Below are positions 1-45,717 of a DNA stretch of 45,717 nucleotides, in pieces. The notes under the pieces are model-generated. The model did no database searches. It was not told the DNA's origin and was given only the letters and a program-made list of their open reading frames with translations. Source of the DNA: Myxococcaceae bacterium. Lineage in GTDB: Bacteria > Myxococcota > Myxococcia > Myxococcales > Myxococcaceae. A program made the translations under genes and the position numbers. The stretch is from NCBI GenBank assembly GCA_019694575.1, contig JAIBBR010000026.1:1-45717 (forward strand). Direction: 5' to 3'. Positions within the stretch are counted from its first letter, which is position 1. Each line of letters opens with the position of its first letter.

Positions 1-38
1 CGGCGGCTGGGCCCGTGAAGGTGCGGGTCCAGCCGCCG
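1..38. repeat. GC-rich inverted repeat (hairpin)
   Basis: The first ten bases CGGCGGCTGG pair perfectly with CCAGCCGCCG at 29-38. A further CCCG/CGGG pair lies inside the loop. No T-run follows on the plus strand. On the minus strand the downstream tail lies outside the window, so a terminator for that strand cannot be judged. Bases 39-213 hold no convincing gene. Confidence 0.4.
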
Positions 39-213
39 GGCTCGAGCAGAGAAAACAAAGACTGGACGAATCGGCGCAAGCGCCGCGCCAACGGATCAGC
101 CGCAGCGCGAAAAGAAAGACAGTGACGTCTGGTAGCGCCTGTTCAGCCCCTCAAGTCGAAGCGAAAATCTGCTCGACCGAAAGAAACTCCGCCCTCGCCC
201 GCCACACAGTACG

Positions 214-483
214 ATGCGCTTCTCGACGAAATCAGCACCGATTGAGCCTGTGCCTTCTCCCACGGGCGTCGCGTTGGGAATGTTGATTCCCGCGTTGGCG
301 GTGCTGCCCATGCTGCTCGGCGGCTTGGTGCAATTCATCTGGCAGAAGGTGAGCCCCCAGACAGAAGACGCGTATAACGTGCCGCTCGCGTCAGGCTTGA
401 TTGTGGGCGAAGCGCTGCTCGGCTTGGTGATACCGGTGTTGATGATGCTGGGCGTCATCGGCTCAGGAGGCGGCGGGCACTAA
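214..483 (+). pseudogene. C-terminal remnant of an OPT-family oligopeptide transporter
   Basis: The 89-residue reading frame matches, from memory, the last two membrane segments of bacterial OPT-family transporters. Residues about 14-41 carry the SPTGVALGM segment followed by a hydrophobic stretch and LGG. Residues 57-82 form the final hydrophobic helix, and the tail is GSGGGGH. Full OPT proteins have many membrane helices and several hundred residues, so more than 80 percent is missing. The frame is open upstream only to a TAG at 133-135, and that extension is not hydrophobic. No ribosome binding site precedes the ATG. I read this as a decayed or deletion-truncated gene. It could instead be an expressed small membrane protein. 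Confidence 0.55.
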
Positions 484-512
484 GCTCACCGCCTCACTGG
501 CGTCTCACCCCA

Positions 513-1019
513 TTAGGCGATGGTCGCCTTGTCGTGCGCAGAGAGGTCGCCCGGCTCGTAGCCTTTTTGCACCAGGCTCGCGAAAACATCGCGGTCGCTC
601 GAACGGGCGCTCGCATCTTGAACATTGCCGGTCTCAGCAATCTGCTCTGCGTGACCCCAGCTGACGGAGCTGACAATGTTGTCCCACGCGTTCTTGGCCA
701 CGTCGCCGATTTTTGAAGCGCCGTCGCTGATAGCCGTGCCCAGCGAGCCCATGGAGCTCTTCGCAAAGTCACCCAGCTCACCCAGGCTGGTGCTGGCCTT
801 GGTCCACAACCCCGAAAAGAGCCCGCCACCTTCTGAAGAAAAGAAACCCGGGCCCGAGTCGCCGCCGAACAGTGAGCTGCCGACGCTCTTCAACCCGCTC
901 ATCAGCGCTCCGCCGGCTTCGCCGAGCAAACCGCCCAGCAGACCCGAAGCACCTTGGCCCAGCAAACCCGAGAGACTGGCACCGCTGAAAATTTTCCCTA
1001 TCGCATCAAACATACCCAT
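513..1019 (-). CDS. Hypothetical glycine/serine-rich protein
   Basis: This encodes about 168 residues. I place the start at the ATG at 1019 because GGAGG lies five bases upstream of it; a longer start at 1031 would sit on top of that site. Residues about 1-70 are rich in Gly, Ser, Leu and Ala (runs such as SGLLGQGASGLLGGLLG) and look like amphipathic helices. The middle, about 70-125, is also helical. The C-terminus is more polar and contains DVFASLVQKGYEPGDLS. There is no clear signal peptide. I do not recognise a family. The composition recalls membrane-interacting or secreted helical proteins, but that is only a composition argument. It lies downstream of another small minus-strand gene, with a terminator between them. 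Confidence 0.55.
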   Translation of the reverse strand: MGMFDAIGKIFSGASLSGLLGQGASGLLGGLLGEAGGALMSGLKSVGSSLFGGDSGPGFFSSEGGGLFSGLWTKASTSLGELGDFAKSSMGSLGTAISDGASKIGDVAKNAWDNIVSSVSWGHAEQIAETGNVQDASARSSDRDVFASLVQKGYEPGDLSAHDKATIA

Positions 1020-1099
1020 GACAGCCTCCAAAGCCGGCTTTGAACGCTTTGGCCGGCGTCTAAAATTGAGCGTTCATTTGATTCTCTTCAGGGGTAAGA

Positions 1100-1126
1100 A
1101 AAAGTTGCGAACAGGGCCGCACTTTT
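1100..1126. terminator. Bidirectional Rho-independent terminator
   Basis: AAAAG-T-TGCG at 1100-1109 pairs with CGCA-CTTTT at 1118-1126, giving a nine-pair stem with one bulged T and an eight-base loop. On the minus strand the stem runs straight into a T-rich tail (CTTTTTCTT). It begins just after the stop of the minus-strand gene ending at 1129, so it most likely ends that transcript. Confidence 0.7.
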
Positions 1127-1128
1127 CT

Positions 1129-1599
1129 TTATTTCGCCCTCTTTTTAGATACTTCCGCGAGCAGCTCGGGGTCCAACGAGGCTTGCTCCACCGGAGCCGC
1201 GGCCGGCACATTGCCCCCAATTCGCTCGCTCTTGTCGTCGCGCTCGACGAAGGCCGTTTTCATGACTTTCAGCACCTTGAGCGCCGCCTTGGTCGCGTCG
1301 ATGAGGCGCTTTTCAATCTGCTTCACCGTCGGCACCGTGAAGCCCAGCCTGCGCAGCTGCGCATCGGGAATCGACCGCCACACCGGGGCCGACCTGGGGT
1401 TCTTCAAATAATCGATGACCTTGTCGGCGTACTGCTCGACGGGAATTTTGAGAATCGCGGCCAGCTCTTTGGTCTTGGCGTCGACCAACAAGTCGCGGCG
1501 AATGATGTCGAGCTCGCTCTGGGTAAACACCCGGCGCTTCTTCTGCGGAGGAGCCGGTTTCGGCGGGCGCCTTTGCTGCTGTTGCTTGGGAGGGGGCAT
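1129..1599 (-). CDS. Hypothetical protein with Pro/Gln/Lys-rich N-terminus
   Basis: The 156-residue protein starts with a low-complexity basic tail (PPPKQQQQRRPPKPAPPQKK) up to about residue 22. A predicted helical domain follows at about 25-125, containing FTQSELDIIRRDLL, ELAAILKIPVEQYADKV and VKQIEKRLIDATKAALKVLK. An acidic/alanine-rich end follows. There is no signal peptide or membrane helix, so it should be cytoplasmic. AGGA lies about nine bases before the ATG. A strong terminator follows the stop at once, so it is probably a single-gene transcript or the last gene of one. I do not recognise the family. The basic tail would suit nucleic-acid binding, but nothing specific supports that. 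Confidence 0.6.
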   Translation of the reverse strand: MPPPKQQQQRRPPKPAPPQKKRRVFTQSELDIIRRDLLVDAKTKELAAILKIPVEQYADKVIDYLKNPRSAPVWRSIPDAQLRRLGFTVPTVKQIEKRLIDATKAALKVLKVMKTAFVERDDKSERIGGNVPAAAPVEQASLDPELLAEVSKKRAK

Positions 1600-1721
1600 G
1601 GTTTCGAGTCCTGGCGGGCGACTATGGCATAAGTGTTTTCACTTGGAGCGCTTACGAAAGTGGCGCTGGCCTAAACGTGCATCGAGGCCACCGCTGTGGG
1701 TATGACGTCACTCCGCACGCT

Positions 1722-2288
1722 ATGAATACGCTCGACACCACGCAAGCCGGGCCACCCGCAAGCCGCTCGTTCATTTTTTTCAACGCGGGGCTCTCACTCG
1801 CGGTGGTGCTCTTCTTGGGTTGGCTGCTCTATGGGCGCGGTACCGGCACCGGCAACTCGACTTTAGACTTGCGCTTCATGCCCGCGGTCAACGCCTGCCT
1901 CAATGGCACCGCGGCTGTGCTGCTCATAGGCGGCTGGCTGGCGATTAAAAAAAACCGCCCTGACATTCACCGCTACTTCATGGTGTCGACGACTGCGGTG
2001 AGCGCGCTCTTTCTGGTGGGCTACGTGGCGTACCACTCGGTGCACGGCGACACGAAGTTCGGAGGCGCCGGGCCCTTGCGCGCGCTCTACTTCTTCATTC
2101 TCATTACCCACATCATCGGGTCTATCGCGGTGGTGCCGCTGCTCGTGTCGGCGCTCACGTTCGCCTTCAAGCGCTCCTTCGTGCGACACCGCAAAATCAC
2201 CCGGGTGTTGGCGCCACTGTGGCTCTACGTGTCGGTCACCGGGGTGGCGATTTTCTTTTTTCTGCGCCAGTGGGGCATTCAGCGGTAG
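1722..2288 (+). CDS. DUF420 family integral membrane protein
   Basis: This 188-residue membrane protein has about five hydrophobic segments. It shows hallmarks of the DUF420 (CtaM/YozB-like) family: an NACLNG segment after the first helix, the IHRYFM loop, YHSVHGD, the segment LRALYFFILITHI with its conserved His, and the final RHRKITR...LWLYVSVTGV. Firmicute members support cytochrome aa3/caa3 oxidase maturation; that role is not shown here. I start at the ATG at 1722 because the 15 residues of the longer reading from 1677 are polar and unlike the family. Its last 10 bases overlap the end of the convergent lhr gene. No oxidase genes are in the window. Confidence 0.85.
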   Translation: MNTLDTTQAGPPASRSFIFFNAGLSLAVVLFLGWLLYGRGTGTGNSTLDLRFMPAVNACLNGTAAVLLIGGWLAIKKNRPDIHRYFMVSTTAVSALFLVGYVAYHSVHGDTKFGGAGPLRALYFFILITHIIGSIAVVPLLVSALTFAFKRSFVRHRKITRVLAPLWLYVSVTGVAIFFFLRQWGIQR

Positions 2289-5200
2289 CGGGCTGCCGAT
2301 ATGTCTGAGCCCGAGGGCCGCGCCTCGTCACCGCGAACGACAACATGTAAAGTCTGACACCCGTCGACGTACACCACTTCGTTGCCCATCACCGCTGCCA
2401 CGCGCGGGCCGGGCGTCACCACGCCAGTGAGGTTGAGTGGGTCAACCCCCGCTACCCGCACCACTTCTGACGTCTTCGGGCTGCGCCGCACCGCACGCGC
2501 CATGTCGACCGCTTCGGGCAGGGCAAATTGCTCGCCCGACATGCCGCTCAAAAACCGGCCTCCGCGAATTTCACCGCGCGCTTCCATGCGGCGGTAAACG
2601 AAGAGCAGCTCGCGCCACGTAGGCGCCAAGCTTTCACGCGCCAGCAGGTCACGAAAGACAACGCCGTAGCGCTGCAAAAAGAGCCGCGCCAACCGTTCGA
2701 TGCGGTCTGATTCTTCGAAGGCTTCGACCGGGCGCAACAGCGACCACCGGCCAGGGCCACCGCGTTGCATCACCCGCTGGCGCTTTCGCAGCTTGGGTGA
2801 GAGCAACACACGCAAATTTTGCACCGCGTCGGCCGTGACCCAACCGCGGGCGAGCAATTCCCACAGGCCGTCTTCCACCTCGGTGGGCAACCGCCGACTC
2901 GCCGATACCAGTTCCGCGAAGAATGAAGCCCCGCGCCGTTCCAACACCTGCGCCACGTCACGCGCCGCGGGCGAAAAATCTTCTGGCAATGGCACCAGAC
3001 CGTCCGAGAGCAACGCCTGCGGCCGAGCGGCATGGAGCAGCCAGTCTAAGTCGGCGCGGCGCACGAAAGTCAGCGACGCATTGCGGCCAGGCACCGAGCG
3101 GCGGCCTGCGGGTGTTTTCGTCTGAGCGGTTTCTTCCGGCGCTTCACCCACCACCTGCACCGGCGAACCGCGGCGCAAGGGAACCACCGGCTTCACCTCA
3201 CGGGTCGACAACCGGCCCCACGCCACGTCGCCATGAAAACTGGCTTGTTCCAACCAGTCACCCGCGTACTGCTTCATGCGCGAGGGAATGAGCTCTTGTT
3301 CCCACGCGGCGGCGGGCGCTTCATAACCTTGGAGCAGCGAAATCACCTTGTTCACCCCGCCCGGCCCGCGCAGCTTCGATTCAGCATCGAGGTGGTGCCA
3401 GCGAAACAAGAAACGCATGAAGTCTTGCGGCGACAACGGTTCAATCTCTTTGCGCAAACGGCCCACGGTGAGCCGGTGAATGCGCTGCAGCAAACGCCGG
3501 TCGCACCATTCGAGCGGCGCGGTTTCTTCTGAAGACACCGCCGTTTCATTTCGAGCCCGCGAAGTGAAGTGCCCACGAATGACCTGGCCCACGGCTTCTA
3601 ACCGGTAGAGCGCCTGTTCCACCGCTGAAGGAGACAACGCCAACACTTCAGCCAAATGGGCCGACGTCACGGGGCCAGACACTTCCATCCACCCGCGCAC
3701 CACGCGCTCTAACGCGGTTTCGTTGTCGATGGCCCCGTCGCCCGGCAGCGGCTTCAACCGCAAGACTTCATCGGGAAACAGCGCTTGCACCCACGGCACC
3801 CGTTCAGCGGCATAGGCGAAAGCGCGCCCGCCCCATTCGACGACCGCGGCGCGGCCCGACTCTTCCAGTCGACCAAGCCAGGTGGCGGCCTGTTCCTCAA
3901 CCGGCAAAATGCCCAACTGCAACAACGCGTCGTGCAGTTCGTCAGCGTCGCGAAATTCAGGCCACGCTTCTTGCCGCACCTGCGCGATGGCGGCGGCGTC
4001 TAGCACGCCCAGTTGCTCGGCATCGGCCGCGGGCAAGGTACGGCGCACCGACACCGCCCGCGCGCGGCGCTCTTCCAACGGCGCTTCGTCTAAATAGGTG
4101 TACGGCGCCGAATTCAGCATTTGGTGCGACAGCACGCTGGGCTCTGGCAAGTCGACCGCCACTTTGCGAATGCGCCCGTCTTTCAACTGCGCGAGCACGG
4201 CCTTCAACCCGTCAATATCCATCGCGTCGTGCAGGCAGTCTTTGAGCGTCTCATTCACCAGCGGGTGGTCTGGCGGTTCAATGTCGCCACCCCCGTGGTT
4301 GTCTTGGCAACCCACCTGGGCAGGAAAAACAGCGGCCAACAAGTCTTCCGCCCGCGCCCGCTGAATAGGCGGAGGCACCCTTTTACCGCTCTGCAGCCGA
4401 GAGAGCGCCAATGAACGGGTCGATGTCCACCGAAAGCGGGTGCCGAACATCGGCGCCTGCAGCACCGCCTGGGTCAGCACCTGTTCCGCGGTGTTTGGCG
4501 AAACGAAATCGAAAATATCCATCAGAGGGAAGCTGTGTTGCTCACCCAGTGACAACAAAATGCCGTCATCAGACGCCGCCGCCTGCAGCTCGAAATCGAA
4601 GCTGCGGCAAAAGCTTTTGCGCAGCGCCATGCCCCACGCCCGGTTGATACGGCCACCGAAAGGCGCATGAATGATGAGCTGCATGCCTCCTGCTTCGTCG
4701 AAGAAGCGTTCGGCCACCACCACTTGCTGCGAAGGCGCGGCTCCCAGCGCCGCCGTGCCCGCGCGCACATAGCGCACCAGCAAGTCGGCATCTTTCGCCG
4801 ACACGCCGACTTCACTTTCGAGCCAATGCTGCGCGTCATCACGCCGGGTGATGTCTTCGCGCAATCGCCCCACTTCGCTCGACAGCTCGTCGGTGCGGGC
4901 AGGCGCTTCACCCTGCCAAAAGGGAACCGTGGGCGCATGGCCGTGCGCGTCTTCTACCCGCACCTGCCCGTCGTAAATGCGCTGAATGCGCCACGAGGTA
5001 GAGCCCAACAAAAAAATGTCACCCGCCATGCTCTCGACGGCAAAGTCTTCATCGAGCGTGCCCACCTGTTTCTCTTCGGGCTCGGCAATGACGGGGTAGA
5101 TGAAAGTGTCGGGAATGGCGCCGCCGTTTTGAAGCGCGGCGAGCCGGGCGCCTTTGCGCGGCTTCAACCAACCGTTGACGCGGTCGCGGTGCAAGTGCAC

Positions 5201-6670
5201 GCGAGACCGGCCCCGGCGCGTGGAAACACCTTCTGACAGCATCGACACCACTTGTTCGAACTCTTCACGCTTCAAGTCTTCGTACGGCATGGCGCGACGC
5301 ACCAAGTCGAAGAGCGAGTCTTCGTCCCATTCTTGGGCGGCGACTTCGGCCACCAACTGCTGCGCCAGCACATCGAGCGGTTTGTCGGGCATGCGCACCG
5401 CGTCGAGGGTGCCTTCTTTCACCGCGCGCATCAGCGCCACCGATTCAACCAATTCGTCACGCGTCAAAGCGAAAAGCACACCGCGCGACACGGCCGACTT
5501 GCGGTGGCCCGAACGGCCCAGCCGCTGCAACATGACGGCGATGGAACGCGGGCTGCCCAGTTGCACCACCAAATCGATTGAGCCGATGTCGATGCCGAGC
5601 TCCAAAGACGCCGTGGCCACCATTACCTTCAGCTGCCCTGCCTTGAGCCGGTCTTCTGCTTTGAGCCGCAGCTCGCGCGACATGCTGCCGTGATGCGCCG
5701 CCACTTTGTCGTGGCCCAGCCGTTCGCCCAAGTCGTGCGCCACCCGTTCAGCCAAGCGCCGGGTGTTGGCGAAAACGAGCAGGGTGCGGTTTTCGGCCGA
5801 GAGCACCATTAACCGCTCGTAGAGCTGCCCCCACATTTCATGGGTGGCCACTGCCGAGAGCTCTTCTTCGGGTGTCTCGAGCGTAAGCTCCCACGGGCGC
5901 AAGTGGCCGACCTGCACGCATTCACATGCTTCGCGCCCAGCTCTTGGCGCTCCGGTGAGAAAGCGGGCCAGCCGGTCTAACGGTTTTTGCGTCGCCGACA
6001 GGCCGATGCATTGAATCGGCTTGGCGCAAAGCGCTTTGAGCCGCTCCATCGACAAGGCGAAATGCGAGCCGCGTTTGTCCCGTGCCAAGGCATGAATTTC
6101 GTCGACCACCACTGTCTGCACGCGGGCCAGGGTTTTTCGAGAACGCTCAGCTGTCAGGTACAAGTAAAGCGATTCAGGCGTGGTGATGAGAATGTGCCCC
6201 GGCCGCTTCACCATCGCCGCGCGCTCGTGGGCGGGCGTGTCTCCACTGCGCACGGTGACACGAATGGGCTGCAATTGCAGACCCGCTGCGCGTGCTCTTT
6301 CTTCCAGTTGGTAAAGCGGTGTGAGCAAATTTTTCTGCACGTCATTGCCAAGCGCTTTGAGCGGCGAGACGTAGAGCATGCGCGTTTCGTCAGGCAATTC
6401 ATGCCGCAGCGCGAGGCGAAACAATTCGTCGAGACAGGCGAGAAAAGCGGTGAGCGTCTTGCCAGAACCGGTGGGCGCGGCAATCAGCACGTCGCGGCCC
6501 GAGCGAATCACCGGCCAGCCCTGAATTTGCGGCGCGGTGGGCTCGCCCAGTGTCTGGTGAAACCACGCCTGAACAATGGGGTGAAAAGAAGACAGCGCGT
6601 CATGCCCCACCACGGCCTGATGAGACGCGAAGTGCAGCGGTATTTGGCTTTGGTTTGCGGCGGCGCTCAT
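2279..6670 (-). CDS. lhr: Large ATP-dependent helicase Lhr
   Basis: This 1463-residue superfamily 2 helicase is close to the length of long Lhr proteins (E. coli about 1540). It shows motif I APTGSGKT at 65-72, motif II DEIH at 190-193, motif III LSAT near 224-227, motif V LELGIDIGSIDLVVQ near 356-370, and motif VI QRLGRSGHR at 382-390. The core is followed by the winged-helix and beta-bundle regions typical of Lhr-Core. A long C-terminal extension of about 600 residues follows, as in full-length Lhr. Lhr enzymes translocate 3'-5' on single-stranded DNA, unwind RNA:DNA hybrids and branched DNA, and are linked to repair. The gene is minus-strand, follows a secreted-protein gene after a 92-base gap, and ends tail-to-tail with the DUF420 gene. 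No frameshift or missing motif was seen. Confidence 0.93.
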   Translation of the reverse strand: MSAAANQSQIPLHFASHQAVVGHDALSSFHPIVQAWFHQTLGEPTAPQIQGWPVIRSGRDVLIAAPTGSGKTLTAFLACLDELFRLALRHELPDETRMLYVSPLKALGNDVQKNLLTPLYQLEERARAAGLQLQPIRVTVRSGDTPAHERAAMVKRPGHILITTPESLYLYLTAERSRKTLARVQTVVVDEIHALARDKRGSHFALSMERLKALCAKPIQCIGLSATQKPLDRLARFLTGAPRAGREACECVQVGHLRPWELTLETPEEELSAVATHEMWGQLYERLMVLSAENRTLLVFANTRRLAERVAHDLGERLGHDKVAAHHGSMSRELRLKAEDRLKAGQLKVMVATASLELGIDIGSIDLVVQLGSPRSIAVMLQRLGRSGHRKSAVSRGVLFALTRDELVESVALMRAVKEGTLDAVRMPDKPLDVLAQQLVAEVAAQEWDEDSLFDLVRRAMPYEDLKREEFEQVVSMLSEGVSTRRGRSRVHLHRDRVNGWLKPRKGARLAALQNGGAIPDTFIYPVIAEPEEKQVGTLDEDFAVESMAGDIFLLGSTSWRIQRIYDGQVRVEDAHGHAPTVPFWQGEAPARTDELSSEVGRLREDITRRDDAQHWLESEVGVSAKDADLLVRYVRAGTAALGAAPSQQVVVAERFFDEAGGMQLIIHAPFGGRINRAWGMALRKSFCRSFDFELQAAASDDGILLSLGEQHSFPLMDIFDFVSPNTAEQVLTQAVLQAPMFGTRFRWTSTRSLALSRLQSGKRVPPPIQRARAEDLLAAVFPAQVGCQDNHGGGDIEPPDHPLVNETLKDCLHDAMDIDGLKAVLAQLKDGRIRKVAVDLPEPSVLSHQMLNSAPYTYLDEAPLEERRARAVSVRRTLPAADAEQLGVLDAAAIAQVRQEAWPEFRDADELHDALLQLGILPVEEQAATWLGRLEESGRAAVVEWGGRAFAYAAERVPWVQALFPDEVLRLKPLPGDGAIDNETALERVVRGWMEVSGPVTSAHLAEVLALSPSAVEQALYRLEAVGQVIRGHFTSRARNETAVSSEETAPLEWCDRRLLQRIHRLTVGRLRKEIEPLSPQDFMRFLFRWHHLDAESKLRGPGGVNKVISLLQGYEAPAAAWEQELIPSRMKQYAGDWLEQASFHGDVAWGRLSTREVKPVVPLRRGSPVQVVGEAPEETAQTKTPAGRRSVPGRNASLTFVRRADLDWLLHAARPQALLSDGLVPLPEDFSPAARDVAQVLERRGASFFAELVSASRRLPTEVEDGLWELLARGWVTADAVQNLRVLLSPKLRKRQRVMQRGGPGRWSLLRPVEAFEESDRIERLARLFLQRYGVVFRDLLARESLAPTWRELLFVYRRMEARGEIRGGRFLSGMSGEQFALPEAVDMARAVRRSPKTSEVVRVAGVDPLNLTGVVTPGPRVAAVMGNEVVYVDGCQTLHVVVRGDEARPSGSDISAARYR

Positions 6671-6708
6671 GGCTCTCGCCGCAGACTGAACAGAAGTTCA
6701 AGCTACGT

Positions 6709-6753
6709 CAAGAGGCGGTGGCGACTTTCGGCTGATTCGCGGGTTGCCTCTTG
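6709..6753. repeat. 8-bp inverted repeat between lhr and upstream gene
   Basis: CAAGAGGC at 6709-6716 is perfectly repeated in inverted form as GCCTCTTG at 6746-6753, around a 29-base loop. It lies in the 92-base gap before the lhr start. It could be a weak transcript-end hairpin or a regulator site. No T-run follows. Confidence 0.3.
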
Positions 6754-6762
6754 CATGCAGTC

Positions 6763-7581
6763 TCAAGGAGGCGTGCAGCGAAGCTCCGCCGGCCGGCCGT
6801 TAGAACCTTCGATGCAGAACCAATGATTCCCGGGGCAGGTGCCGCCCACACCGGGGCTGAACGCGCCGAGCCGTGAAAGGCATTCACAGCTGGGGTTCGT
6901 TCCGCAACCCACAGGCAATGCGTTGCACCACGTTCCCGCGGTTCCGCCGATAGAATACCAACCGCCGTCATTGTCGGCATGGCACTGCACGCTGACCAGG
7001 TACTCAGAAGACGTGTCACATCGGGGAACAGGAGCGCCGCAGCCCATGCACCCCCGAAGCGGCACGTTACCGGGCTTCGAGATACCGGCATCGATGATGC
7101 CAAAATCAATCTCTCCGCCGTCTTTGATGGGCCGGTATCCTCCGTCACGGTATGGGTATGGCTGGCAATAGAAGGTGCCAGCGTCTTCATCGAGGGCGAG
7201 GAACCCACCGTCGCACGTGTCTGGAGCCCAGTCTTGCCCACAAGCGAACAGACCGGTGCCGTAGTCGAAGTAAAGGGAGCCGCCGTCACACGAGGGGTAG
7301 ACATCGCTCGGGCCTCCGTCGGGGTCGCAGCCACCATCAAAAACAGAAGCGAGCCCCGCATCTGGGCGAAAATGTCCGGTCGCCCTTGGGTCGACGATGG
7401 GAGGACCCGCATCGTGCGCGTTGTCGAAGCAGTAAAAATCGTCAGCGTTGGGCGGTGACTGCGCCTCGACGGGAAGCCCGCATGCAACCCCCCATGCGGC
7501 AACGGCGCACAAGCCTGGCAATAACCCATTCATTCTGCGTTTCGAAGCCGCCGTGGCGGCGTTCGACAGTGTCATATTCAC
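6763..7581 (-). CDS. Secreted cysteine-rich protein with DGG-rich repeats
   Basis: This exported protein has about 272 residues. I choose the GTG at 7581 because GAGGAG sits nine bases upstream; the ATG two codons later is the other choice. The N-terminus has a basic stretch (SKRR) and a hydrophobic segment (LLPGLCAVAAWGVACGLP), fitting a signal peptide. The mature part is rich in Cys, Asp and Gly, with repeated D(G/A)G motifs (PDAG, FDGG, CDGG, KDGG). It ends with a Cys-dense module (CMGCGAP, CGTNPSCECL). Many myxobacterial envelope proteins have this style. It lies 82 bases downstream of the caspase-like gene on the same strand and could be the fourth gene of that operon, though its own strong ribosome site would allow separate expression. 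Function unknown. Confidence 0.7.
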   Translation of the reverse strand: MNMTLSNAATAASKRRMNGLLPGLCAVAAWGVACGLPVEAQSPPNADDFYCFDNAHDAGPPIVDPRATGHFRPDAGLASVFDGGCDPDGGPSDVYPSCDGGSLYFDYGTGLFACGQDWAPDTCDGGFLALDEDAGTFYCQPYPYRDGGYRPIKDGGEIDFGIIDAGISKPGNVPLRGCMGCGAPVPRCDTSSEYLVSVQCHADNDGGWYSIGGTAGTWCNALPVGCGTNPSCECLSRLGAFSPGVGGTCPGNHWFCIEGSNGRPAELRCTPP

Positions 7582-7663
7582 GGGTAATTTCTCCTCGATA
7601 CTTCGGTCGTGCCTTAGACACACGCGCGGCTTACCGTGAGACATGGCCGAAACGAAAAGGCCG

Positions 7664-9208
7664 TTACAGCTCGAAAGTCACGCCGGCGGCACCGGCAGCG
7701 CGCGGCATGGGCACCACCCCGGCGTCTTTTCGAACCACCGCCATGCCACCTTGCACCGAGAGAAAAAAACCGAAGCCGCGCAGCACGCGAACCCGACCGT
7801 CAGCAGCGGCCATGACCGCGCCTTCGAGCCCGACACGCGAGGTGGCACCGGGCAAACTGTTTTGCAGCACCCACACCCCGCCCGCTTCAACTCCAGCGAC
7901 GAATGAAAAACGCCCCCAGTCGAAAGTGCGTGCCAAACCGCCCCGCAGCTCGATTTCATGCTGCATGAAGCGAACACTGCGATTGCCTTGCCCATTGCGA
8001 TAAGCGAGTGCAGCCGAAAGCGTATTCGCCGGGCCCCACCCGCTGGAGCGAACGAATTGAACGCGTGCTTCCGCTCCAGCGACAACATCGATGCCCGTCA
8101 CCAGGCTGGTGGCCACGCCCGCGCCGATAGACGCGGTCATCAACAGCCGGCCGCCTTTCGTCGCCACACGCGGCAACGGGCTCCATTTGAGGTCTACCTG
8201 ACGCACAGTGGCCTGACCGCCCGAGGCAACCGTCACCGTCTTTTCGAGCTGCCCGTTGTCGGTGAGTGTTCGCACCCGATATTGCCCCGGAGGAACGCCG
8301 AGCTGCACAGGCCCCGGCGCTTTGTCGAATTGAGCGACGATGCTGTTTCCATCGGCAGATGCGACTTGCCACTGCCCGGGCGATTCGACCTCGATGGCGA
8401 GCCGGGCTTTCCCCTCTCGCAGCTGCGAGAGAATCAGCTCGCCGTGACCTCGCAAGTCGACGTGGTAGCTCGGCCGCTGGAGCCCTCCGCGGCTGCCGAA
8501 CGTCGAATCGAGCGTGCGTGCGTAGGCATAGGTGTAGGCCTCGGTCAGCGTTACCCGCCCATCGCGCGTGGTGTCAGCAGCGCCACGCAACGCGGCGATG
8601 AAGTGATGCGTGAAATACGAGCCCCCAAGCACGTCAGATTCTTGCGCGAGCTCATCGGGCCCCGACGAGCTGATGATGACGCGACCTCGAATGTCGCCGG
8701 CTTCGACTTGAATCGAAACGCCCTCGACTGGCTTTAAGCCTTTGAGCCGGGTGACGGCGCCTGAGCGACACGAATCGACAATCAGAAAGGCGACCCCTAC
8801 CGGTGCCCGCTGAATGAAAGTGGTGAGCTCAGAAATCGGCAGGCGCGAGCCGTCGAGGTGAAGCTCACCGCTGTCGGCATGACCCGAGAAATAGACGAAG
8901 AGCTGATCATTCGCCGAGGCTTCTCGGTCGAGTCGCCCGCGCAGCTCGGTCAACGCGCGGCGCACCTGTGCGGCCGTGGCGTCGTATACAGGCAACGTGT
9001 CGGCGGGTTGCACCGAACCCAGCTCTTGCATCACTTCGAGAAAGTGCTGGGCGTCACTGTCGGCGAACCTCAGCTGTTCATCATCGGGGTCACCCGCGTT
9101 TTGCCCGATGACGAGCAACCAACGCCGGCCCGCGCTGGCAGGCGGCTCGGCGGCCAGCACCGAAGCGCCCATCAACATCGTCAACAGCCATGTCATGCGC
9201 CAGCCCAC
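7664..9208 (-). CDS. Exported caspase-like (C14) protein with probable outer-membrane barrel tail
   Basis: The 514-residue protein starts with a signal peptide (about 1-20, ending near VLAAEPP). A caspase/metacaspase-type fold spans about 27-265. The presumed catalytic His is H110 in VYFSGHAD and the Cys is C147 in LIVDSCRSGA, each after a hydrophobic strand as the family requires. Residues about 268-340 form a beta domain. The last ~155 residues alternate polar and hydrophobic strands rich in Gly and aromatics and end in VTFEL, the usual sign of an outer-membrane beta-barrel. The start is GTG at 9208 (ATG at 9196 is possible), three bases after the anti-sigma stop, so translation is probably coupled. 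Substrate and cleavage specificity cannot be read from the sequence. Confidence 0.8.
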   Translation of the reverse strand: MGWRMTWLLTMLMGASVLAAEPPASAGRRWLLVIGQNAGDPDDEQLRFADSDAQHFLEVMQELGSVQPADTLPVYDATAAQVRRALTELRGRLDREASANDQLFVYFSGHADSGELHLDGSRLPISELTTFIQRAPVGVAFLIVDSCRSGAVTRLKGLKPVEGVSIQVEAGDIRGRVIISSSGPDELAQESDVLGGSYFTHHFIAALRGAADTTRDGRVTLTEAYTYAYARTLDSTFGSRGGLQRPSYHVDLRGHGELILSQLREGKARLAIEVESPGQWQVASADGNSIVAQFDKAPGPVQLGVPPGQYRVRTLTDNGQLEKTVTVASGGQATVRQVDLKWSPLPRVATKGGRLLMTASIGAGVATSLVTGIDVVAGAEARVQFVRSSGWGPANTLSAALAYRNGQGNRSVRFMQHEIELRGGLARTFDWGRFSFVAGVEAGGVWVLQNSLPGATSRVGLEGAVMAAADGRVRVLRGFGFFLSVQGGMAVVRKDAGVVPMPRAAGAAGVTFEL

Positions 9209-9211
9209 GCT

Positions 9212-9961
9212 TTAGCTTCCCGGCTTCACTTCAAGCGTCGCCATGGCCCTGCCCACACCCACCAGCGGTGCTGCTTTCGCCTGAAGAGGGCTCATTCCTG
9301 CGCGACGTGCTTCGGCCACCTCGCGCTCCAATTGCGCGCGCATGGTTTCTACCTTGAGCGGCTCTTTCGAGAGGAACGCGTGCAACGCCATTGAGCCCGG
9401 CGTCACTTGAAACCCTGGCGTCAGACGGGCTTCGGGGCCAGGAGCAACTCGCGCGCTCTCGGGCGAACCTAAGGGCCACACGAGGTTGATGTCACCCGAC
9501 GCTTCTACCGCCATGACCAAAGCAAAGGTTTGGTCGGCAGAGGTAACGGCAAGCACCACTTTTTCGCCCGGCCGCGCTGATGAAACCGCCGTGCCGTCGG
9601 GAGCGCGAAGCACACGAACCGAGGCGCCACCCTTCAACCGGGTGACGTCGGCCTTGGGGTGAGGCAACGCGATGTAAATGAGCAGTGCCACCGCAGCTGC
9701 AAGCGCCGGAGCAAAAACAAAAGTACGACGTCGCCACTTCGGCGCGGAGGGCAGACTTTCCACCGCTGCGTGAGACGTCTTCAACTTCGCGAAGACCTGC
9801 TCAAACGGCGCGTCACGCCGGGCTTGGTTTCGTGCTTCGACGAATTGGGCAAGCCGGTCACGGCACTGGAAACAGTCGCGCGAATGGGCGAGCGCCGCCG
9901 CATCGGTCGCGAGGCCCGCGGCCAGCTCATCGAGCACGAGCTTAGAAAGATGCTCAGCCAT
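9212..9961 (-). CDS. Membrane anti-sigma factor with HX3CX2C zinc motif
   Basis: The 249-residue protein has a cytoplasmic N-terminus with H26, C30 and C33 (AHSRDCFQC), matching the HX3CX2C zinc-binding anti-sigma (ZAS) pattern. A basic RRR precedes one membrane helix at about 80-99. The outer part, about 100-249, holds a beta domain (PGEKVVLAVTSADQTFALV) that resembles the DUF4384-type sensors next to caspase genes, followed by a helical stretch near 225. It should hold the neighbouring ECF sigma factor at the membrane and release it on an outside signal. The ATG overlaps the last eight bases of the sigma gene, with AAGGTGA just upstream. It is followed three bases later by the caspase-like gene. 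Confidence 0.8.
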   Translation of the reverse strand: MAEHLSKLVLDELAAGLATDAAALAHSRDCFQCRDRLAQFVEARNQARRDAPFEQVFAKLKTSHAAVESLPSAPKWRRRTFVFAPALAAAVALLIYIALPHPKADVTRLKGGASVRVLRAPDGTAVSSARPGEKVVLAVTSADQTFALVMAVEASGDINLVWPLGSPESARVAPGPEARLTPGFQVTPGSMALHAFLSKEPLKVETMRAQLEREVAEARRAGMSPLQAKAAPLVGVGRAMATLEVKPGS

Positions 9962-10532
9962 GGCTCACCTTCTTGCCCGGGGGCTCAGCCAGCGCCAGCG
10001 CCCGCTCACGCACTTCATTCAATTCGCGGCCAATTGTTTTGCGCGACAGCTTGAGCACGTCGGCAATTTCGTCTTGGGTGAGCTCGTCGATGAAATAGAG
10101 CGTCGCGATGTGCAGCTCGCGCTCAGACAAATGCTTCGAGAGCACGACGAGAAATTGCGACGCTTCGGCCGCACCGTGGTCTGCCGTGCCCGTATCGAGC
10201 GTTGACGGCTCGCGCAGCCTTCGCGCGCGCAACAGATTGAGGCACACGTTGGTCGTCACCCGGTAGATGTATGTCATGGGGTGGGCGTCACCCCGAAACT
10301 GAGAGCCGGAGTTTATCATTCGCTCGAAGACTTCTTGCACCGCGTCCCAAGCGTCGGCGTCTCGCCCCAAAATTGCCACGGCGCGCCGGTGCACGGCAGG
10401 TGCGAATGTCTCGTAGAGGTCACGAAGTTCATGAGGGCTTAGCCCGTTTGCCGCGCTCAAAACGCTGACTCCGTCTTTAGACACATGAGCATCGGCCGGT
10501 GGGAACCCGCGGCACGCTATATCAACTGGCAC
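9954..10532 (-). CDS. ECF-family RNA polymerase sigma factor
   Basis: This is an ECF (group 4) sigma factor with only regions 2 and 4. Region 2 runs from LRDLYETFAPAVHRRAVAIL through DADAWDAVQEVFERM and TYIYRVTTNVCLNLLRARR. Region 4 has the helix-turn-helix LTQDEIADVLKLSRKTIGRELNEVR. The listed GTG at 10532 has no ribosome site. A TTG at 10460 preceded by GGAG at eight bases fits family length better and would start at LSAANGLSP, giving about 168 residues. The start is therefore uncertain and 10460 is my preferred alternative. The 3' end overlaps the anti-sigma gene. The promoter it recognises could not be identified. Confidence 0.88.
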   Translation of the reverse strand: MPVDIACRGFPPADAHVSKDGVSVLSAANGLSPHELRDLYETFAPAVHRRAVAILGRDADAWDAVQEVFERMINSGSQFRGDAHPMTYIYRVTTNVCLNLLRARRLREPSTLDTGTADHGAAEASQFLVVLSKHLSERELHIATLYFIDELTQDEIADVLKLSRKTIGRELNEVRERALALAEPPGKKVSHG

Positions 10533-10612
10533 ATGGCTTCGGGCGTGGCCTCAGTTTTTACCCGCGAAAGTCCCATTTCAGCAGGGTGACGTGTCTAAGG
10601 AATGGCGGCACA

Positions 10613-11074
10613 ATGGCCGCCGTCATGCGCGTGGCTCGTTACAGCTGGCTTGGTTTGATTGCAGGCGGCGTGGCCAGCGCTTGTTTCAACCCATTGTACG
10701 AAGACAATACTGTCTGGCCACAGCCCACCCAGCGTTATGAAGTGTGCTGCATGAATGGCAGAGTCGACACCTGTGCCTGTTCTGAAACGTGTGGGTACGC
10801 ATTGCTCGCCTGCGCCAATGGCGCCTGCAATTCGATTTGGCCCAGTGGCGGTCCGCGCGGGTGCGACCCAGCAGCTTCCGACGGCGGCACCCTTTCTGAC
10901 GGAGGCGTTTTCACCCCCGACGCCGGCCCCATTCATACGCCCTTCTTTGCCGCGTGTTGCAACGACGGCAAAATCGACACCTGCGAATGTTTCGAGCCTT
11001 CGTGCCCGGCTCCGTTTACGCCGTGCGGCAACGCCACCTGCCTTGCCGGCACGGCTGGGGGTGATTGCCGGTAA
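10613..11074 (+). CDS. Cys-rich lipoprotein with duplicated CCxxGxIDTC module
   Basis: This is a 153-residue predicted lipoprotein. The signal peptide ends in a lipobox-like GGVASAC; after removal the Cys would be lipidated. The mature part holds two copies of one module, CCMNGRVDTCAC and CCNDGKIDTCEC. Each is followed by more spaced cysteines, and they are separated by a DGG/DAG-rich linker. AAGGA lies 11 bases before the ATG at 10613; an internal ATG at 10625 would also give a complete signal peptide. It is transcribed away from the ECF sigma operon, so the 80-base gap at 10533-10612 must serve both directions. It is a candidate target of that sigma factor, but only by position. Confidence 0.7.
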   Translation: MAAVMRVARYSWLGLIAGGVASACFNPLYEDNTVWPQPTQRYEVCCMNGRVDTCACSETCGYALLACANGACNSIWPSGGPRGCDPAASDGGTLSDGGVFTPDAGPIHTPFFAACCNDGKIDTCECFEPSCPAPFTPCGNATCLAGTAGGDCR

Positions 11075-11089
11075 TGTGGGTGAGCAAGC

Positions 11090-11860
11090 TCAGCGAAGAC
11101 GAAATTCGATGCCGTCGCCTCGCAGCGCCGCCTTGAAATGTTCGGGCCCGCGGGGAATGACCGGGTCGCTCCACTGCAGCACTTTGCCGCTCTCGTCGAA
11201 GAGAAAATTCGAGTGGTGGCCATTGAGCTCCCCGCCCATTTTCACGGCCACGCGAACAATGGCCTTAGCGTTGTCGTGCGCATTCACCCGCATTTCTCGG
11301 GTTGGCAAATCGCCAAGGCGAAAGGTCTTCAGGCCACCAGGCAGCGCGCTCGTCACCACCAACCAAGCCGGCTCGTCTTCATCACGACTTAAGAACGGAA
11401 TCACCTCATCGAGCCGCCCGCGCAAGTGCGGCGACAACGCTTGCGACGCCTCGGCGAAGGCCCCACCCGCTCTGTCAGCCAAGTGTTCTCTCAATGCACG
11501 CGTGGTGTCGATGAGCTCAATCATTGCATGGCGCTGGTAGCCCTGCGGCACCGGTTTGCCTTCAAAGGTTTCGCGAATACGAAAGCGCCGGTGACCGTCA
11601 ACGGGTTCTCCTTCATCGATATGGACCAAAAGTTTGTTGTGATTGACAGCAGGCTGCACCGTCACCGCCGGCGCAACATTCAGCGCCTCGACATGCATGG
11701 CTCTTTGTTGCCCGAGCACAACCGGGTCTTTGGTGACCCACACTTTTGAATTCGCTGGGTGAGACAAGGTGCTCTTCACCGCAGTGGGCTTCGCCCCGGG
11801 CCTCTGGCCGGGCACCTTGGGAATGCCTCCGCGTTTTCCACCACCCTTGGGAACGACCAC
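11090..11860 (-). CDS. Conserved-looking hypothetical protein, start uncertain
   Basis: The protein has about 256 residues and no ATG near its natural beginning. The frame stays open far upstream, but that part lies opposite the pilin gene and reads like antisense. Likely starts are GTG at 11860 or GTG at 11815; the second has GGAGG ten bases upstream. The N-terminus is basic and Pro/Gly-rich (VPKGGGKRGG). The folded part runs from about KVWVTKDPVVLG to the end and includes NHNKLLVHIDEGEPVDGH, an acidic SRDEDEPAW loop and a final region with FLFDESGKVLQW. There is no signal peptide after either start. I do not recognise the family. It converges on the Cys-rich lipoprotein gene with a 15-base gap. 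Confidence 0.6.
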   Translation of the reverse strand: MVVPKGGGKRGGIPKVPGQRPGAKPTAVKSTLSHPANSKVWVTKDPVVLGQQRAMHVEALNVAPAVTVQPAVNHNKLLVHIDEGEPVDGHRRFRIRETFEGKPVPQGYQRHAMIELIDTTRALREHLADRAGGAFAEASQALSPHLRGRLDEVIPFLSRDEDEPAWLVVTSALPGGLKTFRLGDLPTREMRVNAHDNAKAIVRVAVKMGGELNGHHSNFLFDESGKVLQWSDPVIPRGPEHFKAALRGDGIEFRLR

Positions 11861-12064
11861 CGGCGCGCTCGCTTTTGAAAGAAAACTTCTGAAATCTATC
11901 GCAGGTGAAAGAACGTGGCGACATCGGTCATTTGCCCGACAGCCGTTCTTCCGTCGGGCGCTCGACCGTCGGAGACAAGGTGGATTTTTTCGTGCACGCG
12001 CACTGCGTACTTTCCCCTTCACGCGTCGATGAAAGGCGCGCTCTCGCAGTGAAAGGAGCACCCC

Positions 12065-12325
12065 ATGTTTCCCACCCCTTCGTTTCGCCGCAACACCCAC
12101 CGCCGCGGTCAGGGTCTCACCGAATACATACTTATTGTTGCGCTGGTGGCCATCGCCTCCATTGGAGTGGTCTCGAAGTTCGGAAACAACATTCGCTCCA
12201 TTTTCGGAGTCGCCGCCGATGCGATAGCCGGCGTTCAAGATGCTCCGAACCGGGCCAAGCTTTCGGACCGCGCACAAGAAACCAAAACGATGGGAGATTT
12301 CCCGCAGAGGAATGGAGCGAATTAA
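12065..12325 (+). CDS. Flp-type (class III) prepilin
   Basis: The 86-residue protein has a short basic leader (residues 1-15, with RRN and HRRG) followed by the cleavage pattern G|QGLTEY. The required Glu is at mature position 5 and Tyr at position 6, the Flp prepilin motif processed by TadV-type peptidases. A hydrophobic helix of about 20 residues (YILIVALVAIASIGVV) follows, then a polar tail. The tail is longer than in typical Flp pilins, so this may be a minor pilin or pseudopilin. GGAG lies six bases before the ATG. No tad genes are near, so assembly would depend on a locus elsewhere. Its stop overlaps the stop of the convergent barrel gene by three bases. Confidence 0.8.
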   Translation: MFPTPSFRRNTHRRGQGLTEYILIVALVAIASIGVVSKFGNNIRSIFGVAADAIAGVQDAPNRAKLSDRAQETKTMGDFPQRNGAN

Positions 12326-13212
12326 GGCGGCGAGCACCAAGCCGCTCCGCCCATCAACCGCAAGAGCGGCGTGCCAATGAGCCGCCCGAAACCGGGGCCG
12401 CCTCCCAAGTACAACTCTACCGGCCCCACGCGGGTACGCACCGCGCCGAGCACCTCAATGCCCACCACTTGCTTCTCGCCATCGAGCGGCACGGTGGAAA
12501 GCACCGCCAATTCGTAACGCAAGCGGTCTTCAGTCGAGGCCACCACCACCTTGAGGTTGAGCGCATTGCCGGTGCGGCCACGCACGCTGACCGTGGCTTC
12601 ACCGCCCATGCGAAACAAGGTGAATGAATGACCCACTCCGAGCTGGGGCTCCAGGTAGAGCCCCGTCTCGCGCACGAAACCGTCGGAGGTGCCCAACGGC
12701 GGCACCCACGTCAGCCCAAGGGTCAAATCAACCGGCTGCCCGCGCGAGAGCAAGCCGCTCTCTTTCTGGCTCAGCAGCTGAGCCCGCACACCGAAGCGAA
12801 ACGCACCGCTGCCCCACCGCGCCACCGCCGGAGCGTCTTTCACGGCTTCTCCCCGCTGCACCACCGCCGCCAGCCCTTCGGCGGTGAGCATCAACCCGTC
12901 ATTCGCGCCGTACGCCAGGTGCGCCTGCAACTGGCCGCGGTCAGCAATGAGCACTCCCTGCGCGCTCGCGCCGCGAAAGAGCACCAACGGGTTTTTGGCG
13001 TAACCCAACGTGCCACCCAACACCCAAGTGCCTTTGGGCAGCGACTCGGCATTGGGCACGAAGAGACCCGCGCCCATGCTGGGGTTGATGAAGGTGCGCT
13101 CGAGCGGTGTTTCGCCCAAGGGAGGAACCGGCAGCGCCTCGTTTTGGGCATAGGCGGTTACCGCGGCGGCCCACGCCAACACGCCCAGGCTGCGGAGCGC
13201 TCGGCCAGACAT
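12322..13212 (-). CDS. Exported outer-membrane beta-barrel-like protein
   Basis: The 296-residue protein has a signal peptide (residues about 1-22, ending AYAQ). The mature chain alternates hydrophobic and polar residues in short strands separated by turns: WVLGGTLGYAKNPLVLF, LQAHLAYGANDGLML, FRFGVRAQLL, VDLTLGLTWV, GLYLEPQLGVG, VELYLGGGPGFG. This pattern fits an outer-membrane barrel of about ten or more strands. It does not end in an aromatic residue; the last residues are WCSPP, so insertion by the usual C-terminal signal is uncertain. It may instead be a periplasmic beta protein. It follows a 52-codon gene by nine bases and should share its transcript. Confidence 0.7.
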   Translation of the reverse strand: MSGRALRSLGVLAWAAAVTAYAQNEALPVPPLGETPLERTFINPSMGAGLFVPNAESLPKGTWVLGGTLGYAKNPLVLFRGASAQGVLIADRGQLQAHLAYGANDGLMLTAEGLAAVVQRGEAVKDAPAVARWGSGAFRFGVRAQLLSQKESGLLSRGQPVDLTLGLTWVPPLGTSDGFVRETGLYLEPQLGVGHSFTLFRMGGEATVSVRGRTGNALNLKVVVASTEDRLRYELAVLSTVPLDGEKQVVGIEVLGAVRTRVGPVELYLGGGPGFGRLIGTPLLRLMGGAAWCSPP

Positions 13213-13221
13213 CGCGTTTCG

Positions 13222-13380
13222 CTACTGCTGCATCGAACGGCGGGTCGCGCAGTCGAGAAAAGTAGTGCGCTGGCGCAGAATCACCGCCGCCAAACAACGC
13301 ACCACGCAACGCGTACCGAACTCGCGCCAAATGAGCGGCAAGTGGCGAACGACTTCGCGGCTGGTAATGACACCCTGCAT
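13222..13380 (-). CDS. Small conserved-looking 52-residue protein
   Basis: This short gene lies at the end of a longer open frame whose first part is only antisense to xdhC. The ATG at 13380 has AGGTGA five bases upstream, which decides the start. The 52 residues hold TSREVVRHLPLIWREFG, then CVVRCLAAVILRQRTTFLDCA, with three Cys and a basic hydrophobic helix. The string (R)TTFLDCA after a Cys-rich helix looks like a real short protein family in myxobacteria, from memory and unverified. It sits nine bases before the barrel gene and is probably co-transcribed with it. It could be a small membrane-associated protein. Confidence 0.5.
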   Translation of the reverse strand: MQGVITSREVVRHLPLIWREFGTRCVVRCLAAVILRQRTTFLDCATRRSMQQ

Positions 13381-13465
13381 GCCAGTCACCTTCGGTAAAG
13401 GTATATACGGGTCGAGACGGAGCGGCTTGTGCTCCTCTTCAAACTGAAAGGCAAGTAGAGCCCTC

Positions 13466-14239
13466 GTGCAACTGTTCTCGACTATCGCAAAACTCGAGGA
13501 AGAAGGGCGGCTTTTCGTTCTCGCCACGGTTATCGATTCACAGGGCTCGACGCCGCAAAAGCCGGGCTCGAGAATGGTGGTGCTCGACGGCGGTGAAACG
13601 GTCGGCACCGTGGGTGGCGGGGCGATTGAAATGCAGATCATCGAAGCGGCTTCGCAGCTCTTATTAGAGCCGCTTGGCACCACTCGGTTGATCGAAACCC
13701 ACCTCACGCACGACCTGGGCATGTGCTGCGGCGGCAAAATGCGGGTGTTTTTAGAGCGGCATGGCAGCGCTCCGCGGCTGTGGGTTTTCGGCGCTGGGCA
13801 CGTGGCCAAAGAGCTCGCCGCGCTCGCCCACCAGGTCGGTTTCAAAGTCGAAGTGGTCGACGAGCGCAGTGCGTGGGCATCTGCCGAGCGTTTTCCCCAC
13901 GCGGTGTTGGTCTTAAAAAACCCGGCCGACTACGCCAAAACCTTGGCGGGCGGCGCGCAGGCGTATTTCTGCGTCGTCACGCATGACCACCCGCTCGACC
14001 AAGCCTGTGTCGAAGCGCTGCTGCCCAAACCCGCCGCGTACCTGGGCGTCATTGGCAGCCGGCGCAAAGCCGAGCGCTTCAAAATGCGCCTGCGCGCGCA
14101 AGGCTTCACCGACGCGCAACTGGCCACGCTGCAAAGCCCCATGGGCGTAGCGATTGACGCGCTGACTCCGGCCGAGATTGCGGTGTCTATCGTCGGCGAG
14201 TTGATTTCGCGGCGCCGGCGGCCACCCCACCAGCGATAA
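13466..14239 (+). CDS. xdhC: XdhC/CoxI family protein
   Basis: The 257-residue protein has the two XdhC domains. The N-terminal XdhC/CoxI domain carries LATVIDSQGSTPQKPGSRM at about 19-37, GTVGGGAIE and the Cys pair in GMCCGGKM at 85-92. The C-terminal Rossmann domain has VFGAGHVAKELAAL at 107-120, VVDERS at 130-135, and GVIGSRRKAERF. XdhC proteins bind or help insert molybdenum cofactor into xanthine dehydrogenase-type enzymes. No molybdoenzyme gene lies in this window, so the partner is elsewhere or the role is different. The start is GTG at 13466 without a strong ribosome site. It is divergent from the 52-residue gene. Confidence 0.88.
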   Translation: MQLFSTIAKLEEEGRLFVLATVIDSQGSTPQKPGSRMVVLDGGETVGTVGGGAIEMQIIEAASQLLLEPLGTTRLIETHLTHDLGMCCGGKMRVFLERHGSAPRLWVFGAGHVAKELAALAHQVGFKVEVVDERSAWASAERFPHAVLVLKNPADYAKTLAGGAQAYFCVVTHDHPLDQACVEALLPKPAAYLGVIGSRRKAERFKMRLRAQGFTDAQLATLQSPMGVAIDALTPAEIAVSIVGELISRRRRPPHQR

Positions 14240-14302
14240 CGGCGAATTCTTGCATCACCACTTTGGGCTGGGGTATCGCCCGTAAAGCCGAGTCATGCCC
14301 CT

Positions 14303-15550
14303 GTGAAAGCCACCTTCTTCTTCTTTGCTCTCACTGTTCTGCTCGCCTTTGCGTGTGGGCCGCGCGCGCTCGAAGACGGTGGCGTGCTGGTCGATGACGA
14401 CGCCGGTTTCGATGCGGGGCGGCTCTTTCCCGATGCAGGCCCGCTGGACGCTGGCTTCACCACGGTAGCGATTGCCGACTGGTGCCGCTTGCAGAGCGAA
14501 GCGCAATGCCTGCGCGCCGTGCGCTGCACCCGGCTCGACAGCGCGGCGATGAAGGCGTGCGTGCTGCGCGCCGAGCTCGAATGCGATTCGGCAAGCCTCG
14601 TTTCGAGCGTGGAACATGGCCGGCAAACTTTCGACAACGTGCGCGCGGCGGCCTGTCTCAACGCTTACGCGTCGGGGGCATGCCAAGGCGTGCCTGAACG
14701 TTGCACTGACTTGTTTCACGGCACGGTGGCGCCCGACGCCGGCTGCGCGCTCGACGAAGAGTGCGACAAGGCGCAAGGCTTTTGCGACCCGTATTCGACG
14801 CAATGCCCGCGGCGCTGTCTGGGCTGGCTGAAGCCGTCAGAACCGTGCAGCGACTTTCGCACCCGGTGCAACCCGGCCACCGACACCTGCCAACTCAATG
14901 ACGCAGGGGCCAGCGTCTGCCGGCCGTACAAAATTGCCTTAGAAACGTGTCTGTCTTTTTCAGACTGCCGCGCTGACTTGCTGTGCGTGAATGCGGTGTG
15001 CGTTACCTACCGCGCCAGCGAGGGCCAAGCCTGCAGCGTAATGAACGGCTACCCATACTGCGACGACGCCACGTTCTGCCGGCAAGGCCCCGCGGTGAAT
15101 GGCGTTTTTCCTCCCGGTACCTGCGAGCGAAAGCCAGGGTTGGGCGGCGCCTGCCTGGGTTATTCGAGCTGCTTACCGGCCCTGCGCTGCTCGTCGGTTT
15201 TGGCCACCGGGGTGTGCCAGCCTTTGGGCAAGTTGGGTGAAACCTGTGGAGGTACGGGCACTTGCCAAGACGAATTGTATTGCGGCAGCGGCCGGTGCGC
15301 GCCCCTGCCCACCGACGGAGGCGATTGCACCGCGCAAGGCAGCAGCTACACCTGCGCCGCCGGCTATACCTGCGACTTCAGCGCACCTGGCGGCCACTAT
15401 GGGTGCAGCCGTTTGCGAGCAGTCGGAGAGTCCTGCCGCTATGCTTCTGACTGCCTGTCCAATGAGTGCGCGTATCAAGCCGGTGCCGACAGTGGCGCCG
15501 GGTATTTTTGTACGCTTCCCTGTTCGCACTCGGCCGATGGCGGGTTTTAG
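14303..15550 (+). CDS. Cys-rich lipoprotein, paralogue of the next gene
   Basis: The 415-residue predicted lipoprotein starts with GTG. A hydrophobic signal (ATFFFFALTVLLAFAC) ends in a lipobox whose Cys is near residue 18. An Asp/Gly-rich linker (DDDAGFDAG, FPDAGPLDAG) separates the anchor from the main domain. From about residue 55 on it has dozens of evenly spaced Cys, mostly as short modules of the form C..(D/S)..C...L.C....C. This resembles Dickkopf-like or EB-type disulphide knots seen in myxobacterial surface proteins. Six bases separate it from the next gene, so the pair is one operon. Function unknown; a role on the cell surface is inferred. Confidence 0.75.
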   Translation: MKATFFFFALTVLLAFACGPRALEDGGVLVDDDAGFDAGRLFPDAGPLDAGFTTVAIADWCRLQSEAQCLRAVRCTRLDSAAMKACVLRAELECDSASLVSSVEHGRQTFDNVRAAACLNAYASGACQGVPERCTDLFHGTVAPDAGCALDEECDKAQGFCDPYSTQCPRRCLGWLKPSEPCSDFRTRCNPATDTCQLNDAGASVCRPYKIALETCLSFSDCRADLLCVNAVCVTYRASEGQACSVMNGYPYCDDATFCRQGPAVNGVFPPGTCERKPGLGGACLGYSSCLPALRCSSVLATGVCQPLGKLGETCGGTGTCQDELYCGSGRCAPLPTDGGDCTAQGSSYTCAAGYTCDFSAPGGHYGCSRLRAVGESCRYASDCLSNECAYQAGADSGAGYFCTLPCSHSADGGF

Positions 15551-15556
15551 ACGTCG

Positions 15557-16948
15557 ATGCGCGCTGGCACTTTTTGCAAATTCTCGGTTTTACCGTGGCG
15601 TGGCAGCGCCGCGCTTGGGTTGTGCCTGCTCTCGGGCTGCATGGGCGCCTCGAATTTTTTCGCTTTTGACGCGGGTGATTTCACCGACGGCGCTGTTTCG
15701 TTGCCTGACAGCGGGGTGCTCGACGGCGGCACCGCCACGCTGCCCATCGACATTGCGTGCGAGGTGCTCAACGCCCAGCGCTGCACCCGGTGGACCCGCT
15801 GCGGCGTGGTAGAAAACAACCAGAATGCGTACCGTGCGTGCCTCGCCTTTCTCAACAGCACCTGGTGCGGGCCCACCCGGTGGACTCCCCGGGCTCAAGC
15901 CTCGCCCGCCACCCTGAGCTATGACCCGGTGAAGGGCCAGCAATGCGCCGAAGCGCTGCGCACCCAGGCCTGCAGCCAGTGGGCGTTGGAACCTGCGCCT
16001 TGCACCGCGGGCCAAATGCTGCGCCCCAACGCGACGCTAGGCCGCGCCTGTTTCGGAGGCCCGTACAACGAGTGCGCTGAAGGTGTGTGCCGAGGAGCGA
16101 CCTGCCCCCGAAGTTGCGCGCTGCCAGGTACCGCGGGCCAAGTGTGCAACCGCATCACCGATTGCGCTTCGGGCCTGTATTGTTTGTTCAGCGCCAACGG
16201 TGTCGGCCAATGCAAAGCGTACGGCGCGATGAACCAGGCGTGTGATGTCGACCGTCGCTGCGCTGAAAGCCTCACCTGCCTCGATGGAACGTGCCAACCA
16301 TTGCCGCTCTCAGGCCAGCGCTGTCTCAACGGCCTGTGCGACGCGTTTGCGTACTGCGTGTCAGACGTCGACGGCGGCACTTGTGTCAACAAGAAGGCCG
16401 TCAACGCGTTGTGCAGCGACGACAGCCAATGCGCGACCGACCTGCTGTGTGACGGCTTGAGCCAGACCTGCCAACCGCAGCGCGTCAACATGTTGGGCGC
16501 GAGTTGCTCCTTGGAGCAAACCTGCCGGGTCGGCCCGGCCTGCATCGGCGCCACTTTGAGCAAAGCGGGCACCTGCCGCGCGTATCTGGGGCTCAACGAA
16601 GCGTGTCTGCGAAGCCAAGAGTGCACCAACGACTTGGCCTGCGTCAGCGCTGACGGCGGGCCCGAGCGGCAATGCGCCCCACGCGCGCAAGAGACTGATG
16701 TCTGCTTGAGCAACCGCGACTGTGGAGCGCTCGCCACCTGCCTGCAGGGCGAGTGCACCGCGCTGCCACTGCCGGGCCAAGCTTGTAGCAATACCCGCGC
16801 CTGTTTGTGGGGGCCGTGCGTCAGCGTCAACGACGGCGGCTTCGTTTGCGTCGAGCGGTTGGGCCCCGGCGCCAACTGTGTTCGCGACGCCGATTGCAGC
16901 TCGGAGCGCTGCTTCAACGGGCGCTGTTTGGCTGCCTGCGCGCCGTAA
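15557..16948 (+). CDS. Cys-rich lipoprotein, paralogue of the previous gene
   Basis: The 463-residue predicted lipoprotein has a long basic signal peptide ending in LCLLSGC, a lipobox with the modified Cys near residue 28. A short DAG/DGG-rich linker (FDAGDFTDGA, LDGGTATL) follows, then a domain with conserved early Cys (CEVLNAQRCTRWTRCG) matching the order in the upstream paralogue (CRLQSEAQCLRAVRC). The second half is a string of Cys modules such as CDVDRRCAESLTCLDGTC and CSDDSQCATDLLC, each about 20 residues. About 100 bases of non-coding DNA follow before the GH13 fusion gene. The tandem pair probably arose by duplication. Confidence 0.75.
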   Translation: MRAGTFCKFSVLPWRGSAALGLCLLSGCMGASNFFAFDAGDFTDGAVSLPDSGVLDGGTATLPIDIACEVLNAQRCTRWTRCGVVENNQNAYRACLAFLNSTWCGPTRWTPRAQASPATLSYDPVKGQQCAEALRTQACSQWALEPAPCTAGQMLRPNATLGRACFGGPYNECAEGVCRGATCPRSCALPGTAGQVCNRITDCASGLYCLFSANGVGQCKAYGAMNQACDVDRRCAESLTCLDGTCQPLPLSGQRCLNGLCDAFAYCVSDVDGGTCVNKKAVNALCSDDSQCATDLLCDGLSQTCQPQRVNMLGASCSLEQTCRVGPACIGATLSKAGTCRAYLGLNEACLRSQECTNDLACVSADGGPERQCAPRAQETDVCLSNRDCGALATCLQGECTALPLPGQACSNTRACLWGPCVSVNDGGFVCVERLGPGANCVRDADCSSERCFNGRCLAACAP

Positions 16949-16994
16949 AATTTCCCTCGTAAGTTGCGAAAATACGCACCGGCACCGCCGAGGT

Positions 16995-17015
16995 GGTAAC
17001 CCTTTACCCAGGTAA
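16995..17015. promoter_or_regulatory. Three GGTAA half-sites upstream of the GH13 fusion gene
   Basis: GGTAA (16995-16999), TTACC (17004-17008) and GGTAA (17011-17015) are spaced four and two bases apart, so the middle one is inverted to both others. The cluster lies about 40 bases before the ATG at 17053. It may be an operator. No convincing -35/-10 pair was seen next to it. Confidence 0.25.
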
Positions 17016-17052
17016 GATGAACGGCTGACGCTTCGCTTCCCAAAGCAGCCCG

Positions 17053-20000
17053 ATGAGTAAAATTAACCGCGACAAGGCGTCTTCATTTGAGCCGGCAGCT
17101 CCTGAAACCGCGCGCGCGTTACGCAGGGCTGTGGCCGGCGCGGCGACGGTGAAGACCCTTTCGCTCAAACCGACGCACAAGCCCTGGCAGCCTGCTACGG
17201 CGAGCGTCGACCATGGCGCTGCTGAAAAACCGGCGCTGAGCGAAACACCTCTCTCGCGCGAGACGCTCAAAGCATTCGTCACCGACGTGTTGGGACCCGA
17301 AGTGGCCACCGAGCGCTTGCAGCGGCTCGAAGCGTTGCGCTCTTCTCTGGGCGCCTCGAGCACTGTGGTTCCGCTCCCCATAGTCGTGAGCACCGAGCAA
17401 GGTTCGTTCACCGTGCCCTTGTTTCGCGTACGGGGCGAAAAAGACGAGCGCTTCTTCGACGACTCGGGCCGCACCTACGACAGCTTCGCGCAGTGGAAGA
17501 GCGAAAACGTGCTGCCCGCGGGAAAAATGACGTACCCGGCAAATGGCGCGTTGAGCGTCGACGCCGCGGGGCAGCCGCGCACTGAAAGCAGCAACACCCC
17601 GCTCACCGTCGATACTTGGCTCGAGCGGGCGCGCGACATTGGCGACACCGTGGCCTTGGTGGGCGGGTTGGTGGTGGGCGCCGCGGCGATTATTGGCACC
17701 GGTGGCGCGGCGACGCCCGTGGTGGCAGCGGCGGCGGCCACCTTGGCGGGTTACGGCGCCGGGCGAGGCGCTTCGACGTTGATTGACCGACAGGTGCACA
17801 ATGAATCGATGTCGCTCGCCAATTCTGAAGCGCGCAGCGCGTGGCTGGGCTTCGCCGCGGGCACCGCTGGCCTGGGCGCACTGGGAGCGGCCGCCAAAGT
17901 CGCTTCGAGCGTGGCGCGCACGGGGGTGGCCGCAAGCCACGTGAATGCGACGCGGGCGGCACAAGGCATGGTGGTGGCACAGGCCACAGGCGACGCGTCG
18001 CTCGTCAACGCCGGCCACGAGCTGTGGAAACACCGAGACGAAGTTGGCGCGCGCGACGTGCTCGAGCTCGCAGCCCAAGCCGCCCTCTGGGGTGGCTTCG
18101 CAGCGCGCGCCGGTGGACCGAAAAAAATGTACTCGGTGCGCGGTTACCGAGAAAACCTGCTCAACGTTCGCCCAGAGCAAGGCACTCCCGTCAACCTCGA
18201 GCGCCAAGCCGCTTTCAACAAAGCCGCTGCGACGCTGCGCACCCAGCTCGCCGACGCGCAAGGCAAGTACGTTTCTCCGCTCAAGCCTGGCTACGACGCC
18301 AAAGCCGAAGAGGCTGCTATCTCTGCCGCGCTCAAGGGCGAAAAAAACCACTGGTCAGCGCTGCATGGCTTGTCGACGCCCGCGCTCTTCGCCCGCGCGC
18401 AAAAAGTACAAGCCCGCATCAACCCCGGTGATGCCGCGCTCGCCAGCCGCAACACGGTTGAGCTGTACGACGCCATCGCCCGCGGAGTGGTTGAACAGTC
18501 GGCCCTCGCCCGTTCGCTGCAGTCGCGCCTGCCGCCACGGCTCAAAGATTTGTACTGGAACTACGCCGACCGCATGGGCACTCCGAACGATGCGACCGCG
18601 GGCAGCTTCAATGACTTTCAACCCGCGCTCGAGCACTTGGGCACCCAACGGGGTGCGTCACACCTGTGGTCGAAAGACCTGTGGAAACGCGCCGGCCAGC
18701 CGGGTTTTTTCAAAGAATTAAAACACACGCTCACTGGCCGCAGCCCGCTTGAAGGCGCGCACATGCCCGGCGTGGCGTTCGCTCCCGTGTACGACAGCCC
18801 AATGCTCGACGTGGGCTACGACGCCAAGAGCTACCAAGTGCGGCCCAGCTTGGGCGGCGAAGCGGGCTTCAAGAAAACGGTGGAGCAGCTCTACCAACCG
18901 CGCCGCTTGGACCAGGCGGTGAACGCAGTCAATGGCCGCGACACCGAAGCGCCGCTGTTGATGCTCGACTTCTTGGGCGGCCACGTGTCGGAGCAGCACG
19001 CGCAATTTCAAGCCATGCTCAGCGGCGACAAAGAGGCGCGCAAGTACTTCAACGTGCTGCCTCCGAAAACAAAAGTGGTGGGGTACGAGAACACCGACGG
19101 GCCACGGGTGCTCTTGCAGCCCGAGGGCATGGGCACCATGAGCGCCTGGTTGATTTTTGGCCACGCCACCCATTCAAACTTTCGCGTCGACTACATTCCC
19201 GTGCGGGACGCGGCCGAAGCGGCGAAGGTGTCGAGCGCTTCAGTGGTGAAGTTGTCGCAAGTGCAAAAGCAGTTGGCGCCGTTCAAAAAAGAGAAAGGCA
19301 CCAGCGACCTCGAAGCACTGCGGCAATGGCGCATGCACGAGAGCTGGGACACGCGCTACCAGTACGTCGAAGTCGATGGCGCGTTGAAAGAAATTGTTCC
19401 CACCTACCACTGGTTTTACGACTTTCAGCCGTCGCTCAACCACCGCTCGACCGAAGTGCAGCGCATGATGTACGGCTTTCTGACTGACGGTGTGAATAAA
19501 GGTGCGAGCGTCTTTCGCGCCGACGCGGCGCCGCACTGGGGTTTTCAGCTCGCCGAAGCGGGCCAGAAAATCGACTTGTCGAAGCTCGATTCACACCTGG
19601 CGCTGCAAGAGAATTACAAATTTTTTCTCATGCACGTGTCACCCAAGGCGATGTTGATACCCGAGGTGGCGTCGGCGATTAAAGAAGCGTCGTCTTATTA
19701 CGGCGAGCGCATCGAAGGCCCGAGCGGGCGCACCACCACCACCATGGCCGATGCCTTGCTCGACTTCGACAGCCACCGTGCCTTTTGGGAGTCAATGCTC
19801 GACGAGCGCAAAGGCCCGGTGCTGAAGCATGAGCGCGAGCTCAACGCGTTGAAGTTGAACCCGCGTGAGAAACAGCTCTTACGCTTCATGGACCACCACG
19901 ACGAAATCATCACCAGCGAGTACACCAACCGCGCCAAGACCGAGCAGCGCCTGTGGGACGCGGGGCTTTTGCCCTTCAACGGGCGCGGAGCGGGTGGCCG

Positions 20001-20640
20001 CAAGACAGACGCGCTGCAAGGCAACCCCAAGCGCATCGCCCTGTCTGAAATGCTGAAGCGGGCGTTCCCCGGAGCGACGTTCAGCTACTACGGCGCGTTG
20101 GAAGGCGCGACCAATGACCCCGCCTTCATGTTGCAAATGAAAACACTGCGCCAAAAAATCGGCGAACAGTTCGGCCGGCCAGTGAGTGATGAAGCCGCGC
20201 TCGACTCGCGTGATTTGGCACGTGGCAATGTGAGCCGCGACAAGTTGAAGCAAGCGCGCGAGAGTGGGTACGAGCCCTTTGCGCTGGTGCGGGCGCTCAA
20301 CAAGCTGGCCCAATCGCGGCCGTCGATTCGCAGCGACGCGGTGGCTGAAATTCACAACGCTGATGAGAGCGTGCTTACTTTGGCGCGCACGTCTGTGGCC
20401 GGTGACGATTCGCCGCACCTGTGGGTGATGAACCTGTCGGGCAAGACGAAGAAGGTGAAGCTCTCGCTCTCGGAATTAAAGCGCAAGCTGGGGTGGAAGT
20501 CGGTGAGCGGAAAATCGCTCGAAGATATTTTGTACCGTGAAATCACCGGCAGCGCGCGCCGGCCAAAGCTGGCGGTGAAGGGCGACGAGGTGGAGCTCAC
20601 CGTCGAGCCGTACGACTACATGATTCTGGAGCGGCGCTGA
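17053..20640 (+). CDS. DUF4781-like module fused to a GH13-type glycoside hydrolase domain
   Basis: This 1195-residue protein has three parts. Residues about 110-350 contain a module with MTYP, DTW and DR..H motifs and Gly/Ala-rich hydrophobic helices (about 197-240); from memory it resembles DUF4781. Residues about 560-1090 look like a GH13 (alpha-amylase family) barrel. Region I is MLDFLGGH at 637-644, region II VFRADAAPHW with the nucleophile Asp D824, region III IPEV with acid E871, and region IV MDHHDE with D950. Residues about 1115-1195 match the all-beta C-terminal domain of GH13 enzymes (LWVMNLSGKTKKV, ending YDYMILERR). All three catalytic acids are present, so activity on an alpha-glucan or sucrose/trehalose-type sugar is plausible. 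There is no ordinary signal peptide. Confidence 0.75.
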   Translation: MSKINRDKASSFEPAAPETARALRRAVAGAATVKTLSLKPTHKPWQPATASVDHGAAEKPALSETPLSRETLKAFVTDVLGPEVATERLQRLEALRSSLGASSTVVPLPIVVSTEQGSFTVPLFRVRGEKDERFFDDSGRTYDSFAQWKSENVLPAGKMTYPANGALSVDAAGQPRTESSNTPLTVDTWLERARDIGDTVALVGGLVVGAAAIIGTGGAATPVVAAAAATLAGYGAGRGASTLIDRQVHNESMSLANSEARSAWLGFAAGTAGLGALGAAAKVASSVARTGVAASHVNATRAAQGMVVAQATGDASLVNAGHELWKHRDEVGARDVLELAAQAALWGGFAARAGGPKKMYSVRGYRENLLNVRPEQGTPVNLERQAAFNKAAATLRTQLADAQGKYVSPLKPGYDAKAEEAAISAALKGEKNHWSALHGLSTPALFARAQKVQARINPGDAALASRNTVELYDAIARGVVEQSALARSLQSRLPPRLKDLYWNYADRMGTPNDATAGSFNDFQPALEHLGTQRGASHLWSKDLWKRAGQPGFFKELKHTLTGRSPLEGAHMPGVAFAPVYDSPMLDVGYDAKSYQVRPSLGGEAGFKKTVEQLYQPRRLDQAVNAVNGRDTEAPLLMLDFLGGHVSEQHAQFQAMLSGDKEARKYFNVLPPKTKVVGYENTDGPRVLLQPEGMGTMSAWLIFGHATHSNFRVDYIPVRDAAEAAKVSSASVVKLSQVQKQLAPFKKEKGTSDLEALRQWRMHESWDTRYQYVEVDGALKEIVPTYHWFYDFQPSLNHRSTEVQRMMYGFLTDGVNKGASVFRADAAPHWGFQLAEAGQKIDLSKLDSHLALQENYKFFLMHVSPKAMLIPEVASAIKEASSYYGERIEGPSGRTTTTMADALLDFDSHRAFWESMLDERKGPVLKHERELNALKLNPREKQLLRFMDHHDEIITSEYTNRAKTEQRLWDAGLLPFNGRGAGGRKTDALQGNPKRIALSEMLKRAFPGATFSYYGALEGATNDPAFMLQMKTLRQKIGEQFGRPVSDEAALDSRDLARGNVSRDKLKQARESGYEPFALVRALNKLAQSRPSIRSDAVAEIHNADESVLTLARTSVAGDDSPHLWVMNLSGKTKKVKLSLSELKRKLGWKSVSGKSLEDILYREITGSARRPKLAVKGDEVELTVEPYDYMILERR

Positions 20641-20641
20641 A

Positions 20642-20653
20642 TTTCTTAAGAAA
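20642..20653. repeat. Perfect 12-base palindrome TTTCTTAAGAAA
   Basis: This fully self-complementary site starts just after the stop of the GH13 fusion gene, in the 96-base gap before the next gene. It may be a transcript-end feature or a protein site. It is too AT-rich and short to call a terminator. Confidence 0.3.
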
Positions 20654-20736
20654 GCACAGCGAGTTACTCCAGGTGGAATCTGCCGTTGACTGCTTGATCG
20701 ATTATAAGTGCAAGCACCACTACGAGGAGTTGAACC

Positions 20737-21606
20737 ATGGCGGGAATGCGATTACCGGGCTCGAAGCAAAGGCGAGCCACTCCAAAGACGCAGACCCGCC
20801 CGAGCGTTGTCACCACCCAGCAAACGCGCTTGGCGACCCCGGCCAAGGTCTTCACCGTTAAGACAACGAATTACCCAACAGGCACTTTCACGCCCAAGGC
20901 GAAGAGCTCAGCGCTGCCGCGGCCATTTCAAGTGCCAAAGAGCCGCGCCCTCGAAAGCGCCCCTTCGTCGCTCGACTACGTGGTTCGGTTGCCCGGTGCG
21001 CCGTTCGAGGTACAGTCGGTCGCGAATCTTCACGGTGTAGAACACACGTTGAACTTTGAGCCAGCTTTCGTCGTTGACGGCGGCATCAAGACACTCACCG
21101 AAGCGATACCCAAAGCCATTCCCCAAAAGCCTTCGGTTACCCGATACCGAGCTGTCGAAATTGACACACGAACCTTGAAGCCTGGTGATGACAAACACAC
21201 CCAAGTGCTCAAGCAAACAGTCACTCAATTGCGACAACAAGGCGCAGAAGTACCCGAACCCAAGCCAGGCGAAGGGCTCTATGAGTATTTTCGCCGCAAA
21301 GACGCGCCCAAAATTTGGACCGAGGACAACTACCCAGTGCGGCCGGTGCTGGTCTTCCGGCACTTCGACGAATTGCTCAAAAACCCCGCCGGGAAAAACG
21401 CGGCCTTCGACTTCATGGACCTCACCCACCCCCGAATTCCCAGTCGAATACTGAAAATGTCGAGCGAAGAACGGGCGCTGCTCAATCTGCAGGGGAGCCC
21501 CTTTGTCAGTACGGTCTTTGCGGTAGAGAAAGAGCTGACATCAGCAGCGGCCGAAAACATCAGGCGGGCCTTGGGAAACACTTGGGTCTACCGCTTCACG
21601 CCGTAG
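20737..21606 (+). CDS. Hypothetical 289-residue protein downstream of the GH13 fusion
   Basis: The start is firm: GAGGAG lies seven bases before the ATG. The first ~80 residues are basic and rich in Pro, Thr and Ser (SKQRRATPKTQTRPSVV), without a signal peptide, and look disordered. A folded region from about 80 to 289 follows. It includes LDYVVRLPGAPFEVQSV, YRAVEIDTRTLKPGDDKHTQ, GEGLYEYFRRKDAP, VRPVLVFRHFDELLKNPAGK and the end GNTWVYRFTP. I do not recognise a family. It lies 96 bases after the GH13 fusion gene on the same strand and may be a partner, immunity-like or substrate-handling protein; nothing in the sequence decides between these. The GC content seems slightly lower than that of its neighbours. 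Confidence 0.65.
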   Translation: MAGMRLPGSKQRRATPKTQTRPSVVTTQQTRLATPAKVFTVKTTNYPTGTFTPKAKSSALPRPFQVPKSRALESAPSSLDYVVRLPGAPFEVQSVANLHGVEHTLNFEPAFVVDGGIKTLTEAIPKAIPQKPSVTRYRAVEIDTRTLKPGDDKHTQVLKQTVTQLRQQGAEVPEPKPGEGLYEYFRRKDAPKIWTEDNYPVRPVLVFRHFDELLKNPAGKNAAFDFMDLTHPRIPSRILKMSSEERALLNLQGSPFVSTVFAVEKELTSAAAENIRRALGNTWVYRFTP

Positions 21607-21625
21607 CTGCGCGCAACACCCCACC

Positions 21626-22207
21626 TCAAAATGGCTCGTCACGCACGGGGTACTTGCCTGCGTCAGGCAATTCGTAATGCCACCATTCCATGCGGTTGAT
21701 TTTGAAACCCACCGCCTCCATCGCGCGGCGCAGCGTGTCGCGGTGGCCTTGCGAAGCGAGTGAGCCTCCGCGGTACGAATGGTGCGCCGCTTTCGAAAAC
21801 GTATCGAAAGGCGTGGGCATTTCGACTTCTGCCCCGTCTATCGTCACCAGCGTCAAGTCGACCGCCGCGCCCCGGTTGTGGTGCGAGCCATATTTCGGGT
21901 CAGCCACGTAGCCCGGTTTAGGAAAACGCTTCCACAGCGCTTTCTGCACGCTCAAGGGGCGGTAGCAGTCGTAAACCTTCAAGCGAAAACCCTGCGGCTT
22001 CAACGCGTCGGCCACGGCCTTCAACTTCTGCGCGGCGGTATCGAGCAACAAACAACGCGCCGACGCAGGGTACAGCTTGGTTTGCAGAAAGTTGTCGTCT
22101 GTCGCGTAGCGCATGTCGACGACCAAATCAGGAATCACCGTGCGCACTTCAACCAACTGCGCTTTAGGGCCCGCCGCCAACATCACCGTGAGCATTCCCA
22201 CCAGCAT
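21626..22207 (-). CDS. VanX/DdpX-type D-alanyl-D-alanine dipeptidase
   Basis: The 193-residue zinc peptidase belongs to the M15D (VanX) family. It shows CYRP near 81-84, with the arginine of the active site. The zinc-binding SxHxxGxAxD appears as SHHNRGAAVD (S108, H110, D117). The second signature EWWH gives catalytic E174 and zinc ligand H177. The first ~13 residues are hydrophobic (LVGMLTVMLAAG), a short export signal, so it probably acts in the periplasm on D-Ala-D-Ala from peptidoglycan. Nothing nearby suggests vancomycin resistance. It starts at ATG 22207, 18 bases after the queC stop, with a GAGGTAAGG ribosome site, and is probably the last gene of that operon. It converges with the gene at 20737-21606. 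Confidence 0.9.
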   Translation of the reverse strand: MLVGMLTVMLAAGPKAQLVEVRTVIPDLVVDMRYATDDNFLQTKLYPASARCLLLDTAAQKLKAVADALKPQGFRLKVYDCYRPLSVQKALWKRFPKPGYVADPKYGSHHNRGAAVDLTLVTIDGAEVEMPTPFDTFSKAAHHSYRGGSLASQGHRDTLRRAMEAVGFKINRMEWWHYELPDAGKYPVRDEPF

Positions 22208-22225
22208 CGCCTTACCTCTGCTCTC

Positions 22226-22903
22226 TCACGCGTATTGCGTCGGGTCGGCGACCCCGGCTTCGGCAAAGCCCTTCGCGCGCAGCAAGCAACTGTCGCACCG
22301 CCGGCACGCCTTGCCATTCACCGGGTCGTAACACGAGTGGGTAGACGCGTAGTCCACGCCCAGCTTCAACCCCGCTTTGATGATGTCGGCTTTGGTAAGC
22401 GCGCTCAACGGAGCATGAATTTTAAAGCGGCTGCCCTCGACTCCCGCTTTCGTCGCGAGCACCGCCAACGTTTCGAAAGCGCGAATGAATTCAGGCCGGC
22501 AGTCGGGGTAACCGCTGTAGTCGACTGCGTTGACGCCGATGAAAATGTCGAGCGCCCCCACCACTTCGGCCAAGCCCAACGCCAGCGACAGAAAAAGCGT
22601 GTTGCGCGCGGGCACGTACGTTACCGGTATGCCGTGCGCCATGTCGCTTGCGGGCCGGTCTTTCGGCACCGCGATGTCGGCGGTGAGCGCCGAGCCTCCC
22701 ACTTCGCGCAGTGACAATTGCACCACCCGCACGTCGGTGACGCCGCGCAGCTTGGCCACCGTTTGCGCCTGGGCAACTTCAACGGCATGCCGTTGTCCGT
22801 ACGACACCACCAGGCATACGCATTCGAAGCCTTGGGCCTGCGCCATTGCCAAGCAGGTGGTTGAATCGAGCCCGCCTGAAAGCAACACCACTGCTTTTTT
22901 CAC
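22226..22903 (-). CDS. queC: 7-cyano-7-deazaguanine (preQ0) synthase QueC
   Basis: This 225-residue enzyme converts 7-carboxy-7-deazaguanine, ammonia and ATP to preQ0, the last shared step before queuosine and deazapurine DNA modifications. The PP-loop SGGLDSTT lies at residues 9-16. The core has [22 protein letters not shown] and [13 protein letters not shown]. The zinc site uses C191, C200, C203 and C206 in HSCYDP...CRRCDSC. I start at the GTG at 22903, whose GTGA overlaps the stop of the lipoprotein gene, with GGGAG upstream; a longer reading would be out of line with the family. No other queuosine genes are here. Length and motifs are normal. Confidence 0.95.
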
Positions 22904-23511
22904 TGCCGCGCTCCCTTCAGCACCGAGCGCATTTGGCACCCCACGCACGCGGTGCAGTGGGGGTCTTCACCCGCGTCGGGGCCGGCCTTCACCACGTCAA
23001 TGACTTCACCGCACGCGCGCAGCATGTCGAAACCGCCGACTGAAGTGGTGCCGGGAGCCGTGATGCCGCCTTCACCGGTGGGCACGGCGACGCCGCCATC
23101 GAGCGGGTTGGCTGGGCAATCACCTCCCGCCGCGTCAGTTTGGCTCTTGCTGAGCAGCGACATCACCAGGGTCTCTTCGACCACCAACTGCGAGCACGCT
23201 TCGCATTGTTGAAAGAAACGCGTCGCGCTCTGCACCGACGTCAGCACTTGCCCGTCAAATGTCGCGGGCCGCGAAAAACCATTCAACGTCACCCAGGCTT
23301 CGTCGGTGCCTTTGTTGTGCGTCAGCGTGGCTTCAAAATCGAAGGGCGCCCTCGAGAGCTCGGCCAGCTCGCACGTCACTTCGTAGGGTTCGGCGTGAAA
23401 GGCCACTTTGCCCATTTCTTCGTCGCCCGGCAGCTGGGTGGGGTTGCACGCCACCACGGCCACCGCCGAAAAGAGAACGACGCCACTGCCTTTGCACCAA
23501 CGCACGGTCAT
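22900..23511 (-). CDS. Predicted lipoprotein between the TPR giant and queC
   Basis: The 203-residue protein has a signal peptide (residues about 1-21) ending in the lipobox-like AVAVVAC, with the modified Cys at 22. The mature part includes a beta-rich region ([21 protein letters not shown]), a CEAC pair, a linker rich in Gly and Asp, and a C-terminal CTACVGC motif. It resembles metal or disulphide sites but no known family is recognised. The ATG overlaps the stop of the giant TPR gene (ATGA) and its own stop overlaps the queC start (GTGA), so the three are translationally coupled. It probably localises to the envelope, so a physical link to the TPR protein is possible. Confidence 0.7.
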
Positions 23512-26500
23512 TTTTTACGCAGCCGCTCGAGCGCGCGCTTGGCAATCGCCACGAAGGCTTCGCTCTGGCCAAGAACTTGAACTGCGTTGACAGCGGTACC
23601 GGCCTTCTGACGGGCCTGAGAATCGAGAAATGAAATCACCCGGCAAGCCGCCAATGACGCAGGGTAAGCATCGAACGCCGTCACCGCGCTCGCCGCCAAG
23701 TGCGCCGCCACGCCGGTTTCTGCGTAGCGCCGACCGTCTTCACCCATGGCCAAGGCCAAAGCGGCCAGGTACGTCAGCTCTTGTGCGCCGAACACCGTCA
23801 ACGCGCCGACACCCAGCACCAAAACCCTGCTGCCACCTTGCCACGCCTCAATGCCACCTTTGGCGTCGAGCAGCACGCTGACTTTCTGCGCACCCAAACC
23901 GGCCAGTGCGTCGCTCAGCGCGCCGTGCAACCGCGGCATCGTCTGCTCGTCGAGCTTCACCAAACCTTCAGGCAACGCAGGGAACTTCAGGCCCGGCGTC
24001 AACTTGAGGTGGTTCAGCTTCACTTGCGGAGCAGGCAAGTCGCTGGCCGTCAACGCCGCGCCAAAGCCGTCGGCCAACACCGCGTCGACCGTGCGTTGGC
24101 ACAAACGCAACGCTTCGGCAAAAAGGGTCCACCCGTCGGCGTCGTGGGGCTGCTCGGCGAGTAAGTCGAGCCACACCCGGCACGCCAGCTCGGCGCCTTG
24201 GGCGGTGGGGGCCAAGCGCTCGGCCAAGAGACGGAGCGAGGTGCCGGTGAGCGCTCCCTCGTCGAGCATGCGGGTGCCCAAGCGCACCGCGAAAGGCACC
24301 AAGTCTGACTTGAGGTAACCGGTGAGAATGACGTCGCGCTCGCTGTGGGTTTCGGCCACCCGCTCACGCAAGGTGAGCGATTCTCCGAGCAGACCCAGTT
24401 CTTCGGCCAAACGCGCGCGGCGGCGAATCAGCTCGGGCAGCTCGGGCAGCTCGGCCAAAACACGGTACGCATCGCGCAACCGGCCCAGCGCTTCGTAGGC
24501 ATCGGCACGCGCCAGGCGAAACGGCTCAATCGCCTTGACGCCCGCGAGCGCTTCGAGACGTTCAACCCAGCCCACAAAACGTTCCGGGGCTTGGCCTTGC
24601 GTCAATTCAGCCAGCGCGCGTACCGCGGCAACCGACTGCGCGTCGTCGATGAGTGTTTTTTCGTAGAGCTCTACCGCGGCTTGCGGCTTGTTCAGCGAAT
24701 GGCGCAAAAGCTCGGCGCGCTCCAACTGCAGCGCGGCGCGGGCCTTGGCGTCGGTCTCGTCAGCCACCACTTGGCCCAACGTGGCAATCGCTTCTTCGTA
24801 GCGTTGCGCGGCTTGCTGCAACTGCGCCAGCGACACCCAAATGCCTTGGCGGCGAGCGGGCAAAGCGTGCGCGGCGGCCAACCACAACGCTTCGCGCGCC
24901 TGCTCGGCGAGAGACTCGGCGTAAGGCAACAGCTGCTCCAACACCCAGGCTTCGGGCGCGTCGACCGCAGCCTGCGCCACCGCACCCAAGCTGCCCAGGC
25001 GCACCAGCGCTTCTAGCGCACCCGCTTGGTGACGCGCGAAGAACAGCTCGCGCCACAACGCTTCGGCCTCACGCGGAGCGCCGCGCTTTTCGAGCAGCCC
25101 GGCCAACTTCATCAAGCCGGCTTCGTCGTTACGTTCAGTGAGCCGCGACACCAACTGCGAAGCGCTCTTCGGCTCGGCGGTGGCCTTGGCCCACAGCGCT
25201 TCGTCGACCCAGGCCTCTTCATTGGCCGCCCGGGCCAGCGCAAGCGCTTCGTCAATGGCGCCGGCGTCCATCGCGGGCTTGAAGCCAAGCTGTGCCGCCT
25301 TGCCCGCCGCTCCGAAGCGCAGGTACCACTGCGCCGCTTCACGCGCGGCCAGCGCCTTGGGCATCTCGTCGAGCAAACGCGTCAGCAACTCGCGGGCCTC
25401 CTCGACTTGGCCCGCTTCTTCCCATGCTTGCACCGCTTCCAACATCACGCTGGCTTTACGTTGGCCTTTGACGCCGAACGCCGCTTGCACCAACGCGCCT
25501 GCCGCGGCGGCCGGCTCGCCCAGCTGGCGGTGGAGCGCAGCTGACAGCAAGAACGCTTCTTCGCTGGCCCGGGCCGCCAAGCTCTGTTGCACGGTCTGCA
25601 CTGCGGCGCGCAGGTCGCCCGTCTTCTGCAAGCTCGCAGCAGCACGGAGCAGCAAGTCAGCCTTGGCTTGGCCGTCGAAAAGGTCAGCGCGCGCAATGAG
25701 GGCTGAAGCCAATTCACCAGGGTCTTCTGACTTGGTGGCGATGCGCTCTAACGCTTCGAGCGCCGCCGCGTAGCCGCTCGAGCTCGCCCCACCCGCGGCC
25801 ACCGCCTGGTACGCCAACCGCGCCGCCGCGTCGTTGCCGCGCTTCTCATGCAACGCCGCCATTTCGAGCCGCGCTTCGGCCTTGCCCTGAGGGTCAACCA
25901 ACACCTCGACCCATTGTTTGAGCACCTCGAGCAACGCCAATTCGTCACCTTTGCGGCGGTGCTCGTCGACCACCGCCTTGAGCGCGATGGGGTTTTTCGG
26001 GTCTAACACCGCCGCTTCACGCCGCAGCTCTTGGGCCTTGTCGTCGTCGCCCAGCTCGCTCTGCGCCACGTCGGCGGCTTGGAGCAACGCTTCGGCACCT
26101 CGCGCGGCACCCGCGGCGTGGGCATAACGCTCGTGCAGCCCGAGCAATTCTCCAAACCGGCCCAGCGCGGCGAAGGCGGCTTGCCCCTTGGCGTACAGCG
26201 CTTCATCACCGGGGCGCAGCTTGAGCAGCGGCACCAACGCGTCGACGGCGCGTTGCGGCTCGTCGAAGAGGCCGACGGCGCGCCGGTACAACGCTTCAGC
26301 TTCTTGCCCGCTCGAGCGCTGCGCCAACCGCACGGTGGTAGAATACAGCCCGTCGGTGTCTTGAAGGCGCGCGTACGCTTCAGACAACAGCGAGAGCGCC
26401 TCGCGGCCCACCGGCCCCTCGGCGTCGAGCCCGTACGCCGCTTCGAACGAATCAACCGCGTCGCGGTACGCTGAAGACTCCAACGCCGCGTGGCCAAGCC

Positions 26501-29500
26501 GCATGTGCAGCCGACGGCGCAGCTCGGGCGCGAGCATGTCTTTCGCGACTTGCAACAAACGGCGGTCCCACGGTTGCGCGGCCTTCGCCCCACCCGCTTG
26601 CGCGGCCAACTCAGCGCGCGTTTCCAACGCCTCGCGGTCATCGGGTGTGACGGCGAGCAGTGCTTCCCACGCTTCGGCGGCGAGCAACGCTTCTTGCGCG
26701 GCCGAAAGCAGCTGCGCGCGTTGCCGCAGCAATGCTTCGCGCTCTTCGGGCACCGCTTGGGCCCGCCGCAACCGCAGCTCGGCCTGGCGACGCACGTCTT
26801 TGCCGGCACGCTCGAGCAGCAGCGCAAACGCCTGTGCATGTTGCGGGTGCGCCTCGAAGGCCTGGTCTTCACAAATCGACGCGCGCTCAATGGCGCCCGA
26901 CTTGCGAAAAGCCTGCGCCGCGGCGAGCCAGGTGTCAGCCGCTTCGGCGCCTTCTAACTTCTGGGCCCGGCTCGACAGCAGCGCCGCTTGGCCCTGCACG
27001 TCGCCGGTGTGCACCAGGTGCTTGAGGTGGCGTGCGTAAGAAGCGTGAAGCGGGTTCTTCTCTAATAGAATGGCGTCGAAATCGGCCGCGTCGTTGGGCC
27101 GGCCCAAGTCGTAAAGCAAATCGGCCACGGTGGCGGTGAGCGTGTCGTCATCGGGCCGCGCCGCCCGGGCCGCCAAGAGCGCCGCTGCCGCTTCATGCGG
27201 CTTTTGCGCCCGGTCTTTGTAAAGCGCGGCGGCTTTGAGGAGCAGCTGCGCTTTTTCAGCCGGCGTGGGCGCACGCATCGCCGCGTCTTCGAAGTACGCC
27301 GCCACTTCGACAATGCGGTCAGTGCGCTCGAGCAACCACAGCAGCAGCACTTCGGCGTCAGTGAAATGCGGCACCCACTGCAACGCCTGGCGCAGCGCAG
27401 CTTCAGCCTGGTCAGGCGCCCACAACGGCGCGTGCTCGTATGTCTGGCCCTCGGCCGAGAGGCCCAAGTGCAACCGGGCCAATTGGTAGAAAGCCACCGC
27501 ACGGTCTTGCGGGCCGCCCACGCCTTCTAAGGTGCGCTCGAGCCAGTCGATTTCGCCTTCGCGGTTGCTGCGCCGCTGCGCCAATGCCACGCCCATGCGC
27601 GCAGTGTCGAGTTGGTGCTCCAGCTCCCAGCTCTTTTCCAGCGCGTCGTTGGCGGCGTCGAGGTCGAGCTTGGCGTCGCGGTGCAGCTCGGCCGCATGGC
27701 GCCAGTGCATCGCGCTTTCAGACACCATGCCTTCGTCTTCGCACAGCTCGGCCATGGCGATGACGGTACGCAGCGCGTCGTCGGTGCGGCTTAAGCTCTC
27801 GGCGAGCACCGCTTCTTCTTCGTAAGCCTTGAGCGCGCCCTCGACGTCGCCCTTCGTCAGCCGGGTCTGCGCAATGTCGAGCAGCGCGTTGATGAGCTCG
27901 CCCGGGCGGCCCGCGTCACGCAGCAGTTGCGCGCGCTCTTCACGCAGCGAGACGTCTTCCGGTGCTCCGGCGATGGCCTTCGACCACAGCGTCGACGCCA
28001 GCTCGACGTCGGCCACCTGCATGTACGCCCGGCGCGCCAACGACACCAACAACTCTTGCGTGCGCGGCGACGCAGACAACGACAGGCCGTAGTCTGACAG
28101 CAACCCCAACGCCTCGCGTGGAGACGCTTCTTCAATCAGCGAAGCCAACCGCTCCACCGCGGCCCGGTTGAGCGGGCGTTCTTTGTGCAGACGGCGCAGC
28201 GACTTTTCGGCCAGCGTGTTGTCATTGAGCGCTTCGGCCAAGTCAGCCAAACGCAACAGCGCGGCTTCGGCGGCTTCGGGGTTGTCTTCGAATGAAAGCT
28301 CGGCGCACACCGCTTGCTGCAGCGGCAACGCTTCGTTAAGCGCGCCATGCACATAGAGCAAGTCGGCCAAGTCGACGAGCTCGTCGCCCCGCGCCGCGTC
28401 TTTCGCGTGGGCTTTGCGCGCCAACCGCAGTGCCCGGGCCACGTCACCTTGTTCACGGGCCAGCGCCACGCCTTCGCGCAACGCTTCGGCCGCTTCATGG
28501 GGCGCGAGCAGTTCAGCCGCTTCTTCAAGCAGCGTGGTGGCTTCTTCGGTCTCACCGCGCTCAGCCACCAGCAGCGCCAGACGGCGGCGAGACTCGACAT
28601 CTTGAGCATCGAACTGCACCACGCGGCGCAGCGCAGCTTCACCCGGGCCTTGCTGTGAGAGCTGGTCAAGGTACAGCCCCGCCAACTGCCGGTAGAGCGG
28701 CGCCGCCTCGGCCTTGGGCATTTGCGCGGCCTGCGCGGCGAGCACTTCGGCCAAACCGCCGAAATCACCCACTGCCAACAAGTTGCGCTTCAAGCCTTCG
28801 GTCGCCGCGCCATGCCGTGGGGCGAGCGCCAACGCCGCTTCGAAGCTCTGCACCGCTTCTGCACGGGCGCCGCGCTCTTCGAGCAACTGCGCGCGCGAAA
28901 GCAGCGCTTCGACCCGCTTCGGAGCCGACCCTTGCTTCGACGCTTCGAGCAACGCACTCTCGGCGCCCGGCCCGTCACGCAAGGCACGCGCGGTATCAGC
29001 CAGGCCCATGAAGGCTTCGAAGCGCTCTTCAGGGGCGAGCGGCAAGTCGACCATCGCGCGGTACGCCTCTTGGGCGTGGCGCATGTCTTCAGCCTGGTAG
29101 CGTGAACGGGCAATCGCCAACAGGCGCTCGGCGGCGTCTTTGAGCAACGGCCCGTCATTGCGGGCACGCGAAATGGCCAACTTCCACGCGGCGAGCTCGG
29201 CGCTGTCGTCTTTCGCTTGACGCGCCGTTTCGGCCAGCAAGCGGAGCAGCGGCACCGGGCGACTCGAGAGCGACGCGGCTTCAACCAAATCGGCACGCGC
29301 GGCCACCATGTTGTCAGAGAGCCGGTAAAGCTCAGCGCGACGGGCCAGCAATTCAGCCTTCTCGTCAGCCTGCGCGGCGTCGATGAGCTGGGTGAGCAGG
29401 TCTAACCGCTCGCCACGGGTGTCGTCATCGAGCGGTAACAGCAGCAACAGCTTGCCCGCGGCCCAGGTGTCGCTGGGCGTGTCGCGCAGAATGCTACGCA

Positions 29501-32500
29501 ACCCTTCAATGGCGGCGCCCGTGCGGCCGAGCGTCAACGTGCCTTCGGTGTACTCGCGGCGGGCCTTGCTGCGCGCTTCGCCTGACAAGCGCGGCCACAA
29601 TTCGCCGAGCAAATCGACCAGCGGCTCGCCTGCTCCAGCGCGCCGGTGCAGGTCAGCCAACTGCAAAGACGCATCTAAGTCGTCGGGCCGGTGCGCGACG
29701 TACCAACTCAAATGACGGCGCGCGGTGTCGTAATGGCTGGCGCGCAGGGCCGCCAACCCCGCCTTGCGCGTGAGCACCAAACGGTCGAGCTCGGCCTCTT
29801 GCGTGTCAGGGTCGTTGGGGTCAGCCTGAAGAATGGCTTCCAAGTCGGCCAGCGCGCCTTTCGCGTCGGTCTCTAACCGCAAGTCGACGCGGCGCAGCCG
29901 AGCGGGAATGAAGAGCGGGTCTTTGTCGAGCGCTTGGCTCAAATAATTGTCTTCGCGCGCGGTGTCTTGCGCCAAGCGCGCGGCACGCAACAAGTAGCGG
30001 GCGGCGACGCGGGCTTCGGCAGAAAGGCCGGCGCGACGGGCGAGGAGCTTGGCCGCTTCTAACCGCTCGCCGCGCTTGAGCTCGAGCTCGGCCATCGCCT
30101 CCAACGTTTCGCCGGCGTGCTCGCCGTGAGGCGCCGCTTCCAACGCGGCGTTGAGGCGCAAAATCGCACCCGACGTGTCACCCGTTTTGAGCAGGGCTTG
30201 CGCACTCTTGAAGAAGAGCGGCGCGGCGTCAGCGTGACGGCCCGCCTGCTGCAACGCTTGCGCGCGCGAAGCCCACAAATCGGTCAGCTCGCGGGTAAAG
30301 CCGCCGTCGGCATAGAGCGACTCCAGCCGGCCGGCGAGCTCGTCGTCGAGCCGCCGCAGGGGAAAAGCCAGCGCATAGTTTTCGCGCGCGGCATCGCGGT
30401 CGCCGAGCAAGTCACAGGCTTTGCCCAAGCGAGCGCGAATTTCGGCCACCCGCTCGGGAGCAGCATGCCGCGGCAACATCGCCAGCACTTCTTCCAACGC
30501 TTTGCGCGCATTGAGCGGCCGCTCGCAACGCAGCGAGAGCGCCGCCAAGTCGGTGAGCGAATTGATGTCGGCGAAAAGACGCGCCGCTTTTTCCAACGCC
30601 ACCAACGCTTCACCCGCGCGGCCCAAGCGTACTTCCAACACTTGCGCCAATTCGCGAAAGCACGCCGCCGCCAAACGTTTGTCGCCCAGGTTTTCGGCCA
30701 CCTGGGCGCGGCGCTCCAACGCCCACGCCAAGCCAGCCATATCGGCACGGCGGCGCTGCAAACCGCACAGCTCGCCCAACACCGGCAAGTCATCGACTTC
30801 GACTTTGAGCACTTCGAGATAGGCGTAAACCGCCAAGTCCAAATCGAAGGCCAAGTCGCGCGCCGCCACCGCCAGTCGGCGCAGGTAACGCACCTTATCT
30901 TTCGGCTCGGGCGTGATTTCGGCGAGCGACTTCAAGCAGCGGCACAATTGGCCACCGTCGCGGCGGCTCTCGGCGAGCGCCAACATGCCTTCGAGCGCCA
31001 AGCGGTTGCGGCCGTCGGCCTCCAACGCCTGGAGCAGCAGCCGTTCGGCTTTTTCGGGCTGACCCAAGCGCCCGCGGTACAGCTCGCCCGCTTCGGCCCA
31101 GAGCGCCGAGCGCCGCGTCGGGTCGTCGATGACCGCCGCTGCTTTTTCGCACGCATCAGCCAACTCGGCGGCGCGGCCATTGGCGCGAAAGAAAGGCAAC
31201 AACTCGTCGAGCGCGGTGAGGTCGGTGGCGTCTAACGTCAGCGCTGCTTCTAAATGGTCTCGCGCGCGGGCCGGCTCACCCAACTTGCTTTTGAAGAGCC
31301 TCGCCAACGCATGGTGCGACTGGTGCGCGGCCTGACGAATGGCGTCGGTGCGCGGAGCCGGCCCCGCCAACTCAATCGTCTGCTGGTACCCCGCGACAGA
31401 TTCTTGCAGGCGGCCCAACTGCTCGGCCACGCGCGCGGTGAAATACAAAGGCTCGGGCTCGCCAGGGAGCAACGAGACGGCTTCGCGGTAACGAAGCAGC
31501 GCGTTCTCCATTTGGGTGAGGCCTTTTTCCCACACTTGGCCAGCGAGCAAATTGGCGCGGCCGATGCGGTCGACTTCGTGACGGCCCAATGCCACTTCGC
31601 GCAAGCGGTCTAACGCTTTGATAGCGCGCAGGTGCTCGCCGCCTCTGAAACAGAGCTCTCCCAATTGGAGCAGCGCATCGGGGTGGTCAGGCGCCAGCCG
31701 CAACGCCGCTTCACAGTGCAGCCGCGCGCCCGCCAAATCGTCTTCGGTCTGCGCGCACAACCGCGCCAATTGCACGTGCGCGTCAGCGGCGTCGGCAGCG
31801 TCACGGGCGAGCGCGGCGAGGCGGCGGTACGCGCGAATGGCTCCGGCACGGTCTTTGGCTTGGTCAGACGCACGGGCCAACGCTTTGAGCGAAGGCAAGT
31901 GGTCAGGCTTGATGCCGAGCAGCTCGTGCAGCGCTTTGACCGCCATTTGCGGTGCGTGATCTCTGCCTGCGCGCGCGGCGGCTTCAGCAGCGAAGAACGC
32001 GCCCGCCTCTTCTTGGTTTTTGCGCGCCAGTTGCGACAGGCCCAAGTAACGCTCGGCGGCCCGTGCGTTTTCTCCGCGGCGTTCACGCACCACGGCGTCA
32101 GCCCACAACGCGGTGGCACTGCGGTCGCGGCGGCGCTGAAGCGAAGCGGCAATGTCCAGCACCAATTCATGTGCTTGCACGTCGGCGACGAGCAACGTGA
32201 GTAAGCGTTCAGTCGCAAAGGGGTGCGCTTCGGTGGCGTCGCCCAACTTCAAATACGCTTCGCGGGCCTCACGCAACTTGCCTTCAGCGAGCAGCTCTTC
32301 AGCATCGGCGAACGCGCGCGCGCCTTCGAGGGTGAGCAATAAATCTTCATCGGGAATGGCCGGAGGCGGCAGCCCACCCGCGGCGAAACGCAACTTCAAA
32401 CCCTTGCTCGACACCTGCGCTTCGGCGAGGCGAGCCTGGTCTAACGACGGCATTTTGTAACCGCGGCCGACGGCAGCTTGCTCCACCAGCTCTTGCAGCA

Positions 32501-33053
32501 CGCGGGTGGTGAAACCATTGGCGCCCCGCCGCTCGACGCTGGGCAGAATATTCAAGTCATTCAGGGTGACCGCCATCATCGCGGGCAGGCGTGAAGCGGG
32601 CGTGGGCGAAAAGGCGTAGAAACGAACGTCGTAGACGTAGACCGCGAGTTTGTCGCCCTCGCCGTCGAACGCCACCTTGAAAGTGAACGGCGCGCGCTCA
32701 ACCGCCCGCAGCCGCGCTTGCCCCTCGATGTAACCGGGGCGAAAGTGCAGCTTCAAGTCTTCCAAATCAGCGAGCTTGGCCGACAGCTCAGAGACTTTGC
32801 GCGCGATGACTTCGGCGTCGACGTGCACTTCGAGATAGCCGAAATCGAGCTTTTTCTTTTGGTACTTGGTGGCGCCGCCCGAAATGTTCAGGGGAAACGT
32901 GACATCGGGAATCTGCAGGGCGAAGTCGGTGATGTTAATGCCCGGCGTCAACGTGAGTGGCGGAAAGCCGACAAACGCGCGGCGGTCGAGCAAGCGAAGC
33001 TCGGGCCCGGCCGTTTTGGCCTTACTGGCAGCTTGTTCATTTTCTATCGACAT
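23508..33053 (-). CDS. Giant tetratricopeptide-repeat protein
   Basis: The protein has about 3181 residues. I start at the ATG at 33053 (MSIENEQ); a GTG 30 bases upstream falls in a palindrome and lacks a ribosome site. Residues about 25-240 form a beta-rich N-terminal domain (RRAFVGFPPLTLTPGINITD, then LKLHFRPGYIEGQARL). From about 245 to 2900 there are dozens of TPR helix pairs, many with the A..Y......P....A pattern (for example LGELCFRGGEHLRAIKAL). The last ~200 residues, with VLGVGALTVFGAQELTYL, resemble degenerate M48-like domains that end some long TPR proteins, without an HExxH site. No signal peptide or membrane helix was seen. It should be a cytoplasmic scaffold; the partner is unknown. 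Confidence 0.85.
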   Translation of the reverse strand: MSIENEQAASKAKTAGPELRLLDRRAFVGFPPLTLTPGINITDFALQIPDVTFPLNISGGATKYQKKKLDFGYLEVHVDAEVIARKVSELSAKLADLEDLKLHFRPGYIEGQARLRAVERAPFTFKVAFDGEGDKLAVYVYDVRFYAFSPTPASRLPAMMAVTLNDLNILPSVERRGANGFTTRVLQELVEQAAVGRGYKMPSLDQARLAEAQVSSKGLKLRFAAGGLPPPAIPDEDLLLTLEGARAFADAEELLAEGKLREAREAYLKLGDATEAHPFATERLLTLLVADVQAHELVLDIAASLQRRRDRSATALWADAVVRERRGENARAAERYLGLSQLARKNQEEAGAFFAAEAAARAGRDHAPQMAVKALHELLGIKPDHLPSLKALARASDQAKDRAGAIRAYRRLAALARDAADAADAHVQLARLCAQTEDDLAGARLHCEAALRLAPDHPDALLQLGELCFRGGEHLRAIKALDRLREVALGRHEVDRIGRANLLAGQVWEKGLTQMENALLRYREAVSLLPGEPEPLYFTARVAEQLGRLQESVAGYQQTIELAGPAPRTDAIRQAAHQSHHALARLFKSKLGEPARARDHLEAALTLDATDLTALDELLPFFRANGRAAELADACEKAAAVIDDPTRRSALWAEAGELYRGRLGQPEKAERLLLQALEADGRNRLALEGMLALAESRRDGGQLCRCLKSLAEITPEPKDKVRYLRRLAVAARDLAFDLDLAVYAYLEVLKVEVDDLPVLGELCGLQRRRADMAGLAWALERRAQVAENLGDKRLAAACFRELAQVLEVRLGRAGEALVALEKAARLFADINSLTDLAALSLRCERPLNARKALEEVLAMLPRHAAPERVAEIRARLGKACDLLGDRDAARENYALAFPLRRLDDELAGRLESLYADGGFTRELTDLWASRAQALQQAGRHADAAPLFFKSAQALLKTGDTSGAILRLNAALEAAPHGEHAGETLEAMAELELKRGERLEAAKLLARRAGLSAEARVAARYLLRAARLAQDTAREDNYLSQALDKDPLFIPARLRRVDLRLETDAKGALADLEAILQADPNDPDTQEAELDRLVLTRKAGLAALRASHYDTARRHLSWYVAHRPDDLDASLQLADLHRRAGAGEPLVDLLGELWPRLSGEARSKARREYTEGTLTLGRTGAAIEGLRSILRDTPSDTWAAGKLLLLLPLDDDTRGERLDLLTQLIDAAQADEKAELLARRAELYRLSDNMVAARADLVEAASLSSRPVPLLRLLAETARQAKDDSAELAAWKLAISRARNDGPLLKDAAERLLAIARSRYQAEDMRHAQEAYRAMVDLPLAPEERFEAFMGLADTARALRDGPGAESALLEASKQGSAPKRVEALLSRAQLLEERGARAEAVQSFEAALALAPRHGAATEGLKRNLLAVGDFGGLAEVLAAQAAQMPKAEAAPLYRQLAGLYLDQLSQQGPGEAALRRVVQFDAQDVESRRRLALLVAERGETEEATTLLEEAAELLAPHEAAEALREGVALAREQGDVARALRLARKAHAKDAARGDELVDLADLLYVHGALNEALPLQQAVCAELSFEDNPEAAEAALLRLADLAEALNDNTLAEKSLRRLHKERPLNRAAVERLASLIEEASPREALGLLSDYGLSLSASPRTQELLVSLARRAYMQVADVELASTLWSKAIAGAPEDVSLREERAQLLRDAGRPGELINALLDIAQTRLTKGDVEGALKAYEEEAVLAESLSRTDDALRTVIAMAELCEDEGMVSESAMHWRHAAELHRDAKLDLDAANDALEKSWELEHQLDTARMGVALAQRRSNREGEIDWLERTLEGVGGPQDRAVAFYQLARLHLGLSAEGQTYEHAPLWAPDQAEAALRQALQWVPHFTDAEVLLLWLLERTDRIVEVAAYFEDAAMRAPTPAEKAQLLLKAAALYKDRAQKPHEAAAALLAARAARPDDDTLTATVADLLYDLGRPNDAADFDAILLEKNPLHASYARHLKHLVHTGDVQGQAALLSSRAQKLEGAEAADTWLAAAQAFRKSGAIERASICEDQAFEAHPQHAQAFALLLERAGKDVRRQAELRLRRAQAVPEEREALLRQRAQLLSAAQEALLAAEAWEALLAVTPDDREALETRAELAAQAGGAKAAQPWDRRLLQVAKDMLAPELRRRLHMRLGHAALESSAYRDAVDSFEAAYGLDAEGPVGREALSLLSEAYARLQDTDGLYSTTVRLAQRSSGQEAEALYRRAVGLFDEPQRAVDALVPLLKLRPGDEALYAKGQAAFAALGRFGELLGLHERYAHAAGAARGAEALLQAADVAQSELGDDDKAQELRREAAVLDPKNPIALKAVVDEHRRKGDELALLEVLKQWVEVLVDPQGKAEARLEMAALHEKRGNDAAARLAYQAVAAGGASSSGYAAALEALERIATKSEDPGELASALIARADLFDGQAKADLLLRAAASLQKTGDLRAAVQTVQQSLAARASEEAFLLSAALHRQLGEPAAAAGALVQAAFGVKGQRKASVMLEAVQAWEEAGQVEEARELLTRLLDEMPKALAAREAAQWYLRFGAAGKAAQLGFKPAMDAGAIDEALALARAANEEAWVDEALWAKATAEPKSASQLVSRLTERNDEAGLMKLAGLLEKRGAPREAEALWRELFFARHQAGALEALVRLGSLGAVAQAAVDAPEAWVLEQLLPYAESLAEQAREALWLAAAHALPARRQGIWVSLAQLQQAAQRYEEAIATLGQVVADETDAKARAALQLERAELLRHSLNKPQAAVELYEKTLIDDAQSVAAVRALAELTQGQAPERFVGWVERLEALAGVKAIEPFRLARADAYEALGRLRDAYRVLAELPELPELIRRRARLAEELGLLGESLTLRERVAETHSERDVILTGYLKSDLVPFAVRLGTRMLDEGALTGTSLRLLAERLAPTAQGAELACRVWLDLLAEQPHDADGWTLFAEALRLCQRTVDAVLADGFGAALTASDLPAPQVKLNHLKLTPGLKFPALPEGLVKLDEQTMPRLHGALSDALAGLGAQKVSVLLDAKGGIEAWQGGSRVLVLGVGALTVFGAQELTYLAALALAMGEDGRRYAETGVAAHLAASAVTAFDAYPASLAACRVISFLDSQARQKAGTAVNAVQVLGQSEAFVAIAKRALERLRKK

Positions 33054-33079
33054 GAACGCCTGTGGCGCACCGTAGCACT

Positions 33080-33091
33080 GCACTCAAGTGC
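33080..33091. promoter_or_regulatory. Palindrome GCACTCAAGTGC upstream of the TPR giant
   Basis: Arms GCACT and AGTGC flank a CA centre. The site lies 26 bases before the ATG at 33053, in the 5' leader or promoter of the operon, and between two divergent genes. It may be an operator or a leader hairpin. Confidence 0.25.
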
Positions 33092-33146
33092 CCGAAATTT
33101 CTGTGTTGAATTGATTTAGTGCAAAAACCAATGCACGAGGGCGTTG

Positions 33147-33431
33147 GTGAAACCTTGGCTAATAGCAACTCCTGACGGCGTCGAGCTGTTGATCTGGGCA
33201 CAACCACGGGCATCACGCACCCGCGTGGCCGGTGAGCACGGCGGCCGGCTGAAAATTCAGCTCGCGGCGCCGCCAGTCGACGGTGAAGCCAACGATGAGC
33301 TGCTCTTGTTTCTGGCTGGGCATTTGGGCCTCAAACGCGGGCAAGTGACGCTGCTCGACGGCGCCAGCGGTCGCCACAAGCGCGTGAAGCTTCACGGTGT
33401 CGACACACGCATCGCCTCGCGGTTGCTTTGA
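33147..33431 (+). CDS. DUF167 (YggU) family protein
   Basis: The 94-residue protein belongs to the DUF167/UPF0235 family, represented by E. coli YggU. The family pattern is clear: LLIWAQPRASRTRVAGEHGG, then LKIQLAAPPVDGEANDELL, then LGLKRGQVTLLDGASGRHK and the final RVKLHG. I start at GTG 33147, five bases after GAGGG; the TTG one codon earlier is too close to that site. The fold is a small alpha/beta protein of unknown function in most bacteria. It is divergent from the TPR giant, with a 93-base gap that must hold both promoters. The next gene starts 99 bases later on the same strand. Confidence 0.92.
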   Translation: MKPWLIATPDGVELLIWAQPRASRTRVAGEHGGRLKIQLAAPPVDGEANDELLLFLAGHLGLKRGQVTLLDGASGRHKRVKLHGVDTRIASRLL

Positions 33432-33529
33432 CTTGCACCTTCGAAAAAAAAACGAGCAGCTCCACGCCGCTTAAAACCATCGAACAGCGCGTACGTTGCA
33501 GAGGTTCCACCCCCACGGAGGAACTTCAC

Positions 33530-34507
33530 ATGTTGACCCGCCGCACGCTTCTTTTCGCAACATTGGCTCTGGTACCAAGCGGCGCATTCGCCGCGCCCTT
33601 CGAGCTTGAACCTGGCATCACCGTGCTTGAGCCTTTGAGCCACGGCGCGCTCAGTGTGTACCCGTTGGTACAAACCGAGCGGGCGGCAGTGCCTTCGGGC
33701 AAGTACCTGTCGTTGAAACAAGGCGTCGCCACCGGCGTGGTCACCGTCAGCGAAATGCCCAACGGCGGTGACGTCAACCGCCTGCGGGTGAAGAACACTT
33801 CTGCCCAGCCGCTGTTGTTGCTGAGCGGCGAAATCGTGCTCGGCGGCAAACAAGACCGCGTCACCAGCACCGACACGGTCGTCGAGGCCAACAGCGCCCG
33901 CGTCGTCTCTGTGTTCTGTGTAGAGCACGGCCGATGGAACGGTCAGGCCGCCTTCGCTGGCACCGGAGGTTTCGCCGAGGGCAAATTACGTCGCCTCGCC
34001 CGCTATGAGAAAGACCAGTCAGGCGTGTGGAACCACGTGGCGAAAAAAATAGCCGCGCTCAAAGCCTCGAGCAGCACCGGCACCTACCGCGCCGTCGCCA
34101 CCGGCAAGCAAGGCGAAGAAGCAATGAAACCGTACCGCGAACACATCGGCGCGCAGATGCAGGCGCACCCGCAGGCGAAGTCGATGGTGGGTTTGATGAC
34201 CGCGGTCAACGGCAACATTCTTTCAATCGACGTCTTCGATGACCCGGGCATGTTCTCAGAATACCGCGCGCAGTTGCTCGACGCCGCGTACCTCGATGCG
34301 TCGGCGCTTGATTTGAAGCCCACGACGAAGCCGGTGGCCCAAGCCGTGAAAGAGCTGGTGAGCGAGAACGAAGCGGCTTTACCGGTGCAAACGAGCCAGA
34401 GCGCGACTTCGCAGACCGAAACAAAAAACTCCCTCAACGCCATTGGCACCGGAGTCACCGCCGGCAAGCGCAAGCTCTACCGCAGCTACCAGAGCAAAAA
34501 TTATTGA
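33530..34507 (+). CDS. Exported ARPP-1-domain protein
   Basis: This 325-residue protein starts at the ATG at 33530, eight bases after GGAGG. Residues 1-21 form an export signal with twin arginines (TRRTLLFA), so Tat or Sec transport are both possible. The mature part matches the ARPP-1 domain (ARG and Rhodanese-Phosphatase-superfamily-associated). It shows KYLSLKQGVATGVVTVSE at 58-75, RVKNTSAQPLLLLSGE at 86-101, then VLGGKQDRV and VFCVEHGRW (128-136). The second half is helical with LDAAYLDASALD. The molecular function of ARPP-1 is not established. The export signal differs from cytoplasmic relatives I recall. Confidence 0.8.
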   Translation: MLTRRTLLFATLALVPSGAFAAPFELEPGITVLEPLSHGALSVYPLVQTERAAVPSGKYLSLKQGVATGVVTVSEMPNGGDVNRLRVKNTSAQPLLLLSGEIVLGGKQDRVTSTDTVVEANSARVVSVFCVEHGRWNGQAAFAGTGGFAEGKLRRLARYEKDQSGVWNHVAKKIAALKASSSTGTYRAVATGKQGEEAMKPYREHIGAQMQAHPQAKSMVGLMTAVNGNILSIDVFDDPGMFSEYRAQLLDAAYLDASALDLKPTTKPVAQAVKELVSENEAALPVQTSQSATSQTETKNSLNAIGTGVTAGKRKLYRSYQSKNY

Positions 34508-34603
34508 GGAGGAACGGCGGCCTTGAGGACCTGCCGGGGCGTGGGTGTCGAGGCTTCGTTCGGCCATCGATATGCGAATTGCTTCGGTCTTTCGGCGAGG
34601 TTT

Positions 34604-34638
34604 GTGAAACGGCGCACATTAGGTGTGCGTGGCTTCAC
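34604..34638. repeat. Hairpin after the ARPP-1 gene
   Basis: GTGAA at 34604-34608 pairs with TTCAC at 34634-34638. Inside it CGCACA at 34613-34618 pairs with TGTGCG at 34624-34629 around a TTAGG loop. It lies about 100 bases after the ARPP-1 stop. No T-run follows, so a terminator role is only possible. Confidence 0.35.
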
Positions 34639-34680
34639 ATACCTGCAGCAAGACGGCACTCACGCTCCGCACTTCGGCTC

Positions 34681-34703
34681 GGCTGGTCTCATTTGAGCCA
34701 GCC
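34681..34703. terminator. Hairpin between two convergent genes
   Basis: GGCTGG (34681-34686) and CCAGCC (34698-34703) form the base of a stem that continues as CTCA/TGAG, with one bulged T. It starts five bases beyond the stop of the minus-strand Spx/ArsC-like gene. A T-run is lacking, so it may act as a transcript-end hairpin rather than a classical terminator. Confidence 0.45.
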
Positions 34704-34708
34704 TTCAC

Positions 34709-35062
34709 TCAAGCCAACAGCGCGCGGTACTTTGCTTCGTCGAAGCCGACCAGCACCGCGTCGCCGTGCACCAGCACCGGGCGCTTCACCAACTTGCCGT
34801 CTTTCGACAGCCACTCGCGCAAGGTGGCTTCGCTCGCCGCCTGAATTTTTTCTTTGCCCAGCGCGCGGTACGACTGGCCACTGGTGTTGAGCCACTTCTG
34901 AATCGGCAAGCCGCTCTGCGAAATCCACTTCTTCAATTCAGCCAATGTCGGAGGCGCTTCGACAATCGCCCGGTCTTCGAAATCGACGCCGTGCTCGCGC
35001 AGCCATTTCTGCGCTTTTTTGCAGGTGCTGCAGCCTGAATACCCGAGGAATAATGCTTTCAT
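34709..35062 (-). CDS. Spx/ArsC-family thioredoxin-fold protein
   Basis: The 117-residue protein has the ArsC/Spx/MgsR/YffB fold. GYSGCSTCKKAQKWLREHGV carries a CSTC pair (Cys 11 and 14), followed by DRAIVEAPPTLAELKKW, then KWLNTSGQSYR, then KRPVLVHGDAVLVGFDE with the conserved cis-Pro. The CxxC pair is as in Spx rather than the single Cys of classical E. coli ArsC. Members include arsenate reductases, the RNA polymerase regulator Spx and the uncharacterised YffB group; sequence alone does not decide between these. It has no arsenic-resistance neighbours. It is flanked by a hairpin and stands alone. Confidence 0.85.
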   Translation of the reverse strand: MKALFLGYSGCSTCKKAQKWLREHGVDFEDRAIVEAPPTLAELKKWISQSGLPIQKWLNTSGQSYRALGKEKIQAASEATLREWLSKDGKLVKRPVLVHGDAVLVGFDEAKYRALLA

Positions 35063-35152
35063 TGGTAGCAGTCTGAATTTCGCGCTTCACGCAGGCGGTC
35101 GACATTCACGTTAGCCGTGACTTTTCGAAACAGTAAAAAATCGCAACCTTGC

Positions 35153-38100
35153 TCAACGCTGCGTTTTTTTGGTGACTCGCGCCATATTGAAGCGCGAGGC
35201 GTCGACATTGGGGAAGAACTCTCTTAGCCGCTCGAGTTCGCCCGTGGTGAATTGCTGCTTCGTATTAAATTTATTTTGCAGGCCCTTCAGCAGGTTGCGC
35301 TCGTCGATATTGATTGAGTTTCCAGCCCGTGCGGCATCAATCAAACTCTTAAACTGAGCATTTATGGCTTCCACCTCAGCGCCAGTGAAGCCAGTTACTT
35401 TGACCCCGTTTTTCTTCGGCGGAACCACGGCAGCACCACGACCCAGTGGCCGGCGCGTTTCTGTTCCTCCACCCGCCCGGATGATGCGGTCAGGCCCATC
35501 GGTGAAAATCGGTAAGTCATCTTGAGGCGCGCGCGCTGGCACCTTGGCTTCTTTTGCAGGCGTCACTGGCTCCGTGCGGGCAGGAGGCATGACCGGCTCA
35601 CCCTGGGTAGGCACCTGATAGGCCGGGCGGGTACCTCGTGGGCGCAATGAACTGGCGCTTGCCGATCGCACGATGTTCTGTGACAGGTCGGCCAAGTTGC
35701 GAGAATGCACCACGTCATTGAGCAGCGATATCTGCGGGTTCTCGAGCATGCCCTCGCGCGCGAAAATATCTTGCAGCTCTTTCAACATCTGTTGGTGCAT
35801 TTGCTGTTGCGGCGTCTGAGGCGTCTCAGCGCGGAACTGCGTCAGCATTTTCTCAACGTGTGCACGCTGCTCACCATTAAAGAGCGCCGTCACGCCGCGC
35901 GGGTGATTTCCGGGATTTTTTGACACGGCGGTAGCGAGCACTTCCTGCAACCCTTCAGGTAAGCCAGCCGAAATGCCGCGCTTGTTGGCCAGCTTTTGCG
36001 CCTTGCCCATGCGGTTCGAGCTGATCGTCGCGACCCACGCTTGCTCTTCAGCATTGAGCTTCTCTTTGGCTTGCACCTTGGCTCTCAGCGTGCGGATACG
36101 CTCGTACCATGGGCTTCGCTTGGCTCCCGCCGGCGCATTGGGTTTAGGAGCGGCCGCGGCTTCCACGCGTTGCATAGCGCCTAACAACTGCTGCATGTGC
36201 TCGGGCGACACCATTTGACTGGCCAGCACTGCCGGTTGCTCAGCCGACGCGTGGTACATGCCGGTGGTCAACGTACGCAGCAACCCGATATCGGTTTCAT
36301 GAAACTGCACATCGCCCTGTTGCAGGCGGTACAACAACCCCTTCAACGCCTGATGCCCTTCGTGGTTACTTACGAACCCTGAATATTCAGGAGGAGCGCT
36401 GCCATCTGCTTCTGCCGTCACGCGGGCAGAAACGGCTTCCCATAAAATTTGCCGATCCGCTGGGTCAGGGAAGACCTCGTTTACCTTCGGCAGCGCTTCG
36501 CCATTGCGGCCCAACTCGTGGGCTTTGGTGAGCAAAGCTCCCATGATGTTGCTGCGCGGGGCATGCACCAACGGCTCTTGGAGGTCGGTGTAATCTTGAG
36601 CGCGAGACAGTTTGTAAACGAGGTCGACGTCGTTCGTGCTCAGCTCCTCGTTACCGCGAATGCGCCGGTCGACATCTTCGAGGTGCTGACGCAGTTCAGG
36701 CGGCAGCGTCTCATTGCCTGGCCGTGTCAGCGTCTCTTTTATCTTGCTGAGCACCGCCGCACGCTCAGGCTTGTTGAGCACCGTGTGTGCTTTGGCCGGC
36801 TTTCCCGCATTGGCATAGGCATGCGCCGCGCCAATGCTGTTGTCGAGCGTCAACGGAGGCGGCTTCAACATCGCCAACCGTTTGGGTGCCGACAGATCTT
36901 TGTTCAAAATACGCCAATCTTTTTCGAAGAGCGGCAGTTCGTTCCGCAATTTGTGGAGCAGCGATTTGAGATCCGCCAGCTGCTGCGCATTGACCGAATT
37001 GGGCATGGCATCGCGAAACAACATGCGCCGATTTTGTGCTTCGGCCGTAGCAACAATGCCTTCGATGTGGGCGATGTACTGCTTGGTCTCTTTTTTCTCA
37101 AACTGCGTGAACGCCGTCTTGGGTGAGCCAGTCTGCAAAACCTCAGCGTGCGCCGCCGCCGCCTTACGGGCCATCGCCTCGGGTATGCGCATCGACGCCA
37201 TGAACTGATGCCGTTGCAACATCGGGTCAAACATGCCGCGCACGCCACCCACCGCCACCATGCCGCCGAGCATGCCCAGGTTACCGAAGAACATCACCTT
37301 GTCCGACTCGGACATGTGGTCCCAGTCTTGGTACGCCATCACCCCATCTTCCACCGTGCCGGCTATCATTGCCGTTTGACCCGCGAACAGCATCGCGGCT
37401 CCGGCGGTGCGGCCCGCCATGTTGGTGCCTTTGTACAGAGGCTCCTTGAGAATTAACGACTTCATCGCGGGCTGCATCATCTTTAGGGCGGGCGCGCTGA
37501 GGCCGAACATGCCGAGGTAATACATTTGCCGCACTTCGGGGTCTGAAATGGCGGTGAGGCTTTGACCGTGACGATAGCGGTCGTGCGCCATGTACCCCCC
37601 CATGGCCCCTTGCTGCAGCGCCATGCCAACTTGCACGTTCATCATGCGCATCATCAGCAGGGCTAGCGCTTCACGCGACAACACGCCAGCCGCGACCGCG
37701 CCAAAACCGATGGGCATCGCCAAGCCCATCGCCAAACCGGCCGCGGTCATCGCATATTGGCCGTAATACATGGCGTACTCTTGCCAGGTGTCCATCGTCG
37801 CCGGAGCGTTCTTGGTCGCGATGAGCGGGTTGCCCTCTTTGTCGAGGTTGAGCTCGCCCCCCAACGGGTAAGTCATCAATGAATCAGGCGGCAGGGTGTT
37901 GTTTTCAAGGTAGTCGTCCCACGACCTGTATTCTTTGCCCAACGAGTCGACGAAAATGGCGTCTTTTCCATTTTCAACGCGAAAGACCGACATGGAGTAA
38001 CTGATGCCGTCGGCTTGATCGACCATCACCTTCAAGGGCGTCACTTCGAGAGACCTGATGCCTCCAAAACGTTGGTGCAGCTCATTGAGCTTTTTAATGC

Positions 38101-40003
38101 CTCCCTTGTACTCCGTGAGCACCTCTTCTTTGGTGAGGGCGATTGCTTCATCGGTCATTCCCGTGGCCGGGTCGAACCCAGCGGCTCTCAGAACACCGTC
38201 TTCAAAAGACTTGGGCTCCCATTGCTGGGCCTCCGTCTGGCCTGAAAAAACCTGATCAAGGTACTTGCCCTTATAAAGAGTGAGGGTGTTCGGCCGGCGG
38301 AACTCGATGGTGCGCTTGCTCTTGGCATCGGCCGCGTCGATAGAGAGCGACATCGACACGTTGTCGGCATGCCCGTTGAGAATGGCGTCAGCCTTAATGC
38401 GGCCCACCGCCCGCTTGGGGTCGAAATCGGTCTTCTCGAGAATGCCACCCAGGGTGTTTCCCTCGGCCGCGCGCATTTTCTCGGCCGCGACTTCGGGACC
38501 ACGACCGTAGAGCAAACCGGCCTTCTGCCCCAGCTTGTAAATCTCCATCGTTTTTTCAGCGACGGTTATTTCGACAGGCTTCGAAAAGTCGAGCGTCGGG
38601 ACAATGTCTTTCATCGACAAGGTCCACTTGCCCTTGGAATCAGTCGCTACCTCGTGGGTCTTCCCTCCGACAGACACCACCACCCAGCCTGGCTTCGAGG
38701 CCTTGCCACGAAAAACTGCCCCTTCCCCGTTGTTACCGTTGGTGACAATGGCTGGCCCACTGGCCTTGTCGACATTGGGGTCGCGGGCCACCGGCTCAAG
38801 CATGCCTTCTTCCGTCATGGTCAAATTGAAGGGCAGTGTCACCGCGGGGTCGGTTCGCGAGACCTGTATGTTCAACTCACCTTGGCTTAAGCCACCCAAC
38901 TTTTCCTTCGGCGTCATCAACAGCAGCGCTACTTCTGCATCGGGAAAACGACGCTTCAGCTCTTTAACCGCCGAGGCTTCAAGGTGACCCTGGTTGCCCT
39001 CAAACGAGAACGTGTTCTTGACGAACGTCCCGAAAAGGCCCGCCGCCTTGGCGTTTTTGTCTTCGGGCTTGAGCCGCGCCACCACCGCATCGGCGAGGTC
39101 CATTGTCGGCTTCAGGTAAGTAACCAGCCGGTCTAAGCCGCCGACATCGGTCTTGGGAAAGAGCGTGGCCGCGGTGCGCTTGGCAATTTCCGAAGGCTTC
39201 ACCGCGTCGAGATTGGCCTCGAACATTTTATCGCCCGAGGGAAGCTTCTCTAAAATCTCTTCAGCTGCGATGTCTGCGCCCGTCTGCAGGGCAGCCTTCC
39301 GCACATCACCTCCAAATTTTTGGCCGTAGAGCTCCAACAGCTTTTGAATCAGCAACAACTTTTCAGGGCCATGCTCGGTGTCCTTGGCGACTTTAGTTAT
39401 CGCCTCGGCCAACTCATGAGCACCCAGTTTCCGGCTCTCTTCGGCCATCTGGCTTGCCACGATTTGAAATTTCGCTGGGTCAGCAATTGGCGCTGCGGTT
39501 TCAGACACGGGTGCCGCAGGTTCGGTCTGAGATTCAGGCGCTCTGGGCATAGCTGCCTTGACCGGTTTGAAACTCACTGCTTGTTGCGCAGGAGCACCGT
39601 TCACCTGCGCCTGCGAGCCCGCCTTGGCCACCGCTTTATCGGGCCAACTGAGCTGGCGCCCTGGTTGCGGCACAGCCTCGCCGTCTTGAAGTGGTACAGC
39701 TCCCTTGTTCTTCATCAACGCCATCAACTGAGGGAGCGCCTCAGCTTGAGGCACCACCACATCTTCACGGGGAAAAATCAGGTCACCGAATCGGCGCTCT
39801 TCAGTAAAAAGCGTGGGGTTAAGAAACGCCAGCACCTCGAGGGGCACACCGGTGCGCTTGGCAATGCGGGTGAGCGAATTGCCCTCTTTCACCTGCACCA
39901 GAAACAAGCCGGGCTGCAGACTTTGTGGATCAACTTTGTGAAGTCGCAGGCGCTGGCGGTTACCGCTGATAGGCGTCGGGGCTGACTCAAGTCTGACCGG
40001 CAT
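35153..40003 (-). CDS. Large LysM protein with DUF4781-like module and helical repeat array
   Basis: The 1616-residue protein starts at ATG 40003, with GAGG eight bases upstream. A LysM domain spans about 35-78 (VQVKEGNSLTRIAKRTGVP, LAFLNPTLF), which usually binds peptidoglycan or chitin. Next come a helical region (about 180-350) and an Ig-like beta domain (about 440-520). Residues about 655-960 are the module shared with the GH13 fusion protein (SMSVFRV, FVDSLGKEYRSW, MTYPLGGELNLD, DTW, DRYRHG) plus Gly/Ala-rich helices. From about 985 to the end, six related helical units recur. No N-terminal signal peptide is present, so how it would reach the wall is unclear. Confidence 0.75.
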   Translation of the reverse strand: MPVRLESAPTPISGNRQRLRLHKVDPQSLQPGLFLVQVKEGNSLTRIAKRTGVPLEVLAFLNPTLFTEERRFGDLIFPREDVVVPQAEALPQLMALMKNKGAVPLQDGEAVPQPGRQLSWPDKAVAKAGSQAQVNGAPAQQAVSFKPVKAAMPRAPESQTEPAAPVSETAAPIADPAKFQIVASQMAEESRKLGAHELAEAITKVAKDTEHGPEKLLLIQKLLELYGQKFGGDVRKAALQTGADIAAEEILEKLPSGDKMFEANLDAVKPSEIAKRTAATLFPKTDVGGLDRLVTYLKPTMDLADAVVARLKPEDKNAKAAGLFGTFVKNTFSFEGNQGHLEASAVKELKRRFPDAEVALLLMTPKEKLGGLSQGELNIQVSRTDPAVTLPFNLTMTEEGMLEPVARDPNVDKASGPAIVTNGNNGEGAVFRGKASKPGWVVVSVGGKTHEVATDSKGKWTLSMKDIVPTLDFSKPVEITVAEKTMEIYKLGQKAGLLYGRGPEVAAEKMRAAEGNTLGGILEKTDFDPKRAVGRIKADAILNGHADNVSMSLSIDAADAKSKRTIEFRRPNTLTLYKGKYLDQVFSGQTEAQQWEPKSFEDGVLRAAGFDPATGMTDEAIALTKEEVLTEYKGGIKKLNELHQRFGGIRSLEVTPLKVMVDQADGISYSMSVFRVENGKDAIFVDSLGKEYRSWDDYLENNTLPPDSLMTYPLGGELNLDKEGNPLIATKNAPATMDTWQEYAMYYGQYAMTAAGLAMGLAMPIGFGAVAAGVLSREALALLMMRMMNVQVGMALQQGAMGGYMAHDRYRHGQSLTAISDPEVRQMYYLGMFGLSAPALKMMQPAMKSLILKEPLYKGTNMAGRTAGAAMLFAGQTAMIAGTVEDGVMAYQDWDHMSESDKVMFFGNLGMLGGMVAVGGVRGMFDPMLQRHQFMASMRIPEAMARKAAAAHAEVLQTGSPKTAFTQFEKKETKQYIAHIEGIVATAEAQNRRMLFRDAMPNSVNAQQLADLKSLLHKLRNELPLFEKDWRILNKDLSAPKRLAMLKPPPLTLDNSIGAAHAYANAGKPAKAHTVLNKPERAAVLSKIKETLTRPGNETLPPELRQHLEDVDRRIRGNEELSTNDVDLVYKLSRAQDYTDLQEPLVHAPRSNIMGALLTKAHELGRNGEALPKVNEVFPDPADRQILWEAVSARVTAEADGSAPPEYSGFVSNHEGHQALKGLLYRLQQGDVQFHETDIGLLRTLTTGMYHASAEQPAVLASQMVSPEHMQQLLGAMQRVEAAAAPKPNAPAGAKRSPWYERIRTLRAKVQAKEKLNAEEQAWVATISSNRMGKAQKLANKRGISAGLPEGLQEVLATAVSKNPGNHPRGVTALFNGEQRAHVEKMLTQFRAETPQTPQQQMHQQMLKELQDIFAREGMLENPQISLLNDVVHSRNLADLSQNIVRSASASSLRPRGTRPAYQVPTQGEPVMPPARTEPVTPAKEAKVPARAPQDDLPIFTDGPDRIIRAGGGTETRRPLGRGAAVVPPKKNGVKVTGFTGAEVEAINAQFKSLIDAARAGNSINIDERNLLKGLQNKFNTKQQFTTGELERLREFFPNVDASRFNMARVTKKTQR

Positions 40004-40049
40004 CGCTGCGACCTCGCGTGCTTAAAGAAAAAGGTGTAACGCAGCCAAG

Positions 40050-40066
40050 ATATTAGGCGAATCGCC
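40050..40066 (-). promoter_or_regulatory. Putative promoter -10 with adjoining palindrome
   Basis: On the minus strand TAATAT (40055-40050) is a good -10 hexamer for the LysM gene, about 47 bases before its ATG. Directly upstream is the 11-base palindrome GGCGATTCGCC (40066-40056). An overlapping operator would block polymerase. The -35 region is poor, which fits an activated or repressed promoter. Confidence 0.35.
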
Positions 40067-40079
40067 AAGGACTGCCTGT

Positions 40080-40111
40080 TTGGTGGTGGTCAGGGCTCTT
40101 ACCCACCAAGA
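40080..40111. terminator. Hairpin after the SDR gene
   Basis: On the minus strand TTGGTGGG is followed by a short loop and CCACCACCAA, giving about seven pairs some 25 bases after the SDR stop. There is no T-run. It separates the SDR gene from the LysM promoter. Confidence 0.3.
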
Positions 40112-40133
40112 AGCCGTCGAACCCAGTACCGCT

Positions 40134-41051
40134 TTAACGACCTAAAGCCCTGTACCGCCTCAAGGTTTCGACCTCATCGACACTGGGCGTAAAACCGGTC
40201 GCTTCAAAAAAACGGCGCGCATCAACCACCACGGGAAACTTGATGTGCTGCACGGCTCCGGCAGGCAACGCGGGAAAACCGAAACGGCCCAGCAGCGCTG
40301 AGATAATGACTTCTGGCAATGGCACCGGCGTGCGGCCCGCTTCTGCGATGATTTGCGACAGCGGCAGGGGCGACGGCCCGGCCACGTTGAACACCCCTTT
40401 GAGGTGCTTTTCAACCGCGAGCACGATGCTCATCGCCGCGTCGGCTTCGTAAAGAAACTGAAACAGCGGGTCAAACCCCAGCACCATTGGCACCCGGCGA
40501 CCGCGCAAGAACGTCGACAGCGTGCCCTGCTGCGAAGGCCCCAGCGTGTAGCAAAGCCGCAAAACACAAGTCGCCAGTTGCGGAGAACGCCACAACGCAT
40601 TGGCGGCGTACAAGTCGGCCGCCACCAAGTCAGACAGCTCGGGAAAACGGTCGAGCGCCAGCGGAGGCTCTTCTTCGGTGTGGTACATGGGGCTGTCGGG
40701 CCCCGCGCCGTAATACGTGTGGCGGCCCACGAAGACGACCTGCTTCACCCCATATTGTTGGCTGTATTCAAACACCGCACGGGTGCCACCTAAGTTAATG
40801 CGTTGCCGCTCTTCAGCGCGCGCCAGCAACGAAGTGACAGTGGCCATGTGCACCACCGCGTCGGGCTTCTTGCGGCGAAACACGTCTTCGGCGGCCCGCT
40901 TGCGCAAGTCGATTTCGTGCACCTCAATGCCTTTGGGCGCATCACGCCACGGGCGTTTGTCGATGCCTTGCACCTCGTGGCCGCGCTCGCGCAACAACAA
41001 CGCCACCGCACGGGCCAAACCACCGGCGATGCCCATCACCAATACTTTCAT
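40134..41051 (-). CDS. Extended SDR (NAD-dependent epimerase/dehydratase) family protein
   Basis: The 305-residue protein has the Rossmann start [18 protein letters not shown] (GxxGxxA) and the acidic loop GIDKRP at 29-34. The [11 protein letters not shown] strand and [12 protein letters not shown] follow, as in extended SDRs. The usual YxxxK pair is altered: Y148 is in place (DLYAANALW) but position 152 is Ala instead of Lys, and the preceding serine motif reads GRHTYYG. It may therefore bind NAD(P) without ordinary epimerase activity. AGGTGG lies upstream of the ATG at 41051. It follows the envelope gene group by 72 bases, which contain a perfect TTGACA, so it may have its own promoter. Confidence 0.85.
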
Positions 41052-41115
41052 TTAAGCCACCTGGCTGTGCTGCTCATCGACACGCGAGTCACTCAAACCG
41101 CAAAGGCTACGCGAT

Positions 41116-41121
41116 TGTCAA
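41116..41121 (-). promoter_or_regulatory. Possible -35 element of the SDR gene
   Basis: TTGACA (41121-41116) is a perfect sigma-70 -35 hexamer just after the lipoprotein stop. The -10 expected 17 bases further (near 41098-41093) reads GTTTGA, a poor match. It may be an independent promoter for the SDR gene. Confidence 0.25.
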
Positions 41122-41123
41122 AA

Positions 41124-41798
41124 TTACCGGCATTTTTCAATGCAGACGTCGTCGACGAGCAATTCTTGGGTCGCCGTGAGTGGCACGGTGATTTGCACAC
41201 TCATCGGCACCGCCAACCGATGAGAATGATGGTTAGACAGGCGCTGCCAGCCGCCATCGGGCACCACCAGCGATTGGGGAATCATTGGCGATGTCGTACC
41301 CCCCGCGACCAGCAACTGCAGACCCACTGCACCTTCAGTGGCCGCGCTGCGCACGTAAGCCTCGACACAATACTCGACGTTTTCATCGGTTTCGAAAGCA
41401 CCGTAGTAGCTGTGGAGCTCGACCGGTTCTGGCGTGGTTGCAGAAAGCTGCGCCGCCGTGCCGCCATCGCGCCCTGCACCAAAGCGAGGGCTCAACATGC
41501 CATTCGTCACACCCCAATCGAGTGACCATTTTGAGAAGTCGTTCTCGAAGTCACCGCTGCTCAAAAGAGTCTTCGCACACGGCGCCCTGTCACCACCGCC
41601 TCCTGCACCTCCGCCGGTTGACGAGCCGCCTCCCGTACCTTCTTGCACGCACACGCCTTCGGCACAGCGAAGCGCGTCAGGACAGGGGTGCCCTTCGTCA
41701 CACGCTTGGCCAATGACAGGGTGCCGCGCGGGAATGCAGGCTGCGCCCAGGCAGAGCGCCACCCCCACCGCACTCTGAAAAAGCCGCCCACTCACCAT
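41124..41798 (-). CDS. Lipoprotein with a jelly-roll, carbohydrate-binding-like domain
   Basis: The 224-residue predicted lipoprotein has a signal peptide ending in LGAAC, with the modified Cys at 21. A small Cys module follows (CDEGHPCPDALRCAEGVC), then a Gly/Ser linker (GTGGGSSTGGGAGGGGD). The remaining ~145 residues look like a beta-sandwich of the CBM4/9-like sort: LLSSGDFENDFSKWSL at the start, paired strands with AFETDENVEYCVEAYVRS, and an end with LLVDDVCIEKC. That fold often binds sugars. The ATG overlaps the stop of the preceding gene (ATGGTGA), so translation is coupled. Sugar binding is inference. Confidence 0.7.
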   Translation of the reverse strand: MVSGRLFQSAVGVALCLGAACIPARHPVIGQACDEGHPCPDALRCAEGVCVQEGTGGGSSTGGGAGGGGDRAPCAKTLLSSGDFENDFSKWSLDWGVTNGMLSPRFGAGRDGGTAAQLSATTPEPVELHSYYGAFETDENVEYCVEAYVRSAATEGAVGLQLLVAGGTTSPMIPQSLVVPDGGWQRLSNHHSHRLAVPMSVQITVPLTATQELLVDDVCIEKCR

Positions 41799-42646
41799 GT
41801 GATGAACAAAATTCCCGAAGTGATACCACCGGCGCCCCCCACTCCCAACAGCACCGTGCCCGCCACGCCTTTGGCGAACGCCGCGTCGTCATAGCGCCGA
41901 ATGTCAGAAGCAAATGGCTGCCTCCCCGCGGTTTGTGAATCAGCCTGGGCAGACAGCGCCAGCCCCGTGCCTGCAATGAGCATGGCCACGCTGGCCCCCA
42001 CGCCCACCCACAACGGCCAGCGAGATTTCACCGCACCCTCGTTGACCTGCGTTGTAGCGGCGGAGTCAACGAGAATGGGCGCGGCTTCGCTGCCCAGGGC
42101 GCTCACTTCTTTGCCTTCAGCATCGAGCGCGCGAAAAAAATAACGCGATGACTCAGGTTGCAGTTCCAAGGTCAACAGCTCGGCGGGCTTCAGCACGGTG
42201 ACCCGATACGGGCCATTGGCCGCAGCTTCCCTCAGCTCGACTTGGGTGACGTGTTCCCACGGGTCTATCAGCTCGGCCGAAATGCGCCTGTCAGCGCTGT
42301 ACACACGCTTGAGCTGTACGAAATTGTGCTCGTAAAGCCGTTCTTTCGCCTCGAGAAAAAGCCGGCGCAACGTGGGCGAAGCATCGTTAGGCATGGGCGC
42401 TCTGGGGTCAGCGGCCAGCAACGCGAGCAACGTACGCGCTGCTGACTCACTGTCTCCCAAAGCCAAGTACGCCTTTGCCAATAACTCGTGCGCTTTGCGC
42501 CGTTCGAGCGTGGTGCTGGTACTCACCTCGGTCGCGCGCTGCAAATGCACCGAAGCTTCTTTGTAAAGCATGCGCTCATAGAGGTCTTCACCCACCTCGA
42601 GGTGGGGGTTGGCCGCCAAGAGCGCTACTGTTGCAAGCCACAGCAC
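41792..42646 (-). CDS. TPR protein with a C-terminal membrane domain
   Basis: The 284-residue protein starts with a short hydrophobic signal (LWLATVALLAA). TPR-like helices lie at about 18-90 (GEDLYERMLYKEASVHLQRA, AHELLAKAYLALGDSESAARTLLALLAADP). A beta region follows at about 130-200 (YRVTVLKPAELLTLELQPESSRYFF). Two hydrophobic helices near 215-235 and 262-283 complete it. It resembles myxobacterial envelope proteins that pair a PEGA-like beta domain with a C-terminal membrane anchor. The start is GTG at 42646, 30 bases after the upstream lipoprotein stop. Its last seven bases overlap the next gene. Role unknown; a partner of its coupled lipoprotein is likely. Confidence 0.72.
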   Translation of the reverse strand: MLWLATVALLAANPHLEVGEDLYERMLYKEASVHLQRATEVSTSTTLERRKAHELLAKAYLALGDSESAARTLLALLAADPRAPMPNDASPTLRRLFLEAKERLYEHNFVQLKRVYSADRRISAELIDPWEHVTQVELREAAANGPYRVTVLKPAELLTLELQPESSRYFFRALDAEGKEVSALGSEAAPILVDSAATTQVNEGAVKSRWPLWVGVGASVAMLIAGTGLALSAQADSQTAGRQPFASDIRRYDDAAFAKGVAGTVLLGVGGAGGITSGILFITW

Positions 42647-42676
42647 ACGGCGAGCATAGCAGTGAGAGCGCCCTTG

Positions 42677-43801
42677 CTAATTGATGCCCGGCGAACCAGC
42701 GTCGGCGCTGGGCTCAGAGCCGGTAGGCGGGTTACCGCTGTTCCCACCCGTTTCGTCCGTCGGCATGCAGTGCTCGTCAGCGGCTTGCGCGGGCGACGCG
42801 TAGTCGACGTTGAGCCGACCCACACCCGTCAGACGGCGCGCGAAGATAGCTCCAGAGATATCGGTGCTGCCCACCAACGACAGTTCAGCTTTGGGTGCGT
42901 AAATCGAAGCATTCAGCTTTTGCGAACCCACCGCGACGCTGGCCGTGCCCTCGCTGGCGATGAACAAGCGCACTGAACCGGGGTCGGCGTTTTCTCCGAA
43001 ATGGAGCGCCCCCACTGACTCGACATTGCCCACGTACAAGTCGAGCGTCGCACCCGGGTTCACCGTGAACGTCTGCGAGCCCACTTCACGCAAGGTGTCT
43101 TGCACGTAAATAGCGACCGCCCCGTCGATGATGAAGGTGGTCTTCCCCACTCCGCTCATGTCTTGTACCCAATAGCTGCCGCTGCTCAGCGTCGTTTCAG
43201 ACGCGCCGACGGTGTGCATGTCTCCCAGCGGCTTGGCGGTGCCTTTCGCCGACGCAATCGCCGCCGCCACGTCGACGGCCGGCTGTGCACAGCCGCACGG
43301 CTCAGCAGGTGCGCTGTACGCTCCCCGCGAGCCGATGCTCGATGAGCCCACCAGCATGCTGTCGCTGGGCGTACCCAACATGCCTTTCACGTCGAGCCGG
43401 CCCACGTTGGTCAGCGTGCCCCCCACCATCAAGTTGCCTTGTACGGAGACAGCGCCCACCCCTTCGATGTCTTTGGTGGTAGCCAGGTTCTCACCCACGT
43501 CGACTCTGCCGGTGCCGGTAAGGCCCCCCATCGCCACCAGGCTGCCGCTGACATCATGGTGACCCACCACATGGCCCACGCCGTTGATACCCACGTTGGC
43601 GGTGGCCCCTGACGATGAATGGGCCACCAACCCTGCTCCCACCAGTTCCATGTCTTCACAGACGCACACCGCCGCCCCGAAGGCTTTGTTGGCATCGGTG
43701 GCGTCACACAGCGCATCATGACGCCGTTGACCAACGCTGTTGCTTGCGTTGTTACAAGCAGTGACAGCAAGCAAAACACCCAGACCGAAGAGAATTCTCA
43801 T
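42677..43801 (-). CDS. Lipoprotein with beta-helix-like VG repeats
   Basis: This 374-residue predicted lipoprotein has lipobox LLAVTAC with the modified Cys at 16. After a Cys-bearing segment (CVCEDMELVG) come many short repeats with a V-G core: GINGVGHVVG, LTGTGRVDVGEN, IEGVGAVSVQGN, LTNVGRLDVKG, then later NVESVGALHF and LTGVGRLNVDY. Such repeats fit a right-handed beta-helix or solenoid, as in polymer-forming and anchor proteins. A C-terminal tail of DAGSPGIN type is low-complexity. AAGGAG lies six bases before the ATG. A sigma-54-like promoter is 38 bases upstream, just after the sigma-54 activator gene. Confidence 0.72.
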   Translation of the reverse strand: MRILFGLGVLLAVTACNNASNSVGQRRHDALCDATDANKAFGAAVCVCEDMELVGAGLVAHSSSGATANVGINGVGHVVGHHDVSGSLVAMGGLTGTGRVDVGENLATTKDIEGVGAVSVQGNLMVGGTLTNVGRLDVKGMLGTPSDSMLVGSSSIGSRGAYSAPAEPCGCAQPAVDVAAAIASAKGTAKPLGDMHTVGASETTLSSGSYWVQDMSGVGKTTFIIDGAVAIYVQDTLREVGSQTFTVNPGATLDLYVGNVESVGALHFGENADPGSVRLFIASEGTASVAVGSQKLNASIYAPKAELSLVGSTDISGAIFARRLTGVGRLNVDYASPAQAADEHCMPTDETGGNSGNPPTGSEPSADAGSPGIN

Positions 43802-43838
43802 GTGCAGCTCCTTAAAGAAGTAACTTTTAAGGCCCTAC

Positions 43839-43854
43839 AGCAGGGTTCATGCCG
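43839..43854 (-). promoter_or_regulatory. Sigma-54-like promoter (-24/-12)
   Basis: On the minus strand CGGCATGAACCCTGCT has the invariant GG and GC at the right spacing for the consensus TGGCACG-N4-TTGCW (nine of twelve fixed positions match). The -12 GC is about 40 bases before the ATG at 43801. It lies just downstream of a sigma-54 activator gene, which makes local control likely. No activator site has been identified. Confidence 0.5.
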
Positions 43855-43942
43855 TCAAACGCACTCAACAATGCCGCTGGTTAGCCGCGTAAACAGCCCG
43901 AATCAGACAAGTAAGCGCAGTGGGCAGTGTCCCAAACGGGGG

Positions 43943-45214
43943 TCAGCGGTCGAGTAGCGCGTTGCGCTGCAACATTCGGTAGAACGCGCTGCGGGCCAAC
44001 CCGGCCGCCTTGGCCGCTTTCGACACATTGCCTTGGTGCATGCGCAGCAGCGTCGCCAGGTAGTCTCTTTCGAAACCGGCCAACAACTGCTCGCGCGCGG
44101 CGCGAAATGTCATCGACGGGGCGCCCGATTCAGGGGCTTCAAAGGGTGTTTCACCCAGCGTCAGCGCCCGTTCTACGGCGTTGCGCAGCTCGCGCAGGTT
44201 GCCTGGCCAGTCATCGCATTGCATCGCCGCCAGCGTCGAAGGGCGCAGCTCGACGTCGACACCTTTGAGCGACTGGGCGAAGTGACGGGCCAAGAGGGGA
44301 ATGTCTTCTCGCCGCTCCCGCAAAGGCGGCACGTCAATCACCACCACGGCCAAGCGGTAATAGAGGTCAGCCCGAAAGCGGCCCGCGCGCACTTCGTCTT
44401 CGAGGTCAACATGGGTCAGGCAGACCACGCGCATGCGGGCCTTGCTGGGCCGGGTGGCGCCGACGGGCAGAAAATCGCGCGACTCGAGCAGCCGCAAGAG
44501 TTTGGGCTGCAGCCCCAGCGGCAAAGAGCTGACGTCTTCCAACACCAGGGTGCCGTTACCGACGGCCTCGACCAGCCCCTGGCGGTCATGGGTAGCGCCG
44601 GTAAACGCGCCTTTCACATGGCCAAAGAGCTCGCTTTCAATCAGGTGTGGGTTGGCCGCGCCGCACGCGAAAGAAATGAAGGGTTCATCACCGCGCGCTG
44701 ACAAGAGGTGCAGCGCCCGCGCCGCGGAGTGCTTTCCTGAACCGCTTTCACCCTTGAGCAGCACCGTGGCACCGCCGGGGGCTGCGCGTTCGAGCACCGC
44801 GAACAGGCGGCGCGCCGCGGCCGAAGTGCCCACCATGCCCGGCAGTTGCGCCAAGCGGCCTTCGACGCGCTGCCGCTCGGTGGGAACCAGACGAAAAGCG
44901 CTTTGCCCCAGGTGCACGGTGCCGCCCACCGGAACCAAGGCGTCGGTGATGTGGGCCCCCAAATAACGCGTACCGTTTTTGCTTTGCAGGTCGACCACGC
45001 GCACCTTGCCGGGCAACAACTCGACCGACAGGTGTCTGCGCGACACCAACCGGTCAGCGAGCTGTAAATCACACGTCTCGGCGCTGCCTACGAAAGCGGT
45101 GCCGGCGCTCAACAAACACTGGGTACCCTTGCCAGGCCCTTCGACCACCTCGAGCCAGACCGGGTCGACGCTGGCTTCCGCGGCGGCATTTTGGGTCCAG
45201 GTCAGGGCATTCAT
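43943..45214 (-). CDS. FHA-domain sigma-54-dependent transcriptional activator
   Basis: The 423-residue regulator has an N-terminal FHA domain (about 35-108) with SRRH at 59-61 and the KNGT loop at 79-82, which bind phosphothreonine. A sigma-54 AAA+ domain (about 125-345) follows. Walker A is GESGSGKH at 155-162, the GAFTGA loop is intact at 202-207 and arginine fingers lie in FRADLYYRL. The Fis-type helix-turn-helix is at about 395-417. The Walker B acidic pair reads E226-D227 (VLED) rather than the usual D-E. The start ATG overlaps the stop of the PEGA kinase-like gene (ATGA), so the two are coupled. FHA activators of this type respond to Ser/Thr kinases. Confidence 0.92.
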
Positions 45215-45717
45215 TGCAAGTCGACTTTCAGAAAAGTGCGTTCGCCGTTCGACACTCTGACCGTGCGCGAAGTCGATTTTCCCGTTTCGGGGTTTTTCAG
45301 CTCGATGCGATGGGCCTGCCCAGCAGCGACGAGAGGGAACGACGCGATTGGGGTTTCACCAATGAATTTGCCGTTGATGCGCACTTCGGCCCATGGCCTG
45401 GCGTCAACGGTGAGGTAACCCGTGCCTGACGCCGGGGTTTTGCTCGGCTTCATCGGTTTGACGGGTGTTTTAGCGGGCGCGGGCACGGCCGCAGGCGCAG
45501 GTGCCACATTGAACAGGGGCGCCGCTGCGGGTGAAAGGTCAGGGTCGGAAGACGTGGCGAATTCCAACGGCTCGGCCGTGCGTGCGGGCAGCTCGCGAGA
45601 TTCCGCGGTGAAAGCCAATAACCCTGCCATGCCGATGACCGTGGCGAAAATGCCGGCGAGGGCAATGTGCCATAGGCGCCATCGCGGCACAGACGAGGCT
45701 GACAAAGTGACCTGCGG
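45211..45717 (-). CDS. C-terminal part of a PEGA-domain protein, probably a Ser/Thr kinase tail
   Basis: The reading frame runs off the window end without a stop or a good start; the TTG at 45705 is not a convincing start. The visible ~168 residues hold one membrane helix at about 12-33 of the visible chain ([20 protein letters not shown]), a Pro/Ala-rich linker and a PEGA domain ([30 protein letters not shown]). PEGA domains commonly end transmembrane Ser/Thr kinases of myxobacteria; the kinase itself would lie beyond 45717. It overlaps the FHA-sigma-54 activator by four bases. The kinase identity is inference from architecture and neighbour. Confidence 0.75.

What the first reader, a model, noticed from the sequence alone, without database searches (positions are those of the whole stretch)
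17053..20640. DUF4781-like module fused to a GH13-type catalytic domain
One 1195-residue chain carries a hydrophobic, non-enzymatic N-terminal module and a GH13-like barrel with all three catalytic acids (D824, E871, D950) and a C-terminal beta domain. GH13 enzymes are usually free soluble enzymes or joined to sugar-binding domains. A fusion to this kind of module, with no signal peptide, suggests an unusual delivery route or a role other than nutrition, such as an effector acting on a glucan. Region I is unusual (LDFLGGH instead of the D...NH pattern).
Basis: partly seen in the sequence, partly recalled or inferred. Interest (0 to 1): 0.65.

Follow-up and report, generated by a model that had tools for sequence, protein, structure and literature searches.

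The report
DUF4781 effector-like protein with GH13 enzyme
A predatory-type soil bacterium (Myxococcaceae) encodes a starch/glycogen-cutting enzyme fused to a module that, in other bacteria, carries toxins and plant-effector-like enzymes and often sits in type III secretion gene clusters, so this enzyme is probably an injected weapon or feeding tool rather than an ordinary digestive enzyme.

Summary
Confirmed: 17053-20640 (+) encodes one 1195-aa protein with a DUF4781 module (residues 122-344, E 2e-36), a divergent GH13 domain (about 500-1195) that keeps every catalytic position (D639, H644, R822, D824, E871, H949, D950), and no signal peptide. Region I lacks only the usual Asn (N to G). New here: DUF4781 behaves as a polymorphic-toxin/effector module. 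The C-terminus changes from protein to protein: HopF2/AvrPphF ART, AvrB, Fic, HopBF1-like kinase, Endonuclease_NS nucleases, YwqJ deaminase. In alphaproteobacteria the gene lies in type III secretion clusters (9 of 11 loci with usable flanks; in seven it directly follows sctV or sctV-TPR), and nuclease versions are followed by YezG- or SUKH-type immunity genes. The window's genome has a second DUF4781 protein whose C-terminus is an archaeal-type glycogen debranching enzyme (E 7e-17). The genome has non-flagellar T3SS clusters and no detectable T6SS sheath. Best reading: an injected alpha-glucan-degrading effector. Not shown: secretion, activity, substrate. No T3SS gene lies near this copy, and the GH13 structure model was too poor to test pocket geometry.

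The parts
17053..20640 (+). Whole gene, 1195 aa DUF4781-GH13 protein (P0001)
   Evidence: ORF and translation; coding composition
17053..17415 (+). N-terminal stretch (aa 1-121): S/T/P/A-rich start without signal peptide, then helical start of the module
   Evidence: Sequence, no hydrophobic window; first ~17 modelled residues (aa 45-61) of very low confidence
17416..18084 (+). DUF4781 (aa 122-344): small alpha/beta head, then helical bundle
   Evidence: PF16013 E=1.9e-36; model pLDDT 69.5 overall, 80-92 in the head; no confident PDB fold match
17635..17745 (+). Gly/Ala-rich hydrophobic hairpin-like segment inside DUF4781 (about aa 195-231)
   Evidence: Kyte-Doolittle peak 2.07 at 196; the region gives weak hits to haemolysin BL L1 in P0001 and three relatives
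18544..20319 (+). GH13 barrel with insertions (about aa 498-1089)
   Evidence: PF00128, hhalign E=4.8e-15, alignments
18967..18984 (+). GH13 region I DFLGGH: D639 and H644 kept, Asn replaced by Gly
   Evidence: Alignments A4 and A9
19516..19524 (+). GH13 region II: R822 and nucleophile D824
   Evidence: Alignments A4 and A9
19663..19665 (+). GH13 region III: acid/base E871
   Evidence: Alignments A4 and A9
19897..19902 (+). GH13 region IV: H949, D950
   Evidence: Alignments A4 and A9
20320..20637 (+). C-terminal beta domain (about aa 1090-1195)
   Evidence: Aligned with GH13 C domain; strands in the low-confidence model
20737..21606 (+). Downstream orphan gene (289 aa, P0007), candidate immunity protein, partner or second effector; role unknown
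   Evidence: No Pfam or PDB match; absent from 192 other Myxococcota genomes
35153..40003 (-). Second DUF4781 protein in the window (1616 aa, P0002), weak LysM at N-terminus, no recognised C-terminal domain
   Evidence: PF16013 E=8e-11; no PDB hit

Best explanation
The protein is a modular effector. The N-terminal region plus DUF4781 is the export/translocation part, most likely used by a type III secretion apparatus, and the C-terminal GH13 domain is the payload, a retaining alpha-glucan-active hydrolase or transglycosylase that would attack glycogen or related alpha-glucans of a prey or host cell. Together with the DUF4781-debranching-enzyme protein in the same genome it could take glycogen apart at both alpha-1,4 and alpha-1,6 linkages. 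Shown: domain make-up, intact GH13 catalytic residues, payload swapping behind DUF4781, T3SS gene linkage of DUF4781 in alphaproteobacteria, presence of non-flagellar T3SS genes and no detectable T6SS sheath in this genome. Inferred: secretion of this copy, use of T3SS, substrate, target cell.
For: DUF4781 proteins carry different C-terminal effector or toxin domains: Fic, AvrPphF-ORF-2 (3.8e-9), AvrB_AvrC (2.7e-4) in Myxococcota; HopBF1 (7e-6, below NCBIfam's cut-off) in Ensifer; Endonuclea_NS_2 in Bosea, Paracoccus, Bradyrhizobium, Methylobacterium; YwqJ deaminase in a Burkholderiales MAG. Linkage: the gene follows sctV or sctV-TPR in Bosea, four Bradyrhizobium and two Methylobacteriaceae, and lies within 10 kb of sct genes in Ensifer and Paracoccus sanguinis. 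A published HopBF1+DUF4781 gene sits in B. cenocepacia T3SS clusters 1-4 (PMC12580581). The same genome has a DUF4781 protein ending in an archaeal-type glycogen debranching enzyme (PDB 7vma, 7.4e-17). Own genome: two non-flagellar T3SS-like clusters plus a flagellar one, no VipB. Catalytic residues intact. No signal peptide seen. Precedents: injected Legionella amylase LamA degrades host glycogen (PMC8262857); Chlamydia glycogen enzymes, GlgX among them, carry T3S signals (PMC4829429).
Against: No T3SS gene found within this window or near the other Myxococcota DUF4781 loci searched, so linkage is by homology only. SctV is common in the phylum (113 of 195 genomes over cut-off) while DUF4781 is rare (6 of 195 over cut-off), so co-occurrence within the phylum says little. 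The Myxococcus-type T3SS is described as lacking secretin, needle and translocon (PMC12075869), so T3 export there is itself unproven. P. contaminans and Ottowia DUF4781 genes have no T3SS gene found nearby. The GH13 domain is very divergent (20-29% identity), has an altered region I and a poor structure model.
Confidence: 0.55

Rival explanations
1. Same effector logic, but the route in myxobacteria is not T3SS: the DUF4781 module with its hydrophobic hairpin inserts into or crosses membranes itself, or the protein is released by the Kil/Tad predation apparatus, vesicles or lysis.
For: No T3SS linkage of the myxobacterial copies; hydrophobic hairpin-like segment with weak similarity to haemolysin BL L1; the Myxococcus T3SS* lacks needle and translocon (PMC12075869).
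Against: In alphaproteobacteria the module is in T3SS clusters; the Hbl similarity is weak and in Gly/Ala-rich sequence.
Confidence: 0.2
2. An interbacterial polymorphic toxin: the GH13 payload acts on prey or competitor bacteria and P0007 downstream is its immunity protein.
For: DUF4781-nuclease genes are followed by YezG-like (2.3e-8) or SUKH genes, classic immunity families; P0007 lies 96 bp downstream, same strand; Myxococcaceae are predators (own knowledge).
Against: P0007 matches no immunity family and is an orphan; HopF2-, AvrB- and HopBF1-like payloads in the family point to eukaryotic targets; bacteria do not as a rule need glycogen to live.
Confidence: 0.12
3. An intracellular, non-secreted enzyme for the cell's own glycogen or trehalose metabolism, with DUF4781 as a membrane or scaffold anchor.
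For: No signal peptide; closest GH13 relatives by sequence are TreS-type enzymes that are metabolic proteins.
Against: DUF4781 carries toxins and effectors elsewhere; the gene is not conserved in relatives, unlike a housekeeping enzyme; no obvious alpha-glucan metabolic neighbours in the window.
Confidence: 0.1
4. A decayed GH13 (pseudo-enzyme) used only for binding sugar.
For: N to G in region I, loss of the usual acidic residue after YYG, many insertions.
Against: All three acids plus R822, H644 and H949 are retained at 20-29% identity, which is unlikely without selection for catalysis.
Confidence: 0.08

Closest known systems
DUF4781 (PF16013) proteins of T3SS clusters, e.g. Burkholderia cenocepacia WP_321175898 with HopBF1 (PMC12580581) and Bosea/Bradyrhizobium DUF4781-nucleases
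   Same: DUF4781 module upstream of an exchangeable C-terminal enzyme
   Different: GH13 payload, not in a T3SS cluster, and a short N-terminal region (DUF4781 starts near residue 120 instead of 400-650)
Legionella LamA (T4SS-injected amylase) and Chlamydia GlgX/GlgP/MalQ (T3S-competent glycogen enzymes)
   Same: Alpha-glucan enzymes sent out of the bacterium
   Different: LamA uses Dot/Icm; chlamydial enzymes are free-standing; neither is known to have a DUF4781 module
GH13 trehalose synthase/alpha-glucosidase-type enzymes (TIGR02456, PF00128)
   Same: Barrel sequence motifs and complete catalytic residues
   Different: Only 20-29% identity, region I Asn to Gly, insertions, and fusion to DUF4781; below the TreS equivalog cut-off (38.8 versus 678 bits)
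Polymorphic toxin systems (variable C-terminal toxins with immunity genes)
   Same: Constant N-terminal or central module, variable C-terminal enzyme; immunity genes beside the nuclease versions
   Different: Linked to T3SS; for this copy no recognised immunity gene

Membership tests
GH13 (alpha-amylase superfamily) | Significant similarity to PF00128 or a GH13 profile | tested here: met
   37-40 bits over a 22-bit cut-off; hhalign E=4.8e-15
GH13 (alpha-amylase superfamily) | Catalytic Asp nucleophile, Glu acid/base, Asp stabiliser, plus Arg and two His | tested here: met
   R822, D824, E871, D950 and H644 invariant in both alignments; H949 invariant and matched by all but one sequence
GH13 (alpha-amylase superfamily) | (beta/alpha)8 barrel with clustered active site | tested here: inconclusive
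   Model pLDDT 42.7; Foldseek hits are GH13 with E to 5e-9 but TM 0.2-0.3, and the model's input alignment contained GH13 proteins
GH13 (alpha-amylase superfamily) | Activity on alpha-glucosides | not testable with these tools
   Needs enzyme assay
TreS (maltose alpha-D-glucosyltransferase, TIGR02456) | Score over equivalog cut-off | tested here: not met
   38.8 versus 678 bits
DUF4781 (PF16013) | Score over gathering cut-off | tested here: met
   126 bits versus 27.9
Type III secretion effector | Homologous module in T3SS-linked effectors | tested here: met
   9 of 11 non-myxobacterial loci with usable flanks have sct genes within about 10 kb
Type III secretion effector | This gene linked to T3SS genes | tested here: not met
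   No sct gene found in the 45.7 kb window
Type III secretion effector | T3SS-dependent export | not testable with these tools
   Needs secretion assay
Polymorphic toxin | Same module with different C-terminal toxin domains | tested here: met
Polymorphic toxin | Adjacent immunity gene for this copy | tested here: inconclusive
   P0007 is adjacent but matches nothing; homologous nuclease loci do have YezG or SUKH genes

The most novel reading that the evidence does not exclude
DUF4781 marks a previously unrecognised, type-III-secretion-linked polymorphic effector/toxin family that spans alpha- and betaproteobacteria and Myxococcota, includes nuclease-immunity pairs (implying antibacterial use of T3SS), and in this myxobacterium supplies a pair of injected glycogen-degrading enzymes (GH13 plus debranching enzyme) for predation, thus naming candidate cargo for the myxobacterial T3SS.
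Probability: 0.35. Interest if true: 0.82.

Novelty: new variant of a known kind. Interest (0 to 1): 0.66.

Why it matters
It gives a domain of unknown function a testable role as the shared delivery module of exchangeable effectors, and it offers candidate cargo for the type-III-like apparatus that Myxococcus needs for prey lysis, for which the literature read here speaks only of potential effectors. If right, a predator may inject alpha-glucan-degrading enzymes, a strategy otherwise known from intracellular pathogens. The nuclease plus YezG/SUKH loci inside T3SS clusters would also suggest that some type III systems act against bacteria.

Tried and rejected
P0001 alone found no relative in 84,980 species genomes by peptide patterns; the ten-sequence DUF4781 alignment was too divergent for patterns; a five-sequence subset worked. 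GH13 relatives for the structure job had to come from viral contigs; only a handful exist and the model stayed poor. The DUF4781 model has no confident PDB match. T6SS delivery was considered and set aside because no VipB was found. Phage origin was considered and set aside: no DUF4781 match in phages. Kinship of P0002 to the LysM protein next to the Paracoccus T3SS locus was tested and not supported. I suspected an ART-like fold in P0007 by eye; searches gave nothing, so it is not claimed. T3SS co-occurrence across the phylum is uninformative because SctV is so common. Bradyrhizobium hereditatis (L045) carries a DUF4781 gene interrupted by stops; it was left as it is.

Full report
Observation. 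The named gene is real. The ORF 17053-20640 (+) translates to 1195 residues with codon-position GC typical of this genome's genes. Pfam finds DUF4781 at residues 122-344 (126 bits, E=1.9e-36) and Alpha-amylase PF00128 in two pieces (37 bits, E=3e-9; cut-off 22). NCBIfam and PDB sequence searches place the C-terminal half nearest to trehalose synthase and alpha-glucosidase type GH13 enzymes, but weakly (38.8 bits; PDB E=2e-5). A profile comparison of residues 480-1195 with four myxobacterial GH13 proteins gives 98.4% probability, E=4.8e-15 over 482 columns.

Catalytic residues. In two alignments, one with cellular GH13s and one with GH13s found on viral contigs, D824, E871 and D950 sit on the nucleophile, acid/base and stabiliser, and R822, H949, H644 and D639 are also kept. 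The usual acidic residue after YYG is also missing. A structure prediction of this part, with the shallow alignment that the rules allowed, was poor (mean pLDDT 42.7). Its Foldseek hits are nevertheless GH13 enzymes (E to 5e-9) with low TM-scores. This is consistent but does not test the pocket, and it is not independent because GH13 sequences were in the input alignment.

The N-terminal module. DUF4781 is rare in the phylum: 6 of 195 Myxococcota genomes over the cut-off. Reading the other DUF4781 proteins was the turning point. Their C-termini differ completely: Fic (E=2e-11), AvrPphF-ORF-2/HopF2 (3.8e-9) and AvrB_AvrC (2.7e-4) in Myxococcota; HopBF1 in Ensifer (7e-6, below the NCBIfam cut-off); Endonuclea_NS_2 nucleases in Bosea, Paracoccus, Bradyrhizobium and Methylobacterium; a YwqJ-like deaminase in a Burkholderiales MAG. 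A published note reports HopBF1 plus DUF4781 in one protein of Burkholderia cenocepacia T3SS clusters 1-4 (PMC12580581). Only three papers in the library mention DUF4781 at all.

Genomic context elsewhere. In Bosea, four Bradyrhizobium species and two Methylobacteriaceae the DUF4781 gene comes directly after sctV, in Bosea and Bradyrhizobium with a small TPR gene between, inside a T3SS cluster. In Ensifer and Paracoccus sanguinis sct genes lie within 10 kb. P. contaminans (no T3SS annotated on that plasmid) and Ottowia are exceptions: 9 of 11 loci with usable flanks are linked. The nuclease versions are followed by short genes: YezG-like in Bradyrhizobium (2.3e-8; a sub-threshold hit in Bosea) and SUKH in Paracoccus, duplicated there. 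YezG-like and SUKH proteins are known immunity families for such nucleases (own knowledge; EsaD-EsaG in PMC9616950 is a nuclease toxin with its antitoxin).

The same genome. A second DUF4781 protein, 1311 aa on contig C186 (L030:5648-9583 -), ends in an archaeal-type glycogen debranching enzyme (PDB 7vma, E=7.4e-17; the GW-D-S and WP-D motifs of that enzyme are kept). A third, P0002, is in the window at 35153-40003 (-) with a weak LysM and no recognised payload. Thus both glycoside-hydrolase payloads among the DUF4781 proteins read here are in this one genome, and together they could open alpha-1,4 and alpha-1,6 linkages. Their DUF4781 modules are only 26% identical, so this is not a recent duplication. 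The genome has three SctV/FlhA-type export gates: a full sct cluster (L055), a compact second one (L056) and a flagellar one (L057). It has no detectable VipB.

Mechanism. I think most likely that P0001 is an injected effector whose N-terminal half serves export and whose GH13 half degrades alpha-glucan in a prey or host cell (confidence 0.55). Domain content, intact catalytic residues, payload swapping and T3SS linkage of the family are shown. Export of this copy, the route in myxobacteria, substrate and target are inferred. The weak points are the lack of T3SS genes found near any Myxococcota copy, the wide presence of SctV in the phylum, and the report that the Myxococcus T3SS* lacks secretin, needle and translocon yet is needed for prey lysis (PMC12075869). 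The hydrophobic stretch at about 195-231, weakly like haemolysin BL L1 in four proteins, could be a membrane hairpin; the module's predicted fold is a small alpha/beta head plus a helical bundle with no confident PDB match. Precedents for injected glycogen enzymes are Legionella LamA (PMC8262857) and T3S-competent Chlamydia GlgX, GlgP and MalQ (PMC4829429).

Novelty. Neither GH13 enzymes nor exported glycogen enzymes are new, and DUF4781 next to T3SS has been noted once. What I found no record of is DUF4781 as the common module of a wide, payload-swapping, T3SS-linked family, nuclease-immunity pairs among them, and an alpha-glucan-degrading pair of such proteins in a predator-type genome. I rate this a new variant of a known kind, interest 0.66.

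Noticed in passing
L030:5648-9583 (-), contig C186 of the same genome: DUF4781 protein with a C-terminal archaeal-type glycogen debranching enzyme (PDB 7vma, E=7e-17); a radical-SAM-like ORF lies 94 bp upstream on the same strand.
   Followed up: partly
window 35153-40003 (-): 1616-aa protein with weak N-terminal LysM and a DUF4781 module; C-terminal half has no recognisable domain.
   Followed up: partly
window 20737-21606 (+): Orphan 289-aa gene with a T/P/K-rich, disordered-looking start, directly downstream of the DUF4781-GH13 gene and found in no other Myxococcota genome searched.
   Followed up: partly
L032, L039-L044 (Bosea, Bradyrhizobium, Methylobacterium): DUF4781-nuclease genes inside T3SS clusters followed by small genes, YezG-like in Bradyrhizobium, suggesting antibacterial type III effectors.
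   Followed up: partly
L025:1423-4404 (-) and L026:158-3634 (+): Two DUF4781 proteins of one MAG (JAUHYN01, '3_bin.68') end in HopF2-like (AvrPphF-ORF-2) and AvrB-like domains known from plant-pathogen effectors.
   Followed up: no
window 7664-10532 (-): Caspase-like peptidase (C14) next to an anti-sigma-like protein and an ECF sigma factor; could be a stress or cell-death regulon.
   Followed up: no
window 23508-33083 (-): Giant 3191-aa TPR-repeat protein.
   Followed up: no
window 14303-16948 (+): Two adjacent ORFs with weak Dickkopf_N/EB-like (Cys-rich) motifs just upstream of the finding.
   Followed up: no
L056 (G000:C119): A second, compact non-flagellar T3SS-like cluster (sctJ, R, S, U/T region, V), besides the larger sct cluster in L055.
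   Followed up: partly
L024:5338-6873 (-): Protein with a HEFAH zinc-peptidase-like motif and a sub-threshold NolX hit (T3SS translocon-like) beside a DUF4781 gene.
   Followed up: no
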